Shown here piece by piece: positions 1-64,000 of a stretch of 64,000 nt of DNA (its first letter is position 1; every line of letters starts with the position of its first letter). Below the pieces are notes generated by a model. The model saw only the letters and a program-made list of their open reading frames with translations, did no database searches and was not told where the DNA came from. The DNA comes from Xenorhabdus griffiniae. GTDB lineage: Bacteria > Pseudomonadota > Gammaproteobacteria > Enterobacterales > Enterobacteriaceae. The position numbers and the translations under genes were made by a program. The stretch lies in NCBI RefSeq assembly GCF_037265215.1, contig NZ_CP147737.1, positions 1,302,001 through 1,366,000 of the forward strand, written 5' to 3'.

Positions 1-1011
1 GAATTCAATTCCCCCATTTTGGCGGAAACGCTAAAAGACCATGCCCCGCAGTTCTGGCAATGGCTTAACCGGGCAACAGCCAACTGTGAGAACAAGTTTG
101 ATCGCGTGCTGGCAGCCCTATTTATGGTGCTGGCGAATCGTTACGACTGGCAGTTGTTTCTGGAAATCACTGGCGCCGGAGGCAGTGGTAAAAGCATCTT
201 TGCTGAAATCTGTTCAATGCTGGCGGGTAAAGGTAATACTGTTTCAGCAAGTATGTCTGCATTAGAAATTCCACGGGAACGGGCGTTGATTGTCGGCTAT
301 TCGCTGATTATCCTGCCAGACCAGACCCGCTATGTGGGCGATGGCTCAGGTATTAAGGCCATTACAGGCGGCGATGAAGTGGCTATCGATCCAAAGCATA
401 AACAGCCCTACTCAACCCGCATTCCTGCGGTGGTCTTGGCGGTAAACAATAATGCCATGAGTTTCAGTGATCGCAGTGGTGGTGTATCACGGCGTCGGGT
501 AATCTTCAATTTTTCCGAAGTTGTGCCGGAAAATGAACGTGATCCACTTCTGCGGGATAAAATCGCAGCAGAATTACCCGTGATTATCCGGCATCTGCTG
601 CATCGATTTGCTGATCCACAATCAGCAAGGCGTTTACTGGCAGAGCAACAGAAATCAGATGAAGCGCTGGATATCAAACGCAACACCGATCCATTAGTCG
701 ATTTCTGTGGTTATCTGGTGGCTTCCCATGAAACTGACGGCCTGTTAATCGGTAATGCAGAGATTGTGCCGTTCAATCCCCGTAAGTACCTTTATCATGC
801 CTACCTTGCTTATATGAAAGGCAACAATCTGAATAAACCTGTTTCCGTAACCCGTTTTGGTATGGATATGCCGGGCGCACTGGCGGAGTACAACCAGCAT
901 TACCTGCGCAAGAAAAGCAAATACGGCATTCGCAGCAATCTGAGTCTGGATCTTGATACTGCCATCGAGTGGCTGCCAAAATTGACAAGGGATAACCTAC
1001 CAGAAGAATAA
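1..1011 (+). CDS. P4 alpha-type replication helicase, C-terminal part (5' end outside window)
   Basis: The frame is open to base 1, so the true start lies upstream; the TTG at 19 is only the first possible internal start. The visible part is the superfamily 3 helicase domain of phage P4 alpha-like primase-helicases. It has a Walker A loop GAGGSGKS (about residues 52-59 from the TTG), an acidic Walker B-like stretch ending LPDQ, and the sensor motif AVNNN at about 141. These proteins open and unwind the origin of P4-like satellites and islands. The iterons directly downstream match the GGTGAACAG sequence known to be bound by P4 alpha, so gene and origin form one replication module. The N-terminal primase domain is not in the window and cannot be judged. 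Confidence 0.85.
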   Translation, partial: EFNSPILAETLKDHAPQFWQWLNRATANCENKFDRVLAALFMVLANRYDWQLFLEITGAGGSGKSIFAEICSMLAGKGNTVSASMSALEIPRERALIVGYSLIILPDQTRYVGDGSGIKAITGGDEVAIDPKHKQPYSTRIPAVVLAVNNNAMSFSDRSGGVSRRRVIFNFSEVVPENERDPLLRDKIAAELPVIIRHLLHRFADPQSARRLLAEQQKSDEALDIKRNTDPLVDFCGYLVASHETDGLLIGNAEIVPFNPRKYLYHAYLAYMKGNNLNKPVSVTRFGMDMPGALAEYNQHYLRKKSKYGIRSNLSLDLDTAIEWLPKLTRDNLPEE

Positions 1012-1050
1012 TTCTTTCTGATTACAGACATTTTTCAAAGAAATATAAAA

Positions 1051-1273
1051 AAGTGTTCATTCCTGTTCACTCTATAATTTAAACCAGATATATCAATATA
1101 TTATAGGGTGAATAGTTATTTTTAAACTGTTCACAAGTCTTCACCTCTGTTCACCTTATTTTAGTTTGAGGTGAACGGTTAGGTGAAGAGTGGTGATGAG
1201 TTTTATTTCAAGCTATCATCCTTTAACAATATGAATTTAAACAAAAATATTCAAAGGTGAACAGGGTGAACAG
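1051..1273. other. P4-like replication origin region with GGTGAAC iterons
   Basis: Several copies of GGTGAAC or its complement GTTCAC lie here in both orientations: around 1054-1070, 1127-1134, 1149-1155 and 1170-1176, with two head-to-tail GGTGAACAG units at 1256-1264 and 1265-1273. A related GGTGAAGAG is at 1182. P4 alpha is known to bind GGTGAACAG (type I) iterons, and the alpha-like gene ends just upstream. The origin call is inference from motif and position. Confidence 0.7.
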
Positions 1274-1340
1274 TTTTATCCCTAATTCTTTAATACAGGG
1301 GGTAAGCAAAAAAATTTTCTCTGGAAGGTGTTTTTCAGCT

Positions 1341-1382
1341 CTCCGAGTTACTGGGTTAATGTATTAGCCCGGTAACTCGGAG
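1341..1382. repeat. Conserved 42-nt hairpin downstream of replication module (left copy)
   Basis: CTCCGAGTTACTGGG pairs with CCCGGTAACTCGGAG around the loop TTAATGTATTAG; there is one G-T mismatch in the stem. A second copy with the same loop and compensating stem changes lies at 63851-63892, also just after a replication helicase gene. Both are followed by the same AGAAGACAAGC. No T tract follows, so a simple terminator is unlikely; an origin or control structure fits better. Confidence 0.75.
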
Positions 1383-1865
1383 AAGACAAGCATAGCGCGT
1401 CAGTGTCGCTCTAAGTAGGTTAAAGTGGTTATCAGCAGGAACTATCGATGATAGAGATATGCCCTAATAATGTTGTATACCCGACATAACTCAATGTTTA
1501 GGAACGACGGGAGTACCTGCAAGTTAATGCCCAAGCAATGTATCTACATATACTCTTGTCAGTCAAATTTAAATTTAATTAACAATAACTTCAAAATATA
1601 ATCCAACGCGTTAGGTGTATATCCCAGATAATTTAAATCAGAGATCATAAAATATGTGACCTGAAGATACATCTACATTCCGAATCGTATTCTTAATCCA
1701 TTGTTTTAATTAAAAATTAATATTTACGCAAGTATTATGCAAACGCTTTAAAATCATTGTATTACAGATATCGCTGTGCGGAATAACGGATATATTTTCT
1801 CCTAGCCAATATCAGAAATGCCGTTATCATTTATCAATATTTCATATACAAGATAGAACATTTTT
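1383..1865. other. AT-rich intergenic stretch without a supported gene
   Basis: About 480 bases between the replication module and the RiPP promoter. I find no open frame with a credible ribosome binding site on either strand. It marks the boundary between the island backbone and the biosynthetic cargo. Confidence 0.5.
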
Positions 1866-1893
1866 TTGACAAAAAAACACATTAAATTAACAT
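1866..1893 (+). promoter_or_regulatory. Candidate sigma-70 promoter for the precursor peptide
   Basis: A consensus -35 TTGACA (1866-1871) and a TAACAT -10 (1888-1893) are 16 bases apart, leaving a leader of about 80 bases before the ATG at 1980. A second TTGACA at 1934-1939 has only a poor -10 and lies very close to the ribosome site. Prediction from sequence only. Confidence 0.4.
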
Positions 1894-1979
1894 GAGTTTT
1901 GTTCGCAACATAAAATGTAAAATGGTGCGTATATTGACATTTTTTACACTCTTACAAACATATATAGAAGGAAAATAAA

Positions 1980-2102
1980 ATGGATAAAGCTCAAGAATTG
2001 GAAATTGCTGTAGCCGAACTGAATGCAGAAAATTCCGATGCGGAAAATGAATTGTTGTTAGATATTACAGGTGTAGTTTCCAACAAAGAGTGGCAAGAAT
2101 AA
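1980..2102 (+). CDS. Putative 40-residue RiPP precursor peptide
   Basis: A short ORF with a good ribosome site (AGAAGGA, about 8 bases before ATG). The product begins MDKAQELEIAVAELN and ends GVVSNKEWQE. Residues 1-30 are acidic and helix-prone, as leader peptides are. The last nine or ten residues, after Gly31, would be the core. There is no Cys, and only one Ser (34) and one Trp (38), so any thioamide or oxidative change must fall on the backbone or on Ser, Asn, Lys, Glu, Gln or Trp. The gene is first in an operon of modification enzymes and is followed at once by a strong hairpin, an arrangement typical of precursors that are made in excess over their enzymes. I recognise no known precursor family. 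The core boundary is a guess. Confidence 0.7.
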   Translation: MDKAQELEIAVAELNAENSDAENELLLDITGVVSNKEWQE

Positions 2103-2106
2103 TACT

Positions 2107-2129
2107 ACATGGCCGCGATGCGGCCATGT
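2107..2129 (+). terminator. Attenuator-like hairpin after the precursor gene
   Basis: ACATGGCCGC, loop GAT, then GCGGCCATGT: a perfect 10-bp GC-rich stem starting four bases after the precursor stop. No run of T follows, so it may be a partial terminator or a 3'-end mRNA stabiliser. Either would raise precursor mRNA over the downstream enzymes. Confidence 0.65.
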
Positions 2130-2203
2130 CTAAATCACGACTAAAATTCTTAACCATATAATTTTAATTAAAATTAGTTTTTCATCTAAAAACAGACTTT
2201 AAT

Positions 2204-3292
2204 ATGAGCAATATTATGGGTGATATTCAAGATGTTGAAACAATAACAATTAATGCATTAAAAGAACTTAATAGCTTTCTATTGGTGGATGTTCGGGAAA
2301 GCCATGAATTTGCTAATGGCACAATTCCCGGAGCATTAACCCTAGGACGAGGTTTTTTGGAAATTGAGCTAAAAAACAGACAAGTTGAACTAGATCATCC
2401 AATTGTTTTGTTTTGTGCTAGTGGGCTTCGTTCAAAATACGCTGCATTGGGCTTAATTGCACTGAATTTCGTTAATATATATTCTCTTGAGGGTGGTTTC
2501 GAAGCATGGAAAGCAGGAGGTAATTCTGTAGAACAACCCTCCACAATCTTAAGCCAAACCGAGAAAAACCGATATGCGCGTCATATCTCCTTAAAAGATA
2601 TTGGACTTCATGGACAATTAAAAATCATGAAGTCTAAAATACTGGTCATTGGAGCAGGGGGACTAGGTTCATCTTGTCTGCTTTATTTGACAGCCGCTGG
2701 GGTAGGTGAAATTGCCATTGTTGATCACGATATCGTCGATTTAGGTAACCTACAACGGCAAGTTATCCATAATGAAACGATGTTACAAAAGAAAAAAGTT
2801 GAATCAGCCCTTCATACGCTAAAAGCATTAAATTCTGGCATCAAAATAAAAATCATAGATGTTGCCATTAATATCAAGAATATTCAGCCTATTCTGGAGG
2901 ATTACGATATAATCATCGATTGTACAGATAACTTTAATGCTCGTTATGCGATAAATGATGCTGCAGTAAGGGCAAATAAACCATTAATTTCTGCTGCCGT
3001 ACAACGATTTACAGGCCATGTAATGGCACGTACTCAACCTTATTCTCCTTGCTACCGCTGTATCTACCCCGAAGCTCCACCAACAACTTTGTCCCCCTCA
3101 TGCTCTGAGAATGGTGTAGTTGGAATTATTCCAGGTATTTTAGGATTACATCAGGCAAATGAAGCATTGAAAGTTATTCTAAATATAGGTGATACATTAG
3201 ATGGAAAGCTATTGAAACTTGATTTGTTAAATAATAAATATCAATTATTAGTGACCAAGAGACGCACTGACTGTTTGTGTCAAAACCAATAA
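2204..3292 (+). CDS. Rhodanese-E1 (ThiF/MoeB-like) sulfur-activating fusion
   Basis: Residues about 10-108 are a rhodanese domain with active-site loop CASGLR (Cys71). Residues about 120-362 are an E1-like adenylyltransferase with the nucleotide loop GAGGLGSS (150-157), the IDCTDN motif, a CYRC pair and a C-terminal CLC consistent with a zinc site, and the SCSENG segment where MoeB/ThiF proteins carry a conserved Cys. The family adenylates the C-terminal Gly of a ubiquitin-like sulfur carrier and then loads sulfur on it. The next gene encodes such a carrier. The rhodanese is at the N terminus, whereas in MOCS3/MoeZ it is C-terminal. A housekeeping thiamine or molybdopterin role is possible but the context argues for dedicated sulfur supply to YcaO/TfuA. 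The ATG at 2204 lacks a strong ribosome site; ATG 2216 is an alternative. Confidence 0.85.
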   Translation: MSNIMGDIQDVETITINALKELNSFLLVDVRESHEFANGTIPGALTLGRGFLEIELKNRQVELDHPIVLFCASGLRSKYAALGLIALNFVNIYSLEGGFEAWKAGGNSVEQPSTILSQTEKNRYARHISLKDIGLHGQLKIMKSKILVIGAGGLGSSCLLYLTAAGVGEIAIVDHDIVDLGNLQRQVIHNETMLQKKKVESALHTLKALNSGIKIKIIDVAINIKNIQPILEDYDIIIDCTDNFNARYAINDAAVRANKPLISAAVQRFTGHVMARTQPYSPCYRCIYPEAPPTTLSPSCSENGVVGIIPGILGLHQANEALKVILNIGDTLDGKLLKLDLLNNKYQLLVTKRRTDCLCQNQ

Positions 3293-3310
3293 ATAATTGA
3301 AGGAATTAAT

Positions 3311-3571
3311 ATGATTACTATATCATTTCCTGAATCTGTTAGCGGAAATAGACAGATTATTATCTCAGCAAATAATCTTTATGAAATATTAAAAGAGATG
3401 CAGGAGAAACATATCGATATTTTTTCTTTGATTGCGATATCTAAAGACGATAATCTTAAACTTAAACCTTTCGTTACTCTTTTTATAAATAATGTCATGT
3501 CAGTAGAGAGTAATCCTTCATTAAATGATGGTGACATTTTGTCTTTTGAAATAGCTATTTCAGGAGGATGA
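3311..3571 (+). CDS. ThiS/MoaD-like sulfur carrier protein
   Basis: 86 residues with the beta-grasp pattern of MoaD/ThiS and the required C-terminal Gly-Gly (ends AISGG). In this family the terminal glycine is adenylated by an E1 partner and converted to a thiocarboxylate, the sulfur donor. The E1-rhodanese gene is 18 bases upstream. The two Gly codons and the flanking bases (TCAGGAGGATGA) also form the ribosome site for the next gene at 3573, so translation of the two is probably coupled. It is longer than Escherichia coli ThiS (66 residues) and about the size of MoaD. Confidence 0.85.
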   Translation: MITISFPESVSGNRQIIISANNLYEILKEMQEKHIDIFSLIAISKDDNLKLKPFVTLFINNVMSVESNPSLNDGDILSFEIAISGG

Positions 3572-3572
3572 A

Positions 3573-4157
3573 ATGGATGCTAAGTTATTACAAAAAGCCT
3601 ACGTATCACTACTATATAGTGATCATTGTTGTATTACAGGTGCGGAAAAAGAGTATCATTATATCCATTCTACAATGGATCACGACAGACTGGTAGTTGA
3701 GCGGGCTGCTCGTCGCAGAAATTTACGTACAGTACTTTATGCAGATATGCATTTTTCTCCACGCTTTTTTAGTAAGGATTTTTTCCTTAAGCTTGTAAAT
3801 TTATATTGTGATTCGGATAGTTTCTGGAATTGGAATAGTAGAACATTGATTGAAAGCTTTTGCTATTTTGTTTATACAAATGCAGATTTGATGGAAGAAG
3901 AAAAAATTCCTTTTCTTATTGATGGTATTTATTCTGGCATTTCTACCGGAATGACAAACTCACCATGGAGTTCTACAATTTCCAGAAATAATGAAAAATC
4001 CATAACAGAAGAAATTAACTGTGATCGTTATTTTACTCTATCTAAATTAGATACAATAAACTCTCTCAAGGAAATAATTTTTAAAAATAAATTAGCTAAG
4101 CTTCGCTTTCATAACGAAAGTGGCAAAGTGGCATTATCCTGTCGGGAGGTTGTATGA
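3573..4157 (+). CDS. Unknown protein, candidate partner of the MNIO-like oxidase
   Basis: 194 residues, soluble, rich in aromatic residues, with no signal peptide or membrane segment. I recognise no named domain. Features include HYIHSTMDHD near residue 32 and a basic ERAARRRNLR stretch near residue 48. Its stop overlaps the start of the DUF692/MNIO-like gene (ATGA at 4154-4157), the arrangement seen for oxidase-partner pairs such as MbnB-MbnC and TglH-TglI, where the partner binds the substrate leader. Its size is close to MbnC. The partner role is inference from position and size; there is no motif to prove it. Confidence 0.5.
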   Translation: MDAKLLQKAYVSLLYSDHCCITGAEKEYHYIHSTMDHDRLVVERAARRRNLRTVLYADMHFSPRFFSKDFFLKLVNLYCDSDSFWNWNSRTLIESFCYFVYTNADLMEEEKIPFLIDGIYSGISTGMTNSPWSSTISRNNEKSITEEINCDRYFTLSKLDTINSLKEIIFKNKLAKLRFHNESGKVALSCREVV

Positions 4158-4987
4158 ATGCACGAGTAGGGTTAGGAATTGATTATACACATAATTATGG
4201 TTATGACTTAACTAAATTATTACAATTAGCGCAAAACGGAATTAGTCATTTATCTGTCGTGGCCATACCTAATGAGGATGTTGCACAAGCTTTTCGTAAT
4301 AAATATCCTCAATATCCTATCATTCATCATTTTTCTGGAATGGAGCCAGCAGGTATTGATGGATTACGCTCTGATGTGCTTGTAAGGCAAAATGCCATTA
4401 GTGAGACTCTCCAGGCATACTGGTGTCTGGAAGATATCGGTATCTGGAATATTGGCCCTTACAACTTACCTTATTTTGCTGCGCCAGTACTTTGTGAATC
4501 CGTTCTTTCTATGGCAATTGAAGGTGTGAAAACGATTCAGTCTGTTTCCAGTATTCCTTTTTCTGCGGAAATACCTTCTTTCAGCATTGTTGCAGGAGAA
4601 ATGGCTTTAGGTGAGTTTTTCCATCGGCTAGTTGATGCGACAGACTGTAATATTGTTTTAGACATCAGCCACGTATTTTCATATGCCATTTATTGTGATC
4701 TACAGCCACCGGATGTATTAGCTAGCCTTCCATTGACCTCAGTGAACGAAATTCATATTGCTGGGGGGAGTGTACACCCAAACCATTCATGGAGATACCG
4801 TGATACACACTCAGAACCAATTGTTGATAGTGTTTTCCCACTGTTGGAACAGGCACTAGCTCAGTGCCCAAATCTGAAAGCTGTGACATATGAGTTAGGG
4901 GTGGGAATTACTCCAATTGTGATCCGTACAGATTTACAGAATATTGAAGATATTTGTCAACGAATGGCGTTTATCCCTTCATTCTGA
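4154..4987 (+). CDS. DUF692/MNIO-family-like multinuclear iron oxidase
   Basis: 277 residues with the TIM-barrel landmarks of DUF692 proteins (MbnB, TglH): AEIPSF near 135 in place of the usual ENxSSY, LDISHVFSYA near 170 in place of LDxxNxY, NEIHIAGG near 200, and RDTHSEPIVD near 220, which matches the metal-binding DTHxxPV segment. These enzymes use two or three iron ions to rearrange Cys, Asp or Asn side chains or backbone in peptides. The precursor here has no Cys, so the chemistry would differ from methanobactin or 3-thiaglutamate formation. The N-terminal GIDYTH segment differs from the usual GxRxxH, so this is a distant member. It is translationally coupled to the upstream unknown gene. 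Confidence 0.75.
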   Translation: MNARVGLGIDYTHNYGYDLTKLLQLAQNGISHLSVVAIPNEDVAQAFRNKYPQYPIIHHFSGMEPAGIDGLRSDVLVRQNAISETLQAYWCLEDIGIWNIGPYNLPYFAAPVLCESVLSMAIEGVKTIQSVSSIPFSAEIPSFSIVAGEMALGEFFHRLVDATDCNIVLDISHVFSYAIYCDLQPPDVLASLPLTSVNEIHIAGGSVHPNHSWRYRDTHSEPIVDSVFPLLEQALAQCPNLKAVTYELGVGITPIVIRTDLQNIEDICQRMAFIPSF

Positions 4988-5041
4988 ATAAACAAACAGA
5001 GCTGATAATCAGGTTGTTGCAAATTTAAAGGTAATGAGTAT

Positions 5042-8000
5042 ATGGAAAATGATAAAACATCTATTCTTCTTATCGATAGTGCTAAAAAAAATCAGTTATC
5101 CAAGCTTAATGACGTTTCTCAACAGAATAATTTACATAATCATACCGCTAAAATCGCTAATATTTTATCACAAATACCTTTTCCATGGACAACACAAGTC
5201 TCTCTGGATTTAATATCAGCCAGCTACTTGGATGCGTTTGAGCAAGGATATTCAGAGTTGCGCACTCATATATATGAGCGTTTTGGCATCTGCCCTATAG
5301 AAGCACATGCATACTCTCTGCCAGAGAATGAATATATTACAGATATTCATACCTCATTATCTACATTCCATGATAAAGCACTAGCTCCTTATGTTTTGGC
5401 TTCTGTAGGCCATGATTTTGGTCGCCAGCGTTTTCCTGGGTCATGCAGTGAAACTATTGGCGTAGGATTATTATGCCATAATGGCAGTATTCCAGGTATG
5501 ACGCCTTTAGGATGGGGTAATATCGAGTTTTTGGTCAAAGAATGTGACTATTCCACCTACGACGAACAAGGGGCACTAACCACAACAAAAGGTACCTCTG
5601 CGGCAGTAGTCTATCTCGCCAGTCTGGCTGGAAAACTTCATTCGTGGCTAAAAAGAAATCAAATGGTCTATGATCGCCATGCTTTACATGCAGCCATGAT
5701 TTGCATGAGCCAAGCATTTCAAGGTAGATATCTTTTTGATGATGTATCAGAGCAAAAATGTATGCCTCAAACATGGAGTATTCCTTTGAAGCGTTCGAAG
5801 GAAGCAGAAATACTGCTTACGCTTACTCCAAACACATCCGTCAGAAACAATCAAATTGCATTGGTCGTTTCTTATCAAGCGTCCATTGCCAGACAAACAC
5901 GCCTGACAACCGTAGTCAATGGTCAAGAAATTGTAGGGCAAAGAGGTACATTATTAATACCAGCTCATTTGCTTGAAAAATCCCCCCTTAATATTACAGT
6001 ATACGCTGTAGGACGTCTCGATCATGTGACAGTGGCATGTCAGAACACACTGGTAATGAAATGTATTAGCTCGCAACTACTTGTCGCGCCTGACGATGAA
6101 ATTATTGTTGGTATCTCTGCAAGTCACGATGCTTCTGCTTGTGTGATGATTAACGGAAAAATTCGTTATGGAATTCAGCTTGAGCGTTTAACCCGTGTCA
6201 AACACGATGGAAGCCAATCCCTCAATACTACTTTAGCTGTAGATTATTGTCTGAATGCCGCTGGTTTAATGCGGGAAGATGTAAGCTGTTTTGCCTATAA
6301 TATTCAATCAGTGACTCCGGAGTATATCGGGCTAAATCAGCCTGTTTGTAGTACAGATTTTTCGTTGTTTGATCCCTTCTCTCCAGAGGCTATAGTTGTT
6401 AGCCATCATCTGTGTCACGCATTTGCCGCTTGGTCGGGGTCAAAGTTTTCCAGAGGAAATGTAGTGGTAGCGGATGGTTCCGGAGGTAGTGTCGTAGGAC
6501 AAAATGATTTACTCATCTCTGGGCAAGAGTTTTCTGAGTATTTAAATGCTGGACTTAAAGAGTATAAACCGGAATTGCATGTAGTTTCTCATTATACCTT
6601 TTGTGAAAATGGATATACGCTGCTAGCCCGTGAATACAGCCCATCATTTAATATTCGAACTGGAAGTCGCTCATTGGGTGAGGCTTATGCCTCTGTGAGC
6701 CAACTTGTTTTTAATTCTTGGCACGCTTCTGGAAAATTAATGGGGCTTGCACCTTATGGTATACCAAAATTTGCTGAGGAGATTGCGATTGAAAGCCCGC
6801 AGGGTATTTCTTTTGGTTATACTTGGAAGCAAAAATTTAGCAAGAAAACACTTAACGTGATGGATTACGCAGATCTGGCCGCTTCGGTACAACTCGTTCT
6901 GGAAAAAGGGATTTTTTCTCGCTTAGAGCATTACCACATAACTAATAATGAACCTCTTGTCATGACAGGAGGTGTTGCTCTAAATTCTGTAGTGAACTAT
7001 AAGGTGCGTCAGAACTTTCAATTACGTGATTTCTATTTATTCCCAGCTCAACATGATGCTGGTATTTCTATCGGTGCCGCTAATGCTGCTTATTATAAAA
7101 GGCATAACCGAATTCTTAGTGATGCTTTTAATCACGATTATCTGGGAAAAGTTTACAGATATGAAGATATTTCCAGAGCCCTTAACTTATTTGCTGATAG
7201 GGTAATAGTGAAACCTATTGATACTGTTACACTAGCCGAACGGTTACATGCGGGACAGATCATTGGTTACTACTCCTGTACTAAAGGGTCTGAATTTGGT
7301 CCACGTGCGTTGGGTGCCCGTTCAATACTAGCTAGCCCTTGCTCGATGGATACATGGAAATTCATCAATCGCTGGGTGAAGTTCCGTGAGGATTTTCGTC
7401 CTTTTGCGCCGATGGTTGCTACTGAGCACCTAGGTCGTTATTTCGAAGGTGAAGGTGACTATAAATATATGCTTGAAGTGCTGCCAGTTCGTCCTGAATA
7501 CCGGGAGCAACTTGCCGCTATCACGCATATAGATGGTTCAGCACGTGTACAAACAGTGTCTGTCAATGATAATGAAGAAATCCATGCTTTGCTCTCCGCA
7601 TTTGGCAAACTTTCTGGATTTCCCGTTTTACTGAATACATCGTTTAATGTTCGTGGAAAACCTATCGTAGAACGGGCAGAACAGGCAATCGAAATGTTGC
7701 TTTCCACCCATATTGATGCGGTGGTATTCGGTGACTATATAGTCGAACTATTCGCTCCATCGTTTACTCCAGAAGTAGTTCCAGGATTGTTATGTTTGAG
7801 CCCTGGTTGTAGCTTAAAAAGCAGTCTAGAGAAAAATCAACTGCGTCATATAATAAGCCACGAATACCAAGATAATAATCAAATTATTACTGCCTCGCTA
7901 TATCAGGCTCTTTTACTATTAGTGAAGCAAATGTCTCTGGCGGATACCCAAGCTGTATATGATGAGTTAAGCCCTGAGCTAAGGAAAGCAGTGATGCACT

Positions 8001-8074
8001 ATGTTCGATTGAAATTTCTTAATATTGCACGTGATTTTACTGAGGAATTTGAGTGTGACGATCTCCATCACTGA
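5042..8074 (+). CDS. Subtilase-carbamoyltransferase fusion protein
   Basis: 1010 residues in two parts. Residues 1-about 230 resemble a compact subtilisin-like protease: ILLIDSA (Asp12), a His34 segment aligning with HGTHVAGI, ASVGHDFG near 120-127, PGSCSETIGVG near 132, and GTSAA with Ser186. The usual oxyanion Asn in GN is His124. Residues about 354-935 are a NodU/TobZ/CmcH-type O-carbamoyltransferase: GISASHDASA, SHHLCHAFAAW (454-464), VADGSGG, GLAPYG, TGGVALN, HDAGISIGAA, GPRALGARS, REDFRPFAP and LNTSFNVRGKP. That family moves carbamoyl from carbamoyl phosphate via carbamoyl-AMP to hydroxyl or amine groups. Between them lies a beta-rich linker. A likely role is leader removal plus carbamoylation (Ser34 of the precursor is a possible acceptor). 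I know no described fusion of this kind. There is no signal peptide, so it should act in the cytoplasm. Confidence 0.8.
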   Translation: MENDKTSILLIDSAKKNQLSKLNDVSQQNNLHNHTAKIANILSQIPFPWTTQVSLDLISASYLDAFEQGYSELRTHIYERFGICPIEAHAYSLPENEYITDIHTSLSTFHDKALAPYVLASVGHDFGRQRFPGSCSETIGVGLLCHNGSIPGMTPLGWGNIEFLVKECDYSTYDEQGALTTTKGTSAAVVYLASLAGKLHSWLKRNQMVYDRHALHAAMICMSQAFQGRYLFDDVSEQKCMPQTWSIPLKRSKEAEILLTLTPNTSVRNNQIALVVSYQASIARQTRLTTVVNGQEIVGQRGTLLIPAHLLEKSPLNITVYAVGRLDHVTVACQNTLVMKCISSQLLVAPDDEIIVGISASHDASACVMINGKIRYGIQLERLTRVKHDGSQSLNTTLAVDYCLNAAGLMREDVSCFAYNIQSVTPEYIGLNQPVCSTDFSLFDPFSPEAIVVSHHLCHAFAAWSGSKFSRGNVVVADGSGGSVVGQNDLLISGQEFSEYLNAGLKEYKPELHVVSHYTFCENGYTLLAREYSPSFNIRTGSRSLGEAYASVSQLVFNSWHASGKLMGLAPYGIPKFAEEIAIESPQGISFGYTWKQKFSKKTLNVMDYADLAASVQLVLEKGIFSRLEHYHITNNEPLVMTGGVALNSVVNYKVRQNFQLRDFYLFPAQHDAGISIGAANAAYYKRHNRILSDAFNHDYLGKVYRYEDISRALNLFADRVIVKPIDTVTLAERLHAGQIIGYYSCTKGSEFGPRALGARSILASPCSMDTWKFINRWVKFREDFRPFAPMVATEHLGRYFEGEGDYKYMLEVLPVRPEYREQLAAITHIDGSARVQTVSVNDNEEIHALLSAFGKLSGFPVLLNTSFNVRGKPIVERAEQAIEMLLSTHIDAVVFGDYIVELFAPSFTPEVVPGLLCLSPGCSLKSSLEKNQLRHIISHEYQDNNQIITASLYQALLLLVKQMSLADTQAVYDELSPELRKAVMHYVRLKFLNIARDFTEEFECDDLHH

Positions 8075-9209
8075 ATTAGGGTTTCGCCGTTACTCTACCC
8101 GAGAGGCACTGAAATTAATTTTACCATTACGTAAGAAACTGGGAATCTCGCGCTTAGCTTCTGTTGGTGAATTTGTGGATATTGCTGGCATCAGTATAGT
8201 AAATGCAGTTCGTACTACATTGAAAAAAGGACAAATATCAACCACCCAAGGAAAAGGGCGAAATCTATATACAGCCACCTGTAGCGCATTAATGGAGGCC
8301 TATGAACGCCACTGTGCTTGTTGGTGTGATGATCTGATTGTTCACCAAAATACGCATTATTATGACCGTCTCATACAGCGGCAACTGGGATTTGATCCAG
8401 AGTATGATATCAAAGACTGGATACCAGGATACGAGTTGCAAACTGGAAAAGAAATTTTATTACCTGCTGTAGAAGTACAGTTTCCTTATCATGGTTCGGA
8501 TGCTCAACGGGTAAATATACACGCTCACACCTCGGGACTGGCGTGTGGTGGCACCTTAGAAGAAGCGATCTGTTTTGCTATATTAGAATCCTTTGAACGC
8601 AATATTACATCCCGATTTTACCAAAACTGTTTATCGAGTATTTGTGCAGATATTATAGATCCTGAAAGCATCAATTATCCGTCGACAAAAGCTTTATGGC
8701 AATCGTTATCTGACAAAGGGTATGAAAGTTTCGCCTTACGTATCCACGGTACGATACCGACTTATTATGTAGCTTTATACGATCCAACCAATATGGGACC
8801 AAAATTTATGGTTGCCGGTTCCGCCTCTGGATTTACTGAAACACTAGCTCTGGATGCTGCACTAATGGAAGCAGTTCAGGGGCTAGTAGTCTGTTTACAG
8901 GCTTCACGAGAAGATTTAAGCCGTCAGCAGAAAAAGTATGATGATAAGAACTTCTTTAATCATTCACGTTTCTACGTACTGCGCGAATTATTTCGCAAGC
9001 ATTATAAAATGGTGAATATATCGACTGAGCAGAATGTCCCGATAGCACTGGCTTCTGCTACCGAGTTTTTAATCCAAAAGCTAGCGGAGGAAGGAAAGGA
9101 ACAGATTTATATCACGGATTTATCTCTGCCCGATGTACCTTTTCATACGGTAAAAGCTATTATTCCAGGGCTATTTGATTGGCATGTTAATCCGGGAAGG
9201 AGGAAATAA
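8055..9209 (+). CDS. YcaO-family peptide backbone-modifying enzyme
   Basis: 384 residues from GTG 8055, chosen because GAGGA lies 8 bases upstream; a TTG at 8025 would add ten residues and has no ribosome site. It overlaps the end of the fusion gene by 20 bases. YcaO hallmarks are the ATP/Mg motifs SALMEAYERHC near residue 80 and GTLEEAICFAILESFERN near 175. YcaO enzymes phosphorylate amide oxygens with ATP to make azolines, amidines or thioamides. There is no attached or adjacent azoline E1/ocin-ThiF-like or dehydrogenase domain. With TfuA next to it and a sulfur carrier in the operon, thioamide formation on the precursor backbone is the best inference. The C-terminal PGR stretch is not the PxPxP tail of azoline-forming members. 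Confidence 0.85.
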   Translation: MTISITELGFRRYSTREALKLILPLRKKLGISRLASVGEFVDIAGISIVNAVRTTLKKGQISTTQGKGRNLYTATCSALMEAYERHCACWCDDLIVHQNTHYYDRLIQRQLGFDPEYDIKDWIPGYELQTGKEILLPAVEVQFPYHGSDAQRVNIHAHTSGLACGGTLEEAICFAILESFERNITSRFYQNCLSSICADIIDPESINYPSTKALWQSLSDKGYESFALRIHGTIPTYYVALYDPTNMGPKFMVAGSASGFTETLALDAALMEAVQGLVVCLQASREDLSRQQKKYDDKNFFNHSRFYVLRELFRKHYKMVNISTEQNVPIALASATEFLIQKLAEEGKEQIYITDLSLPDVPFHTVKAIIPGLFDWHVNPGRRK

Positions 9210-9212
9210 ATC

Positions 9213-9878
9213 GTGCTATTTGCTCGTAAACAAAAACCAGTTGTATTTGGTGGTTCTTCCTTACCCTGTGATCAGCGTTATGACGCAATAATTGAATTTC
9301 GCCCACCAATCCAGACAGGAGATTTACTGGAGCTGTCAGGAAGTGGTCGGCCGGTTCTGATTACAGATGGCCTTTTTGGTAGCAATATGTCGATTACTGT
9401 AGTGGAGTGCTTAAATTTTATCAACGCAGGAGGAATACTACTCGGTAGTTCCAGCATGGGAGCATTGCGCGCTGCAGACTGCTACATTCAAGGAATGGTA
9501 GGAATAGGGCAAATATTTCAGGGATATCTATTCGGGTATTATCACTCAGATGCAGATGTGGCTCTGCGATATCACACGGATAATTATCAGGAAATCACGC
9601 TCTCTTATGTGCATATAGAATATATTGCTTGCTATCTGATGGCAGAAGGGCAGATAAGTTCACTACAAAAACGTCAGATGATGGCTTTGGTACGACAAAT
9701 CATTTGGTACGAGCGCTACATTGATCGGGTGATTGATGCCATGCTTAAGATTGCTCCACATTTAGATATAGCGCAGCTGCGTTCTTTATTTAAAAACGAC
9801 ACTATGCACCCTAAAAAACAAGATGCCAGATTAGCAATAGATTATTTAGTGAAATTTTATTTGGCCAAATGTGAGTAA
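9213..9878 (+). CDS. TfuA-like protein, YcaO partner
   Basis: 221 residues with the TfuA core: ITDGLFG near residue 50, GGILLGSSSMGALRAADC near 75-92, and the DADVALRYH stretch near 112. TfuA proteins pair with YcaO in thioamide biosynthesis (thioviridamide-type peptides and methyl-coenzyme M reductase) and are thought to help deliver sulfur. GTG 9213 has a strong ribosome site (GGAAGGAGG) and starts 3 bases after the YcaO stop, so the two are co-translated. In this locus the sulfur source could be the ThiS-like thiocarboxylate from the upstream genes. Confidence 0.85.
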   Translation: MLFARKQKPVVFGGSSLPCDQRYDAIIEFRPPIQTGDLLELSGSGRPVLITDGLFGSNMSITVVECLNFINAGGILLGSSSMGALRAADCYIQGMVGIGQIFQGYLFGYYHSDADVALRYHTDNYQEITLSYVHIEYIACYLMAEGQISSLQKRQMMALVRQIIWYERYIDRVIDAMLKIAPHLDIAQLRSLFKNDTMHPKKQDARLAIDYLVKFYLAKCE

Positions 9879-9884
9879 TAAGAA

Positions 9885-11219
9885 ATGAAAAATCAAAATT
9901 GGTTAAAAAACATTGGTTATTTAGATAGCATATCGCGTGCAATGCAATCAACATCAAATCAAATTAGTCATTTATTAGTAGGAAGCTTAGGTGGTATGTT
10001 TGGTACAGCGGTTTCATTACGTGTTTCTATTGCATTCTATTCATCTCTCTTCCTTGAAGTCCCTTCTGGATTGCTGGCTGATAGATTAGGTCATTTTAAA
10101 ACAGTTGCTTTAGGGAACTGGTTTAATGCTATTGCCCTGCTTGTATTGTACTGGTCACTCGCAACGGCAGATAATATCGATAATCAAATTACATTACTTA
10201 TTATCAGTTCTTTTTTAAGTGCCATCGCGATGTCTTTGATTTCTGGTGCTTATCAAGCAATGTTACAGGATTTGATTGATTATCAAATCATTAAACATGG
10301 TGAAGAACGCACTCTACGTACAAAAGCACTTCTGCTTTCTCAACGATATGGTAAAGAAATTGTTTCTATCGTTCCTGTTCTTTTTTTATTGCTATTATTA
10401 GTGCTTTACCGGACTATAGGACATGCTGAAATTATATTATTTATTCCAACTATAATGTTTATTGGTTTAGGAATATGGCTATGGTGTTTTCCTCAGTTGA
10501 ATGGTATGCATGAAAATCTCGGAAAGCAGAACGCTCACATCAGGCGTAAAAGTACATTACGTCACTTTATTGTATATATGCGTGAATTATCACATACTCA
10601 ATGTTTGATTTTTTTGAAACTTTCTATAGTAATAATTCTTCTAAATTTCTCTATGATTCATGTTCACACTTATCTCATGATTTCTGAATTCAGAGAATAC
10701 AATATAATGCAGGTTGAAAGAGCTTATCTAATTCTTTTGTTTTTGTTTATTATATCATTTGATGTAGCTCATTATATTAAAGGTGTGATAGTTCCACGTG
10801 TAGCCGCAAAGTTCTCAGATAATACGATGATTATGATTTCTTTCGTCAGTTTGATGATACTCTCAGGATTTTGTTATCTTCTTTATCTTTATTTCAATGG
10901 CATTTTAGCATTAATTTTGTATATTTTGTTTTTTAGAACGACCGTGACTATTGGTCAAGACGTGGCGATCAGTAATTTTCTTGCCCGCTTACCTGAGGAA
11001 ATCCGAGCTTTTTCTTTGAGTCTCGCAACAGGTACTGTAATTATATTATATGGTGCTTATTCTGTCTATTTAACCTTTGCTGGTATTGGTGCAGAGCCTG
11101 CACCATATATCTTGTTAGAAATAGCAGTGATTGCACTGATAGGAGGACTTTTGACGTTCTATATAAAAATCACCCCACAAATAGATACTGAAAACCCTGC
11201 TTTGCAATCAAGAAATTAG
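9885..11219 (+). CDS. MFS transporter, probable exporter of the modified peptide
   Basis: 444 residues with about twelve hydrophobic segments and the major facilitator loop motif GLLADRLGHFKT after helix 2. It follows the TfuA gene by 6 bases and is the last gene of the run that begins at the precursor. No ABC exporter or leader-cleaving C39 protease is present, so this pump would carry a small, already processed product, which agrees with a cytoplasmic protease domain in the fusion protein. Substrate and direction are inference. Confidence 0.8.
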   Translation: MKNQNWLKNIGYLDSISRAMQSTSNQISHLLVGSLGGMFGTAVSLRVSIAFYSSLFLEVPSGLLADRLGHFKTVALGNWFNAIALLVLYWSLATADNIDNQITLLIISSFLSAIAMSLISGAYQAMLQDLIDYQIIKHGEERTLRTKALLLSQRYGKEIVSIVPVLFLLLLLVLYRTIGHAEIILFIPTIMFIGLGIWLWCFPQLNGMHENLGKQNAHIRRKSTLRHFIVYMRELSHTQCLIFLKLSIVIILLNFSMIHVHTYLMISEFREYNIMQVERAYLILLFLFIISFDVAHYIKGVIVPRVAAKFSDNTMIMISFVSLMILSGFCYLLYLYFNGILALILYILFFRTTVTIGQDVAISNFLARLPEEIRAFSLSLATGTVIILYGAYSVYLTFAGIGAEPAPYILLEIAVIALIGGLLTFYIKITPQIDTENPALQSRN

Positions 11220-11404
11220 CTATAATTTTTGACTATGTTTCAACTAATTTATAGAGTATGACAATAGCCTGTTCTTTATCGCCTTTAATATTTAAGTATA
11301 TATTTTGTCTTGAGGAACTATTTTATTATGACTATTTATTTTACTAATTAATTTTACATAACTCTAGTAACCATCCTTAATTACGCAATTAATAGGAAAG
11401 TATT

Positions 11405-11965
11405 ATGCATAAAAGTAATTATATTACATCATTTAGTACCAAACAAATGGATGTTCACTACATCAATGAAGAAATGGCTAATGCCTTTCAGAAATATTTG
11501 GTGAATAATAAAGATAGATTAGCACCATTTGAGCCATTAAGGACTTGCGAATATTACGAATTAAATGAAGTGAAAAAGCGTATTCGATCAACTGTGAATC
11601 TGCAAGAGGAAAATAAAGGAGTTTCACTTGTATTTACTCTAAAAAATTCATCAGATATAGTTGGAAATATCAATTTTACTAATTTCGTTTTTGGGGTTTT
11701 TCAAGCATGCCACCTTGGTTTCTCAATTGATACTGATTTTGAGGGTAAAGGTGTGATGCGTGAAGTTTTAACTGAATCATTAAAACATATCAGAAATAAA
11801 TATCAACTACATCGCGTAATGGCTAATCACCTTACAACTAATGATAGATGTGCTCATTTATTACAACGAGTTGGATTTATTAAAGAAGGTTATGCCAAAT
11901 CATATCTTAAGATAAATGGAGTATGGCAAGATCATGTATTGAATTCTTTTGTATTTGAAGATTAA
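11405..11965 (+). CDS. RimJ/RimL-like GNAT N-acetyltransferase
   Basis: 186 residues, about the usual length. The acetyl-CoA loop is FEGKGVMREVL near residue 115 and HRVMANHLTTNDRCAHLLQRVGF follows in pieces typical of RimJ (substrate-side N and the LLxRxGF helix). These enzymes acetylate N-terminal amines, and some give self-resistance to peptide antibiotics. It lies 185 bases beyond the MFS gene on the same strand. A self-immunity role for the upstream RiPP is plausible but not shown; it could be an independent housekeeping-type gene. Confidence 0.75.
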   Translation: MHKSNYITSFSTKQMDVHYINEEMANAFQKYLVNNKDRLAPFEPLRTCEYYELNEVKKRIRSTVNLQEENKGVSLVFTLKNSSDIVGNINFTNFVFGVFQACHLGFSIDTDFEGKGVMREVLTESLKHIRNKYQLHRVMANHLTTNDRCAHLLQRVGFIKEGYAKSYLKINGVWQDHVLNSFVFED

Positions 11966-12047
11966 TTATAATTATTTTTTCAATGTAAAAATCACACATG
12001 TTGGTTTTCCCAAAGCAATTAGTATTTCTTAATTTTGGAGTGATATA

Positions 12048-12671
12048 ATGTTAAAATCACAAAGTATCATTGTAATCGATGATTTTTATGATAATCCCAT
12101 TGAGATCAGAAAGCATGCACTTTCACTTGATTATAAACAAAAAAATGGAGCTACGTATCCAGGAATGGAGGCTACATCTGAACGAAATTGGGATGTAGTT
12201 AGAAATACTCTCATGTCATACATAAATGAAGATGTCAGTGCCCCCTGTCCTAAGTCGGATGGATTTGCACAGGGAAAATTTCGTATTGCTGTTGCAAATG
12301 ATAATAAAAAACGTCTAGATAATGTCCATGTAGACCAACAGAAATATTCAGGAATTATATATCTAACACCTAACATTCTTTGTCAAGGAGGGGTTGCTTT
12401 TTATAAACATAAAAAAACAGGAGAGGTTTTTTTTAATAAAACTGTAATTCAAAGTAAAGGATTTCCTACCGTTGGCGATGATTTTCATAAGAGAGTTCTT
12501 TCGTACTTTAAGGATGATAATAATTGGGATAAAATTGGTGAAATTCCAATGCGATTTAATCGCGCTGTAATTATTATGGCCAGAGTGTTTCATGGATCCA
12601 CTGGAATTTTTGGTGACTCTATGGAAACTGGTAGATTAACTCAACATTTCGAATTTTATACCTATGACTAA
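12048..12671 (+). CDS. DUF6445-like 2-oxoglutarate/Fe(II) oxygenase-fold protein
   Basis: 207 residues. The sequence has the facial-triad pattern of this fold: HVD (His94, Asp96), a distal His182 in FHGSTG and Arg196 in TGRLTQHFEF, which could bind the co-substrate carboxylate. The N-terminal IDDFYDNPIEIRKHAL is also typical of DUF6445 proteins, often found in secondary-metabolite loci. The ribosome site is TTGGAGTG. It is the last gene before the inverted repeat, so it may belong to the RiPP locus as a further tailoring enzyme or stand alone. The substrate is unknown. Confidence 0.65.
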   Translation: MLKSQSIIVIDDFYDNPIEIRKHALSLDYKQKNGATYPGMEATSERNWDVVRNTLMSYINEDVSAPCPKSDGFAQGKFRIAVANDNKKRLDNVHVDQQKYSGIIYLTPNILCQGGVAFYKHKKTGEVFFNKTVIQSKGFPTVGDDFHKRVLSYFKDDNNWDKIGEIPMRFNRAVIIMARVFHGSTGIFGDSMETGRLTQHFEFYTYD

Positions 12672-12844
12672 TAAATATTAGTTTTATTGAATTTTTTCAT
12701 CATGAAAATATAATCAAGCTATCGATGCTAATTTAATAAAAATGGTGTGTAGTGGAATGATAATCTTGAAAGACCAAAAGTCTGTTAAGATTATTAACAA
12801 AAGCTAAGTCATTTTCATCAAAAAATAATGGTGCTTTTTCCACT

Positions 12845-13580
12845 CCCCATCATTGAACAAAGATTTGACCCCGCTCGATTCAATCGATAAAGTATTTAAT
12901 TGTTATCAATGATCCATAGCCTGCAAGGATCAGCATTAAGCGGCGAAACAAAACTCCCGTAGCCTGAAAGGGAGAGCAAAATTTGCGGTACATCTGCACA
13001 CTTTTGGAAGCAGATATCGTCGAAAAAATAACCCAGTGTATCGATGATGAAAGTTTCCCGGTTTCTTTATGCACCGGCTTATCACACACGTTGAGCAGTC
13101 CCCCCTGCCACGTTCGCTATAACAATTTTACTCTGTACGATTTTTATCCACACCTTGACTAACGTACAATAAACGTCCCGAAAACTTCGCGGCGTCACTT
13201 GCGTTAAAGCGAAGCGATTACCAAGTGACGCCGCCGGCGGCCAACGTCCAGAGCACGTCCGGTCTGGCTTTACTAACGATTTGAACCCCGTTTTACTCAG
13301 TGTCACCACTTTTCATTGGCATTTTTCTGCCTTAATTCACTTATTTCGTTTTTTTCACCCACTGCCTTGCAACAGGCCGATGCAGTAAAGAAAGGAGATA
13401 TCACACGTCACGAATAATGAGGCGTTCATCCTGATTGAATCAGGCGCTGAACGGGGAGTAAACCATCGCCGTGCCTAGCATGCACGTAGCGAACTCCTGC
13501 AAAAACTCAACACAATGCTCTCTCTGCTACACATTATCTGACGCACCACGGAACGGTGAACCTAACCGACACGCAGAGAA
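12845..13580. repeat. Long inverted repeat, left arm
   Basis: This non-coding stretch reappears in reverse complement at about 22788-23545. Shared segments in mirrored order include GAACAAAGATTTGACCCC, TTAATTGTTATCAATGATC, the ACTCCCGTAGCCTG stem, GGAAGCAGATATC, the GTGACGCCGC palindrome and AACGGTGAACCTAACCGACA. Identity is high but not perfect, so the copies are not a recent duplication. The open frames inside are not kept between arms, so it is probably not coding. Confidence 0.85.
13189..13234. other. 13-bp palindrome within the left arm, oriT-like candidate
   Basis: GCGGCGTCACTTG pairs with CAAGTGACGCCGC across a 20-base spacer. The same palindrome occurs in the right arm at 23146-23191. 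Conserved, non-coding, strongly structured DNA near a relaxase-like gene could be a transfer origin, but there is no nick-site consensus I can name. Confidence 0.4.
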
Positions 13581-13992
13581 TGTTTCGAAATGTATAAAAA
13601 TAGCCTGAAAATCAAAGGGAAAATGCGGACAGCGAAACGATCACGAACCAGAATAAACAACAAAGATTGATTTAGCCGTCCGTATTCTCCCCTGAGTTTG
13701 TGCGCTCATGAGAGGAGTTATAGCCGTTACACTTAGCCGTTCAGTTATTGAGTAAGCTAAAACAATCAGTTAAAGTATTCCCGCCATTGGCAAAATCCGA
13801 TGGTCGGGGATTCGCAACCCTGTAATGATCAACCCACTGGTAGGATGTTTCTGCCAGTGCGCCTGTGTTCGCCTTTTCTATGGCGGTTCAGGTGGGGGAG
13901 GCTTTGGCCTCGCCGGATTGGTTGATCTCCGGTATTGCGAACCCTGCTTGAATCGCCACCATCAATATTAATTAATGGAAGGGGTAGCAGGA
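13581..13992. other. Non-coding region before the Ner-like gene
   Basis: About 410 bases with no supported gene. It contains GC-rich repeated phrases around 13800-13950 (GATTCGCAACCCTG at 13810 and GTATTGCGAACCCTGCTTGA near 13932) of the sort found upstream of regulators on P4-like and ICE elements. It probably holds the regulator's promoter and operator. Confidence 0.4.
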
Positions 13993-14265
13993 ATGAATAA
14001 CAACAATGTTCAAAATGACTGGCATCAGGCCGATATTATTGCTGCATTACGTAAACGGGGTACAACCTTAGCGGCGGTTTCTCGTGAAGCAGGACTTAGT
14101 TCATCTACACTGGCAAATGCATTCAGCAGACCGTGGCCGAAAGGCGAATGGATTATCGCAAATTACCTTGGCATCCATCCCTCAGAGATCTGGCCCAGCC
14201 GTTATTTCGATTCTCATACCGGAGAATTATTAGAAAGGAAAGCCCGCTCTAAGCCACAGGAATAA
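13993..14265 (+). CDS. Ner/SfsB-like winged HTH regulator
   Basis: 90 residues from ATG 13993, preceded by AAGGGG at about ten bases; ATG 13975 would add six residues. The DWHQADIIAALRKRGTTL start, the EAGLSSSTLANAF helix-turn-helix and WPKGEWIIANYLGIHPSEIWPSRY match the Ner family of phage Mu and its Nlp/SfsB relatives. These are small repressors of mobile-element genes. It stands alone between the inverted repeat and the attachment-like site and probably controls genes in this module. Confidence 0.85.
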   Translation: MNNNNVQNDWHQADIIAALRKRGTTLAAVSREAGLSSSTLANAFSRPWPKGEWIIANYLGIHPSEIWPSRYFDSHTGELLERKARSKPQE

Positions 14266-14460
14266 CCTGCTGTAATTTGTGATCTATGTCGTAAAATGAA
14301 CATTTTTTATCTTAAGCCCTGAGCGTAAAATGGCAGCCCAATTTGACCATTTTTAACCCTCACGGCTTTTTTGCTTTAAGATGATTTAAAAGCACATAGG
14401 TAGCGATATAAATAATAAAAATCAGTCAGATATAGAAGAAAAAGCAAACAAAAAAACTTA

Positions 14461-14552
14461 GGGGCATTAAAAGGGGCATAAAAGGAAGGCAAGGTTATAG
14501 ACTTTGATTATTCAACAAGTTATAATGATTTTCGATTCCGCCTCCGGCACCA
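14461..14552. other. tRNA 3'-end-like segment, possible attachment scar
   Basis: TTCGATTCCG followed by CCTCCGGCACCA (14531-14552) looks like the T-loop, acceptor stem and CCA of a tRNA, but the sequence 5' of it cannot form the T stem, so no tRNA gene is present. Two GGGGCAT repeats lie at 14461 and 14473. The tyrosine recombinase gene ends about 350 bases away pointing at it. This fits an att site left by integration at a tRNA 3' end. Confidence 0.4.
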
Positions 14553-14645
14553 AGTTTCCATGCGGGTTTGTCCTAGGTTGTTAAATTTCCTGACAAAAGC
14601 GCGAAAAAGAATCAATCGTTAATTAAATGTTAAAGCCTAATCAGT

Positions 14646-14846
14646 TCAATTTGTACTGTTTAGTTGATAAGAACATTTAAGACAAGATGACAGGGTGGCT
14701 GTTTTATCAGTTGCCCTTTTCTTGTTTAAGGTAATGATTTCAGTAATTGATTCTGATGTCAAGTCAGGTGAAAACTTCACGACGGGATACCGGATCAGCA
14801 TGAACGCTTTTTTCCATCCCATCACTGTTGATGCAGGGCAGCTCAC
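14646..14846 (-). CDS. Small protein of unknown function downstream of integrase
   Basis: 66 residues from GTG 14846. The support is the very strong ribosome site AAGGAGGAGATAGC just before the GTG, 53 bases past the integrase stop. The product has one CLKC pair near its C terminus and no membrane segment. I recognise no family. It may be co-transcribed with the recombinase. Confidence 0.4.
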   Translation of the reverse strand: MSCPASTVMGWKKAFMLIRYPVVKFSPDLTSESITEIITLNKKRATDKTATLSSCLKCSYQLNSTN

Positions 14847-14899
14847 GCTATCTCCTCCTTAATCCATCCTGCGATCTGCCCTGATTTTTTTAATCCGCT

Positions 14900-15949
14900 T
14901 TATTCCTTCTCACCGGCAGGCTCATCAGAACGATCGGTATACAACCCCAGCTCCCGCTCCAGTGTTTTCCCCGTCACTTCCATATCGAGATCAATGTATT
15001 CCATCGTGGTCGCGACATTACGATGCCCCAGTAATCTTTTCACCAACGGCAGGTTCCGATCCGGCGCTTTCATCAGCGTCGTTGCCACGGTATGGCGAAA
15101 ACGGTGGGGCGAGACGGCAAAATCACACTCCCTGGACAGCCGACGAAAGAAAGAACGGAGCTGTTGTTTTTCCCGATTGATATCATATTGGTAACGGGAA
15201 AGCCGGCTGGGGTGCGGCACACTTAACCGGCTGAGATCGAAAATCGGATCGTGGCCTTCAGCACCGGCAGCCATCGCCCTTGCCACGAGTTGTGCCAGCC
15301 AGGGTTTGAGTTGCGGAATAATCGGTATCTCCCATTCGCTGTGGTTTTTACTGCCTTCCAGCCCCAGTTCAATATAATTGCTTTCCAGGTTAATATCCCG
15401 CAGCCGCAGGTGCAGTAACTGGTTCTGGCGCATCCCCGTAAAGCGCAATGTCGCCAGCACGGTTGACCAATACCAGGTTGGGTACAGGGCACACCGCCCT
15501 CCCCGTGGCATCACGTCGGTTCTTTCTTCTTCCGCAAACTTCCCCATCAACAGGTTAATACGGGTTATCTGCGACTGACTCAAAATCTTCTTCTTTTTCT
15601 TCTCTTTTTTAACCACCGCGTGGTTAAACGGGTTGTCGGTGTGGGGCAGCAATTTTTGCGCCATACCAAAATTAAAAATCGCCCGCAGGTGGGCTACCTT
15701 ATTGTTCCAGGTATGGCTCGACTGCTTTTTTTCCACCAGAAGATGGCGCCGCCACCGCAACACATCCCGATGAGTGATCTGCGCCGGTGATGCCGCTTCC
15801 CCCATAAACCGGATAAAACCCCGTGTGACCTTACGATAACTCCATTCGGTATCCGGTCTCAGGATATGTGAAAAAAAGTACTCTTCTAATAGCGCTTCCC
15901 AACTGTGGGCTTCTGCTGTGTGCAACATATTATTTTTTCCTCGGCTCAT
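14900..15949 (-). CDS. Tyrosine recombinase (phage/ICE-type integrase)
   Basis: 349 residues from ATG 15949, chosen for AGGAAA upstream; a longer frame to 16051 would overlap the gene upstream. There is an N-terminal SAM-like core-binding domain (LEEYFFSH, RDVLRWRRHLL) and a catalytic domain with Arg in FTGMRQNQLLHLRLRD, HRFRHTVATTLM, the LLGHRNVATTMEYI box with the last His, and the nucleophile Tyr. These enzymes integrate and excise mobile elements. The gene is oriented towards the tRNA-like att candidate at 14531. Confidence 0.9.
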   Translation of the reverse strand: MSRGKNNMLHTAEAHSWEALLEEYFFSHILRPDTEWSYRKVTRGFIRFMGEAASPAQITHRDVLRWRRHLLVEKKQSSHTWNNKVAHLRAIFNFGMAQKLLPHTDNPFNHAVVKKEKKKKKILSQSQITRINLLMGKFAEEERTDVMPRGGRCALYPTWYWSTVLATLRFTGMRQNQLLHLRLRDINLESNYIELGLEGSKNHSEWEIPIIPQLKPWLAQLVARAMAAGAEGHDPIFDLSRLSVPHPSRLSRYQYDINREKQQLRSFFRRLSRECDFAVSPHRFRHTVATTLMKAPDRNLPLVKRLLGHRNVATTMEYIDLDMEVTGKTLERELGLYTDRSDEPAGEKE

Positions 15950-16007
15950 CCTGCCGTTTCCTGTCCAAAAACAATTCGCGGCAATAAAATAAAAATAACT
16001 GTTTGAA

Positions 16008-17039
16008 TTATTTATCTTTAAATGATGAATGCAGGTGACTGTCAGGGGCAATACTTTCTTTCTCCCGTTTTGACCGTTTGGTCAGTTTCGAGGCGGGGGG
16101 GTGACTTTTTCCCTGATTTTGCGGCGAAGACCCATCAGGTGACTGAAATAAGGATAATAATGTCAGGGTATCATCAGACACGGATGGCGGTGGGGTTGTG
16201 ATTTCACTGACAGGCGGCGTGGATGTCGTTTCCGGTACCGGATTGTATTCGGAAGAGAACTCCGCCTCCTTCGCCGGAGATGAAAAAACTTCCTGTTTCC
16301 CCCGCAAAGGGGAATGAACCTGCCCGGCAGCGTCCTGAAGCAATGTATCTATCAGCGGAACAGTGGAGGGACGCCCATTGAGATGCTGCATCAGACAATG
16401 CCAGACTTCCGGTACGCTCACCAGCCACATCATGGCTTTTTCTGGTAACAAACAGGCAGCCAGCAACACTTCTTGTGGAACCGACGGTATGTTCTCCGGT
16501 GTGCGAAAACGGAAACGAAACGGTTTGTCGGGGATACCGATGCCCGGCTGCCAGACATGCCCGTCCTCCAGTTCCCCCTCAAGCTGCCGCAACAAGGGCA
16601 GGTGGTAAAACAACGCCGCCCAGAACACCACCGCCTGCCATAGCAAGCTCTGGGCCGCCTGCGTTTCCGGTGCCGCCCCCGGTGGTAACAGATGCCCCTT
16701 CGCCAGCCGCACGGCACAGGTGGTAAATTGCAGCGTCAGGTCGGCAAATCCCCCAGCCCCTGACCAGTCACCTTCCGGTGTGGCGGGTATTTGCTGGACA
16801 CTGCCCAGCAATTGCTTCACCGGTGCAAGATAAAAACGCTGATACAGCCCTTCCGGCAAGGCACTGTTTTGCCATAATTGCTGAAGACACTGGCGGCGCA
16901 GGGGCGTTGCCAGTAACTCATCAGCCGATTGCGGCCGGAAATAGCCCCGGCTGTCACGAATGGCGGCCGGTTGTTGCTCGGGGGATTTTTGCAGTGTGGC
17001 AGACTGGCGGGCAAAATGCGATTTAAAACGCGCAAACAT
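16008..17039 (-). CDS. TraI_2 (MobH relaxase)-like domain protein lacking the metal motif
   Basis: 343 residues. Residues about 30-150 follow the N-terminal domain of MobH/TraI relaxases of SPI-7-like ICEs (GYFRPQSADELLATPLRRQCL, the VQQIPATPEGDW segment, ARLAKGHLLPPGAAPE-type region, and FWAALFYHLPLL). The HHxxPGGLLDH segment of active relaxases is replaced by DWSGAGGFADLTL and the later HD is absent, so it is unlikely to nick DNA. A low-complexity Pro/Ser-rich tail with basic KLTKRSKREKE follows from about 245. ICEs of this type carry such a paralogue next to replication genes (STY4528-like). Role unknown. Confidence 0.6.
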   Translation of the reverse strand: MFARFKSHFARQSATLQKSPEQQPAAIRDSRGYFRPQSADELLATPLRRQCLQQLWQNSALPEGLYQRFYLAPVKQLLGSVQQIPATPEGDWSGAGGFADLTLQFTTCAVRLAKGHLLPPGAAPETQAAQSLLWQAVVFWAALFYHLPLLRQLEGELEDGHVWQPGIGIPDKPFRFRFRTPENIPSVPQEVLLAACLLPEKAMMWLVSVPEVWHCLMQHLNGRPSTVPLIDTLLQDAAGQVHSPLRGKQEVFSSPAKEAEFSSEYNPVPETTSTPPVSEITTPPPSVSDDTLTLLSLFQSPDGSSPQNQGKSHPPASKLTKRSKREKESIAPDSHLHSSFKDK

Positions 17040-17266
17040 GGTCTTTCCTCTTTCCGTTCAAATTGGGCACAGTGTCGGTGGATCCCAATCGGAAACAAGG
17101 GAAAACTCTTTTTGCGGAAATGAAAATTAAACTGACCCGATTCATCCATGGATTCACTTATCGGATCACCTTAATTTTTACTATAAATCAATACATTAAT
17201 ATTACTTAAAAGTAAGAAAGCGCCCCGAAAGGCGCATGAGAACAATAGAATAGATACTGAAAAAAT

Positions 17267-17956
17267 TCAGGCTGCCTGTGGCTGTTGATGCTCCCGTAAA
17301 CGGTTCGACCAGTTACCCAGATAATGTGCCGGTGTATAGCGGGTTCGCTGACTGCCGCCATCATGCAGGGCATTGCCAATAGTGACGGCGGCCGGAATGT
17401 CGGTCAGGGCAAACTGGATGTAGGCCATCACCGCGGCCAGCGGATCAATATCAATCGCTGAGACCCACAGACTGCATAACGGATCATGCCCCTGCGCTCT
17501 CAGGACGTCGGCTGCGGCCAGCGTCATACAACCCGCCCCACAAGCCGGCTCGTACAGGGTGACAAAGGGTTTCTCCTGCAAGCGTGCAGCGACATCCTGC
17601 AACTGTATCTCCGCCATCATTCTGGCCACGCACCAGGGGGTAAAAAACTGGTTGAGGTCTTTATCACCCAATCCCAGCTGCATAAACACACTGCCCAGAA
17701 AATCACCGGGTTCCTGCGCCAGCCCCAGCACGGTACAGGAAAAGAGTTCTACAATCCGGTCAACATCCTCCCGTTCGTACTTGTTGATGGTTTTCAGGTA
17801 ATACTGCTCCAGCTCCTCACAATAATGGTATTTATTGTGAATGGCGGCCATCGCACAATTGCAAAAATCCTGAAAAACCTGATAACGACGGTGGTCACGT
17901 GCCGTCTGGTTAAACAAAGAAATAAAGGCTTTCTGATAATCGGGTTGAGATGTCAT
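17267..17956 (-). CDS. N6-adenine DNA methylase-like protein
   Basis: 229 residues from ATG 17956. FFTPWCVARMMAEI (near 112) and the SAM-binding PACGAGCMTLAAAD (near 138) are as in type I HsdM-like methylases, and SAIDIDPLAAVMAYIQ follows. I see no NPP[YF] catalytic motif, since the chain ends shortly after the point where it should lie. The protein may therefore bind SAM without methylating, or act with a partner. Such short methylase-like genes are common in SPI-7/PFGI-1 ICEs and are assigned to antirestriction. Confidence 0.7.
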   Translation of the reverse strand: MTSQPDYQKAFISLFNQTARDHRRYQVFQDFCNCAMAAIHNKYHYCEELEQYYLKTINKYEREDVDRIVELFSCTVLGLAQEPGDFLGSVFMQLGLGDKDLNQFFTPWCVARMMAEIQLQDVAARLQEKPFVTLYEPACGAGCMTLAAADVLRAQGHDPLCSLWVSAIDIDPLAAVMAYIQFALTDIPAAVTIGNALHDGGSQRTRYTPAHYLGNWSNRLREHQQPQAA

Positions 17957-18077
17957 CACCTGTTTTCCCTGAAGAACAAAAAGAGAAAAAGGAAAACACA
18001 TCCCGAAAAAGGAAAATGTTTCCCCTTTCGGTTGAAGTGAAGATAAAAAATAAATTAATGATGGGTTAAATAACGCG

Positions 18078-19401
18078 TTACTGCCCAACGGCAATGGCCG
18101 GCACAGGCAGGTTCACCGCCCGCTTGTCATCGTTGACCAGATAAAGCGTAGGCCGGTTCTCCCGTCCTGACAGCCCGTTGCCACTGTCCACATGCTCGCC
18201 CTGGTCATAGCAATCGTAACCTTTGAGGCTTCCTGACGGTTCGCTGTACCCGTGGCGGATTTCACAGTCAAACACCGATGACAGCTCGCCCATCAGTTCG
18301 GCCGACGGGGGTGCCCAGGGAGAATCAAAGCGCACGGTCAGGCTGCTGACATGCCGGCGCTCCCAGCGGACATGGTGCCCCAACGGCCATTCCATACCGT
18401 ATTGCGCGTCGTAAAACTGCGCCGGAGTCGCGATGCCTTTGAGCAAGCCACTGTTGCCGTTAATCTCGGTGGCAAGGCGGGTCGGCATTATCATCAGCAT
18501 ATCGCAGGGCTGCGCCGATCCCGGATAAACACTCAGTTTATCCCAGCACGCGCCGATATCGATAGTTTCAGACCAGCCCACCATGCCAAACCAGTCGGTA
18601 TACTGGCGGGTCAGGAGACGGGTGATAATGTCACGCGCCGGCGCCGGTACGCTTTCCCAACGCAACAGGCTGAGACAGGACTGGCGGTACAGGTTATCTG
18701 TCCGTTTAATGTTGTCGCTGTTTAACGGCACATTATCCTGCAACAACTTAAGCCATTGTTCAAAAGCCAGGTTCTGTGCCGTCGGCGCCGCCGTGCCGTA
18801 CACCAGTGCCGGGTAAGGCGCATAGGTTTGCGGTTTAGTCGGTTTCAGTATCCCCGCACAACCCGCCAGAAACAAGGCGGGTCGGCATTATCATCAGCAT
18901 ATCGCAGGGCTGCGCCGATCCCGGATAAACACTCAGTTTATCCCAGCACGCGCCGATATCGATAGTTTCAGACCAGCCCACCATGCCAAACCAGTCGGTA
19001 TACTGGCGGGTCAGGAGACGGGTGATAATGTCACGCGCCGGCGCCGGTACGCTTTCCCAACGCAACAGGCTGAGACAGGACTGGCGGTACAGGTTATCTG
19101 TCCGTTTAATGTTGTCGCTGTTTAACGGCACATTATCCTGCAACAACTTAAGCCATTGTTCAAAAGCCAGGTTCTGTGCCGTCGGCGCCGCCGTGCCGTA
19201 CACCAGTGCCGGGTAAGGCGCATAGGTTTGCGGTTTAGTCGGTTTCAGTATCCCCGCACAACCCGCCAGAAACAGCCGCAGGCTTTGCTGCACTGCCTGA
19301 CGGTAACGGGGAGTTTCTTCCCCGCAGACCCATTGTTGCATTACGTCAATACACACCGACTTACCGGTGATGTCCAGTTGATTAGTATACCATTCTGCCA
19401 T
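18078..19401 (-). pseudogene. Api92/DUF1281-like gene split by a tandem duplication
   Basis: The ancestral protein would start at ATG 19401 (MAEWYTNQLDITG, with GAGG ten bases upstream) and end at 18078. The C-terminal part (RFDSPWAPPSAELMGELSSVF) matches the ferredoxin-like domain of Api92/DUF1281 proteins. A perfect 400-bp duplication (18473-18872 and 18873-19272) shifts the frame by one base, so the first copy runs into a stop at 18835 and the second half has lost its start. Removing one copy restores a single frame of 307 residues. Function of the family is unknown; it occurs on conjugative islands. Confidence 0.8.
18473..19272. repeat. Perfect 400-bp tandem duplication
   Basis: Two adjacent copies, read base by base, are identical over 400 bases. 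The junction has only the short shared AGAAACA next to AAGGCGGG. The lack of any difference means it is very recent or an assembly error. Confidence 0.9.
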
Positions 19402-19491
19402 GGTCAGGTTCCTCATTGGATGAATCAGCATAAACCGGAGGAACCGCGCCATCAGGGCACCGCTCCCCCGATGGGTGATTGAAAAATGGAT

Positions 19492-19797
19492 TTATTCGGG
19501 CTGTGACCCGGTGTCCTGACTGAGCAGCGTTTCGGTAATCCCGCAGTCGAAAATTGCCCTCAGCTCATCATGAATCCCCAGGTACGGTGTACTGCTCATA
19601 CTCTGCGCATTCAGCCGGGTTAAATCGTATTTATCCACCAACGCGTTGATGGCTTCAAAGGGCTGGACGCCACTGGCCATCAGTTCAGCCACCGTGTCAG
19701 CATCACACAGGGCCGTATCATTCAGGTTCAGGCCAAAATGCCGTTTCAGCAGCGTGCCGGCAATGACCTGCCAGACGGTTAGACGTAAAGGTGCCAT
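19492..19797 (-). CDS. CbtA/YeeV-like toxin-domain protein
   Basis: 101 residues from ATG 19797 (GGGAGAT seven bases upstream). LTVWQVIAGTLLKRHFGLNLNDT, the AELMASGVQPFEAINALVDKYDLTR run and their spacing match the core of CbtA (YeeV/YkfI) toxins of type IV toxin-antitoxin pairs, which block MreB and FtsZ assembly. No CbeA antitoxin-like gene is adjacent. It overlaps neither neighbour and sits in a run of ICE accessory genes, where such proteins often have an unknown maintenance role. Confidence 0.65.
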   Translation of the reverse strand: MAPLRLTVWQVIAGTLLKRHFGLNLNDTALCDADTVAELMASGVQPFEAINALVDKYDLTRLNAQSMSSTPYLGIHDELRAIFDCGITETLLSQDTGSQPE

Positions 19798-19813
19798 AGT
19801 AATATCTCCCACG

Positions 19814-20356
19814 TTAAATACTGACTGTCGTGCTGTGCCGGAGAATATCCTGCACTTCACGGCACGCGTGATAACGGGGTGAAACCCCATGCAGCGACAG
19901 TAAATGCGCCTCATGCCACAATGCCCGGGCGGCCGGGATATTCTGCCAGCCCTGCTCAAGTACCGCCGACTGGCACAACTGCTGCTGTCGCTTTTCCAGT
20001 GACAGGCGCGCTGAGGCCAGCGTCACCGGCTGCGCCCAGACAATCTCGTCATAAAACCGGCCACCGAGCACTTTTCTGTCCCCGGCGTCATAAATCATGA
20101 CGGTCAGCGGAAAAAACACACACGCCGCCTGACCGGATGGAGTCTCCGGCACCGGCCAGTCCCCCAGTAAATGGATAACCTTCAGCCGCTGTACCGCTTC
20201 CGTAACTGAAGAAGCTTCGCACACCGTCAGGGTTTCCGACCGCAGAGACGGGGGCATTTGTGGGGGTTGCATCAGGCCGGTGACCTGGGCAGTAAAAATA
20301 TCTTCACGTAAGGCCGGGTTAGTTTCAGCCGGCACGGGTAAAAAAATCGGGTTCAT
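19814..20356 (-). CDS. Hypothetical ICE accessory protein
   Basis: 180 residues, soluble, no recognised domain. It starts at ATG 20356 with TCAAGGAAAT upstream and ends 17 bases before the CbtA-like start, so the two are probably co-transcribed. Its GC content and style match the surrounding ICE genes. Confidence 0.6.
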   Translation of the reverse strand: MNPIFLPVPAETNPALREDIFTAQVTGLMQPPQMPPSLRSETLTVCEASSVTEAVQRLKVIHLLGDWPVPETPSGQAACVFFPLTVMIYDAGDRKVLGGRFYDEIVWAQPVTLASARLSLEKRQQQLCQSAVLEQGWQNIPAARALWHEAHLLSLHGVSPRYHACREVQDILRHSTTVSI

Positions 20357-20480
20357 CGGTATTTCCTTGATGGAAGGTCAAATAAAGAAAACACCCGCCC
20401 GATGCCGGGAAGGTGTTTTCGGCTCCCTGGTCAGGCGCTTAAGAAAAGAGCAGGGTTAACAGCGACATAGGCCGATAACC

Positions 20481-20945
20481 TCAATGATGATGATGATTTT
20501 GATTTTCGATTAATGACGGGCTGATAAAGTCCTCGTGGAATCTCAATGTCATGACTGATTCTATCAGGCCATTTTCCGGATGTTGCTTCGCATATTCCCG
20601 CAATTCGCGAAACCGACAGGCATCCGCATTCAGCTCATTCAGCGCGGCGATACGGGCAAGCACGATTGACGTCACCGCCAGCCCGAAGGCATCGGCTGAG
20701 AGTGTCACCGTTAACTGCGTGTCTGACAGGTAAACCGGGTAGTTTTTCGCTGAGGTCGGCACCATATAGGCCAGCGACTCAGACACCTGCCGGCCTGTCC
20801 ATTGTTCATACGGGTCATTTTTGCATAACGTTGAAGCGGTATTGACAATCAGAAACCCCAGAAACAACCGCTCCAGCGATTTTTTACCGGGAAATGCCGC
20901 GGACAGCGCGAGACTGTCCAGCATGATAAGGTCACCTTCTTGCAT
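20481..20945 (-). CDS. ArdB/KlcA-like antirestriction protein, copy 1
   Basis: 154 residues from ATG 20945 (AGGAGA upstream). The pattern YEQWTGRQV...AYMVPT...LSADAFGLAVTSIVLARIAAL...LREYAKQHPE follows ArdB/KlcA proteins, in which a GG-W segment, the MSADAAGI helix and a final HPE are conserved. These proteins block type I restriction of incoming DNA without direct enzyme binding. It is paralogous to the gene at 21042. The C-terminal NQNHHHH is odd and close to a natural His tag. Confidence 0.65.
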   Translation of the reverse strand: MQEGDLIMLDSLALSAAFPGKKSLERLFLGFLIVNTASTLCKNDPYEQWTGRQVSESLAYMVPTSAKNYPVYLSDTQLTVTLSADAFGLAVTSIVLARIAALNELNADACRFRELREYAKQHPENGLIESVMTLRFHEDFISPSLIENQNHHHH

Positions 20946-20970
20946 GATGTTCTCCTGTAAATAAAAAAGA

Positions 20971-21020
20971 CGGAGAACACCCTGCCCGATGGGAAAGGCA
21001 TTCCCCGTCGGGTGACTGGC
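20971..21020. repeat. Intergenic CGGAGAACACC mini-repeat
   Basis: CGGAGAACACC, TGCCCGA(T/C)GGGAA and TTCCCCGTC occur here and again at 21503-21553, each just upstream of an ArdB-like gene; a related AAAACACC-GGTGTTTT hairpin is at 20389-20420. They are probably copies of one leader or terminator duplicated together with the paralogous genes. Confidence 0.5.
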
Positions 21021-21041
21021 ATTGTGCCAGGGTAGATTAAA

Positions 21042-21482
21042 TTATCGCCATGCCCCCGCTAAACTTAAAGCCGCCCGGATACACGGGGCCTGGGGGTGTT
21101 GCAGCGCGTATTCCCGCAAATCACACAACCGTTCAGCGATTTCATCCTGCTTTACCAGTGCCGTCAGATAGCCCAGTACCGTCAGGGTGACCATCAGCCC
21201 GAACGTATCTGCTGACACCTCGCTGTTAAAGTCAGTGGTCTCGATTTTGACCCCATACGTGTCAGCACGGGTCGGCACGGCATAGGCAATTTTGTCGGAC
21301 ACTTTCCGGCACTGCCAGGTATCACACCGGTAATCCTCACACAGCGTAACCGCCGCTTTAATGACCGAGTGTTCCAGCAGCCTCAATTCCAGTGGGCTAC
21401 TTCGCGGAAAGACGTCCGCAAAAGGGGACAATTCAGACGCCGGTACAGCAGGCACCGTTGTCCTGGTTTCGTTTTGTTGCAT
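21042..21482 (-). CDS. ArdB/KlcA-like antirestriction protein, copy 2
   Basis: 146 residues from ATG 21482, supported by AAAGGAGT seven bases upstream; longer starts would read through the repeat element. It shares the family pattern CEDYRCDTWQCRKV...AYAVPT...VSADTFGLMVTLTVLGYLTAL...LREYALQHPQ with copy 1. Tandem paralogues with matching leader repeats show a local duplication that has since diverged. The expected role is protection of the conjugating element from type I restriction. Confidence 0.65.
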   Translation of the reverse strand: MQQNETRTTVPAVPASELSPFADVFPRSSPLELRLLEHSVIKAAVTLCEDYRCDTWQCRKVSDKIAYAVPTRADTYGVKIETTDFNSEVSADTFGLMVTLTVLGYLTALVKQDEIAERLCDLREYALQHPQAPCIRAALSLAGAWR

Positions 21483-21589
21483 GGTGGACTCCTTTAAAAT
21501 AACGGAGAACACCTTGCCCGACGGGAAGCATGTTCCCCGTCCGGGTTGACTGGCTGGGTTGCCAGCGTGGATTAAATAACCTTCATCAT

Positions 21590-21720
21590 CAACAAAGATG
21601 ATATCTGCTTCCAAAGGTGGGCAGATGTACCACACAGTGTGTACTCCCTTGCAGGCTACGGGAGTGTGGGTGTCGCTGCCCGAAGGTGATCCTCACAAGC
21701 GACCGGATCATGGATAAGTC
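21590..21720. repeat. Partial third copy of the inverted-repeat element
   Basis: GATATCTGCTTCCAAA, GCAGATGTACC, ACTCCC, CAGGCTACGGGAGT and the following GGTGAT match part of the two long arms, in the same orientation as the right arm. It lies upstream of the ArdB-like operon, so it may be a regulatory leader used more than once on this island. Confidence 0.65.
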
Positions 21721-21804
21721 TGGCTACGCTAATCAATGAACATATTAAGATCAATGGGTAATTCATTTTCTGATACTGAAAATAATGTCAGAAACGGGAT
21801 GATC

Positions 21805-22722
21805 TTATTCACCCTCAATATTCTGGTAATACACCTGCCGGATATAGCGCCCGCGCCCATCGCCATGGCCCAAATCCATTGAGACCAGGGCCTGTGCTTC
21901 CTGCTCGCTGAAGCCCTGCGCGGTGTAATGTTCACCAGATTGCTGGGCAAAATGGTAGCGCATACTGTGTGGGGCTTTCTTGCCGCTCAGTCCTGCCCTT
22001 CTGACAATATACCGATAGCGATCTATGGCCTGGGTGATAGTAGGCTTATCAATCAATTTGCCGCTACGCCCGGCCTGCTCGCGTTCCGCATAAGCAATCG
22101 CGTGTTGCAGGGCTTCCCGATCCAGTATGACCGTTTGTCTTGGACGTCCGCCTTTGGTGCCGAACACCACCCGCACAGAGGTATGCCCGTTTTCCAGCGC
22201 TTTTTTCCAGGTCGCTAACGATTTATAGGCTTCGATTGCTTCTTTGGTGCGCAGCCCCAGTACATAAGCCAGTTGCATCACCGCTGCCACGCGCCGGTCT
22301 TTTTGTTCCACCTGCTGAAAAATTTCCCGGAACGCGTCCGGTGTCAACGCCGTTTTCATTCCCTTGCGGCTCGTCTCAGCGATACCCAATGCCCGGTTAC
22401 TCAGGCGGGCATTCTCGGGATCAGCCAGCTTGTGCTTTCCCGCCCGCGCTAAAATGGCTCGCAGCACCGACATTTCATTTTGCAATGTCCGGTGATTAAT
22501 ATGGTGAGCTTTCCGTTCAGCGATGTAGCGCTCAATATATTTCACCTTCAGGCTATCCATTTGCCGGAGTTTGATGCCATTATTTTTTAAATAATCAAGG
22601 AAATACCGGGCAATCCGCTCACGATCAGCCACTGTCACAAAACTTCCGCCCGCCTGTCGGGCATGAGTAATAAAGGCTTTTCTGAACTGCTCAACCTTTG
22701 AACGTGTCGATCCCTGCGCCAT
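21805..22722 (-). CDS. Integrase_1-type tyrosine recombinase
   Basis: 305 residues. It carries the catalytic residues of tyrosine recombinases: Arg in VLGLRTKEAIEA, HSMRYHFAQ, and DLGHGDGRGRYIRQVYYQ with the final Tyr. The N-terminal half resembles the integrase domain-containing proteins common on SPI-7/PFGI-1 ICEs (PF12835). Such proteins may act on islands or on internal inversion rather than on the main att site. It lies just inside the right arm of the long inverted repeat, a suggestive position. Confidence 0.85.
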   Translation of the reverse strand: MAQGSTRSKVEQFRKAFITHARQAGGSFVTVADRERIARYFLDYLKNNGIKLRQMDSLKVKYIERYIAERKAHHINHRTLQNEMSVLRAILARAGKHKLADPENARLSNRALGIAETSRKGMKTALTPDAFREIFQQVEQKDRRVAAVMQLAYVLGLRTKEAIEAYKSLATWKKALENGHTSVRVVFGTKGGRPRQTVILDREALQHAIAYAEREQAGRSGKLIDKPTITQAIDRYRYIVRRAGLSGKKAPHSMRYHFAQQSGEHYTAQGFSEQEAQALVSMDLGHGDGRGRYIRQVYYQNIEGE

Positions 22723-22787
22723 TCTCGCCTCTCCTGCTGCTTTGCTTGTGTTTTATTCATTTTTTGAGTCGTTTTTAAAACAATTCC

Positions 22788-23545
22788 CTGCGTGTCGGTT
22801 CAGGTTCACCGTTCCGTGGTGCGTCAGACAATGTGTAGCAGGGCGGGATTGTGTTGAGTTATTGCAGGAGCTCGCGACGTGCTCAGCACAGCGATGACAT
22901 GCTCCCCGTTCAGGGCCTGATCAGCTCAGGATGAACGCCTCATTATCTTGACGTGATGAATTTCTCCTTCATTTTTACTGCATCAGCCTGTAATCAGGCA
23001 ATGGGTTGAAGATCCGATAAGGCGATCGTTTATCAATCAAACAAAATGGCGGTTAATGGTCTGTTTTGCGTGGTTTCACTGAGTAATGCGGGGTTCAAAT
23101 CGGCCGTAAAGTCAGGCTCTACGTGCTCTGGACGTTGGCCGCTTTGCGGCGTCACTTGGTAAACGCTGCGCTTTAACACAAGTGACGCCGCGCAATATTC
23201 GGGACGTTTTTCGTGATAAATGCAAAATGCAGGTGAATGTTGTACCGATTAAAACGGTATCGATTAACGTAAGGCAGAGCCTGTTCTGCTCGGTTATGTA
23301 TGTGAATAGCCGATGATGAATACCACCGGGAAACTTTCATCCTCAGACGGAAGGTTAGGTGTCCGAGGATATCTGCTTCCAAAAGTGCGCAGATGTACCG
23401 CATTGCATGCACTCCCTTTCAGGCTACAGGAGTTTTGTTTCGCCACCCGATGGGTGATCTTTACAGGCGATAAGATCATTGATAACAATTAAGTACTCTA
23501 TCGATTGGATAGAGTGGGGTCAAATTTTTGTTCGATAATATGTTG
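22788..23545. repeat. Long inverted repeat, right arm
   Basis: Reverse-complement partner of 12845-13580. The arms enclose about 9.2 kb that carries two tyrosine recombinases. Non-coding by inspection: the frames in the two arms do not correspond. Confidence 0.85.
23146..23191. other. 13-bp palindrome within the right arm
   Basis: GCGGCGTCACTTG and CAAGTGACGCCGC with a 20-base spacer, identical in stem to the left-arm element at 13189. Kept in both diverged arms, so selected structure is likely. Confidence 0.4.
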
Positions 23546-23876
23546 TGGAAGAACGGGCCATCATTTTTTTTTTGATGAAAATAACTTCCGTCTGCTCATA
23601 ATTTTAACAAGCTTGTAGAATGTCTGGGATTCTTATCTCATGACTTGCCTAGGTGAATTATTTCAGCCACCCTATGGGCTGGATAAACTCCTGCTATGGA
23701 AAATGGTAGAAAGCAAGGTGACTATTTGTTAACACTTACAGTTCTACTGCTCAAAAAGTGCCAATCACTCGGCTTGGGTAAATAGGGGCTCAACGGTAAT
23801 AAAAAGACGTGGAGTCACGTGCAAGAAAGAAAAAATCACTCTTAGTTTGCCAAAAGGATACAATTGATTACAGTAT
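23546..23876. other. Boundary stretch without a supported gene
   Basis: About 330 bases between the right arm and the 3' end of the benzobactin-like operon. I see no supported ORF, hairpin terminator or repeat. It is the junction of ICE module and biosynthetic cargo. Confidence 0.4.
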
Positions 23877-25151
23877 CTAACCCAAACTAATACTCTCTAA
23901 ATCCTCAATCATCTGTTTTATTACCTGTTCTACACACATGCCATAAGCATTAACATCCATATCTATTCTCCCCGATATATATTCAGAGTGTTCATCTAAA
24001 GTAATTTCAAAACCTGCTCGGCAAGTACCATTTGGTAGCAGCTGAAGATTCATCCATTCACTATTTCCTAGAGGTATTCGTGTACCGTCACACCGTGAGT
24101 TCCAGGCATTAAACAGTTGAGGGAAAGGAAGTTCATAGGCTACAGTTCGAGGTGAAATACCATCGGGATACAAAGCAGCCGGTTCTATGTCCTGGCGAGC
24201 AGATGCTTTGATTACGTCACGTTGCAGTCGATTAAACATACTTGGTAGCAATTCACCTGGCATATGATGAGTCGTGATCGGAACAGTGTTCGACAAAGGG
24301 CCAACAACGGTGAACTCATCGGAATACTTTCGGTTGATAAACGGAACTCCTGTGACAACAGTAGCAACTCCACTGATCATACTGATTGCACGTTGGAAAA
24401 TAGAGAATAACAATACAAATGGAGTGATACGACAAGCCCTTGCATAGACCAAAACACTACTACGCAATACAGAAGTGCTAAACCTTACACTCTGCATAAC
24501 TCCTACCGAGCCATTTGGAGTTTCTCGGATCGCATCAAGGCCATACGGCCCCTGTTCTGGATAAACCTCAACTCGTTCCTGTAAACTTATCACTTTTTTT
24601 GATACACGAGTGTTCACCATATGGGCATATTCTATCCAGCATTTAGATATTCCAGACTTATCACGATAACATTGAACTATGTCTTCAATTAACAAATCAA
24701 TTGATGCGCCATCGCAGGTATAAGTCCAAAATCCTATCCACACGTGAATCCCAGTATCATCAATAACTGATGCTATTCTGAGTCCGGGTTCACTAGCTCT
24801 ACTTGCTTGGTGAGCCAGGAATACCTCATCCGTTATGTCTGTATGCTTATAATTCAAGCGTTCCCAGAGAGCATTACGTAATTTAGTTTTGTTTGGAGCG
24901 TGACCAATAAGGTCATCACCTTCAATATCAAATTGAGCAGCTAAAACGGGATGCCGTATTAATGTATCAACAACTGCATTAAATACTCGCTCTGGCACAC
25001 ATCCTGGAGAAAAATCGAGTCGTAACGCCCCGGAATAAGCTCTCCCCGTTTTATCTAACATTGCTCCGATCCATTTTTCACGTAGGCTTACCGTACTAGG
25101 TACTACTATAGGAAGTTCATCCACAGATGAAATTAGATAGTTCTGGTACAT
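23877..25151 (-). CDS. Condensation/PapA-like protein with degenerate active site
   Basis: 424 residues from ATG 25151; a TTG at 25163 would add four. The fold looks like stand-alone NRPS condensation or PapA-type acyltransferases (VPSTVSLREKWIGAML, RHPVLAAQFD, a central VVTGVPFINRK segment like the floor-loop region). The catalytic HHxxxDG is replaced by WTYTCDG, so both His are gone while the Asp-Gly remain. It might be a structural or acceptor-binding partner of the other condensation-like protein at 39915, or use different chemistry. It is the last gene of the operon, 39 bases after the MFS gene. Confidence 0.65.
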   Translation of the reverse strand: MYQNYLISSVDELPIVVPSTVSLREKWIGAMLDKTGRAYSGALRLDFSPGCVPERVFNAVVDTLIRHPVLAAQFDIEGDDLIGHAPNKTKLRNALWERLNYKHTDITDEVFLAHQASRASEPGLRIASVIDDTGIHVWIGFWTYTCDGASIDLLIEDIVQCYRDKSGISKCWIEYAHMVNTRVSKKVISLQERVEVYPEQGPYGLDAIRETPNGSVGVMQSVRFSTSVLRSSVLVYARACRITPFVLLFSIFQRAISMISGVATVVTGVPFINRKYSDEFTVVGPLSNTVPITTHHMPGELLPSMFNRLQRDVIKASARQDIEPAALYPDGISPRTVAYELPFPQLFNAWNSRCDGTRIPLGNSEWMNLQLLPNGTCRAGFEITLDEHSEYISGRIDMDVNAYGMCVEQVIKQMIEDLESISLG

Positions 25152-25189
25152 AGAAGGCCCCAAATGTTTAATTTCAGTGTTTTCTATAT

Positions 25190-26566
25190 CTAGACTAATG
25201 CATTACGCCTAATCCCAATAAGAACTGCCCCACCAATAAAAATCATTGCAGATAAAACAAATGCAGCTATGAAACCGTTAGATTCAATCGTCGAAATCCC
25301 AACCCCATCCGTAAAACTAATAGCAACAGCGACTAGAAGTGTCATTCCTCCTACCTGAAACAACTGTTGAATTGTTGTTGCTATGCCTGATCCAGCTCCA
25401 GCATCAGATTCAGAAAGCCCCGTAGTTGCGAGAGATTGTGCAACCGGAGCAACACAACCAAAACCAACAGACGTGACAAGCATCGCTGGCATCATTCCGA
25501 TCCAGTAGTTTTGCACAGGTATCCCGATTGCAAACAATACGAAACCAAAAGCAGAGATAGATAGACCAAAAACAGCCGCAATCTGAGAATTCCACCTTTG
25601 AGTCATGAGCTGAGAGAGAAAAATTCCTGGGAAGAAGCCAAAACAGAATGGCAACCAAGCGAGGCCTGTTTGCAAAGGAGTCATCCCAATATAATCTTGC
25701 AGCAACAGAACACCGAGATAAAAAACAGCACCAGATGTTCCCGCTTGAATTGCAATAATAGCGTACCCTGTTAATCGTGGCGATCTGGTCATTAGTCGGG
25801 CAGGAATGATGCTACCATCAGAATGCTTACAACGCTTTAACACTGCGGTAACACCGAACAAGCCCAATAAGAACAGCATAATTCGGAGCCATAAAAGCTG
25901 TTCGATGCCAGATCCAATCAGACCAAGCACTGTTATACACACTGCAACCGCTAACATCAGAGCATTACTAAGATCCAACCGAGTAGATCTTTGATTAGAA
26001 AATTTTGGTATCACTAATACTGTAGCTATAGCTAGGATCAATACAATCGGTACATTAATTCCAAAGACCCAGCGCCATGAGAGCTGCTCTGTGATTACAC
26101 CAGATAGCAGAACCCCAATTATTGAGCCAAGTCCACCAAGAGCAGCCCAGACTGAAAATGCTTTACCGCGATCAGGTCCCGAAGGGAATAGCAAGGATAT
26201 CATCGCTAAGCCAGTCGCCGAAGCTAAAGCTTCACCAACCCCTTGTCCAGCACGACCCATGATTAAGATAGTAGCGTTAGGGGCGATCGTAGCCACAAGA
26301 GAACTTCCCCCGAAGATTGCAAGACCTACTTGGAATGTACGCAATACCCCATAGGCATCGCCTATCCGCCCTCCAAGTAATAGTAACGAGCCAGCAGTGA
26401 TGAGATACGCGTTTACAATCCAAGTCAGAGACCCATCTGTAAGCCCTAGATCGTACTTAATCCGTGGTAGTGCTACATTTACTACGGTGGCATCAAGCAG
26501 TAATATTAACTGAATAATAGAAACGACACCCAGCGCTTGCCATTTCTTCTTGCTTACAGTATCCAT
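25190..26566 (-). CDS. DHA2-family (EmrB/QacA-like) MFS efflux pump
   Basis: 458 residues with about fourteen hydrophobic segments. LLDATVVNVALPRI in helix 1, GGRIGDAYG after helix 2 and the GASSxxG-like region GVGEALASATG are typical of 14-helix drug exporters. The ribosome site is GAGGAAGGAAC. Lying within the benzobactin-like operon, it is the likely exporter and a self-protection factor. Confidence 0.85.
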   Translation of the reverse strand: MDTVSKKKWQALGVVSIIQLILLLDATVVNVALPRIKYDLGLTDGSLTWIVNAYLITAGSLLLLGGRIGDAYGVLRTFQVGLAIFGGSSLVATIAPNATILIMGRAGQGVGEALASATGLAMISLLFPSGPDRGKAFSVWAALGGLGSIIGVLLSGVITEQLSWRWVFGINVPIVLILAIATVLVIPKFSNQRSTRLDLSNALMLAVAVCITVLGLIGSGIEQLLWLRIMLFLLGLFGVTAVLKRCKHSDGSIIPARLMTRSPRLTGYAIIAIQAGTSGAVFYLGVLLLQDYIGMTPLQTGLAWLPFCFGFFPGIFLSQLMTQRWNSQIAAVFGLSISAFGFVLFAIGIPVQNYWIGMMPAMLVTSVGFGCVAPVAQSLATTGLSESDAGAGSGIATTIQQLFQVGGMTLLVAVAISFTDGVGISTIESNGFIAAFVLSAMIFIGGAVLIGIRRNALV

Positions 26567-26642
26567 AGTTCCTTCCTCTAAATTTTGGGATTCAATTAAA
26601 GCTGGTTCTATTCCGGTTAATACGCCCCATTTGTTTTTAGGA

Positions 26643-27233
26643 TTAGTACTGTATGACCTTACGATTAACTAAAGCTAATGAATTTTGAATCATTTTGAGT
26701 CCATACTCCGTTCCTATACTTTCGGGATGAAACTGCACACTTTCGATGGGACGAATGCGATGACGCACAGCCATGTTCACCGCCTCTCCTTTAGTATATG
26801 CAGTCGCCACTAATTCATTTTCAATTCCAGAATTAATGATAGATAGTGAATGGTAACGCACAACATTAACAGGTGATGGGATATCACGAAAAATACCTTG
26901 ACCATCGTGTTGCACCTGTGAATACTTACCATGTTTCACAGTAGGTGCTCGTGTAAGCTTCCAACCAAAATATTCCCCAATTGCTTGGTGGCCTAAACAA
27001 ACCCCAAATATGGCCTGATCTTCACCCACTGCACGAATTATTTCAGGATAACCCTGCTCTTGAGGAGTTCCGGGACCCGGTCCTAAGACCAAAAGTTGTG
27101 GCTTCCATTTTTGATACTTACCTATTGGATCATCATTAACACGCACCACTTGCGTCTGTACCCCAACCATGGAGTAGTACTGCTCAATAACAAATACAAA
27201 ACTGTCGAAAGCATCCACTAATAATACTTTCAT
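26643..27233 (-). CDS. Class I glutamine amidotransferase (TrpG/PabA-like)
   Basis: 196 residues from ATG 27233, which overlaps the stop of the TrpE-like gene (ATGA) and has GGAAGGGG upstream; the longer frame to 27290 is not needed. It shows the GATase triad: nucleophile in GVCLGHQAIG and the His-Glu pair in QFHPES. It would release ammonia from glutamine for the partner chorismate enzyme. In phenazine-type ADIC synthases the two parts are fused; here they are separate, tightly coupled genes. Confidence 0.9.
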   Translation of the reverse strand: MKVLLVDAFDSFVFVIEQYYSMVGVQTQVVRVNDDPIGKYQKWKPQLLVLGPGPGTPQEQGYPEIIRAVGEDQAIFGVCLGHQAIGEYFGWKLTRAPTVKHGKYSQVQHDGQGIFRDIPSPVNVVRYHSLSIINSGIENELVATAYTKGEAVNMAVRHRIRPIESVQFHPESIGTEYGLKMIQNSLALVNRKVIQY

Positions 27234-28630
27234 ACCCCTTCCCCCATTGCTCGAGCAAATGATTTGATCTTCGCACCAGTTTCCTCCCATTCAGCTGAGG
27301 CTTGCGAATCAGCAACAATACCCGCAGCAGACTGCAATACATAACAGCCAGAATTTCCAATAATTGTTCGTATCGTCAAAGCAAGAACTCCGCATTTTTC
27401 TCCCATAAGGTATCCCGCACATCCAGTGAACAATCCGCGTGGCATTCCTTCTAACTCCATAATAATTTCCATTGCTCGAATTTTAGGTGCCCCCGTCATT
27501 GTTCCAGCAGGGAAATTTGCTACAATCAAGTCCCATATATCACAATTATTACGAACCTTAGTTTCAATTGTAGAAACCAAATGGTGAAGTGAGCCATAGA
27601 CATCTTCTTTCATAAACGAAGTTACCTTAACTCCGCCAGGAATCGCGCAACGAGCTAAGTCGTTACGTGCTAGATCCACAAGCATCAGGTGTTCAGCCGT
27701 TTCTTTAGGAATCTGATCCAGCTGATTGCCTTTCATATCTTCCCGGGCCATAGTTCCAGCTATAGGGCGAACTTGAGCTACACCATCATGAACACGGATC
27801 ATGAGCTCTGGGCTGGAAGATACTACGTGCTGATTATCAAGATCTAAATAGTACATGTAAGGAGCAGGATTAACTGATGCAAGTCGTTCATATAAGTCTA
27901 TTGGAGGAATTGTTGCATTCGATACAGCACGACGACAAAGTTGTACCTGATAAATATCACCGGCTCTAATATATTCTTTTGCTCGTTCTACTGCGGAATA
28001 AAATGCGCTACGGTCAGTTAAGTCCCTAATAACACCAAAATTCCATGAATTGGTAGGTGTGAGGACTTCCCTTGGTTTGTTAAGTACTGCCACTAAAATT
28101 GTGGTATCTATAACCTCATCAGGGTTAAGCTTCAATACATCAATTTTCGCACCATCACCTGTGCCATCGTAGCGTATAACGTGTCGGTAGATACGGATCA
28201 CTACTTCTGGTACTCCTTCCTCAGTACCCATTCCAGGTAGGTGTTCCACAAAACGAGCTGCACTATACCCTAGTACTAACATTAACGGGAAACCATCCGG
28301 CAGTGCGAGAATCTGTGTCACCTCCCGTAAACGTTTCCATAGAGGTTTATTGCGGTCATTTACCACTAATTCACATGCCGCAATGTACTCCTCAAAAGGG
28401 CCATTGCCCCTAATTCTCCACGTATCATTCACTAATATGAGTTCAAACAGTAAGTCGATCATGAACATCGTTTGTGAACCATCAACAGCTTGAAAACCAG
28501 TTCCAGTTTCGAACAAAGCTGGGTTAGGGTACAAACTGAGAAGTTCCTTCCGTACTTGTATTATCGGAGCGGCCTCTGGAATCTCATATTGTTCTACAAT
28601 CCACGAATGTTTCAGATGCTGTTCAATCAT
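27230..28630 (-). CDS. TrpE-like ADIC (2-amino-2-deoxyisochorismate) synthase subunit
   Basis: 466 residues from ATG 28630 (GAGGA eight bases upstream), overlapping the ligase stop. C-terminal chorismate-binding domain: GDIYQVQLCRR, SSSPELMIRV, RPIAGTMAR, LVDLARNDL and FPAGTMTGAPKIRAMEII. The PIAGT motif has Ala where PabB-type 4-amino enzymes have Lys (PIKGT), which favours 2-amination. In enediyne C-1027 biosynthesis the homologous SgcD makes ADIC, which SgcG then oxidises on the way to benzoxazolinate; an SgcG-like gene lies in this operon. Anthranilate synthase remains possible because the family cannot be fully separated by eye. Confidence 0.8.
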   Translation of the reverse strand: MIEQHLKHSWIVEQYEIPEAAPIIQVRKELLSLYPNPALFETGTGFQAVDGSQTMFMIDLLFELILVNDTWRIRGNGPFEEYIAACELVVNDRNKPLWKRLREVTQILALPDGFPLMLVLGYSAARFVEHLPGMGTEEGVPEVVIRIYRHVIRYDGTGDGAKIDVLKLNPDEVIDTTILVAVLNKPREVLTPTNSWNFGVIRDLTDRSAFYSAVERAKEYIRAGDIYQVQLCRRAVSNATIPPIDLYERLASVNPAPYMYYLDLDNQHVVSSSPELMIRVHDGVAQVRPIAGTMAREDMKGNQLDQIPKETAEHLMLVDLARNDLARCAIPGGVKVTSFMKEDVYGSLHHLVSTIETKVRNNCDIWDLIVANFPAGTMTGAPKIRAMEIIMELEGMPRGLFTGCAGYLMGEKCGVLALTIRTIIGNSGCYVLQSAAGIVADSQASAEWEETGAKIKSFARAMGEGV

Positions 28631-29951
28631 AGGGTTGATTCCTCTTATCTTGAATGCGAGCATGCTTCCAGGATACATAGGCACCAGTCTCCGTTCTTGG
28701 ATCCAACCGATCTACCAAATGTAGCCTAACTGGAACATTAAAAAGCTCCTCCATCTGCTTTTGAACCTGAGTAACTGATCGCCCCTCAATCTGAGCAATC
28801 ATTGATATCTCTATCTCATCAGATCCGCTATTTGTCTCCAAAACCGTAACCTGGTATCCCCAAATCCGCTCAGCTGCCCTTAAAACAACAGATTCAATTG
28901 ATGAGGGTAAAATCAAGCGGCCACCAAGTGTCATAACGTCATTGATCCGACCAAATACTTTCAAGCAACGGGAGTGGTCACCACAACTGCAAACCTCTGG
29001 TGACTGAAGATAAGCTAAATCTCCTGTACGAAACCGAATTAACGGCTTAGCCCCAGGTACTAGCATCGTCAGACATAATTCACCTACATCACCATCTAAT
29101 CCAGAGATTGGAATAATTTCTGCAAGATAATTTGTCTCTGAAAAATGTAAGTTACCTTTTGAACAACCCGTCGCAATTGCATGAGCTTCTTGTGAGCCAT
29201 ATAGGCCATGAGTACAATGCGCATCCCATATATGGGATATATTTGAAAGCATTCCTGGTGTACATAATTCTCCAAGAACAAAAATCTGCTCCACTGAAGT
29301 TTTTTTAGGATCGACTCCAAGACTTATATAGAGACGAGCTAACGCCAGCGCTATTGCCGGAGAGCAAATTAATGAACGCACACCAAGATCAGTGATAAGG
29401 CTGGACGCTTTATCCAAACCAACTCGTGGACTTTCCGGCCACAATCGTACAAATGGAATCCCAAGATTCCGGCAAATTTCACCATAGGTATCCCCAAACG
29501 CATACAGTTCTGATGGGCCCATGATAGCAGTAAGAGCCTGCATCGTACCGAAAGTTGATTGGTATACCTCTTCGATAGCTCTTTGAACGTAGATTCCACT
29601 AGTTTCAACATCAATTGATGCCCGTGGGCATGGCGTTGGCTGCCCAGTGGTTCCTGTTGTTTCATAGTACATAGCTATCTCGTTGAATGGGACACAGCAG
29701 ACAGCAGTACCTGCAGAACGAAGATCGTCTTTGGTAGTAAAAGGAATACCGTCAAGAATCTTGAATGAACTTGAAGAGCCTTGTTTATTATGTAGATGTT
29801 TGCGATAAAATGGCGATTTATCCGCAACATATTTCAGTATTTCTTGTACCCGTAATTCAGTTTTTTGATACAGACAATGAAGTTTTATTTGCCCATTCAA
29901 ATATGCAGTAACATATTCAAGCCATTCCTGATGTAATTGCTTATTGGTCAT
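28623..29951 (-). CDS. PaaK-like acyl-AMP ligase, candidate benzoxazolinate cyclase
   Basis: 442 residues with the adenylation loop YYETTGTTGQPTPCPR, LYGSQEAHA, and RFRTGDLAYL as in phenylacetate-CoA ligases. ATG 29951 overlaps the NRPS stop (ATGA). In the benzobactin pathway a putative acyl-AMP ligase was reported to perform the last ring closure to benzoxazolinate; this gene sits beside ADIC synthase and flavoprotein genes as expected for that role. It may also activate the acid for loading on a carrier protein. The assignment rests on context, since PaaK-like folds serve many aryl acids. Confidence 0.75.
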   Translation of the reverse strand: MTNKQLHQEWLEYVTAYLNGQIKLHCLYQKTELRVQEILKYVADKSPFYRKHLHNKQGSSSSFKILDGIPFTTKDDLRSAGTAVCCVPFNEIAMYYETTGTTGQPTPCPRASIDVETSGIYVQRAIEEVYQSTFGTMQALTAIMGPSELYAFGDTYGEICRNLGIPFVRLWPESPRVGLDKASSLITDLGVRSLICSPAIALALARLYISLGVDPKKTSVEQIFVLGELCTPGMLSNISHIWDAHCTHGLYGSQEAHAIATGCSKGNLHFSETNYLAEIIPISGLDGDVGELCLTMLVPGAKPLIRFRTGDLAYLQSPEVCSCGDHSRCLKVFGRINDVMTLGGRLILPSSIESVVLRAAERIWGYQVTVLETNSGSDEIEISMIAQIEGRSVTQVQKQMEELFNVPVRLHLVDRLDPRTETGAYVSWKHARIQDKRNQPYD

Positions 29952-32900
29952 GACAGACTCCTTTCTGCAATTTGTTCAGCACATTCGCGAATTGACTCGG
30001 TCAACATAATACTTTCAAGTGGAATTGAAATTTCAAATTTGGACTCTAATTCGATTTTAATCTTCATCGCAGTCAGTGAATTACCTCCTAAATCGAAGAA
30101 GTTGTCTTCAGGTAATACAACTGGTTCGGCAAGTTGGACTGAAATTACTCGTATAACTTCTCGTAAGATAGTCTGTTGATTTCTGATATTAGGTTCTTTC
30201 ATGTCATCCCTCAGTATGTTACGCAAAGCTATTACATCCACCTTACCGTTTTTTGATAAAGGTAGTTTCGTCATGTGCTTAATAGTTTTTGGAATCATAT
30301 AGGTAGGTAGATATCGTGTAATTACTTCACTGATAATGGTTTCATAGTTAGGAGTACCAATATAGGCCAATGCTATCTGTTTCGGGCGCCCATCTGGGCC
30401 AGGCAATGCCACTGCACACGCTCTGGATACCCCGTCACAGGATTGAGCTATGTTTTCGATTTCTCCAAGTTCTATCCTAAGCCCATTAATTTTAATCTGA
30501 TTATCTATACGCCCAAGGATTTCAATTTCACCGTTAGGCAAATAGCGTCCCAAATCTCCTGTACGATAAATTCGATGTCTAGTTCTAGGATGATAAGCGA
30601 AAGCACGTTGAGTAAGTTCTGTCTGGCCTATATATCCACGAGCCAACGAAATGTCACTTTCTACCAGCATTTCACCTGGCACCCAGTCCGGACAATCTAT
30701 CCAGTCGTCAGCAACAATGTGATATGCAGAATTTCGCATCGGCATACCATAAATAACTGAGCGAACTATGCTGCCTTCACATTCATTAATTTCATGTATA
30801 ATTGACCAATTCGTGGTCTCTGTCGGCCCCCCACACGAAAACATCTGAGCAGAAGGGAAGAGCATTCTTGCTCGTGGTAATAATGACAGTGGGATCCAAT
30901 CACCAGCCATTACTATTTTGGTTACTGACTCAATAATATATGTAGTACGAGCAACTTCAGCCACACTACATACGAGTTCCATAATAGCAGGAACACATGC
31001 CCAAAATGTCACCTTATGGCGACGATGTAATCGTAGCCAAGTGTCAGGATCTGGTCCAGCTGCTTGATCAGGCACCACGACTGAGCCGCCATGGACTAAA
31101 GGACCAAAAATATCAAATACTGACATATCGAAATGCAGAGCAGCAGTAGCGAGATGCCTGGTTGATGTATCCAGACCAAAACGTTCAACGACATCGCATA
31201 CATGATTGACCACTGCGATCTCTGGAATTTCAACTCCCTTTGGATTACCAGTAGAACCTGAAGTAAAAATCACATATGGCGCATAGTTTTCACGAATGGG
31301 TTCAATAGCAGTTTCAGTATCTTGTTGAATCCAAATATTAAGGTTTGCAGTCGTACACTCTATCCTATGGATACCTTGGGATAATATAGTCTCTGGTGAT
31401 GAGATTACAGTTTGTACCTCAGACTGTGTGAGCATTGCATCTATTCGCTCAAGCGGTAGATCAATATCTATAGGAACATAACCGACACCAGCCAGTAAAC
31501 ATCCATAAGCAGCAACATACTGCATCACTCCTTTAGGTAATACGATCCCGACAAATCGATCGCTAGGAGAGCAAACTTTCTTAATTAGAAAATTGACTTG
31601 TGCTGCTGCATTGCCTATCTCACCCCAAGAATATGTTCTATGGGCATCTATGACTGCTGGTTCATTTACACGATTTGAAAGACAATCTAAAAATAAGTCT
31701 CGCAAGTGAACTTCAGGCACTGATTTCTGTGTTGAGTTAACAATATTTCGTATAGCAATCTGCGATGCTGGCCGCAAGTCAAGCCATGTACGTTTCCAAA
31801 TTTCTGAATCACATGCTAGCTGTTGCAGTAATTTACAAAATGCACCAAACATAGCTTCAATTACATCAGGGCGAATAACGCCTGTAAGATAGTCCCACTT
31901 GAAATATAACACCCTATCTGATTCTCTGACCTGAACATCCAGCGTCACTTGCGGAGTTTGCGACACTCCGAAGACTTCTCGGCCTAACCGAGCAACATCG
32001 TGTCGTCCAGGATGACCAAGAAGGCTTGTCAACACTACTGGCATCAATGGTGCACGCCCATTTCTCCGTATCCGAGACAGTTCTCGTAATACTTCAACAC
32101 CAGTAAAAAGCCTATGATCAAGTGCATTCCAGATCGCGTTCTGTAGTTTCTGACCACGCTTCTCGAGTGTATCGTCAGTGATAGTTTCGTAAGGAACAAG
32201 TAATGTGTTAGTGAAATCTCCAACAACTAAATCAATATCATCACTAACTGGCATTCGATCTGAGACAGGGAAATTTAATGTAAACCGATTTTCTTCGCTC
32301 CAACAACGTAGAACTTCACACAAGACCAAAGCTACAACCCCTGAAGGTGAAATATTTCGTTCTTGAGCTTGGGCTTTTAATCTATCCCAAGATTCTTGTT
32401 CGAGTGTACCTTCATATCTTTCAAATCTTGAGGGGACAGCAGATTCTCCTATTTCAAGCTGCGGTAATTGAGGGGCTGACGGCAAGTCTACGATTTTTTG
32501 TAACCAATATTCTCGATCAGCACGATATTGTTCGCTTTGAATAACTTTGTGCCTATAAGCAATATAGTCGAAAAATGAAGTTTTAAGTTTTGGTAACTGA
32601 GGATTTTCCTCAATATATAAGTCGATCAAATCAGGAATCATAACCTGAAATATTGACCATGCATCAGCGATCAGCATGTCAATACTGAAGTGCACTCTAC
32701 TTAAGTGCGAGCTAATCTTACTCACGACAAACTTAAATAAGGGCCATTGCGTTGTTCCAATTTCATCATCCGCCATACGGCGACGTATTAGATTAATTTT
32801 GTCATTTATTTCACTATCGGGAAGACCACTCAGATCTATATATTCGACTGCCTCACGTCCATTGACTACACCAATTTGCTGATAACCGTTTTCATTAATC

Positions 32901-35521
32901 GTCATTCGTAACATTGGGTGGCGGTCAACTAACAAACTCACAGCACGTACAAATCTTTCTTGTTTCAGGTCTTCTACTTCCCACTCAAAATATCCTTGGC
33001 AGCCAACACCACCGTAATCGAAGTCAGATCCACGCCCAATCCACAGAGCTTGCTGACTTTCATTAAGCGTAAAAGACTGTAGCTGTTTGTCGGCTGGCAG
33101 ATGTTCAAACGTTGGTAACTTGCTGTTACGTGAATCGTTGCCCAAACGTATAAGATTCGACAACACAGGCTCTTCGAGAAAGGCGCTCATCTCTATATGA
33201 ATTCCATGCTTACAAGCAAGTTCGCCCAACATTCTCATCGCTCGTAAGGAATCTCCACCAGTGCTAAAGAAATTAGATTCAAGGGTTGCCTCATTATATC
33301 CCGTCCAATTCAACCAACAGGAACGCAACACATTTTCAATTTCCGTGCTTGGAGAGAAAATAGTATCCGTCATATCTGGCTCAGCCGGAGATATCTTCAG
33401 AGCGCGATAGTCCACCTTACCGTTTCGTCCCATTGGTAGCACATCAACAACTATTCGATTCGGTTGAGCTGCGGGTTTTAACCTCTTACTAAGATGTTTA
33501 CGTACGGTATCTATGACATCCATGCTTTCCGTAGTGTATAAGACAGGTTCAATAAATAGCACTAGAGTTATTCCAGTATCGTTGGTGAAGCAAATTGCGG
33601 CAGCTTTTGCTACTCCAACGACTTCAAGAGCAGAAATTTCTATTTCTATTAGATCTATCCTATGTCCGCGAATTTTTACGATCGAATCCAATCGCCCAAA
33701 AATTTCGACGGTGCCATCCAAACTCATCCGTGCTCGATCTCCAGTGAGATATTGCAATGCTGAAGTATCATCGAATATATTCGGATGGAAAGATTTCCTA
33801 GTATCCTCAATATTGATATAGCCTACAGAGAGAGTTTCTCCGGTAATAACTAATTCTCCAACACAATTCGCTGGGAGTTCTTGACCTGTATTATCAACTA
33901 CATACATATTTGCTCCAGCGACTGCGTGTCCCACAGAAGGCAACAAAGTGTGACGCCGAGGAGATGACAAATTTCCAATCGAGACCACCGCAGCTTCTGC
34001 GGAACCATAAACATTGAATACTTGGTAGCTGAGATTAATAGGAGGCCATTGTTTACATCTCTCACCAGCAATCAACATAGTGTGCAGGTTCGTTTGCCAT
34101 TCACCAGCCCAAAACGCTTCAGCAATAGATGTCATTACTAGTGTATGTGTAACATTGTTCTTTACAAACCAAAGAGCTAGTAACCTTATATCCTGTAAGA
34201 TTTCAGATGAAGGAATACATACTGTTCCACCTGCATATAACACTGGCAGAGGATCAACCTCAACCATTCCATACCCCGGTGATGTCAACCATGTTCCTCG
34301 TGAATTTTCCCCCAGCTCGGCACATTTAATAACTGCATCAAGTGTGGCAGCCATCCCACGATAGGATAAACAAACAGCTTTGGGTCGACCTGTCGTTCCA
34401 GAGGTACCAGAAATGAAGCACTCCTCATTGGTCGTTTCAATCCAATGACCACATTCCCAGTCAATCTGTGTTAGCTGCGTATCTTCTTTACCTATTTCAC
34501 CTATTTCCAATATAGGACAGCTTGTGAGATTGCGTGCCCTTTCTACCATACTGCCAGTAGTCAGCACTGAGTCGGGAAGACATTCCTGAAGAAAGTTACA
34601 TATCAAATCATTAGGGTTAGCAGGATCTATTAATACACAAGTTCCACCCATTCTCTGGGCAGCAATAATTGAAGCCAAATGTTGCCAACCCCGTTCTAGA
34701 AAAAGAGCAATCCTCGGCTGTAAACATTGGAGGGATGTCTGCTTACGCACCTGCTGTATTATCATGCTGGAAGAATTCCAAAGCTCGGCGTAAGTCAAAG
34801 TCTTACCATTATTATCATCCACGATTGCTAAGGCTAATGGCCTCATCTGCACGTGATTAAATATATTTTCTATCAATGAATTACGCAGAATTAATTCATA
34901 CAGAGGGCGTGTAGGTAGAGTCTCAGGCATAGGAATTGCTATAGGATGAAATACCCGTGTACATGCGAAGAGTGTAACTTTTCGTAAGTGTTCACGAGCA
35001 GCTTGGTCAATCCGATCTTTCCTCACAGACAGGACACACTTATCTCTCTTTGCCACAAGCCATACTAATGATTCCAAAGGTGGAGAATTTTGGCCATCAG
35101 CCACCTCTATATCAGCAGCATGGGGTAGAACATTTGGTTGTGTCAGCTCTGTTATTTTACGCAGCTCTGCAATATAGGTACGAACATCATCAACACCACA
35201 TAGCTCATTCGTATCAATCTCAAGATAATTTACTGAAATATCAGAGTATATTCCTATAGTTATTTTTCCTTCAGTGCTGAGTAAAGACCCCAACATTGCA
35301 GCAATAACAATAAGGCTATCGACAGATGCAACAAATCCATCAGGTAAAAGAATTTCCTCTTCTACCCGTTCAACCAATGTTGGTTGATCAGTGGAACAAC
35401 ATTCAAAAGCATCCCATATTGTCCGAGCAGTACGGGGAAACTTCCCAAATTTCTTGTTATCTAACCGATTATTATTTAGTTCAGGTGCTGTTAATATCAT
35501 GTCATTCTTCATGTCATCCAA
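29948..35521 (-). CDS. Bimodular NRPS: (vestigial domain)-A-T-Cy-A-T
   Basis: 1857 residues. 1-210: no intact motif, looks like a remnant of a condensation-type domain. A1 about 215-705: SGTSGTTGRPK (371-381) and GRNGKVDY with Lys702. T1: GGDSL, Ser758. Cy about 815-1250: DMLIAD (Asp948, Asp953) gives the DxxxxD of heterocyclisation domains instead of HHxxxDG. A2 about 1285-1765: TSGSTGNPKG (1420-1429), HFDMSVFDIFGPLVHGG, SKNGKVDV with Lys1760. T2: GGNSL, Ser1815. No thioesterase; that activity is on the protein at 38920. A Cy domain suits oxazoline formation from Ser or 2-hydroxymethylserine, the building block made in benzobactin pathways. The exact A-domain substrates cannot be read reliably by eye. 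Confidence 0.9.
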   Translation of the reverse strand: MDDMKNDMILTAPELNNNRLDNKKFGKFPRTARTIWDAFECCSTDQPTLVERVEEEILLPDGFVASVDSLIVIAAMLGSLLSTEGKITIGIYSDISVNYLEIDTNELCGVDDVRTYIAELRKITELTQPNVLPHAADIEVADGQNSPPLESLVWLVAKRDKCVLSVRKDRIDQAAREHLRKVTLFACTRVFHPIAIPMPETLPTRPLYELILRNSLIENIFNHVQMRPLALAIVDDNNGKTLTYAELWNSSSMIIQQVRKQTSLQCLQPRIALFLERGWQHLASIIAAQRMGGTCVLIDPANPNDLICNFLQECLPDSVLTTGSMVERARNLTSCPILEIGEIGKEDTQLTQIDWECGHWIETTNEECFISGTSGTTGRPKAVCLSYRGMAATLDAVIKCAELGENSRGTWLTSPGYGMVEVDPLPVLYAGGTVCIPSSEILQDIRLLALWFVKNNVTHTLVMTSIAEAFWAGEWQTNLHTMLIAGERCKQWPPINLSYQVFNVYGSAEAAVVSIGNLSSPRRHTLLPSVGHAVAGANMYVVDNTGQELPANCVGELVITGETLSVGYINIEDTRKSFHPNIFDDTSALQYLTGDRARMSLDGTVEIFGRLDSIVKIRGHRIDLIEIEISALEVVGVAKAAAICFTNDTGITLVLFIEPVLYTTESMDVIDTVRKHLSKRLKPAAQPNRIVVDVLPMGRNGKVDYRALKISPAEPDMTDTIFSPSTEIENVLRSCWLNWTGYNEATLESNFFSTGGDSLRAMRMLGELACKHGIHIEMSAFLEEPVLSNLIRLGNDSRNSKLPTFEHLPADKQLQSFTLNESQQALWIGRGSDFDYGGVGCQGYFEWEVEDLKQERFVRAVSLLVDRHPMLRMTINENGYQQIGVVNGREAVEYIDLSGLPDSEINDKINLIRRRMADDEIGTTQWPLFKFVVSKISSHLSRVHFSIDMLIADAWSIFQVMIPDLIDLYIEENPQLPKLKTSFFDYIAYRHKVIQSEQYRADREYWLQKIVDLPSAPQLPQLEIGESAVPSRFERYEGTLEQESWDRLKAQAQERNISPSGVVALVLCEVLRCWSEENRFTLNFPVSDRMPVSDDIDLVVGDFTNTLLVPYETITDDTLEKRGQKLQNAIWNALDHRLFTGVEVLRELSRIRRNGRAPLMPVVLTSLLGHPGRHDVARLGREVFGVSQTPQVTLDVQVRESDRVLYFKWDYLTGVIRPDVIEAMFGAFCKLLQQLACDSEIWKRTWLDLRPASQIAIRNIVNSTQKSVPEVHLRDLFLDCLSNRVNEPAVIDAHRTYSWGEIGNAAAQVNFLIKKVCSPSDRFVGIVLPKGVMQYVAAYGCLLAGVGYVPIDIDLPLERIDAMLTQSEVQTVISSPETILSQGIHRIECTTANLNIWIQQDTETAIEPIRENYAPYVIFTSGSTGNPKGVEIPEIAVVNHVCDVVERFGLDTSTRHLATAALHFDMSVFDIFGPLVHGGSVVVPDQAAGPDPDTWLRLHRRHKVTFWACVPAIMELVCSVAEVARTTYIIESVTKIVMAGDWIPLSLLPRARMLFPSAQMFSCGGPTETTNWSIIHEINECEGSIVRSVIYGMPMRNSAYHIVADDWIDCPDWVPGEMLVESDISLARGYIGQTELTQRAFAYHPRTRHRIYRTGDLGRYLPNGEIEILGRIDNQIKINGLRIELGEIENIAQSCDGVSRACAVALPGPDGRPKQIALAYIGTPNYETIISEVITRYLPTYMIPKTIKHMTKLPLSKNGKVDVIALRNILRDDMKEPNIRNQQTILREVIRVISVQLAEPVVLPEDNFFDLGGNSLTAMKIKIELESKFEISIPLESIMLTESIRECAEQIAERSLS

Positions 35522-35523
35522 CC

Positions 35524-36651
35524 TTATCCATTGTAAATTATTTGGTTATTAGGATCGTAGAATGCTCCGATTCGGTTAGCCCAAATTGAGGCAGCTTTTT
35601 GAATATCTTCTTGTTCCTTGCCTGTAACATTTGAGAGATCAATCTGAATAGAACGTTTGGAACCATTAACTTTCATATCCCAGGTAGCCACAGCCCGTGC
35701 TCCCATTAAAACAACTGGGAGACCATTTCCCGCTGCATCGTATCCACCAACTTGATCAAGCCCGAGACAAATACGTTGTCTTGAACCAGGGGCATACCCC
35801 ATTACCAACGGATCCCAAGCAGGCAAAAAACGCACATCAGTATTTAGTTTCTGAGCTGTTTTGGAAATACAATGCTCAAACAGCTTTTGCCTAGTTATAC
35901 TTATCCACATTCCTCCCCCTATCTCGCACGCCCTAGAGTTTTCCATAAGCCAACGAGACTTTTCCTTGGAAACTGGTAGCCACCAAGCTAAGTCATCGAT
36001 TGTGACTGGCCCATAATGTTCAACGTAACGAACAGCAATGCCCTGCAATAGCCATTCATTAGTTAATAATGTGTCATTGCTTTGGAGCAGTTCACTAGGA
36101 GCAGCAGCATATAGCCACCTGTTAGACCAAATATTTGGAGGAGGGATCCGAATTAAAACGCCGTCGTAAGTAGCAACAGAGACGCACGCACGAGCCTGAG
36201 AACCAGTTAATCCAAGAGCGTTCCCAATATCTTGCAAGCGGACAGGAGCACTTGTAGTGAATTCCGTAAGATCAGGTAATATTTGCCTATAATCTGCCAA
36301 AGTAAGGCCGACATCACGCAACCGCCACTCATGATTGGCCAAAGACAAACGTGTAGCACTAAATACCGTTGCGGCCAAAGATTGTGGGAGTAAAAACTTT
36401 GAGCGTCGCATTCCTGGTATCCGAACTAACCCAGGATCAGCTTCCATAGAAATAGCTTTTGTTCGCGCAATATTATTATTGCGCGTCAAAAAAACTAGCC
36501 AACTGGTTGGACGAGTTGAATATACACCAACATAAGCCTCAGCGACTTCCTTTACAGTTGCTCCTTTAAAGCGCTCAAAATGTTCCGATATAATCCATTC
36601 AGATAAAAAATTGTTAGGTAGCCCATCCCAGTTAATCTTGCTATGCTTCAT
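35524..36651 (-). CDS. AlkZ/YcaQ-like (HTH_42) protein, putative self-resistance
   Basis: 375 residues from ATG 36651 (GAGGG ten bases upstream), ending 3 bases before the NRPS. It has the winged-helix tandem layout of HTH_42 proteins: RIPGMRRSKFLLPQ, the VEHYGPVTIDDLAWWLPVSK helix-wing segment, LLPAWDPLVMGYAPGSRQR and a final NQIIYNG. AlkZ/YcaQ relatives are DNA glycosylases, and several antibiotic clusters carry one for repair of self-inflicted alkylation. The catalytic QxQ/QxD at the start of the family is not visible: the matching spot reads VYSTRP. It may bind DNA or drug without cutting, or use other residues. Its presence hints that the product meets DNA. Confidence 0.75.
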   Translation of the reverse strand: MKHSKINWDGLPNNFLSEWIISEHFERFKGATVKEVAEAYVGVYSTRPTSWLVFLTRNNNIARTKAISMEADPGLVRIPGMRRSKFLLPQSLAATVFSATRLSLANHEWRLRDVGLTLADYRQILPDLTEFTTSAPVRLQDIGNALGLTGSQARACVSVATYDGVLIRIPPPNIWSNRWLYAAAPSELLQSNDTLLTNEWLLQGIAVRYVEHYGPVTIDDLAWWLPVSKEKSRWLMENSRACEIGGGMWISITRQKLFEHCISKTAQKLNTDVRFLPAWDPLVMGYAPGSRQRICLGLDQVGGYDAAGNGLPVVLMGARAVATWDMKVNGSKRSIQIDLSNVTGKEQEDIQKAASIWANRIGAFYDPNNQIIYNG

Positions 36652-36795
36652 TTTTCTGTGTCCCTCACTCATTAGGAGGATGTTAGTCACTTAAAATCAC
36701 ATTAGAATAAGAAGGCACAAATACCCATAACTCATACAAGTGACATGGCAGAATCCGCATACGTCATTCCCATACTGCCCGTATGTGAACATTAT

Positions 36796-37506
36796 CTAGT
36801 ACATATCGAGCTTTGATGGGACGTAAAATTCACCATTTTCATTCATACGATGACGCTCTCCAGGCTCTAAAACCTGTAATGCTTTTTGTCCCGTTAGCTG
36901 TTCGTATTCACGTATGAGTTGAGTCATCGATACCATTCGGTCGAGCATCCGACGCAGCATCTCCATTCCTTCTTGATCTCTAAGCACTTCACCTTTTTTG
37001 TCGCCCATCAAGATAGCTGGAAAACCATACCCAACTACAATCATTCGATTCAAGAGCGCACATTGGAGCATTTGATTGTAAACTTCGACATGTCCCATCC
37101 TCCGCCCTGTAACCATTACCCCAGCCACCTTATTAGTTAGTGTTCGATTATGTCGCAAAAAACCAGTTCCAATACGCTCTAAAAAAGCAGACATTAAAGG
37201 GGTTGCACCAAACCCATGCACTGCACATGCAAAAATAACACCATCACTAGCTTCCATTAGGTGAATTGCATGTGCTGCATCATCATTTTGTACGCATGGC
37301 TCATTACGAAAATTACAGTCTCCGCACGCTCCACATGGTTCAATTTTAAATTTGGCTAAAGAGAAAACATCTAGAATAATGTCTTGCTTTTCCAGATAAT
37401 GTTTTGCCCATTCTAGAGCCTGCGTATTGTTTCCATCTATTCGCTCTGATCCATTAATAGCGACATACCTGATTTTATTCGTCATATTCTTTTCCATAGT
37501 ATCCAT
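36796..37506 (-). CDS. SgcG-like iron-sulfur flavoprotein (ADIC dehydrogenase candidate)
   Basis: 236 residues. NGSERIDGNNTQALEWA is the flavin-phosphate loop of NADPH-dependent FMN reductases, and CGACGDC...C (Cys58, 61, 64, 71) is the compact Fe-S cluster motif of iron-sulfur flavoproteins. SgcG of the C-1027 cluster, an Fe-S flavoprotein, oxidises ADIC to 3-enolpyruvoylanthranilate, the precursor of benzoxazolinate. Together with the ADIC synthase genes this fixes the pathway. The start is uncertain: ATGs at 37506, 37497 and 37485 are all possible. Confidence 0.8.
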   Translation of the reverse strand: MDTMEKNMTNKIRYVAINGSERIDGNNTQALEWAKHYLEKQDIILDVFSLAKFKIEPCGACGDCNFRNEPCVQNDDAAHAIHLMEASDGVIFACAVHGFGATPLMSAFLERIGTGFLRHNRTLTNKVAGVMVTGRRMGHVEVYNQMLQCALLNRMIVVGYGFPAILMGDKKGEVLRDQEGMEMLRRMLDRMVSMTQLIREYEQLTGQKALQVLEPGERHRMNENGEFYVPSKLDMY

Positions 37507-37567
37507 TAACCCAATTCATAACCGACATAACATTTTCTAGATATTAATCAATTAGTTATCCAGTTAT

Positions 37568-38923
37568 TTAATATTCCATGTAATTGATTAAAGGATACAT
37601 TGTGCATAATGTCTCGGCCTCTGAACGAAACTCTTTATGTATAGCGGGGTCTAGCACAAATTTATGCTCATCAAGCGGCTTCACTGCATTCAATATCCGA
37701 CAAAACAAATCAACAAGTTGAACGCATCCTAGCTGGTCTATATGGCGTTGTGCCAAGGATCCCGTACCAATACGTAACCCACTTGTGACAAATGAAGGAC
37801 GAGTCTCTCCAGGTACTCGATTCTTGTTAACTATAATTCCACATTGTTCTAACGCCGATTCAGCAATGGAACCAGTGATAGAACCATACAGACGAATTAG
37901 AATTGTGTGGTTCTCAGTCCGTCCCCCTATAACTTCATAGCCATGCTTCTGAAATTCGCTTGCTATTGTGTCAGCTATAATTCGGATTCGTTCCATATAA
38001 GCGTCAAACTCTGACGACATTGCATAGCCAAAAGCTGCTGCTTTCGCAGCAATCATATTGACAGCTGGGGCTCCCTGCATTCGAGGGAATACTGCTTGTT
38101 CCAAAGTACGTGCAAAGGTTGTTTTCAAGCCTAAAACCTTTTCGTTGGCATCACGTCCAGACATAATCAAACCACCGCGTGGTCCTGCAAGTTGTTTATG
38201 AGTACAAGTAGTAGTTATGTGTGCGGAATTGATTGGGCTAGGGTGTCGTCCAGTTGCAACAAGTCCCGCAATATGCGAAATGTCAGCAAGCAAAATTGCT
38301 CCTGTTTCATCGGCAATTTTTCTGAACTGCTCAAAATCTACAATTCTTGAATAAGCGGTAGCACCACAGATAATTATACGAGGATGATGGATATGAGCTA
38401 ACCTTCTCACTTCGTCATAATCTATAAGCCCTTCTGGTGTGGTACCATATCCAATTGCTCGGTAATATGTACCCGAAAATGTAACGGGGCTACCGTGGGT
38501 AAGATGCCCTCCATGATCAAGGCTCATTCCTAGCAAAGTATCTCCAGGCTCAAGTAAAGCTGAAAGCACCTGATAATTTGCACTTGATGCTGAATGCGAC
38601 TGCACACCGGCATATTGAGCACCAAATAACTCCTGCGCTCTTCTGATGGCTAAGGATTCGACTAAATCAACATTCTCACATCCTGCATGATACCGCCGAC
38701 CAGGAATTCCCTCTGCCGTAACATTGACCAATGCAGAAGCTGACGCTGCCAAAATTCGAGGAGTAACCGCACAGCAAGACGCGACCAGTGACAATGTTCG
38801 GTGTTGACGCCTTACTTCGTCATCTAAGATCTTCGCAAGTTCTTTATCTTGTATTTCTAAATCCGCCAAACCTCTTTGTAGTAGACTAGCTTGGTTTTGG
38901 AGTAATTCATTATTGACCATCAT
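37568..38923 (-). CDS. Divergent serine hydroxymethyltransferase (2-hydroxymethylserine-forming candidate)
   Basis: 451 residues, PLP-dependent fold I. The cofactor lysine is Lys243 in TTTCTHKQLAGPRGG, and EGIPGRRYHAGCENVD and LADISHIAGLVATG are conserved. The LIASEN motif reads LVASCC, so the catalytic Glu is Cys, and the two Tyr of YAEGYPG are Thr and Ile. Those residues handle folate-linked hydroxymethyl transfer and substrate in housekeeping GlyA, so altered substrate use is expected. Benzobactin biosynthesis includes formation of 2-hydroxymethylserine by an SHMT, which fits. ATG overlaps the stop of the carrier-thioesterase gene. Confidence 0.85.
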   Translation of the reverse strand: MMVNNELLQNQASLLQRGLADLEIQDKELAKILDDEVRRQHRTLSLVASCCAVTPRILAASASALVNVTAEGIPGRRYHAGCENVDLVESLAIRRAQELFGAQYAGVQSHSASSANYQVLSALLEPGDTLLGMSLDHGGHLTHGSPVTFSGTYYRAIGYGTTPEGLIDYDEVRRLAHIHHPRIIICGATAYSRIVDFEQFRKIADETGAILLADISHIAGLVATGRHPSPINSAHITTTCTHKQLAGPRGGLIMSGRDANEKVLGLKTTFARTLEQAVFPRMQGAPAVNMIAAKAAAFGYAMSSEFDAYMERIRIIADTIASEFQKHGYEVIGGRTENHTILIRLYGSITGSIAESALEQCGIIVNKNRVPGETRPSFVTSGLRIGTGSLAQRHIDQLGCVQLVDLFCRILNAVKPLDEHKFVLDPAIHKEFRSEAETLCTMYPLINYMEY

Positions 38924-39918
38924 TCTGTATACCTTCTTTTTCTATTGCGTGTTGCAAATGAAATTACTGTGTCTGAAACTTCTCTAGAATGAGTACGCAT
39001 AAAATAGTGCCCACCGCCGATTAAATTTTTTGAATCAACAACATCAATAAAATTTTTCCATTTTTCTACTGTGTCACTGAACTTAGGTGTAGTAGGATCT
39101 GCATCACCTAATAGTACCAGTGCGGGTATCCCACGAGCTGGGTGCTGTGCTAAAGTTTTATATGCCTCCGCAGCGATTAAGTGATCTCTTCTGCCTCGAA
39201 TTAACATCTCATCAATTTCCGTATCAATCAGCCCGTTAAACGCACCTAAGAATCTTAAATATTGGCTCCATGTATGGTCTGAAGTTTTTTCGGATTCGCT
39301 TATTGCCATATCAGGAGCATCCATTGGATTTGATGCCGCAACCACAAGAGATAGAGAGGTAACCATAGATGCTGTAGCTGAAGCTAGGCAGCCAGCCAGT
39401 GCTGCGCCAGCACAATGTCCATAAACAATGAATTGATTAGAATCAATTTTTTCAATCTCACTAACGAGTGTACTAACCAGTGTAGAGAAATCTGATGAGT
39501 CTCCGATTTCAAAATCACCAAAATCCACCCCAAATACACGCACATCCCTATTTTCACGAAATAGATCTTTATATGCTGTAGGATCTCCTCCTCCAAATGG
39601 AACTCCAATTACTACAATCGATCCATTGGAGGAATTCTCGTCGTATAGAGGAATAAGCCGCGCACTACGATTAATGGATTCAGAGAGGATATACTTAGCT
39701 AAATCTCCTGCAGTTGGATTTTCGAAAAGAGATACGATCTGTAAATTTCCCCCTAACCGTGATACCACACGAATAGCATCAAAAGAGTCACCACCAAGTC
39801 TGAAGAAATTATCATTTGTGGAAACAGACTCGATCTTAAGAACATCACAAAATACAGTAGCTATCCGCTCTATTTCGTCGGCAAGTTTTTTTTTACTTAT
39901 TTCAATATTTTCAATCAT
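38920..39918 (-). CDS. Carrier protein-thioesterase didomain with Cys nucleophile
   Basis: 332 residues. Residues 1-80 are a peptidyl carrier domain with LGGDSFDAIR (Ser45). From about 95 an alpha/beta-hydrolase type I thioesterase: VPFGGG, IVYGHCAGAALAG with Cys169 at the nucleophile place where GHSxG has Ser, Asp in LLGDADPTTPKF, and His in IGGGHYFM. A Cys nucleophile occurs in some NRPS thioesterases that make strained or unusual products. ATGA overlaps join it to both neighbours. It supplies the release step that the large NRPS lacks. Confidence 0.85.
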   Translation of the reverse strand: MIENIEISKKKLADEIERIATVFCDVLKIESVSTNDNFFRLGGDSFDAIRVVSRLGGNLQIVSLFENPTAGDLAKYILSESINRSARLIPLYDENSSNGSIVVIGVPFGGGDPTAYKDLFRENRDVRVFGVDFGDFEIGDSSDFSTLVSTLVSEIEKIDSNQFIVYGHCAGAALAGCLASATASMVTSLSLVVAASNPMDAPDMAISESEKTSDHTWSQYLRFLGAFNGLIDTEIDEMLIRGRRDHLIAAEAYKTLAQHPARGIPALVLLGDADPTTPKFSDTVEKWKNFIDVVDSKNLIGGGHYFMRTHSREVSDTVISFATRNRKRRYTE

Positions 39919-41066
39919 TTTATTTCCTTCTTTCTATCCGAAAGTTCATAAGCTAGTTCATTGAGTAAGTCGTCTACTGCAGCCCTACTACAAAATGCTC
40001 CCTCTATTTCCAATCGAATCTCTGAAGCATTTATTCGTTTGATGTCTATGCCCACAGGAAATGTAGAACTTATAACTTGAGAGGAAGGGATTCCACGGGA
40101 TGCGGCTCCATTGATAAACAACTCGGACACACGACAGCATGTAAGCACCTCACGCAAAACCGAGCTATATCGCGCACAAGCCTCTAAGCTGGTCTTCAGC
40201 TTGCTAGGAGTGCATTTTGTCCACCCAAAAGGAATTGCAAAGAGCCCTGTCATCATACCGATAGCCCCTGATTCGTGTGGTAAACGCCAACTACGCGATG
40301 AACATACCGTGTTCCCTTCCTGTACCACATCTGTTGTATTACGTAGCACCTCAAGAACTATTTCTATAAGTTGCTGTTCCTTATTAATGTTCTCAGTTTG
40401 AACTATGCGGTGTAGACTTATCCGCTCCACTCGCGTATTCCACGCTAATCTCCCTATTCCTGACAGCCGCACAGGTATCATTGGATGATCACATATCTCT
40501 TCTAGTAGTACTCGATGATCGTCTTTTGCTGCCATAAGTTGGCGCTCCACATAACTACAATAGAGCTGCCGACCTTGTTTCATATTGTGTAGCGCTAACT
40601 CTATCTTTCCTGCATATGCCATCTGTACTAGATCACTAACGATCATAAGGGTATGTTCATCCGCAAGCGCATGATGTATAGAAAGACAACAGTGCTGGTA
40701 ATCCCCCCTCAATACGTTGTACATCGCGAATAGTACTGTTCCGGATCTAACTGCTAATTGTGTCAGCCGCAAAACTTCATGATCTGTTACCTCATGACTT
40801 TCAATTGCTTTAATATCAATATATTGCTCTATTTTTTCACCCCACCCAGCGACCACAAGTTCACGCAAAAATTCTTTATCCAAGAGTCTCCCCTTCAGTT
40901 TTATGATCGTGGATACTTCTTGTATAAATCCCGAATAAAATGTATGAGCAACCACAGCTTTCGCCTCAGCACTTAGATTTAGGGGAACATTTGTCAACGT
41001 TTGCATTACCCTCAACCATTCTGTGGTTTCTCTATCAGATAAAATAGGAAATATTTTTTTTGACAT
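39915..41066 (-). CDS. Stand-alone condensation/acyltransferase-like enzyme
   Basis: 383 residues from ATG 41066 (GAGGAG ten bases upstream). The catalytic motif HHALADE near residue 136 matches HHxxxD[GE] of NRPS condensation and PapA-type acyltransferases, so this copy should be active, unlike the one at 23877. It is the first gene of the operon. In type II NRPS logic it could join the benzoxazolinate unit, once activated, to a carrier-bound amino acid. The donor and acceptor are inference. Confidence 0.75.
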   Translation of the reverse strand: MSKKIFPILSDRETTEWLRVMQTLTNVPLNLSAEAKAVVAHTFYSGFIQEVSTIIKLKGRLLDKEFLRELVVAGWGEKIEQYIDIKAIESHEVTDHEVLRLTQLAVRSGTVLFAMYNVLRGDYQHCCLSIHHALADEHTLMIVSDLVQMAYAGKIELALHNMKQGRQLYCSYVERQLMAAKDDHRVLLEEICDHPMIPVRLSGIGRLAWNTRVERISLHRIVQTENINKEQQLIEIVLEVLRNTTDVVQEGNTVCSSRSWRLPHESGAIGMMTGLFAIPFGWTKCTPSKLKTSLEACARYSSVLREVLTCCRVSELFINGAASRGIPSSQVISSTFPVGIDIKRINASEIRLEIEGAFCSRAAVDDLLNELAYELSDRKKEIK

Positions 41067-43239
<2,173 letters not shown>

Positions 43240-43299
43240 AGGTAACTTTTCCCACACAAGACGCGGTAGGTTATAAATAGTATCTGCTCCCTTATGCTG

Positions 43300-44814
43300 T
43301 TACTTTCCCTTCGACAACATCTTTTGCATCACCATTTGCCCGAACAAGCCGGCAGACTGCCTGACCTGTCCCACGCCCTGGCTCATCATGCCCGCCATAT
43401 CGCCCATCCGCACACCCGCCCAGGCCAGTGCCCCCAGCCAGACCATTGGCAGCACAATAAACAGCGTGCCCATCACCAGCCCCATAATCAAATCATCCGA
43501 GGTGTTCTGAAATCCCGCCAGATTCAACAGGCTGTGGGTGTCTGAGCCATACAAGGCGTCCAGTAAATAGCTATCTAACCAACGGGCAGTTTCCCACCAG
43601 AAAGTCAGGAAATTCAACGCAAACAGGGCGAACGTCAGTGTGAGTACCGTCTTAAATTCATAGGCGGCAAACAGCAGGATCAACGGGATCAGGATATACA
43701 ACGCCATCAGGATCACCGCCTGTATCATCGGCAAAGCCTGACGCACCGCATCAAACGCCGGCATGCTGAGGAATCCCCCCAGCAGAGTCCCCGCAGAAGA
43801 CCCCACTCGATTTGATTTGTCCCAGACCGTAAAATCGGCATTGCCGCCATACCCCGCATACACATAGCCGTCCTGAGACATTGTCAAGTTAACCGGACTG
43901 ACTAAACGGCGGATCACCGCTTCTTGATATTCACGGGTTTCCTTGCCCAGCATTTTGAGGGCTGCCGACAGACGCAACCACAATCCCGGATCAGCCTCAG
44001 CCAATACTCTGGCCTTCAGTCCGGTTTTAGGGGTTGACCACCAGGCCTGACAGGTGGGATAACCACCCTGCCCGGTATTGGGCCGGCCAGTGTCCCGGCT
44101 TTTATTCCACGGAAATAGTCCCCTGGGCATTCGGGATTGCAGCGTCCGGTAATCGCCGGATAAGAAGGTGCGACTGCCCAGCCAGTCAATATCATGCAGG
44201 GTGGTCGGATCGGAGGTTTGCCCCTGATCCCGTTGTTTCCACTGATACAGTGCCAACGCATAGCAATCGTGGGTAAAATCCTGCAACTCCGCCGCCAGTG
44301 CCGGGTTGCTGATGCGGGTATGCTGCACCTCAAAGCGCACTTGCCGCAGATCCGGCCGGCAGGGAATGGAAGCGACCGCCGCTTGCGTTAATCCCTTTGA
44401 CAACCGATGCACCACGGCCCACCAGAGGGGCACCGCCGCCGTCTGATTATTCAGGCTGGAGATCACCGGCGCATAACCACTTTTATCCGGCGCTTGCGGT
44501 GTCCAGGTGCCGCAACTTTTGGCACGGGACTGATCATACTGGAGGGTACTGAGGCTGACATTGACCAGCGGCACACAACACACCACCATGACGAAAAAGG
44601 CGCCATACAACGTATTTTCGAGACGGGCAAGCGACTGCAACCCGCCATGACCGTCCTCTTCACCGCATTCCCGCACTTTCAGCCAGACCGCGATGACCTT
44701 TATCACTAAAGGGGTTGTAAACAGTCCGGTGGCAATCAGTATTTGCCATAACCCGTTATTGACCACCCAACCCAGCAGGGTCAGAAAATATTCCAGATAG
44801 CTGTTGGTGGTCAT
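43300..44814 (-). CDS. TraG N-terminal-like conjugal transfer membrane protein
   Basis: 504 residues, at least five hydrophobic segments (N-terminal three near 10-95, then near 365-400 and 455-480). It corresponds to the TraG-N-type protein that ends the mating-pair-formation operon in SPI-7/PFGI-1 ICEs, and is involved in mating-pair stabilisation. ATG overlaps the stop of the small membrane gene (ATGA). It is intact at its C terminus; the usual next gene (DUF3742) is absent, replaced by the DAHP synthase cargo. Confidence 0.8.
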   Translation of the reverse strand: MTTNSYLEYFLTLLGWVVNNGLWQILIATGLFTTPLVIKVIAVWLKVRECGEEDGHGGLQSLARLENTLYGAFFVMVVCCVPLVNVSLSTLQYDQSRAKSCGTWTPQAPDKSGYAPVISSLNNQTAAVPLWWAVVHRLSKGLTQAAVASIPCRPDLRQVRFEVQHTRISNPALAAELQDFTHDCYALALYQWKQRDQGQTSDPTTLHDIDWLGSRTFLSGDYRTLQSRMPRGLFPWNKSRDTGRPNTGQGGYPTCQAWWSTPKTGLKARVLAEADPGLWLRLSAALKMLGKETREYQEAVIRRLVSPVNLTMSQDGYVYAGYGGNADFTVWDKSNRVGSSAGTLLGGFLSMPAFDAVRQALPMIQAVILMALYILIPLILLFAAYEFKTVLTLTFALFALNFLTFWWETARWLDSYLLDALYGSDTHSLLNLAGFQNTSDDLIMGLVMGTLFIVLPMVWLGALAWAGVRMGDMAGMMSQGVGQVRQSAGLFGQMVMQKMLSKGK

Positions 44815-45161
44815 TGCGTTACCTCAATCGCGCCTGACAGGGCATATTCACCCAGCAGGATAAACAACAGGCTGACCACTATCATCCGTATTAACGCGGC
44901 GCGGTGTGTCTTCTGATATGTTGTCCGTTGCCAGATTTTCCATCCGCCCCAACCTAACGTGACATAAAGGCATCCCCGCCAAACCAGCCAAACCGCTTTT
45001 GTCTTCATTATCCACTGATTCAGCGCGGACATTTTTTCGGGATACTCCATGCCTGCCCAACCCATCAGCAGTGTGACGACCATGACTGCGATGATGACCA
45101 GTAATACCCTGAACCCTGTTTTCACTTTCAGAATAGAATGCAATTTGACCGTTTCTGCCAT
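44811..45161 (-). CDS. Small ICE membrane protein
   Basis: 116 residues with three hydrophobic segments (near 18-36, 57-72 and 90-110). Its place between the PFL_4711-like and TraG-like genes matches the small hypothetical membrane protein found at this point in related ICEs. Likely a component of the mating channel. Confidence 0.7.
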   Translation of the reverse strand: MAETVKLHSILKVKTGFRVLLVIIAVMVVTLLMGWAGMEYPEKMSALNQWIMKTKAVWLVWRGCLYVTLGWGGWKIWQRTTYQKTHRAALIRMIVVSLLFILLGEYALSGAIEVTQ

Positions 45162-45169
45162 GATCTACC

Positions 45170-46606
45170 TTACCTCCGTTCACTGTTAGGCATTTCCAGC
45201 TGATAAAAACGGGCATCGGTGCTGTCCGGCACCTGCTTTTGCGGATGGGCCTGAATACGGTGCGTGTCCCGCTCAATAATGGTCAGGATGGCGTTACGGG
45301 ACAGTTCCCGTTTCAGCATCATTTCATTTTTCAGCGCATTGATTTCCCGATCCAGAGCCTCAATCCGCCGTTCCCCTTCGGCCAGCGCTTCCGGCTGGGC
45401 GGCCGCATTGGGTTCCGACATGCCGGTAATCAGTATGCGCCGCATCAGCAATGCGGTCTTGGCGGTCTCAGCCATCGCCAGCTCGCCCGCCAGACGCGCG
45501 GTCAACGCCGCACTGTCCGGGTCTCGCTGCAATGCCTGAATGACACCTTTGGTCACGGCCAGGCTGCCGGTTTTCAGTCTGGCCAGATTGGCGGCGGTCG
45601 GTTTTTCCATGCCATTGACCAGCTTCACCAGTTGTTCAATATTGGTTTTAGTGCCCTCTTCCAGCATCGGCGCAAAGCCGGTGCCGGCCACCGTCACGCC
45701 CGGCTGCTGCATTTCCCCACCGCTGGTGCATTCTGCGGCATTGGCACAGGTACGGATAGCCCGGTCGCCCAGCACTTTTACCACCGCCTCCGCCGCTTCT
45801 CTGGCATTCTGAAATTGGGTACAGGCACCGCCATCACACTGTTGATGGCTGACGGAAGCCTGGCTCAGTACCGGCAGGTGATTCATCATATTAAATCCCG
45901 CGCGGGCTAAATCACGGGTGGGCCGGATGGCATTTTGTCCCTTGCCCCCCTGCTTCTTCCCGCCAATCCACGGATGCCCGCTGGTGCCTGTGGCTTTGCT
46001 GCCGGCATTATTGACTCTTACCGCATCGGCATCCCCGCTGTTCACCTGTGTCTTATATTCCTGTAGGGCAGCCGATTGCGTCCATTTACTGTTTTGCGCA
46101 AAATCCATCATCCGTCGGGCCATGTTCTGGCAATTAAACTGGGCCTTGTCGTACGCCACATTGGCCTGCAACACACCGTTGGTCAGCATGTCATACAGCC
46201 CCGGGTTGGCACGCTGAATGATCATGGCGGGTAAGCTGGCAACAGCGCCGGTTGCCCCCTGGATCACTTCACTCATCAGGTTTTTAAACCCGGCTGTAAT
46301 ACCGTTTAACTGATTACCGACGGTAGTTTTTAAGTCAAAATTGCCGCACATCAAATCGGAACTCCAGCTCAGCTCCAGTCCACCCAGCGTGGTCAGGGAA
46401 CGGCGGGTGGCCGGCTGTGAAATCACTGAGCCGCCCCCTAAGGTATAAAACAACGTATCGGAGACCGCACCGGAGACATCGGCACCATAACCCAGCACAC
46501 TGTTATTTACCTGCGGTAATGAGAGGGATACAACCGGTGTATTACCCTGCACAGAAGCGGTTGCCAGCCCACTCAATACCAGCAATAACCCATTTATTTT
46601 CGTCAT
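45170..46606 (-). CDS. ICE transfer protein, PFL_4711 (TIGR03755) type
   Basis: 478 residues with a signal peptide (about 1-21, cut near VQG-NTP). The sequence GYGADVSGAVSDTLFYTLGGG, LMCGNFDLKTTVGNQLNG and FNCQNMARRMMDFAQ pattern is that of the PFL_4711 family, a TraH-like periplasmic assembly protein. A C-terminal coiled-coil stretch (EALAEGERRIEALDREINALKNE in parts) is visible. Same operon as its neighbours; the gene names follow the order in PFGI-1. Confidence 0.8.
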   Translation of the reverse strand: MTKINGLLLVLSGLATASVQGNTPVVSLSLPQVNNSVLGYGADVSGAVSDTLFYTLGGGSVISQPATRRSLTTLGGLELSWSSDLMCGNFDLKTTVGNQLNGITAGFKNLMSEVIQGATGAVASLPAMIIQRANPGLYDMLTNGVLQANVAYDKAQFNCQNMARRMMDFAQNSKWTQSAALQEYKTQVNSGDADAVRVNNAGSKATGTSGHPWIGGKKQGGKGQNAIRPTRDLARAGFNMMNHLPVLSQASVSHQQCDGGACTQFQNAREAAEAVVKVLGDRAIRTCANAAECTSGGEMQQPGVTVAGTGFAPMLEEGTKTNIEQLVKLVNGMEKPTAANLARLKTGSLAVTKGVIQALQRDPDSAALTARLAGELAMAETAKTALLMRRILITGMSEPNAAAQPEALAEGERRIEALDREINALKNEMMLKRELSRNAILTIIERDTHRIQAHPQKQVPDSTDARFYQLEMPNSERR

Positions 46607-46621
46607 TATTCCTCCCTTATT

Positions 46622-47590
46622 TCAGATATCGGTACTGCCAAGAAAACGCTGCCCGCGACGCTGACAACAACTGTAGGGTTGCCACAGGGCATACGCCTGA
46701 TTGCCATTGACCGCAGCCGCATGTTCGCCGTCAGGAAACACTGCGCAAGATTGACTTAACCGGGGTGATAATCGCTGCCATTGGTGGTTCTGGGTACCGG
46801 TATTTTCTGTCACTGGTTTGGGTGGCCAATAACCGTCAGCGCGTTGACCTTTTAATGTCTGATAAACATGGGGTTGCCCGGCGCGGGTGATAATATCCGC
46901 CACCCGCTGCGCCACCACGGCAGACGCTTTGTCATCATCGGTCTGATTGACAAAGCCTGAGCGCGGGTAAATAGTGCCCCACAGATTGGCGGCCATCTGG
47001 CTGCCCAGCTCCCGCTGGCCGGGAATAAGCGCTTCCGGGTAGAACGCTTCCGGCAAACCGGTGCGCCATGCCATCGTATCCAGCGTGCTGAGAAAATAAG
47101 GCACCAACGGGGTGGCCGCACTGCGGCAGGAATAGCCGGGAATTTGCCCGCCAATCAGACGGGTAGCGGGATGCCCGATGGCATCGGCATATTTAAAACG
47201 CAGGCTGGTCCGCCGCTGGCCTGAAATCTGGCTATTATGGTGGCCACCGCCCGCAGTCAGGTGGGATAACGCACCGGTGACAGCATTTTCCGGTCCGCCG
47301 GATAATCGGCTGACTTGCGCCATGTCTGCCCACGGATTGCCGCCGGGGGCGTGATAGGTGGACACCACCGCTTCGGGGAGGTAGTGAGTGACTTTAACCG
47401 ACGTTTTTACCGTACAGCCATGCCAGGAACAAAACAGCCAGTAACAAATACCGCTGACCCGCCACTGGATACAGGATGGCGAGAGACTGCTGGCCACAAT
47501 CTGGGCGGTGTTGAGGGAAGCCTGCGCAAAGGGAGCAAACGCCGCCATCAGCGTGATGACCACAGGAAAAGCAAGGCGTTGTGTCTTCAT
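46622..47590 (-). CDS. ICE transfer protein, PFL_4710 (TIGR03756, TraU-like)
   Basis: 322 residues with a signal peptide (cut near AQA-SLN) and many Cys (about ten), as in TraU-type periplasmic proteins with disulfides: CIQWRVSGICYWLFCSWHGC and CCQRRGQRF. ATGA overlap with the PFL_4709-like gene upstream. Required for mating-pair formation in related elements. Confidence 0.8.
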   Translation of the reverse strand: MKTQRLAFPVVITLMAAFAPFAQASLNTAQIVASSLSPSCIQWRVSGICYWLFCSWHGCTVKTSVKVTHYLPEAVVSTYHAPGGNPWADMAQVSRLSGGPENAVTGALSHLTAGGGHHNSQISGQRRTSLRFKYADAIGHPATRLIGGQIPGYSCRSAATPLVPYFLSTLDTMAWRTGLPEAFYPEALIPGQRELGSQMAANLWGTIYPRSGFVNQTDDDKASAVVAQRVADIITRAGQPHVYQTLKGQRADGYWPPKPVTENTGTQNHQWQRLSPRLSQSCAVFPDGEHAAAVNGNQAYALWQPYSCCQRRGQRFLGSTDI

Positions 47591-47985
47591 GGTTGACTTT
47601 GCTCCCTGAGGGCACTCGCCTTTGCCACATCTGCCGTACCATACACGACGTCCCGACCATTAAATACCACGGCCGGGTACTTACGCACGCCTGATTGCCA
47701 GGCTTTAACAACAGCACGATAAGACTGAATCAGTTGCTGTTCCTGCTGATGCCATTGGGGTGATTGCAGAATAGCTTGTGCCTGTATCAAAGCTTGCTGA
47801 GGGTCGGCAGACAAGTGAGTGAAGATTTGTCTCTGATGTTGTTCAGCCGCATCCAGCCAAACGACAGGTGTCTCCGGGGAAAAATTAACGGGAGGATGTT
47901 GGCTGTCGGTATAGATAACTATTTTCGCATTGACCGATAATGAGGCCAGCAATCCCCCCCAAAGCAATAAAGCCGACTTCCACAT
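47587..47985 (-). CDS. ICE transfer protein, PFL_4709 (TIGR03757, TraW/TrbC-like)
   Basis: 132 residues with a signal peptide (about 1-20) followed by KIVIYTDSQHPPVN, a thioredoxin-like beta strand start, and the IQSYRAVVKAW...YPAVVFNGRDVVYG segment that closes the family. It is the first gene of this part of the transfer operon; in PFGI-1-like ICEs it lies close to the TraC ATPase operon, but here T6SS and adhesin cargo intervene. Confidence 0.75.
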   Translation of the reverse strand: MWKSALLLWGGLLASLSVNAKIVIYTDSQHPPVNFSPETPVVWLDAAEQHQRQIFTHLSADPQQALIQAQAILQSPQWHQQEQQLIQSYRAVVKAWQSGVRKYPAVVFNGRDVVYGTADVAKASALREQSQP

Positions 47986-48081
47986 GGCACATTTCCCGTT
48001 TTATCAAACACCGGGATAGCCTGAAGAAATGCATTATTGATGTCAGTAATTAATTAGTTTTTGCAAAAGTAAAAAAAGTAA

Positions 48082-48261
48082 ATGCACTTCAGACTAAGAT
48101 CTTTCTTATTTGGGTTTTGGCTTGGAATTCTGATAACCATTTATCAAGACGCGTCCCCAATCACAAAAACAACCTTCCATAAAGTAAATTTAACAGATAA
48201 TGCCGTAAAATACGCCATTAACCGTTATCAATGCCCAAATATGTATAAATTTTTCCAATAG
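48082..48261 (+). CDS. Possible 59-residue small membrane protein
   Basis: An open frame from ATG 48082 with an N-terminal hydrophobic helix (FLFGFWLGILITIY) and a polar tail. The ribosome site is weak. It starts about 100 bases from the divergent PFL_4709-like gene and lies upstream of the T6SS genes. No family recognised; it may be chance. Confidence 0.3.
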   Translation: MHFRLRSFLFGFWLGILITIYQDASPITKTTFHKVNLTDNAVKYAINRYQCPNMYKFFQ

Positions 48262-48406
48262 AACACCGATGAGTAATTCATCAAAACATACATACGAGGA
48301 TAAAAATAAAAGGCATAGTGAATATCCGTGCCTGGTAAGAGGGATTTAAACAAGTTGTGCCATTGTGAACCGGCCGAGTTTATTGAATATCGATAAGGAA
48401 AACGGT

Positions 48407-50143
48407 GTGAAAACATTTGAACAACACTTTCAACACGAGATCGAGTATCTCCGCGCATTACAAAAACTGGTGCGGGAGGAAAAACCACATCTGGCGGATA
48501 TCCTCAGTGGACACGATCCGGATGTGGAAAGAGTCAATGAAGGCTTGGCCTTTTTGACTGCCCGTCTGCGCCAAAAAATTGACGATGGATTGCCTGAATA
48601 CACCCAACCATTACTGCAACGCTTACACTCGCAGACAATAAAAGGTCTACCGGCAACCAGTGTGATGCAACTGGATAGCGTTCAGGGGACAGATAATGCT
48701 TACTCCGTACCGGCAGGCAGTAAAATCACCACAGAAAATGACACACCATTCATGAGCTGTCGCCCCTGTGATATCGAGCCACTGACACTGATTCGGCGGG
48801 AACTCCATCATCAGGCACAGGAGACCCAGATTACCCTGACATTCCGGTATACGGGCAAAGATGCCCGTTGGGCAATCAAACCCATCAGCCTGTTTCTCAG
48901 TGCTGATGAAACCGTCGCAGATACCCTGATGCTGGCACTGACACAAGAGGCTTATAACATTCAGTTATACCGAGAAAATTCCCCTTACCCAATGGAAGGT
49001 TTGCGTTTGGAACCCTTGCAGGGCACTTCCGGGCTTATTTTGTCCCGGCCACAGCGGGCGGGAAACTGGGCGCCACAAATGCTAATAGAGTCACTTTATT
49101 TGCCCCATGTTCATCACTTCATCACATTGGTTTTGCCGACGACGATGCGAAGCCACTTATTCATGACAGAAACCCGTGAATTTACTATTGTAATCAAACT
49201 CAGGTATGAATTGGCCGTGTCTGAAGCACAGATAGCGACAGCGTTTCACCTGCATTGTGTGCCCGTGGTCAATCGACAAATAACACAATTAACCGTGCCG
49301 TTTAATTTAGGGACTGAGCGTTATCGCTTACCCTTATCACCCTCGCAGGGTGTACTGGATGTGCACAGCATTGCACTGGAACAAGAACCGGATGAAGAGT
49401 ACGACCGGGGCGAGTCTTTCCGTTTCTATCCAGATCGCTTGTTAACCGGTATGGATCGCTATTTGGATGACGAACAGGCCAGGTTCTATTCACTGGAAAT
49501 GGGGGAAGATGCGTTAGGCCGCTTGCAATACGATCTGGTCTTCCGGGACAGTCGGGGACAATTCATGACACAGCCTCCGGCGCGAAAATTTATCTGTCAG
49601 GTAGCGACATTCGGGCTTCAGCCGGAGCCATTAATGGCTGATGAAATGTGTGATGCGGATGAAACATTCCCTGATAATATGCAAGTCAAAAACCTGACAC
49701 CCCCTTCTTCGCCCTATCCGCCGCTCACCGACAGTCACCGCTACTGGACGTTATTGTCACATTATTCGGCCAACCCATTTTTGCTGCATTCTGCTGACAT
49801 GCTCAAAGAGCTATTGCGCGGCTATGACTTTTATACAGAAACAAACCGAAGCCGGAGCCGGGCACTGCGCCGCAGGATTGATGGCATTGTTTCCGTGCAT
49901 TCGAAAACGAGCGACTGGCTGATTAAGGGCGTCCCCCACCGCTGCCTGTTTATTGAACTGATGCTGGATGACAGCGCCTACACTCATGAAGGGGAGGCTT
50001 TCATGTTTGCCCATGGTGTGTCTCAATTTCTGCCATTTTGCCTGACGCAGGATATGCACATGTTAGTGACCTGCCGTACCACGGCGGGAAAATTCTATAA
50101 GCTAATGCCCCGTCCCGTACTGGGGTATCGTCCGTTAATGTAA
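48407..50143 (+). CDS. tssF: Type VI secretion baseplate protein TssF
   Basis: 578 residues from GTG 48407, preferred because AAGGAA lies six bases upstream; a GTG at 48365 would add 14. FEQHFQHEIEYLRALQKLVREEKPHLA and EGLAFLTARLRQKIDDGLPE are the N-terminal signature of TssF/VasA (ImpG). The length fits the family. TssF with TssG and TssK forms the baseplate wedge. No TssG, TssK or sheath gene is here, so this is an orphan set that must rely on a main T6SS elsewhere or serve as a baseplate adapter for the linked VgrG. Confidence 0.85.
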   Translation: MKTFEQHFQHEIEYLRALQKLVREEKPHLADILSGHDPDVERVNEGLAFLTARLRQKIDDGLPEYTQPLLQRLHSQTIKGLPATSVMQLDSVQGTDNAYSVPAGSKITTENDTPFMSCRPCDIEPLTLIRRELHHQAQETQITLTFRYTGKDARWAIKPISLFLSADETVADTLMLALTQEAYNIQLYRENSPYPMEGLRLEPLQGTSGLILSRPQRAGNWAPQMLIESLYLPHVHHFITLVLPTTMRSHLFMTETREFTIVIKLRYELAVSEAQIATAFHLHCVPVVNRQITQLTVPFNLGTERYRLPLSPSQGVLDVHSIALEQEPDEEYDRGESFRFYPDRLLTGMDRYLDDEQARFYSLEMGEDALGRLQYDLVFRDSRGQFMTQPPARKFICQVATFGLQPEPLMADEMCDADETFPDNMQVKNLTPPSSPYPPLTDSHRYWTLLSHYSANPFLLHSADMLKELLRGYDFYTETNRSRSRALRRRIDGIVSVHSKTSDWLIKGVPHRCLFIELMLDDSAYTHEGEAFMFAHGVSQFLPFCLTQDMHMLVTCRTTAGKFYKLMPRPVLGYRPLM

Positions 50144-50161
50144 CAATAAGGAAATACGGTT

Positions 50162-52333
50162 ATGGATGGTTTGGTTTTTACCTGCCAAATCGGTCGACTC
50201 CCGCCAACGACCTTTCAGGTGGTTAACTTCACTCTGCGGGAGCATTTATCTCAGCTTTTTCACCTGACTCTGACGGTGGTCAGCGCCGTCAATAATATCC
50301 CTCTGGGTGAGCAGCTTAACCAGGAAGCCTCACTGACCGTCAAGCGTAATGGCGTGGTGGAACGGACGGTCAATGGTATCGTTGCCGGCGCAGTACAGGG
50401 GAATACTGACGGAAAGCAGACGGTTTACACCTTTACCCTGCGTCCTGACATGTGGCGGATGACGCTCAATCAGGACAGCCGTATTTATCAGCATCTTTCC
50501 GTACCGGATATTTTGAAAAAATTGCTGGGAGAGCACCGGGTAAAAGCTGACAGCAAGTTCTATGATAGCGCCGGTTATCATGCGCCCCGCGACTACATTA
50601 CCCAGAAACGGGAATCAGCCTACGATTTCTGGTGCCGGTTAGCGGCGGAAGAAGGCATTATTTTCTGGTTTGAGGAAAACCAGATGTTTTACAGCAACTC
50701 TCACCTCGGTATGACGGCCGCCTTACCCTTGGTCTACAATGGTCAACCCAACACGGATGATACTGACTCAACCGTCTGGCAGTGGCAGTATGGCGAATAT
50801 TTATGCCCTGATGAGTTTATCCATAAAGATTACAACTACCTGCGTCCTTCCCAACCGATGCAAACCAAAGCCAACGTAGAACCCAGCTGCGGGCATTCCG
50901 TTTTTGAAAGTTACGGGCGTTTCCAGTGGAGTAAAGAAGGACAACCCTTCGGTCAAATTCGTCTTAACCAGTTGAACAGCGAAAGTAAACTGGGCTCCGC
51001 ACAGTCTAACTGCATCAAATTACGGCCGGGTAAAATCTTTACCCTCAGTGCACATCCGTCTGACGCGATGAATGACCGCTGGCAGGTGGTCAGCATCACG
51101 CATCATGGCGCTCAGCCGCAAGCAGCAGGAATAGGCGGTGAAGGCACCACATTAACCAGCGATATGACTTTTATCCCCGGCTTTGATGACTGGCGGCCAC
51201 CGTATCACTATAAGCCACTGGCAGACGGTGATGAGCTGGCCACAGTTGTCGGGCCGGAAGGCGAAGAGATATTCACCAATGAACTCGGTGCCATTAAAGT
51301 GCATTTTCACTGGAACCGCTATGATAAACTTGGTGACAGTTCGTCCTGTTGGGTGCGTGTTGCCCAGGGCTGGAATGGCAATAACTTTGGCTTTATGGCA
51401 ATCCCCCGTATCGGTCAGGAAGTGATTATTTCTTACCTGAACGGTGATATAGACCGTCCAATAGTGACCGGTTGCAATTACAATGGCCGCAATAGCCCGC
51501 CGCTGGATTTACCGGGCCAAAAAACTCGTACCACGTTTAAAACTAAAACGCATAAAGGTGAAGGTTTTAACGAGCTACGCTTTGAGGATGCCAAAGGTAG
51601 CGAAGAAGTCTATATCCATGCGCAGAAAGACATGAACACCAAGGTGCTGAACAATCGTACCACTCATGTGGATGTTGACCATGAAGAGCGTATTGGCAAC
51701 GACCAGAAGATAACAATAGTACGTGACCAGTTTGAAGAGATTCAGCGCAATCGCCAAACAGTTATCAAACAGGATGATGACGAATCAGTTTCCGGTCACC
51801 AGACCTTGCGGGTTGAGAAAAATCAGTCCAGCACCATTACCGGGCAGCAAAGCACCAACATCGGTAAAAGCCAGTTACTGGAAATTAACGATAATCAGGA
51901 AGTGCGTGTTGGTAAACACATTGTGCTGCAATCCCAAAGCGGCCAGATCACCATTGGCAATTCAGGCGGTCAAATCATCATCGATCCAACAGGAGCAATT
52001 ACGATTTCGGGTACGTCCATATCCATGACCGAACACGCAGCAGGAAAAGCTGGCAGTCAGCCACTGTTTGATTATTCGGGGCGTTATATTCTGACCAACA
52101 GCAAGAACGAAAATAAACCACTGACCAATACTCTGTACCAGATAAAAACACCCTCTGGCATCGTATCTGGGCGTACTGATGCCGCAGGGCGTACCGCCAT
52201 CGTGCAAACTCAACAAGCGGATACACTGGAATTCAGTATCCCAGAAGAGCAGAAAAAGAAAAAAAACCAAACGCTGTACCACGTTGGTAATAATCAACCC
52301 GTGGATTATGTGATGGAATTTAAGGAGGAATAA
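50162..52333 (+). CDS. vgrG: VgrG (TssI) spike protein with C-terminal extension
   Basis: 723 residues. N-terminal gp27-like domain, EEGIIFWFEE, the gp5 OB-fold (EIFTNELGAIKVHFHWNR, SSCWVRVAQGWNGNNFG, RIGQEVIISYLNGD), then a beta-helix of repeated polar motifs (about 480-620) and a C-terminal extension from about 640 (LFDYSGRYILTNS...GRTDAAGR) that resembles a transthyretin-like adaptor for effectors. It is 18 bases after tssF and 2 bases before the effector gene, so it probably delivers that effector. Confidence 0.95.
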   Translation: MDGLVFTCQIGRLPPTTFQVVNFTLREHLSQLFHLTLTVVSAVNNIPLGEQLNQEASLTVKRNGVVERTVNGIVAGAVQGNTDGKQTVYTFTLRPDMWRMTLNQDSRIYQHLSVPDILKKLLGEHRVKADSKFYDSAGYHAPRDYITQKRESAYDFWCRLAAEEGIIFWFEENQMFYSNSHLGMTAALPLVYNGQPNTDDTDSTVWQWQYGEYLCPDEFIHKDYNYLRPSQPMQTKANVEPSCGHSVFESYGRFQWSKEGQPFGQIRLNQLNSESKLGSAQSNCIKLRPGKIFTLSAHPSDAMNDRWQVVSITHHGAQPQAAGIGGEGTTLTSDMTFIPGFDDWRPPYHYKPLADGDELATVVGPEGEEIFTNELGAIKVHFHWNRYDKLGDSSSCWVRVAQGWNGNNFGFMAIPRIGQEVIISYLNGDIDRPIVTGCNYNGRNSPPLDLPGQKTRTTFKTKTHKGEGFNELRFEDAKGSEEVYIHAQKDMNTKVLNNRTTHVDVDHEERIGNDQKITIVRDQFEEIQRNRQTVIKQDDDESVSGHQTLRVEKNQSSTITGQQSTNIGKSQLLEINDNQEVRVGKHIVLQSQSGQITIGNSGGQIIIDPTGAITISGTSISMTEHAAGKAGSQPLFDYSGRYILTNSKNENKPLTNTLYQIKTPSGIVSGRTDAAGRTAIVQTQQADTLEFSIPEEQKKKKNQTLYHVGNNQPVDYVMEFKEE

Positions 52334-52335
52334 AA

Positions 52336-53856
52336 ATGACTCAGCAATTACAACCCGGTGGAATGTGTCCAGCCATTACATCAGTGAGATGTAGAATGGA
52401 GCGAGTCGCATTTCCCAAAGATGAGGATCAATGTTATTTAGCCAAGAAAGCAGCTTTCGCCATTTGGGCACCAAAGGCAGGAATAAATAAAAATGGAGCC
52501 GCATTCTCGCTAAAACAGGCTGTGATGAGTGGTCTCATCAGAGTTGAGGAAAAAATTCACGATTGGTTATGGCAATACAAGGCTGAAGTCGTTTTCTTTA
52601 TGAGAGGATATGATGTGCCATTACCAATGCTGGCCAATAGTGAGGCAAGAAGAACTAAATACGCAGGTAATCTCCCCCATTCAGAAAGCCCATTCTCACA
52701 TTTGACTAACGTGGAAAAGAATAAATTCGGTGTTACGAGTATCCGACGACCGGATATTATTTTGGTCAAAAACAAGCAACTCCGCTGGCCTGGACGTGAA
52801 GGTCAATATTTTGATGGTTCTGTTCACCCTGATAACCTAAAGATGCTCATTGAAGTGAAGTTTCCTGGTGATACTTTGAAGAAAGGGCAGGAAATAGATT
52901 ATGAAATAATCGCCACTCAAGCTCGTTTTGGGGTTTTTGTTGTTGAGGATAACCGTGATTCAAAGGAGTGGGAAACACTTTCGGCAGAAGCTAAAGCCGC
53001 CGAGCGGGAAAACATTAAGCAACATCTGTCTCAATTCAGCCGTTCTATTATCCCCCCTGCAATAGAAGGATTGGCCTCTTCTTTACCAGTGCCAATACCA
53101 GGCTATACAGGTATTGAGCAGTTGTTACTAAAAAATATCCCCCTAGTCAGCGAGAGGCAATGGCAATACGAACCTATATTTAGCCTGTGGTTAGCCGTGC
53201 GTCATACGGCCATTCCAGCGATGATAGCGCTTTCTTCCGAGAAGGAACCATCATTTTTAGAGCGCGTAGAGCAATATTACGATCAGAGTGCCAGATTTGT
53301 ATCAGAAAGTGTGACTTATGCCAAAAATGCCATTGTCCGAAGTTGGGAATGGACATGGGATTTAACTGCCAGTGGTTTTAATTACCTGAGTGATAAAACC
53401 CGTGCAGCATTAGCTGCCTGTGGTGCCTGGTTTCGTGAATCAGGTCAGTGGATAGCGGATGAAATTATCGATCCGGTGACAAAAAAGCTGAGTTATGCCA
53501 TTCATTGGGTAAGTGAAAAAACAGGAGAAATCGTTCGTCTCACCGAAGCTAAAATCAAGGAAGCCGTGGAAACGGTATACAAATATACCGATTTGACGAT
53601 AGACGCCTTGAAACAGGTCGATTGGTATCAGATAGCCGCTGACCTGGGTAATGGAACAATTCAGTTAATGGTAAAAATAGGAGAAGAAATCATTACCATT
53701 ATTGAAAAAATTATCGTTGTCGCAGCGATAGTTTTGTTGGCGGGTTTAATTATCTGGGTGGGTGGCATTGTTGGTGGTGCCGCATCCGCGGTATGGGCAA
53801 CCCTAGCAGCGGCAGTGACGGGGATTACCGCCTTAACAGCGGCAACCGTATCATAA
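52336..53856 (+). CDS. T6SS effector with VRR-NUC-like nuclease domain and membrane tail
   Basis: 506 residues. The PD-(D/E)xK core is readable: RRPDIILVKN (Asp140), LIEVKFPGD (Glu173, Lys175) and KKGQEIDYE, the pattern of VRR-NUC effectors such as TseV. A helical, possibly coiled-coil region follows (about 320-450), then a strongly hydrophobic tail from about 455 to the end (IIVVAAIVLLAGLIIWVGGIV). Predicted to cut DNA in rival bacteria after delivery by the upstream VgrG; the tail may help cross the inner membrane. The next gene is a matching DUF3396-type immunity gene. Confidence 0.8.
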   Translation: MTQQLQPGGMCPAITSVRCRMERVAFPKDEDQCYLAKKAAFAIWAPKAGINKNGAAFSLKQAVMSGLIRVEEKIHDWLWQYKAEVVFFMRGYDVPLPMLANSEARRTKYAGNLPHSESPFSHLTNVEKNKFGVTSIRRPDIILVKNKQLRWPGREGQYFDGSVHPDNLKMLIEVKFPGDTLKKGQEIDYEIIATQARFGVFVVEDNRDSKEWETLSAEAKAAERENIKQHLSQFSRSIIPPAIEGLASSLPVPIPGYTGIEQLLLKNIPLVSERQWQYEPIFSLWLAVRHTAIPAMIALSSEKEPSFLERVEQYYDQSARFVSESVTYAKNAIVRSWEWTWDLTASGFNYLSDKTRAALAACGAWFRESGQWIADEIIDPVTKKLSYAIHWVSEKTGEIVRLTEAKIKEAVETVYKYTDLTIDALKQVDWYQIAADLGNGTIQLMVKIGEEIITIIEKIIVVAAIVLLAGLIIWVGGIVGGAASAVWATLAAAVTGITALTAATVS

Positions 53857-53870
53857 GGAAAATGATTATT

Positions 53871-55061
53871 ATGAATAAAGAAGCCTATTTTGAGCATATC
53901 AAGGCACAATTAACGGGATTTACCCTGCAAAGTGAACGAGATATTACCGTCACCCGTTTAGGGTTGGCTATCACGTTGTTTTTTAAACAAGGTTATACCC
54001 GTGAAAAGAAAGAACGTATTTTAGCCTGTTATCGCCGTTTTCGGGAAATGTACGGGGGGAGGTTAAAATTTCATACGCATGAATTTGATGGATTGAAAAA
54101 ATATTCAGATCAAAATATTACAAAAGTTGAGCAATTAATTCTGAATGCCGATGGTAATCTGACATGCGGTTGGGATATCAGTGATGCAAAAAATGTGAGT
54201 GAAGCCCCTCAATATTGGATGCACTATATTGATTCATATGAAATAGCAGGTAACAAAGGTAGCTCTTACCTGTGTCTAGTATTACCGTGGGATACTCTAA
54301 CTACAGAACAAGGACAAGCTGAATTTATAGAATGGTTGACATTTTTATGTAACCAATTGAATCCAGATCATGGTGATTGTGGTTATACAATAGTACTACC
54401 GCGGGATTATCATCTGTATATGCCGCAAGAATACCAGCTTGCTATTCGTTATCCTACTATGCAGGTTAACTCTACCGTACACATGTGTGCAAGACACTAT
54501 TTTAATAGTATACGTAGTATTAACTGGATTACTTTGTTATCAAAACGCTTCATTAAACGATTGGGTAATGAGCAATGGGTTAGAAAAAAATTGTCTATCC
54601 ACCCAGATATCGTTATTACCAATTATGATGATGGGTTGATAATTCAAGCGGGAGAATATCCTGATTTAACTCCATTACCTGCTAATGTCCCAGAAAGCTA
54701 TTTTGCTCTTAATGAACTAATCAGACCTATTCGTTATGCTTTAGAGGAAGGTGATTCTTTACATTCTTACGGCTCAGGCCATTTCACGGGTACAACCAGC
54801 GCCCTCTGGTATGCCCGTTATGACCGTGGCCCCCTACAGGTTGACCTGTTAATAGCTGGCGAACCCGCCAGAGTCGATGGTTACTGGACAACCAAAGGCC
54901 GTGAAGGACTGGAAAACATCATTCTGCAAGGTGATATCGCCCCGGATGTAGAGGGTAATGCCCCCGGCACCACTGTATGGCGTTTGGTGCGTCAGATTGA
55001 ACATGACGACATTAAAGATCTGAAAGAACTTGAGGCACAGCAAAATGCGGGCAACCATTGA
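53871..55061 (+). CDS. DUF3396-like type VI immunity protein
   Basis: 396 residues from ATG 53871 (AAGGAA ten bases upstream); longer starts overlap the effector gene. LGLAITLFFKQGYTREKKERILACY, the CGWDISDA segment, and ENIILQGDIAPDVEG near the end match DUF3396 proteins, which are the immunity partners of VRR-NUC effectors of the TseV type. It begins 14 bases after the effector stop, as immunity genes do. It would protect the producer from its own nuclease. Confidence 0.8.
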   Translation: MNKEAYFEHIKAQLTGFTLQSERDITVTRLGLAITLFFKQGYTREKKERILACYRRFREMYGGRLKFHTHEFDGLKKYSDQNITKVEQLILNADGNLTCGWDISDAKNVSEAPQYWMHYIDSYEIAGNKGSSYLCLVLPWDTLTTEQGQAEFIEWLTFLCNQLNPDHGDCGYTIVLPRDYHLYMPQEYQLAIRYPTMQVNSTVHMCARHYFNSIRSINWITLLSKRFIKRLGNEQWVRKKLSIHPDIVITNYDDGLIIQAGEYPDLTPLPANVPESYFALNELIRPIRYALEEGDSLHSYGSGHFTGTTSALWYARYDRGPLQVDLLIAGEPARVDGYWTTKGREGLENIILQGDIAPDVEGNAPGTTVWRLVRQIEHDDIKDLKELEAQQNAGNH

Positions 55062-55314
55062 TGGAAAAAAAATTATCCTGAAAGGCGATACTACAAACAC
55101 AAGTGGCACCGTACTAACAGGTTCAGGCCTAACCAAACAGGGGGAGCCCGTTGCTTGTGTTGGTGACAGCGTGTTTTGCCCGGCTTGTAAAAGCACGGGA
55201 GCTATTGCTGAAGGTTCTCCACTGACGGTGATACAGGGTAAAGCGGTTGCACTGGAGGGGCACAAAGTGAATTGTAGTTGCCCATCTGGATGTACACTTG
55301 TTGCTACGGGTTAA
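55045..55314 (+). CDS. PAAR-domain spike-tip protein
   Basis: 89 residues from ATG 55045, with GAGG nine bases upstream inside the immunity gene; it overlaps that gene by 17 bases. PAAR pattern: GKKIILKGDTT, TGSGLTKQGEPVACVGDSVFCPAC, ITVIQGK-like TVIQGKAVALEGHKVNCSCPSGC with several Cys and a His for the zinc site. PAAR proteins sharpen the VgrG spike. This completes a VgrG-effector-immunity-PAAR set. Confidence 0.85.
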   Translation: MRATIDGKKIILKGDTTNTSGTVLTGSGLTKQGEPVACVGDSVFCPACKSTGAIAEGSPLTVIQGKAVALEGHKVNCSCPSGCTLVATG

Positions 55315-55360
55315 TAAAACAAGAAATCAGACATTATCCTGACCGATTGAAATTCTCTTA

Positions 55361-55382
55361 AGTGGCTGTTTTAACAGCCACT
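55361..55382. terminator. Bidirectional terminator between PAAR and adhesin genes
   Basis: AGTGGCTGTT TT AACAGCCACT, a perfect 10-bp stem between convergent genes, flanked by GACTTTATTT on the plus side and AAGAGAATTT on the minus side. Confidence 0.7.
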
Positions 55383-55415
55383 GACTTTATTTAGCCGGTA
55401 AATTGGGCAACATTG

Positions 55416-58400
55416 CTACCTGCCACACGCAAATCCGGTCATCGGCCAGCCATTTCGCATCCACCGGTCTGTTTCTGCCCAAAACGCCCATTTCGCCTGA
55501 TGCTCTGCTGAACCTGAGCTGGCCGCCAGATAATCCGTTGATGTCACGTAAAATTCCCGCGCCCAACCATCATAAAGATAAAAGTTCCCCCATTCCTCAT
55601 AGAGCCGTTCCAGGGCATATTTGGTGGCAATCCGGCTGCCGAGTGATTGGCAAAGCTGTTTCGCATGAGAATAAAAGTCTTTTGTCAGGCCGGAGCGCTC
55701 AAACCAGGTGTGAACCGTCAAGGTCAGTGCGACCTGTTGCCCGGTCTCATCAGTGCCGGTGAGCCTGACTCCGTCAGGATTTTGTTGCACCGTCACCCCA
55801 TCCCCCGATACCGTCACCGAGGGTGAATCACTCTGCCAGCTTACTCTGCCTGTATTGCCGGCCGTGATAAGGCGAAATTTTGCGCCACGCCAGAGTACGG
55901 AAGGTCCCCGGAGACCAAACGATTTCTGGTTGGCATTGCCACCCTGGCGGTCAACGGCAACGGTATCAACCAGGCGTAACGGCAGGATAAATTCCACAGA
56001 AGAAGCGACTTGCTGCGCACCCACTTCAGCAGTGACCGAAGCCTGTCCAGCATGACGACTGACAAAGGTTGCCGTTGCATTTCCCTGACGGTCTGTCCTG
56101 TCTTCTGCAAAAATCATCTCGCCAAGGTTGCCAGACCAATCAACCGCTTTATCCGCAAGCCCCTGCCCATGAATATCGGTAACGGTGACAGTAAAAGTCA
56201 CCCGATCTTCGCCATCCGCCGCAGCACGGGTTTTATTGACCCGAATGGTGGATAACAGCACTTCATCAAAGGTGACAATAGGGGCAGCCACTTTATGATC
56301 ACCGACCTGGATCTGAACCTGGTGCTCCCCTGCAAACGTACTACTCAGCTGAACCTGCGCTTGTCCCTGAGGGTCGGTTTGTGTCCGTTCTGAGGACAGC
56401 ACACCGTGATCTGTTTGCCAACTCACTGGCTGATTTTCCACGGGTGATCCCAGTGAATCTAACACCCTAGCCGTCAACACAATCGTATCCTGCCCATCAC
56501 CTTTCGCCCTGACTTTATCCACCGTGATCGCGGGTCTTAGCCGGCGTTCAAACGTCACCGGAGCAGCATCAAGGGTTTTTCCCGCCACCTCGGCTTTCAC
56601 CGTTGCCCTCCCTGCGATGCGGCTGATTAACCGGGCTGTCGCTTCTCCCTGACTGTTTGTCTGTTCCTGCCTGTCCAGAAGTTGCCCGTTATCCGCAGAC
56701 CACTGCACTTTACTGTGGGCAACGGGGTGATCTGCTGCATCGCGCACGTTCACCGTATAAAGAATGCTGTCCTGACCATCGGCCATCGCGGTTTGTTTGT
56801 CTGCCTGAAGGGTGTGCGTTAACGAAGCGATAAAAGTAATCGGTGAAGACATCACCGTTTCACTGCCAACCGCCACTGCTACTTCTGCATTTCCTGATAC
56901 TTTGCTGGTTAAATAGGCGGTGGCCTGCCCTTTCCCATCAGTCATTAATGAAAATGAGGAGAACTGGCCGAGAAGAGTCTGCCAGCCAACAGCCTGATTG
57001 GGCACAGGTTGACCATCGGCGTTTTTAACCGTGACCGTCAAAGTCGCTCTCGATTTCCCATCCGCCTGAACGCTGTGCTTATCAATGGTGATTTCGGGTA
57101 TCAGCACCGCATCAAACTGGCCTGAAGGTGCAACAACAGATTCTTCATCCACAGTAACACGTACCGCATGCAGCCCCTGCTGACGACTGCGCAGCACGAC
57201 CGATGCCTGCCCCTGCGCATCGGTGTCCTGCCGGGTTTGGGATAATGTACCTTTATCACTTGACCAGATAACAGCCTGATAAGGGACAGGAGTGCCTTCC
57301 TGATCGGTGACAAGGACGGTATAGATCACACTGTCATGACCATCGGCTTTGGCCTGCGTTTTATTCGCTGTCACCTGCCATCGCTTTTCGGTCGGCAGAC
57401 TCACCACCAGGATTTCTGCCCGGTTAGAGCGGTTACCCCGATTATCAACGGCAACCCCCGAAAGCCGGACGGGGTTTTTCGGGGTTTTCGGCAACCGTAA
57501 TGTCACTTTACCTGGTTGCTGATCAAGTATTTTCCCGCCTGCCTGCTGTAATTCAGCCGTATCCAGCGCTAAACGTGCCAACGGATATTGGGTGTGGATA
57601 ACGGGAAAAAAGGTCACTTCCTTGCCTTCATAGCCTTTAACCGAGGTCGGAAAGGCCAGCGTCAGCAGCGTTTGCTTCTGATAATCCAGTACCATATCAC
57701 TGCGCCGGTTCACAAAATCCCACTGACTGGATCTCAGGCTGCGCAGGGGGGCGACGGCGTTCGGGTCAAGCTGATGGCTGAACGGAACACCCAACCGATA
57801 ATTGAGGTTCAGGGTAAAACGGTTCTCACTGGTCCCTTGTTTACCCTGCTGAAAATCGGCACCCAATGTGACTAAGGGGACTGGCGTGTAAGTCAGCCCG
57901 GCGGTGACGCTGTACGGATTTTTCTGGCGTTCTGCTTCACCGAATAAGGCAACCTGCTGCCCATCATAGTGTTCATACTTCAACTGTCCGCCCCAGTGAG
58001 GAAAAGCCGGCAAATACGCTTCGGCCTGAATATCCCAGCCATTGGCGGGTCTTGCATCAAAATCGGTGAGCCGTGAGGGCTTCCAATGGGATAAACGCTG
58101 GTAAAGGTTGGCAGACAATTTGACGTTATCATGCCAGGCTTCTAACCCAAGACTGTAACGGTGGTGCTGCTCCGGCCACAACGCATCCCAGAAGATATTG
58201 GCACCCCAGAGCCAGTTATCATTCAAATAGCGGTATCCCATGCCAAGATGGGTAGTCGTCTGACCGTGTCCGGTTTTAACACCTAACTGGCTGAATGCTA
58301 TGTAGGCTGAGGTGGTATGCCACGGTAGCAACCAATCCAGTGTGGCTTCTTTTAACGAAAAAGCGTGCTCAAAGGGGAGTGATACCCGGGCATTACCGAA

Positions 58401-58667
58401 TTGGTTAAGCCAGGGGATTAATGTGGAAGTGACTACCGATGATAGCTGTTGAGCGGTGATTGACTGTATGGCTTCGGTGGGAGATTGCGATTGGTTAAGT
58501 TGTTGTCCTAATTGTGAAGTGATTTCTGCCAGTTTGAGGTCAGAAAGATTATCTTCGTTTTGATGTTCTGACGTGGCCTGGCCTTGAAAACTCAGAGCCA
58601 AACTCAACAGGCCGATGATCAGGCGTCTCGTGTTATTGAACAGAGAGGATGGGAATTTTTGCAACAC
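55416..58667 (-). CDS. Inverse autotransporter adhesin (invasin/intimin family)
   Basis: 1083 residues. Signal peptide about 1-33 (basic start, LIIGLLSLALSF, cut near QAT-SEH). Residues about 85-320 are the inverse autotransporter barrel (WLNQFGNARVSLPFEHAF, LGMGYRYLNDNWLWGANIFWD, VTAGLTYTPVPLVTLGADFQQG). About 430-905 hold five Big-1 immunoglobulin-like repeats, each with ADGxDxxxxTVxVxDxxGxPV. A Big-2-like region and a C-terminal C-type lectin-like domain with two Cys (about 985-1083) follow. It is exported and its tip should bind host-cell receptors. GTG start at 58667 lies just after a hairpin that holds the ribosome site. Confidence 0.9.
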   Translation of the reverse strand: MLQKFPSSLFNNTRRLIIGLLSLALSFQGQATSEHQNEDNLSDLKLAEITSQLGQQLNQSQSPTEAIQSITAQQLSSVVTSTLIPWLNQFGNARVSLPFEHAFSLKEATLDWLLPWHTTSAYIAFSQLGVKTGHGQTTTHLGMGYRYLNDNWLWGANIFWDALWPEQHHRYSLGLEAWHDNVKLSANLYQRLSHWKPSRLTDFDARPANGWDIQAEAYLPAFPHWGGQLKYEHYDGQQVALFGEAERQKNPYSVTAGLTYTPVPLVTLGADFQQGKQGTSENRFTLNLNYRLGVPFSHQLDPNAVAPLRSLRSSQWDFVNRRSDMVLDYQKQTLLTLAFPTSVKGYEGKEVTFFPVIHTQYPLARLALDTAELQQAGGKILDQQPGKVTLRLPKTPKNPVRLSGVAVDNRGNRSNRAEILVVSLPTEKRWQVTANKTQAKADGHDSVIYTVLVTDQEGTPVPYQAVIWSSDKGTLSQTRQDTDAQGQASVVLRSRQQGLHAVRVTVDEESVVAPSGQFDAVLIPEITIDKHSVQADGKSRATLTVTVKNADGQPVPNQAVGWQTLLGQFSSFSLMTDGKGQATAYLTSKVSGNAEVAVAVGSETVMSSPITFIASLTHTLQADKQTAMADGQDSILYTVNVRDAADHPVAHSKVQWSADNGQLLDRQEQTNSQGEATARLISRIAGRATVKAEVAGKTLDAAPVTFERRLRPAITVDKVRAKGDGQDTIVLTARVLDSLGSPVENQPVSWQTDHGVLSSERTQTDPQGQAQVQLSSTFAGEHQVQIQVGDHKVAAPIVTFDEVLLSTIRVNKTRAAADGEDRVTFTVTVTDIHGQGLADKAVDWSGNLGEMIFAEDRTDRQGNATATFVSRHAGQASVTAEVGAQQVASSVEFILPLRLVDTVAVDRQGGNANQKSFGLRGPSVLWRGAKFRLITAGNTGRVSWQSDSPSVTVSGDGVTVQQNPDGVRLTGTDETGQQVALTLTVHTWFERSGLTKDFYSHAKQLCQSLGSRIATKYALERLYEEWGNFYLYDGWAREFYVTSTDYLAASSGSAEHQAKWAFWAETDRWMRNGWPMTGFACGR

Positions 58668-58672
58668 TGACT

Positions 58673-58705
58673 GTTACCCTTTTCATTAATGATGAAAGGG
58701 GTAAC
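58673..58705 (-). promoter_or_regulatory. Hairpin that sequesters the adhesin ribosome site
   Basis: On the minus strand GTTACCCCTTTCAT pairs with ATGAAAAGGGTAAC around a short loop (one bulge). The AAGGG in the 3' arm is the only ribosome site for the GTG at 58667, about nine bases away. Melting of the stem by heat or a factor would be needed for efficient translation. Confidence 0.5.
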
Positions 58706-59117
58706 ATGATTGAAAAACAGCTCATATACAGTACTCAATTCTTTTTCCGATAGTGAAAATTAAAACAAATAGGGGATACGCTAATGGTGAAAAACATGAG
58801 TAATACGTCAGGAAAATGGTCAAAATGCCTTGTATCACAAGAGATAGAGTGAATTAGTAGATAAGATAGATAATCCCAGCCTATTTTTATAAAAATTAAA
58901 ACATAAAAAAATCTAAACCTCTTATTTTAATGGGTAAAATCAATGTCTTATTATTAATAAATTAAGTTCATAAAATGAAATAATTATTATTTAATCAATA
59001 TGTTACAATAAGCTACATTTTCACGTCTTATTTAAAGTGTGGCGTGTTTTCATTGGGTATCTACCAAAAGGTAAGGATGGTATTTACATGTGTAAACAAG
59101 CCAACAAGGAGGCAAGT
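58706..59117. other. AT-rich intergenic region
   Basis: About 410 bases between divergent adhesin and small-protein genes. It should hold both promoters. No ORF supported. Confidence 0.4.
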
Positions 59118-59462
59118 ATGTCTGATAAATGGTACAAATATACGATAAGCGCAATAGATCATCGCTGGGAATTTCTGCCAACGGTAGAGGAAATTCTTAC
59201 CAAATTGGTATCATCGGAAGATGATGAACAGGAATATGAAAATAAAACATTTCGCGCTCTCAGTAAATTTTTAGCCGACTGGGAAGAAGCCAGAGCAATA
59301 GCTGACTACTGGGAAGAAGTTTTTATCAAAGGGCCATGCGTTTTTTGTGTTCCGAATGATCTTACATTTAGCTACGGATTTGTCTGGAAACAACGTAGCA
59401 ATGGGTTAACTTTTGTAATCAGCCCTGTGGAACTTCCTCACCTTAATGAGTTTGCGTATTAA
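59118..59462 (+). CDS. Small acidic protein of unknown function
   Basis: 114 residues from ATG 59118, chosen for the strong AAGGAGGCAAGT ribosome site; upstream starts lack one. Acidic, soluble, Trp- and Tyr-rich, with no recognised motif. Size, charge and position in a contact-toxin neighbourhood resemble an orphan immunity protein, but no adjacent toxin is seen on this strand. AT-rich relative to the conjugation genes. Confidence 0.6.
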   Translation: MSDKWYKYTISAIDHRWEFLPTVEEILTKLVSSEDDEQEYENKTFRALSKFLADWEEARAIADYWEEVFIKGPCVFCVPNDLTFSYGFVWKQRSNGLTFVISPVELPHLNEFAY

Positions 59463-59595
59463 AGGTAGTAGTAAAAATGAATTAGGCACATTATTCAATA
59501 ATCAACCAAAACAAAGAATCATTATACCATTAACAAAAATAGATCTGGATAATTTGAAAAAAGACATTGAGTATTTAGTGGGTAATGAACTCTGA
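59446..59595 (+). CDS. Possible 49-residue ORF overlapping the previous gene
   Basis: ATG 59446 lies inside the end of the 114-residue gene, in another frame, and reads 49 residues (begins MSLRIKGSSKNELG, ends YLVGNEL). The sequence is acidic at its end like its neighbour. No clear ribosome site beyond coupling to the upstream gene. It could be the frameshifted C-terminal part of a longer ancestral protein. Confidence 0.35.
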   Translation: MSLRIKGSSKNELGTLFNNQPKQRIIIPLTKIDLDNLKKDIEYLVGNEL

Positions 59596-59703
59596 TAACG
59601 TAATCAAGAGACAACTGTATGGCAGGGTTGTTTAATTACAATTGACTTTGAAAAAATGGAGACGAGTATAGAATTCAAATACAAAGACTAATCACCTGAA
59701 AGT

Positions 59704-59727
59704 GATCCCAATCCTGGCATTGGGATC
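59704..59727. terminator. Terminator-like hairpin between small ORFs and TraC gene
   Basis: GATCCCAAT, loop CCTGGC, ATTGGGATC, then TTGACTATTATTT. A 9-bp stem between convergent genes; likely bidirectional. Confidence 0.6.
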
Positions 59728-59762
59728 TTGACTATTATTTGCTCTCAGTAAGTCAGATTATC

Positions 59763-62543
59763 TCAGCCAGTTTCTTTTGCTATATTGTGTTCCACAACAT
59801 CAGTCCTTAATCCCCGAACAACATCCATTTTTCTGGCTACCCACATCGCCGCCTCCAGTTCACTGCACTGATGCTCGCGCATTAACGCCCGCCGTTCTGC
59901 TTTTTCTTCTTTTTCCGTCATCCCCAACGCCAGATAGAGGCTTGGGGGCACGACCCGGAACAACGCCTCGATTTTTTTCGCCAGCACCACGCCTTCGGTA
60001 TAACAGCGGGGTAATTTACTGGCGGAGAGCAAGACAGCTTTCTGTTCTTCGTTAAGTTTTTTGAAGCGGGCGATTTGTTCGACTTCATCCGGGGGCATGG
60101 TCAGGCACAGCCACCATTCGGCCATATTCAGCATTTTCTCAGCCGTATCCGGGTAATCGGCGAGGTTTTGCGTCGCCAGCCACAGCCAGGCCCCCAGTTT
60201 ACGCCACATTTTCACCACTTTGGTCATATAGGGGGAGAGTAGCGGGTTGGTGGTAGTGATATGCCCTTCATCAATCACCAGTTGCAGTTCTCTGTCCTGA
60301 TACTGGTCGCGTTCGGCCAGATTATTCACACTGTTAATCAGTGACACCATCGCCAGCGCCATCTGTGCCGAATAGTTTTCACGCGCCAGCGTACCCAAAT
60401 CAATCAACGTGACGTCGACTTCCGGCCACGGGGTGCCGGGACGGTTAAACAGCTCCCCTTCAAAACCCTGGGTAAACATCGACATGGCGCCGGCCATTTC
60501 ATCTGCCCGCGCCCGTCGGTGTGCCGTAATTAAAGGTTGCCCATGCTCATCCTGCCGATGATTGCGGGCGATAGCATACAGCGCATTTTGTAAGTCAGAG
60601 GCCAGCATCTGGCGTCCCTCAGCATGGCTGGTGTGTGCCGCCATCATAATGGCTTCGCGGATCAAACCCCGGTCGGAACGGGTTAAACGCTCCTCCTCTT
60701 TTTTCTCACCGCCGGTGATCATCAGCCGGGCCGCGATTTCCATCTCACCCAGAATATCACGCTGTTCATCCCCGTCATCCTGCGATTCATCGGCATCCGG
60801 AATATCGGCTTCATGAATACACAGTTGTCCGGGACTCAGTTGCAGCAGCTGGTGCGCATCAGCAAACAGCGCCAGACTCACGCCACAGCCCGGTTTAATA
60901 CCGATTTTATTGACCGTCAGCCCCAGACTGGCGTAGTAATCGGCCAGTAAACCAAAGCTGTTACCGGCTTCGACAATAAACAGGCGCGGTCGGTGGATCG
61001 CCATCAGTTGCACCAGGGAGGCGCACAACGTGGCGGATTTGCCTGCCCCGGTCGGGCCAAATAATAATAAATGCGCATTCTGGGTACGATCCTGTTTATT
61101 CATCGGATCGAAGGTCAGCGGTGCCCCACCGCGATTAAAGAAGCTGAACCCCGGGTGCCCGGTGCCGGTTGAACGGCCGGTCACCGGTATCAGTCCGGCC
61201 AGATGCTGCACCCAGCTCAGGCGGCTGTACCAGTGTTTTTTATCTTTCTGCGGATTAAACCCCATCGGCAAAGCGCGCAGATAGGCATTCAGCGGGGACA
61301 CACTGAATTCCGGTCGCACCGGCTGTAATCCGGCGGTCAGTAACGTTGATGATAACTGATGCACCCGCTGGTTCAGGTCAGTGATATCGTTGCCCCGCAC
61401 CAGAAAGATCAGCGCACTGCGGTACAGTTTATGGCGTCGTCCCAGTAAAGCTTTGACTTCCTGCACATCCTGCCGGACACGCGCCGATTCGGTATTTTCC
61501 CCCACGGCATTTTTTGCCAGCCGGGTAAAATCCGCTTCCAGCGTATCCTGTGCCTGCGCCACGATGGTCAAAGAAACCACGGTGCCTGCCGGCATCATAT
61601 CCATCAGGGCATTGATATTATCCCCCCGTTTCACTTCCCCCGTCAGCGTGCCCGGCACCGGCGGGCGGCGCAGACGTTCAACCGGCACCGCTTGATGTGG
61701 CAGGCCATCAAACCACCAGATGCCATTGTCAGGATCAGACACCGGCGGGGTAAACCACAGGCTTTCGGCAAAATCATTATGGATCGGGAGATCGGGCTGC
61801 GGAGGCGTTTCATCACTCACCGTGCGATAAAAATCGGCTTTTGCCATGCCCCAGTCCGGGGCTGGATTAAAATGACGTAACAACCAACGATGGATCTGCG
61901 CGCCATGCTGCCGGACAGCCACAATTCCCGCCGCCGCCAGTGACGACACCAGTCGTTCGCAGACCTGGTTGAGTGCGGCCACTGAAGATAACGTTGAGTT
62001 GGTTGCCTGTGATTGGTGAGCAGGCAGCCAGCGATAGACGACCATGCGCGTCTGGCGTTGTTGTCCCCGCCATGGTTGTCCGGTGATCAGGCTATCCTGA
62101 AATATTCCCTCAGGCCGGGCAATGCTGTTCAGGTGGCGCTCAGATTCAGCCAGAAAAGCCGCCGTAAACGCGGTCCCTTGCGCCCAGGGTTTGACGTAAT
62201 CCCGTAATGTATTGAGATAGGCCGCAGGATCATCTTCGTCCTGACAAAAAAATTGCACCACCCACGGTGAGATATCGTCCTCTTCCAGACTGTCCTGGAT
62301 CGCATCTTCCAGCTGATCCCGAATTTCAATCAGTCTCTCCATTGGACGCCCTTCGGTGGCAACAGGCTCGATGCGGTAGATCGCCCCGACAGAGACACCA
62401 TCATCCAGCAACAGGCATTGCCCGTCTTCCAGATATTCCACCCAGGGCAGATAATCGATAATGGAAGGGTTGGCCCGGTAAATCGCGGCTTCATCGGCTT
62501 CACGCAGCTGGTCGGGGCGGTGCAGCGGTTTAGGGATTTCCAT
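59763..62543 (-). CDS. VirB4/TraC-type conjugative transfer ATPase (PFL_4706-like)
   Basis: 926 residues from ATG 62543, which overlaps the stop of the upstream remnant (TGATG) and has GGAGG seven bases upstream; GTG 62546 is the alternative. Walker A LLLFGPTGAGKSATLC near 495, Walker B LQLVIDEGH near 755, and LATQNLADYP after it. This is the assembly ATPase of the SPI-7/PFGI-1-type mating apparatus. Its normal downstream neighbours (PFL_4709 to TraG) lie 12 kb away beyond the T6SS and adhesin cargo. Confidence 0.9.
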   Translation of the reverse strand: MEIPKPLHRPDQLREADEAAIYRANPSIIDYLPWVEYLEDGQCLLLDDGVSVGAIYRIEPVATEGRPMERLIEIRDQLEDAIQDSLEEDDISPWVVQFFCQDEDDPAAYLNTLRDYVKPWAQGTAFTAAFLAESERHLNSIARPEGIFQDSLITGQPWRGQQRQTRMVVYRWLPAHQSQATNSTLSSVAALNQVCERLVSSLAAAGIVAVRQHGAQIHRWLLRHFNPAPDWGMAKADFYRTVSDETPPQPDLPIHNDFAESLWFTPPVSDPDNGIWWFDGLPHQAVPVERLRRPPVPGTLTGEVKRGDNINALMDMMPAGTVVSLTIVAQAQDTLEADFTRLAKNAVGENTESARVRQDVQEVKALLGRRHKLYRSALIFLVRGNDITDLNQRVHQLSSTLLTAGLQPVRPEFSVSPLNAYLRALPMGFNPQKDKKHWYSRLSWVQHLAGLIPVTGRSTGTGHPGFSFFNRGGAPLTFDPMNKQDRTQNAHLLLFGPTGAGKSATLCASLVQLMAIHRPRLFIVEAGNSFGLLADYYASLGLTVNKIGIKPGCGVSLALFADAHQLLQLSPGQLCIHEADIPDADESQDDGDEQRDILGEMEIAARLMITGGEKKEEERLTRSDRGLIREAIMMAAHTSHAEGRQMLASDLQNALYAIARNHRQDEHGQPLITAHRRARADEMAGAMSMFTQGFEGELFNRPGTPWPEVDVTLIDLGTLARENYSAQMALAMVSLINSVNNLAERDQYQDRELQLVIDEGHITTTNPLLSPYMTKVVKMWRKLGAWLWLATQNLADYPDTAEKMLNMAEWWLCLTMPPDEVEQIARFKKLNEEQKAVLLSASKLPRCYTEGVVLAKKIEALFRVVPPSLYLALGMTEKEEKAERRALMREHQCSELEAAMWVARKMDVVRGLRTDVVEHNIAKETG

Positions 62544-62640
62544 CACAATGCCTCCGTGCGTTCACCCGGCAGGGCATATTGCACCTGCTGATAAAACGGG
62601 AACACGGTGCTGTAGCCCTGTATCCGTTGGCTCAGAAGGA
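62543..62640 (-). pseudogene. 3' remnant of the gene upstream of TraC (PFL_4707-like lipoprotein)
   Basis: Read on the minus strand, the last codons end IQGYSTVFPFYQQVQYAL then PGERTEAL and a stop that overlaps the TraC start. This tail resembles the conjugative lipoprotein (TIGR03751-type) that precedes TraC in these ICEs. The homologous coding ends near 62640, where plus-strand helicase sequence begins, so the gene was cut by a rearrangement. Confidence 0.55.
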
Positions 62641-63621
62641 TTTGATGCTCAGTTGGACTATGTTGTTAAAGGCATCATCCCAGCACATTCCTTATGCAGC
62701 ATTTACGGAGCTAGCGGGTCATATAAAAGTTTTCTGGCGGGTGCATGGGGTTGTCACATTGCCACGGGTAAAGCATGGGCAGGAAAAAAGGTTGCTCAGG
62801 GTTCTGTGCTGTACGTTGTCGGCGAAGGCGGGATTGGTGTACCACGGCGCATCAAGGCATGGGAAATCGTCAACGGTCAGACAGTTAAAAATATGTATCT
62901 GATCAATACCCCAGTATTTCCGGCCTCACCAGCCGAAGTACATGAACTCGTGATTGCCGCCCAGCAGGTTGAGTCTGAAACAGGCGAACCGGTACGCCTG
63001 ATTATTCTGGACACTCTTGCCCGTTGTTTTGGTGGTGCTGATGAGAATGATTCAAAAGATATGGGCGCTTTTGTCCGGGGCTGTGACGAACTAAAAGCCA
63101 GAACAGGGGCAAGTATTCTCGTGGTTCACCATTCCGGTAAAGATGAAAGCAAAGGCGCAAGGGGTTCCAGTGCCTTTCGTGCTGCGCTGGATGTTGAATA
63201 CCGGATCAATCGGGAAGGGAAAAAAGGCGGTGCGCTGGTTATCACCTGCACCAAGATGAAAGATGCCGAAGAACCGGAAACCAAAGCCTATGACATGCGT
63301 GTAGTTGAACTTTTTACCGATAAAGACGGTGAAGATATTACATCACTGGCTCTGATTGACAGGCCACGTGATCCAGTTGAAGAGGAAGAAATCGGTCATG
63401 TTTCCAATAAGAGCGATAACCACACAGCATTATGGCAGTGCATCCGATCACGTACTGCTTTGAACGAGCCTTGCAGTATTGCCCTTGTCCGTGATGATTT
63501 AAAAGCGATGGGGGTGAATGTGAAGAATTTCAGCCGTTGGTTGACCAAGTTAGAACAGGATGGCTTGATTGCCCGCAACGGGCAGGAACTCACCATCATT
63601 AACCAGAGAAATGAAGATTAA
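62548..63621 (+). CDS. RepA-like AAA ATPase/helicase, 5' end truncated by fusion to ICE DNA
   Basis: 357 residues in the open frame, but the first 30 are antisense to the transfer-gene remnant and have no homology or ribosome site. From about residue 31 (EGFDAQLDYVVKGIIP) it is a RepA/KaiC-like ATPase: Walker A YGASGSYKSF near 55, a Walker B-like LIILDTLARCFGGADEND near 150, VVHHSGKDESKGARGSSAF near 187 and a C-terminal winged helix (LTKLEQDGLIARNG). Such proteins replicate plasmids and islands. The normal N terminus is missing, so activity is doubtful unless an internal start works. Confidence 0.7.
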   Translation: MPPCVHPAGHIAPADKTGTRCCSPVSVGSEGFDAQLDYVVKGIIPAHSLCSIYGASGSYKSFLAGAWGCHIATGKAWAGKKVAQGSVLYVVGEGGIGVPRRIKAWEIVNGQTVKNMYLINTPVFPASPAEVHELVIAAQQVESETGEPVRLIILDTLARCFGGADENDSKDMGAFVRGCDELKARTGASILVVHHSGKDESKGARGSSAFRAALDVEYRINREGKKGGALVITCTKMKDAEEPETKAYDMRVVELFTDKDGEDITSLALIDRPRDPVEEEEIGHVSNKSDNHTALWQCIRSRTALNEPCSIALVRDDLKAMGVNVKNFSRWLTKLEQDGLIARNGQELTIINQRNED

Positions 63622-63626
63622 AAAGT

Positions 63627-63830
63627 GAGTAAAAAAGTGAGGAACGGCGAGGAAAGGAAATTTGTGCCTTACCAAATTCCTCACTTTTTACGCCTATATA
63701 CGGAAAAAGTGAGGAGCACAAAACGCATTGATTTTTAAGGATAAAAAATTATCAATTCCTCACCTGTTTTTGCAGTGAGTAAAATAAAAAGTGAGGAGAA
63801 AAATGAGGAGCAGGTGAGGAAATATTTTTT
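63627..63830. other. Iteron region with GTGAGGA repeats (second origin candidate)
   Basis: GTGAGGA or its complement TCCTCAC recurs at least six times after the helicase gene (for example 63637, 63679, 63711, 63755, 63792 and 63815). The layout helicase-iterons-hairpin is the same as at 1051-1382, but the repeat unit differs from GGTGAAC, as expected for two replicons with different specificity. Confidence 0.65.
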
Positions 63831-63850
63831 CTGGCAGGTATTTCTCATCT

Positions 63851-63892
63851 CTCCGTGTTACCGGGTTAATGTATTAGCCCGGTAACACGGAG
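63851..63892. repeat. Conserved 42-nt hairpin, right copy
   Basis: CTCCGTGTTACCGGG pairs perfectly with CCCGGTAACACGGAG around the loop TTAATGTATTAG. Compared with 1341-1382 the A-T pair near the base is swapped to T-A on both arms, and the G-T mismatch is a proper pair. Same flanks on both sides. Confidence 0.75.
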
Positions 63893-64000
63893 AAGACAAG
63901 CGCAGCGCGTCAGTATCAATCTGAACGATCAAAATGATTGTGCGAATAAAATGCTTATTACATTAACTGACCGCATTTTCAGAAATTGTACTTATCATAT

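What the first reader, a model, noticed from the sequence alone, without database searches (positions are those of the whole stretch)
1980..11219. Undescribed-looking RiPP locus: MNIO-like oxidase, YcaO/TfuA, ThiS-E1 sulfur relay and a protease-carbamoyltransferase
The sequence shows a 40-residue peptide gene with an attenuator-like hairpin, then genes for a rhodanese-E1, a Gly-Gly sulfur carrier, an unknown protein plus DUF692/MNIO-like enzyme, a subtilase-carbamoyltransferase, YcaO, TfuA and an exporter, all on one strand with short gaps or overlaps. Each family is known singly in peptide modification; I know of no described pathway that joins all of them. Predicted product: a short, Cys-free C-terminal peptide with thioamide(s), an oxidative rearrangement and a carbamoyl group.
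Basis: partly seen in the sequence, partly recalled or inferred. Interest (0 to 1): 0.92.

Follow-up and report, generated by a model that had tools for sequence, protein, structure and literature searches.

The report
Mobile thioamide–homocitrulline peptide gene cluster
This stretch of DNA, probably from a nematode-associated Xenorhabdus bacterium, holds a set of adjacent genes that matches a recently posted pathway and is predicted to turn three residues of a 40-residue peptide into an unusual sulfur- and urea-bearing product; two further genes that recur beside it in other bacteria likely add another oxidation and protect the producer.

Summary
The 40-residue ORF ends in SNKEWQE, the motif of the std RiPP family reconstituted in vitro in a May 2026 preprint (PMC13174530): YcaO-TfuA thioamidates Asn, an S8 peptidase–carbamoyltransferase makes homocitrulline from Lys and removes EWQE, partner+MNIO dihydroxylates it. 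The window is a member.

Added here:
(1) The cluster extends to 12671. A RimJ/MccE-like GNAT lies beside 12 of 13 std loci compared; a DUF6445 protein beside 6; the four Dickeya loci carry an Asp/Asn hydroxylase instead.
(2) The 86-residue protein is a CysO/MoaD-type sulfur carrier with invariant C-terminal Gly-Gly (8 of 13 loci); sulfur likely reaches TfuA-YcaO through an E1–rhodanese relay.
(3) A Piscinibacter plasmid cluster keeps SNK, but its follower is replaced, its protease motifs are gone, and carbamoyltransferase is fused to YcaO.
(4) One Pseudomonas keeps only a broken precursor tail and an intact GNAT, suggestive of immunity.
(5) The 11.8-kb unit (97.5% identical) occurs in 2 of 29 same-genus genomes, in different surroundings beside integrase genes.

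Product, third oxidation and immunity are untested.

The parts
1980..2102 (+). stdA-type precursor, 40 aa: leader 1-33, core S34-N35-K36, follower E37-W38-Q39-E40 (split taken from the std paper)
   Evidence: exact SNKEWQE C-terminus; 100% identical in G014, 77.5-82.5% in four Dickeya; dN 0.105-0.133
2107..2129 (+). hairpin between precursor and enzymes, likely limiting read-through or stabilising the precursor mRNA (role inferred)
   Evidence: 10-bp stem, 3-base loop; 0 of 300 mononucleotide shuffles as stable
2204..3292 (+). E1-rhodanese fusion (MoeB/ThiF-like), predicted to thiocarboxylate the sulfur carrier
   Evidence: PF00899 1.1e-73, PF00581 1.3e-16; rhodanese CxSGxRS loop, GAGGLG and CxxC/CxC cysteines kept in 8 of 8 aligned
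3311..3571 (+). divergent CysO/MoaD/ThiS-type sulfur carrier ending Gly-Gly
   Evidence: G85 G86 invariant in 7 of 7; AF2 pLDDT 87; Foldseek top hits CysO, MoaD, SAMP1; the 3 profile-vs-PDB hits at E<=1 are all this family, E 0.022-0.46
3573..4157 (+). StdD-type MNIO partner protein
   Evidence: tblastn 62-67% in Dickeya, 27-41% outside Dickeya and the own genus; the RRE is taken from the paper, not tested here
4154..4987 (+). StdE-type MNIO, predicted homocitrulline beta/gamma bis-hydroxylase
   Evidence: PF05114 7.4e-23; 39-77% to MNIOs of std loci outside the own genus
5042..8074 (+). StdF-type S8 peptidase-like domain fused to NodU-like carbamoyltransferase
   Evidence: Carbam_trans_C 5.6e-59, Carbam_trans_N 3.5e-25; His and Ser motifs by alignment, not by Pfam
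8025..9209 (+). StdG-type YcaO (true start probably 8049 or 8055)
   Evidence: PF02624 1.2e-43; start codons
9213..9878 (+). StdH-type TfuA
   Evidence: PF07812 1.2e-23
9885..11219 (+). MFS exporter, at the position of StdI
   Evidence: PF07690 1.7e-9; tblastn matches in Dickeya and Pseudomonas, none in the Streptomyces or Sandaracinus loci
11405..11965 (+). RimJ/MccE-like GNAT, likely self-immunity
   Evidence: homolog beside 12 of 13 std loci; PDB: RimJ 3igr 1.8e-34, MccE 3r95 6.4e-5; lone intact copy beside a broken precursor in L102
12048..12671 (+). DUF6445 protein, predicted 2OG-Fe(II) oxygenase
   Evidence: PF20043 2.2e-16; H94-x-D96, H182, R196 invariant in 5 of 5; homologs in 6 of 13 loci, between B and C in L084 and L091 and overlapping tfuA in L130
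12888..13543 (+). STAXI-like (12888-13033) and EFASI-like (13405-13543) RNA segments at the edge of the shared unit
   Evidence: both below Rfam gathering scores: 31.1 of 40.5 and 50.4 of 51.2 bits
1803..13600 (.). 11.8-kb unit shared with G014 at 97.5% with unlike flanks
19..1011 (+). phage/satellite-type DNA primase segment directly upstream
   Evidence: phrog_864 DNA primase 5e-94

Best explanation
Window 1980-12671 is a std-family RiPP gene cluster whose 40-residue precursor ends in SNKEWQE, and its enzymes are predicted to thioamidate the Asn, carbamoylate the Lys to homocitrulline, cut off EWQE and dihydroxylate the homocitrulline, with a likely extra oxidation and a likely acetyl-transfer self-protection step.

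Steps. (1) Inferred: the rhodanese domain of the E1 protein loads sulfur, the E1 domain adenylates the Gly-Gly tail of the 86-residue carrier, and the carrier thiocarboxylate feeds TfuA. (2) By homology to StdGH (shown in vitro elsewhere): YcaO-TfuA makes the Asn thioamide. (3) By homology to StdF: Lys becomes homocitrulline and EWQE is removed. (4) By homology to StdDE: the partner-MNIO pair adds beta and gamma hydroxyls. (5) Inferred: DUF6445, a 2OG-Fe(II)-type oxygenase, adds one more oxygen, most likely on the Asn or Ser, because Dickeya clusters carry an Asp/Asn hydroxylase there instead. (6) Inferred: a host protease removes the leader and the MFS protein exports the small peptide. (7) Inferred: the GNAT acetylates the free amine of product that re-enters or is freed in the cell, as MccE does for microcin C.

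The unit moves between genomes with integrase-bearing elements (shown: one near-identical unit in two different surroundings; the route is inferred).
For: Core: identical SNKEWQE terminus, and D, E, F, G, H in the same order as in the S. thermodiastaticus locus whose chemistry was shown in vitro. Of 19 stretches holding the motif in the genome-contig collection (84,980 species genomes), 7 have std enzymes beside it.

Sulfur: carrier fold and invariant GG; E1-rhodanese motifs.

Extra oxidation: DUF6445 in 6 of 13 loci, PF05118 hydroxylase in the four Dickeya loci.

Immunity: GNAT beside 12 of 13 loci; in 11 of 13 genomes searched the best match lies at the std locus (10) or at the relic (1); lone GNAT beside a broken precursor in a genome where no StdF was found.

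Core/follower: the Piscinibacter precursor keeps SNK but not EWQE, and its StdF lacks the His and Ser motifs.

Mobility.
Against: No product, expression or enzyme of this locus has been seen. In the regions fetched the carrier is absent from 5 of 13 loci and the E1 from 3, including the biochemically studied S. thermodiastaticus locus, where Na2S was supplied; so the relay is not essential to the chemistry as such. The window's MFS gene gives no match in the Streptomyces or Sandaracinus loci. The DUF6445 model is poor (pLDDT 48) and no convincing PDB relative was found; its assignment rests on a recalled motif. The GNAT tree does not show one std clade; in the three Streptomyces and in Sandaracinus the GNAT is on the strand opposite to tfuA; Sandaracinus has a closer GNAT elsewhere; and similar GNATs stand apart from any std gene on Rahnella and Pantoea plasmids, so the family is not exclusive to std loci.
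Confidence: 0.82

Rival explanations
1. The GNAT is a tailoring enzyme: it N-acetylates the finished peptide as part of biosynthesis, or it acetylates a ribosomal protein as RimJ does, rather than giving immunity.
For: Closest solved relative is RimJ; thiovarsolins A and B, thioamidated tripeptides, are N-acetylated (PMC6511847 passages); the GNAT gene overlaps DUF6445, which overlaps tfuA, in Piscinibacter.
Against: An intact GNAT survives beside a broken precursor in a Pseudomonas without the biosynthetic genes, which a pure tailoring enzyme would not be expected to do; similar GNATs stand apart from std genes on plasmids.
Confidence: 0.35
2. The E1-rhodanese and carrier do not serve thioamidation; StdGH takes free sulfide and the pair makes something else or is left over.
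For: StdGH worked with Na2S in vitro (PMC13174530); the three Streptomyces, the Sandaracinus and the Piscinibacter loci lack the carrier.
Against: B and C lie between precursor and MNIO in all 8 loci that have both; archaeal TfuA is reported to hydrolyse thiocarboxylated ThiS (as cited); each of the three Streptomyces genomes has a single E1 match in a 398-aa frame (the one tested, of S. barringtoniae, scores as MoeZ) that could stand in.
Confidence: 0.12
3. The product is a signal, metal ligand or host-directed factor and not an antibacterial; the GNAT then only modifies it.
For: Biological activity is unknown for the whole family (PMC13174530); carriers live in varied settings (Steinernema-associated Xenorhabdus relatives; soil Piscinibacter; Dickeya on plants, recalled).
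Against: The immunity-like remnant in Pseudomonas; an exporter gene in the operon; cargo of mobile DNA.
Confidence: 0.35
4. The locus is decaying cargo and makes nothing.
For: Patchy distribution (2 of 29 same-genus genomes); a relic exists in one Pseudomonas.
Against: All frames open; between the two carriers the precursor is identical, B to I are 98.6-100% and GNAT and DUF6445 97.3-97.6% identical; low dN against high dS on the precursor.
Confidence: 0.04

Closest known systems
std cluster of Streptomyces thermodiastaticus JCM 4840 (Hebron et al., bioRxiv May 2026, PMC13174530)
   Same: SNKEWQE precursor; partner+MNIO; S8 peptidase-carbamoyltransferase fusion; YcaO; TfuA in the same order; an MFS gene after TfuA
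   Different: Window has its own E1-rhodanese and sulfur carrier between precursor and partner (not found within the 20 kb fetched around the Streptomyces locus), a DUF6445 protein (none found there), an MFS protein and a precursor leader that give no tblastn match to the Streptomyces locus, and lies in mobile DNA
TfuA / thiocarboxylated ThiS sulfur delivery to YcaO (Liu et al. 2021; not held here, cited in PMC8153245 and PMC13063428)
   Same: TfuA, YcaO and a Gly-Gly carrier encoded together
   Different: Here the carrier is a divergent CysO/MoaD type with an operon E1-rhodanese, in a bacterial RiPP cluster; no biochemistry done
Microcin C self-immunity acetyltransferase MccE (PDB 3r95; PMC9239234 passages)
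   Same: GNAT encoded with a small modified-peptide cluster; detectable sequence similarity (E 6.4e-5)
   Different: Closer to RimJ (1.8e-34); substrate unknown; no aminoacyl-nucleotide here
Thiovarsolins (PMC6511847 passages)
   Same: YcaO-TfuA thioamidated tripeptide, N-acetylated
   Different: APR core; no MNIO, carbamoyltransferase or sulfur carrier mentioned in the passages I read

Membership tests
std RiPP family | precursor with C-terminal SNKEWQE | tested here: met
std RiPP family | MNIO with partner protein encoded next to each other | tested here: met
   tblastn to the S. thermodiastaticus locus: D 39% over 71 residues, E 41% over 275
std RiPP family | S8 peptidase domain fused to NodU-like carbamoyltransferase | tested here: met
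   (protease part by motif alignment; Pfam reports none)
std RiPP family | YcaO-TfuA pair | tested here: met
std RiPP family | thioamidated Asn, dihydroxyhomocitrulline, loss of EWQE | not testable with these tools
   needs mass spectrometry
ThiS/MoaD/CysO sulfur carriers | beta-grasp fold with C-terminal Gly-Gly | tested here: met
ThiS/MoaD/CysO sulfur carriers | thiocarboxylation by the cognate E1 | not testable with these tools
2OG-Fe(II) oxygenases (for DUF6445) | HxD...H iron ligands and a 2OG-binding Arg (motif recalled) | tested here: met
   H94, D96, H182, R196 invariant in 5 of 5
2OG-Fe(II) oxygenases (for DUF6445) | double-stranded beta-helix fold | tested here: inconclusive
   AF2 pLDDT 48, so no fold search; no convincing PDB relative
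MccE-type immunity GNATs | GNAT family protein encoded with the peptide cluster | tested here: met
MccE-type immunity GNATs | one clade shared by all std clusters | tested here: not met
   tree splits them; so I say 'works like', not 'is an MccE'
MccE-type immunity GNATs | acetylates and inactivates the cluster's product | not testable with these tools
   -

The most novel reading that the evidence does not exclude
std loci are portable three-residue weapon cassettes: the SNK core is fixed, while the follower and the protease that cuts it change together (Piscinibacter has lost both EWQE and the protease motifs and has fused carbamoyltransferase to YcaO); a swappable 2OG-type oxygenase (DUF6445 or an Asp/Asn hydroxylase) adds a third hydroxyl next to the thioamide; a CysO-like carrier relay supplies the sulfur; and a RimJ/MccE-like acetyltransferase is the immunity gene, which bacteria keep after the factory is gone.
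Probability: 0.35. Interest if true: 0.72.

Novelty: new variant of a known kind. Interest (0 to 1): 0.5.

Why it matters
The std chemistry (homocitrulline in a RiPP, thioamidated Asn) was reported only in 2026, with leader protease, mature product and biological activity stated as open, and with Na2S as the sulfur source in vitro. The comparison made here names candidate genes for what is missing: a sulfur relay (B, C), an extra oxygenase (DUF6445 or PF05118) that would change the mature product, and an immunity gene (GNAT) that points to an antibacterial role. Each can be tested by adding one protein to an existing in vitro system or by removing one gene. A short, heavily modified peptide with its own resistance gene on mobile DNA would be a new kind of small antibacterial.

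Tried and rejected
Rejected: a wholly undescribed pathway (PMC13174530 describes it). Chance ORF. Phage or defence function: the MNIO has no match in phage records, and of seven proteins only the E1 matched PADLOC models (32 families, the 25 listed are all E1-E2). Uniting all std GNATs in one clade: the tree says no. Naming B and C as 'StdB/StdC': the paper's main text never mentions StdB or StdC, and no E1 or carrier was found within the 20 kb fetched around the S. thermodiastaticus locus.

Led nowhere: the search for homologous proteins failed four times. The MNIO search over 274 genomes of the class gave, besides the own gene, weaker MNIOs (best 33% identity), whose surroundings I did not examine. 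Window 2204-4987 has no match in the E. coli genomes. The DUF6445 fold model was too poor to search. The MNIO partner finds nothing in plasmids by tblastn. No tRNA was found in the window or in the four flanking loci scanned, so no attachment site was found. I first took a join in G014 for an empty site and dropped it, because the matching stretches look like primase-type genes.

Rows dropped before counts: of the 19 motif stretches, 12 without a std gene in the stretch held (5.1-8 kb, not extended, some matches near an edge). In 7 of these the motif is followed by TGG, not a stop; in the other 5 it ends an open stretch of 7-17 codons. The 13-locus set = window, L089, four Dickeya (L083, L099, L100, L101), L084, L091, L130, L088, L085, L086, L087; the relic L102 is counted apart. 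These are about seven lineages, not 13 independent cases. The final HMM counts used profiles built partly from the same loci; the tblastn calls are the independent evidence.

Papers: PMC13174530: abstract, introduction, results, discussion, conclusion, start of methods and figure legends read; supplement not seen. PMC6511847, PMC5589413, PMC13063428, PMC8153245, PMC8120280, PMC9239234: passages only. Liu et al. 2021: not held, seen only as cited. Statements on what is or is not in print rest.


Full report
What is there. The precursor reads MDKAQELEIAVAELNAENSDAENELLLDITGVVSNKEWQE.

It is a std cluster. A full-text search found one paper with MNIO, YcaO, TfuA and carbamoyltransferase together: PMC13174530. 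It describes the S. [quoted passage not shown] It is the only paper of the library with that motif. The window shares the motif letter for letter, and its D, E, F, G and H match that locus in the same order by tblastn; its MFS protein and precursor leader do not match. The chemistry of the window is therefore inferred by homology.

Distribution. The motif was scanned over the genome-contig collection (84,980 species genomes): 19 stretches, of which 7 lie beside std enzymes (Sandaracinus MAG, Pseudomonas fluorescens PfR 37, Dickeya undicola, Burkholderia sp. TSV86, three Streptomyces); the other 12 show no std gene in the stretch held. The viral collection gave one match, inside a long frame. 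Within genera: 4 of 9 genomes of the Dickeya genus, 2 of 398 drawn from the genus of the Pseudomonas locus (one of them a relic), 1 of 65 from that of the Burkholderia locus; each count includes the genome searched from. The reversed pattern gave 0 in the rows of all three searches. A plasmid of Piscinibacter gummiphilus adds one more. Burkholderia sp. TSV86 has A, B, DUF6445, C, D, E and then about 1.3 kb without F before its contig ends, and no StdF fusion was found in that genome as held.

The cluster is longer than reported. GNAT 11405-11965 and DUF6445 12048-12671 have homologs beside std genes in other bacteria. GNAT: 12 of 13 loci (all but the incomplete Burkholderia one); in the three Streptomyces it lies downstream on the opposite strand, and in Sandaracinus DUF6445 and GNAT run convergently to the std genes. 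DUF6445: 6 of 13 (both same-genus genomes, Pseudomonas, Burkholderia, Piscinibacter, Sandaracinus). In Pseudomonas and Burkholderia it lies between B and C; in Piscinibacter it overlaps tfuA and the GNAT gene. All four Dickeya loci instead have an Asp/Asn beta-hydroxylase (PF05118; 2 of 4 scanned, all 4 by tblastn at 80-100%) after the GNAT. Neither was found in the three Streptomyces loci. DUF6445 keeps H94-x-D96, H182 and R196, the ligand pattern I recall for 2OG-Fe(II) oxygenases. Two unlike families of this type at one position suggest one more hydroxylation, perhaps on the core Asn; this is inference. The term DUF6445 occurs in no paper of the library.

Sulfur. The 86-residue protein passes no Pfam cut-off, but seven relatives, itself included, end in an invariant Gly-Gly, its model is good (pLDDT 87), and the best folds are CysO of Amycolatopsis, MoaD, mycobacterial CysO and SAMP1. 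The E1 keeps the rhodanese Cys loop and the E1 motifs in 8 of 8. E1-rhodanese and carrier are both present in 8 of 13 loci; Piscinibacter has the E1 only; S. barringtoniae has an E1-rhodanese nearby that scores as MoeZ and is the only E1 match in that genome at E 1e-8. S. thermodiastaticus and S. eurythermus also have a single E1 match each (398-aa frames), on contigs other than the cluster's, and Sandaracinus has an E1-rhodanese match on another contig. So proteobacterial clusters likely bring their own relay and the others likely borrow the host's. TfuA using thiocarboxylated ThiS is prior knowledge, ThiS-like genes beside tfuA in Actinobacteria were noted in 2019, and rhodanese genes beside archaeal ycaO-tfuA in 2017.

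Core, follower and protease. In Piscinibacter the precursor ends ...GLSNKARQKPW: SNK stays, EWQE is gone. Its StdF lacks the His motif and the GTSxA Ser motif where the S8 domain should be, and is fused in one frame to YcaO (L130 9218-13534, 1438 aa by my reading; the record annotates a start at 10196, which would leave out the S8 remnant). This agrees with the paper's split of SNK (core) and EWQE (follower, presumably cut by the S8 domain). Sandaracinus has a second precursor ending SSAKEWQD beside the SNKEWQE one.

Immunity. The GNAT is RimJ-like and more weakly MccE-like. In 11 of 13 genomes the best match to it lies at the std locus (10) or at the relic (1); the exceptions are Sandaracinus and Burkholderia. 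In the relic (G658) a broken precursor tail ending SNKEWQE is followed by a hairpin and an intact GNAT, 113 of 179 residues identical to that of P. fluorescens, with no other std gene found in the 20 kb fetched and no StdF fusion in the genome. Loss of the factory with retention of the GNAT fits immunity. Against a simple story: the std GNATs are not one clade, and 52-53% identical GNATs on Rahnella and Pantoea plasmids have no std gene within 6 kb.

Regulation. A strong hairpin follows the precursor. In 13 loci tested (12 with enzymes plus the relic; Piscinibacter not tested) it beat all 300 mononucleotide shuffles in 9 (the two same-genus loci are identical here) and nearly all in 3 (3, 5 and 10 of 300 as low); Sandaracinus was unremarkable (41 of 300).

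Mobility. Full-length StdF occurs in 2 of 29 same-genus genomes, own included, and in none of the 70 others searched with them. Window 1803-13600 matches G014 at 97.5% and that match stops at both ends. In G014 two recombinase genes and an IS110 transposase lie to the left and an integrase to the right. In the window a primase segment lies directly upstream, and STAXI, EFASI and C4 RNAs and integrase genes lie downstream. The host is probably Xenorhabdus: the only plasmid matches of window 1-14500 are three Xenorhabdus records; the genome itself is unnamed.

Verdict. A new member, in an expanded form, of a family posted in 2026; core chemistry likely as published; sulfur relay, added oxygenase and immunity are testable predictions.

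Noticed in passing
window 23877-41090 (-): NRPS-type cluster with chorismate-binding enzyme, SHMT, AMP-binding/condensation/PCP domains, thioesterase, MFS and an AlkZ-like DNA glycosylase; a DAHP synthase lies at 42430-43239. The glycosylase suggests self-resistance to a DNA-alkylating product (inference from recall).
   Followed up: no
window 48365-55061 (+): T6SS TssF, a VgrG-like spike, a VRR-NUC effector candidate and a TsiV immunity protein in a row.
   Followed up: no
window 55416-58667 (-): Inverse autotransporter with Ig-like/invasin repeats.
   Followed up: no
window 12783-13585 and 22778-23609: Inverted copies (75% identity over 843 columns) carrying STAXI/EFASI-like RNAs frame the C4 RNA, a repressor-type gene and an integrase gene: nested mobile elements.
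   Followed up: partly
window 18473-18874 and 18873-19274: A perfect 402-base tandem duplication.
   Followed up: no
window 61968-62192 (-): Weak tblastn match (28%, E 6e-4) to the Dickeya Asp/Asn hydroxylase.
   Followed up: no
L088 13097-13309 (-): Sandaracinus has a second std-type precursor ending SSAKEWQD, an Ala in place of the Asn that is thioamidated in StdA.
   Followed up: no
G000:C1:2503898-2504674: A second MNIO (PF05114, E 1.5e-69) elsewhere in the own genome.
   Followed up: no
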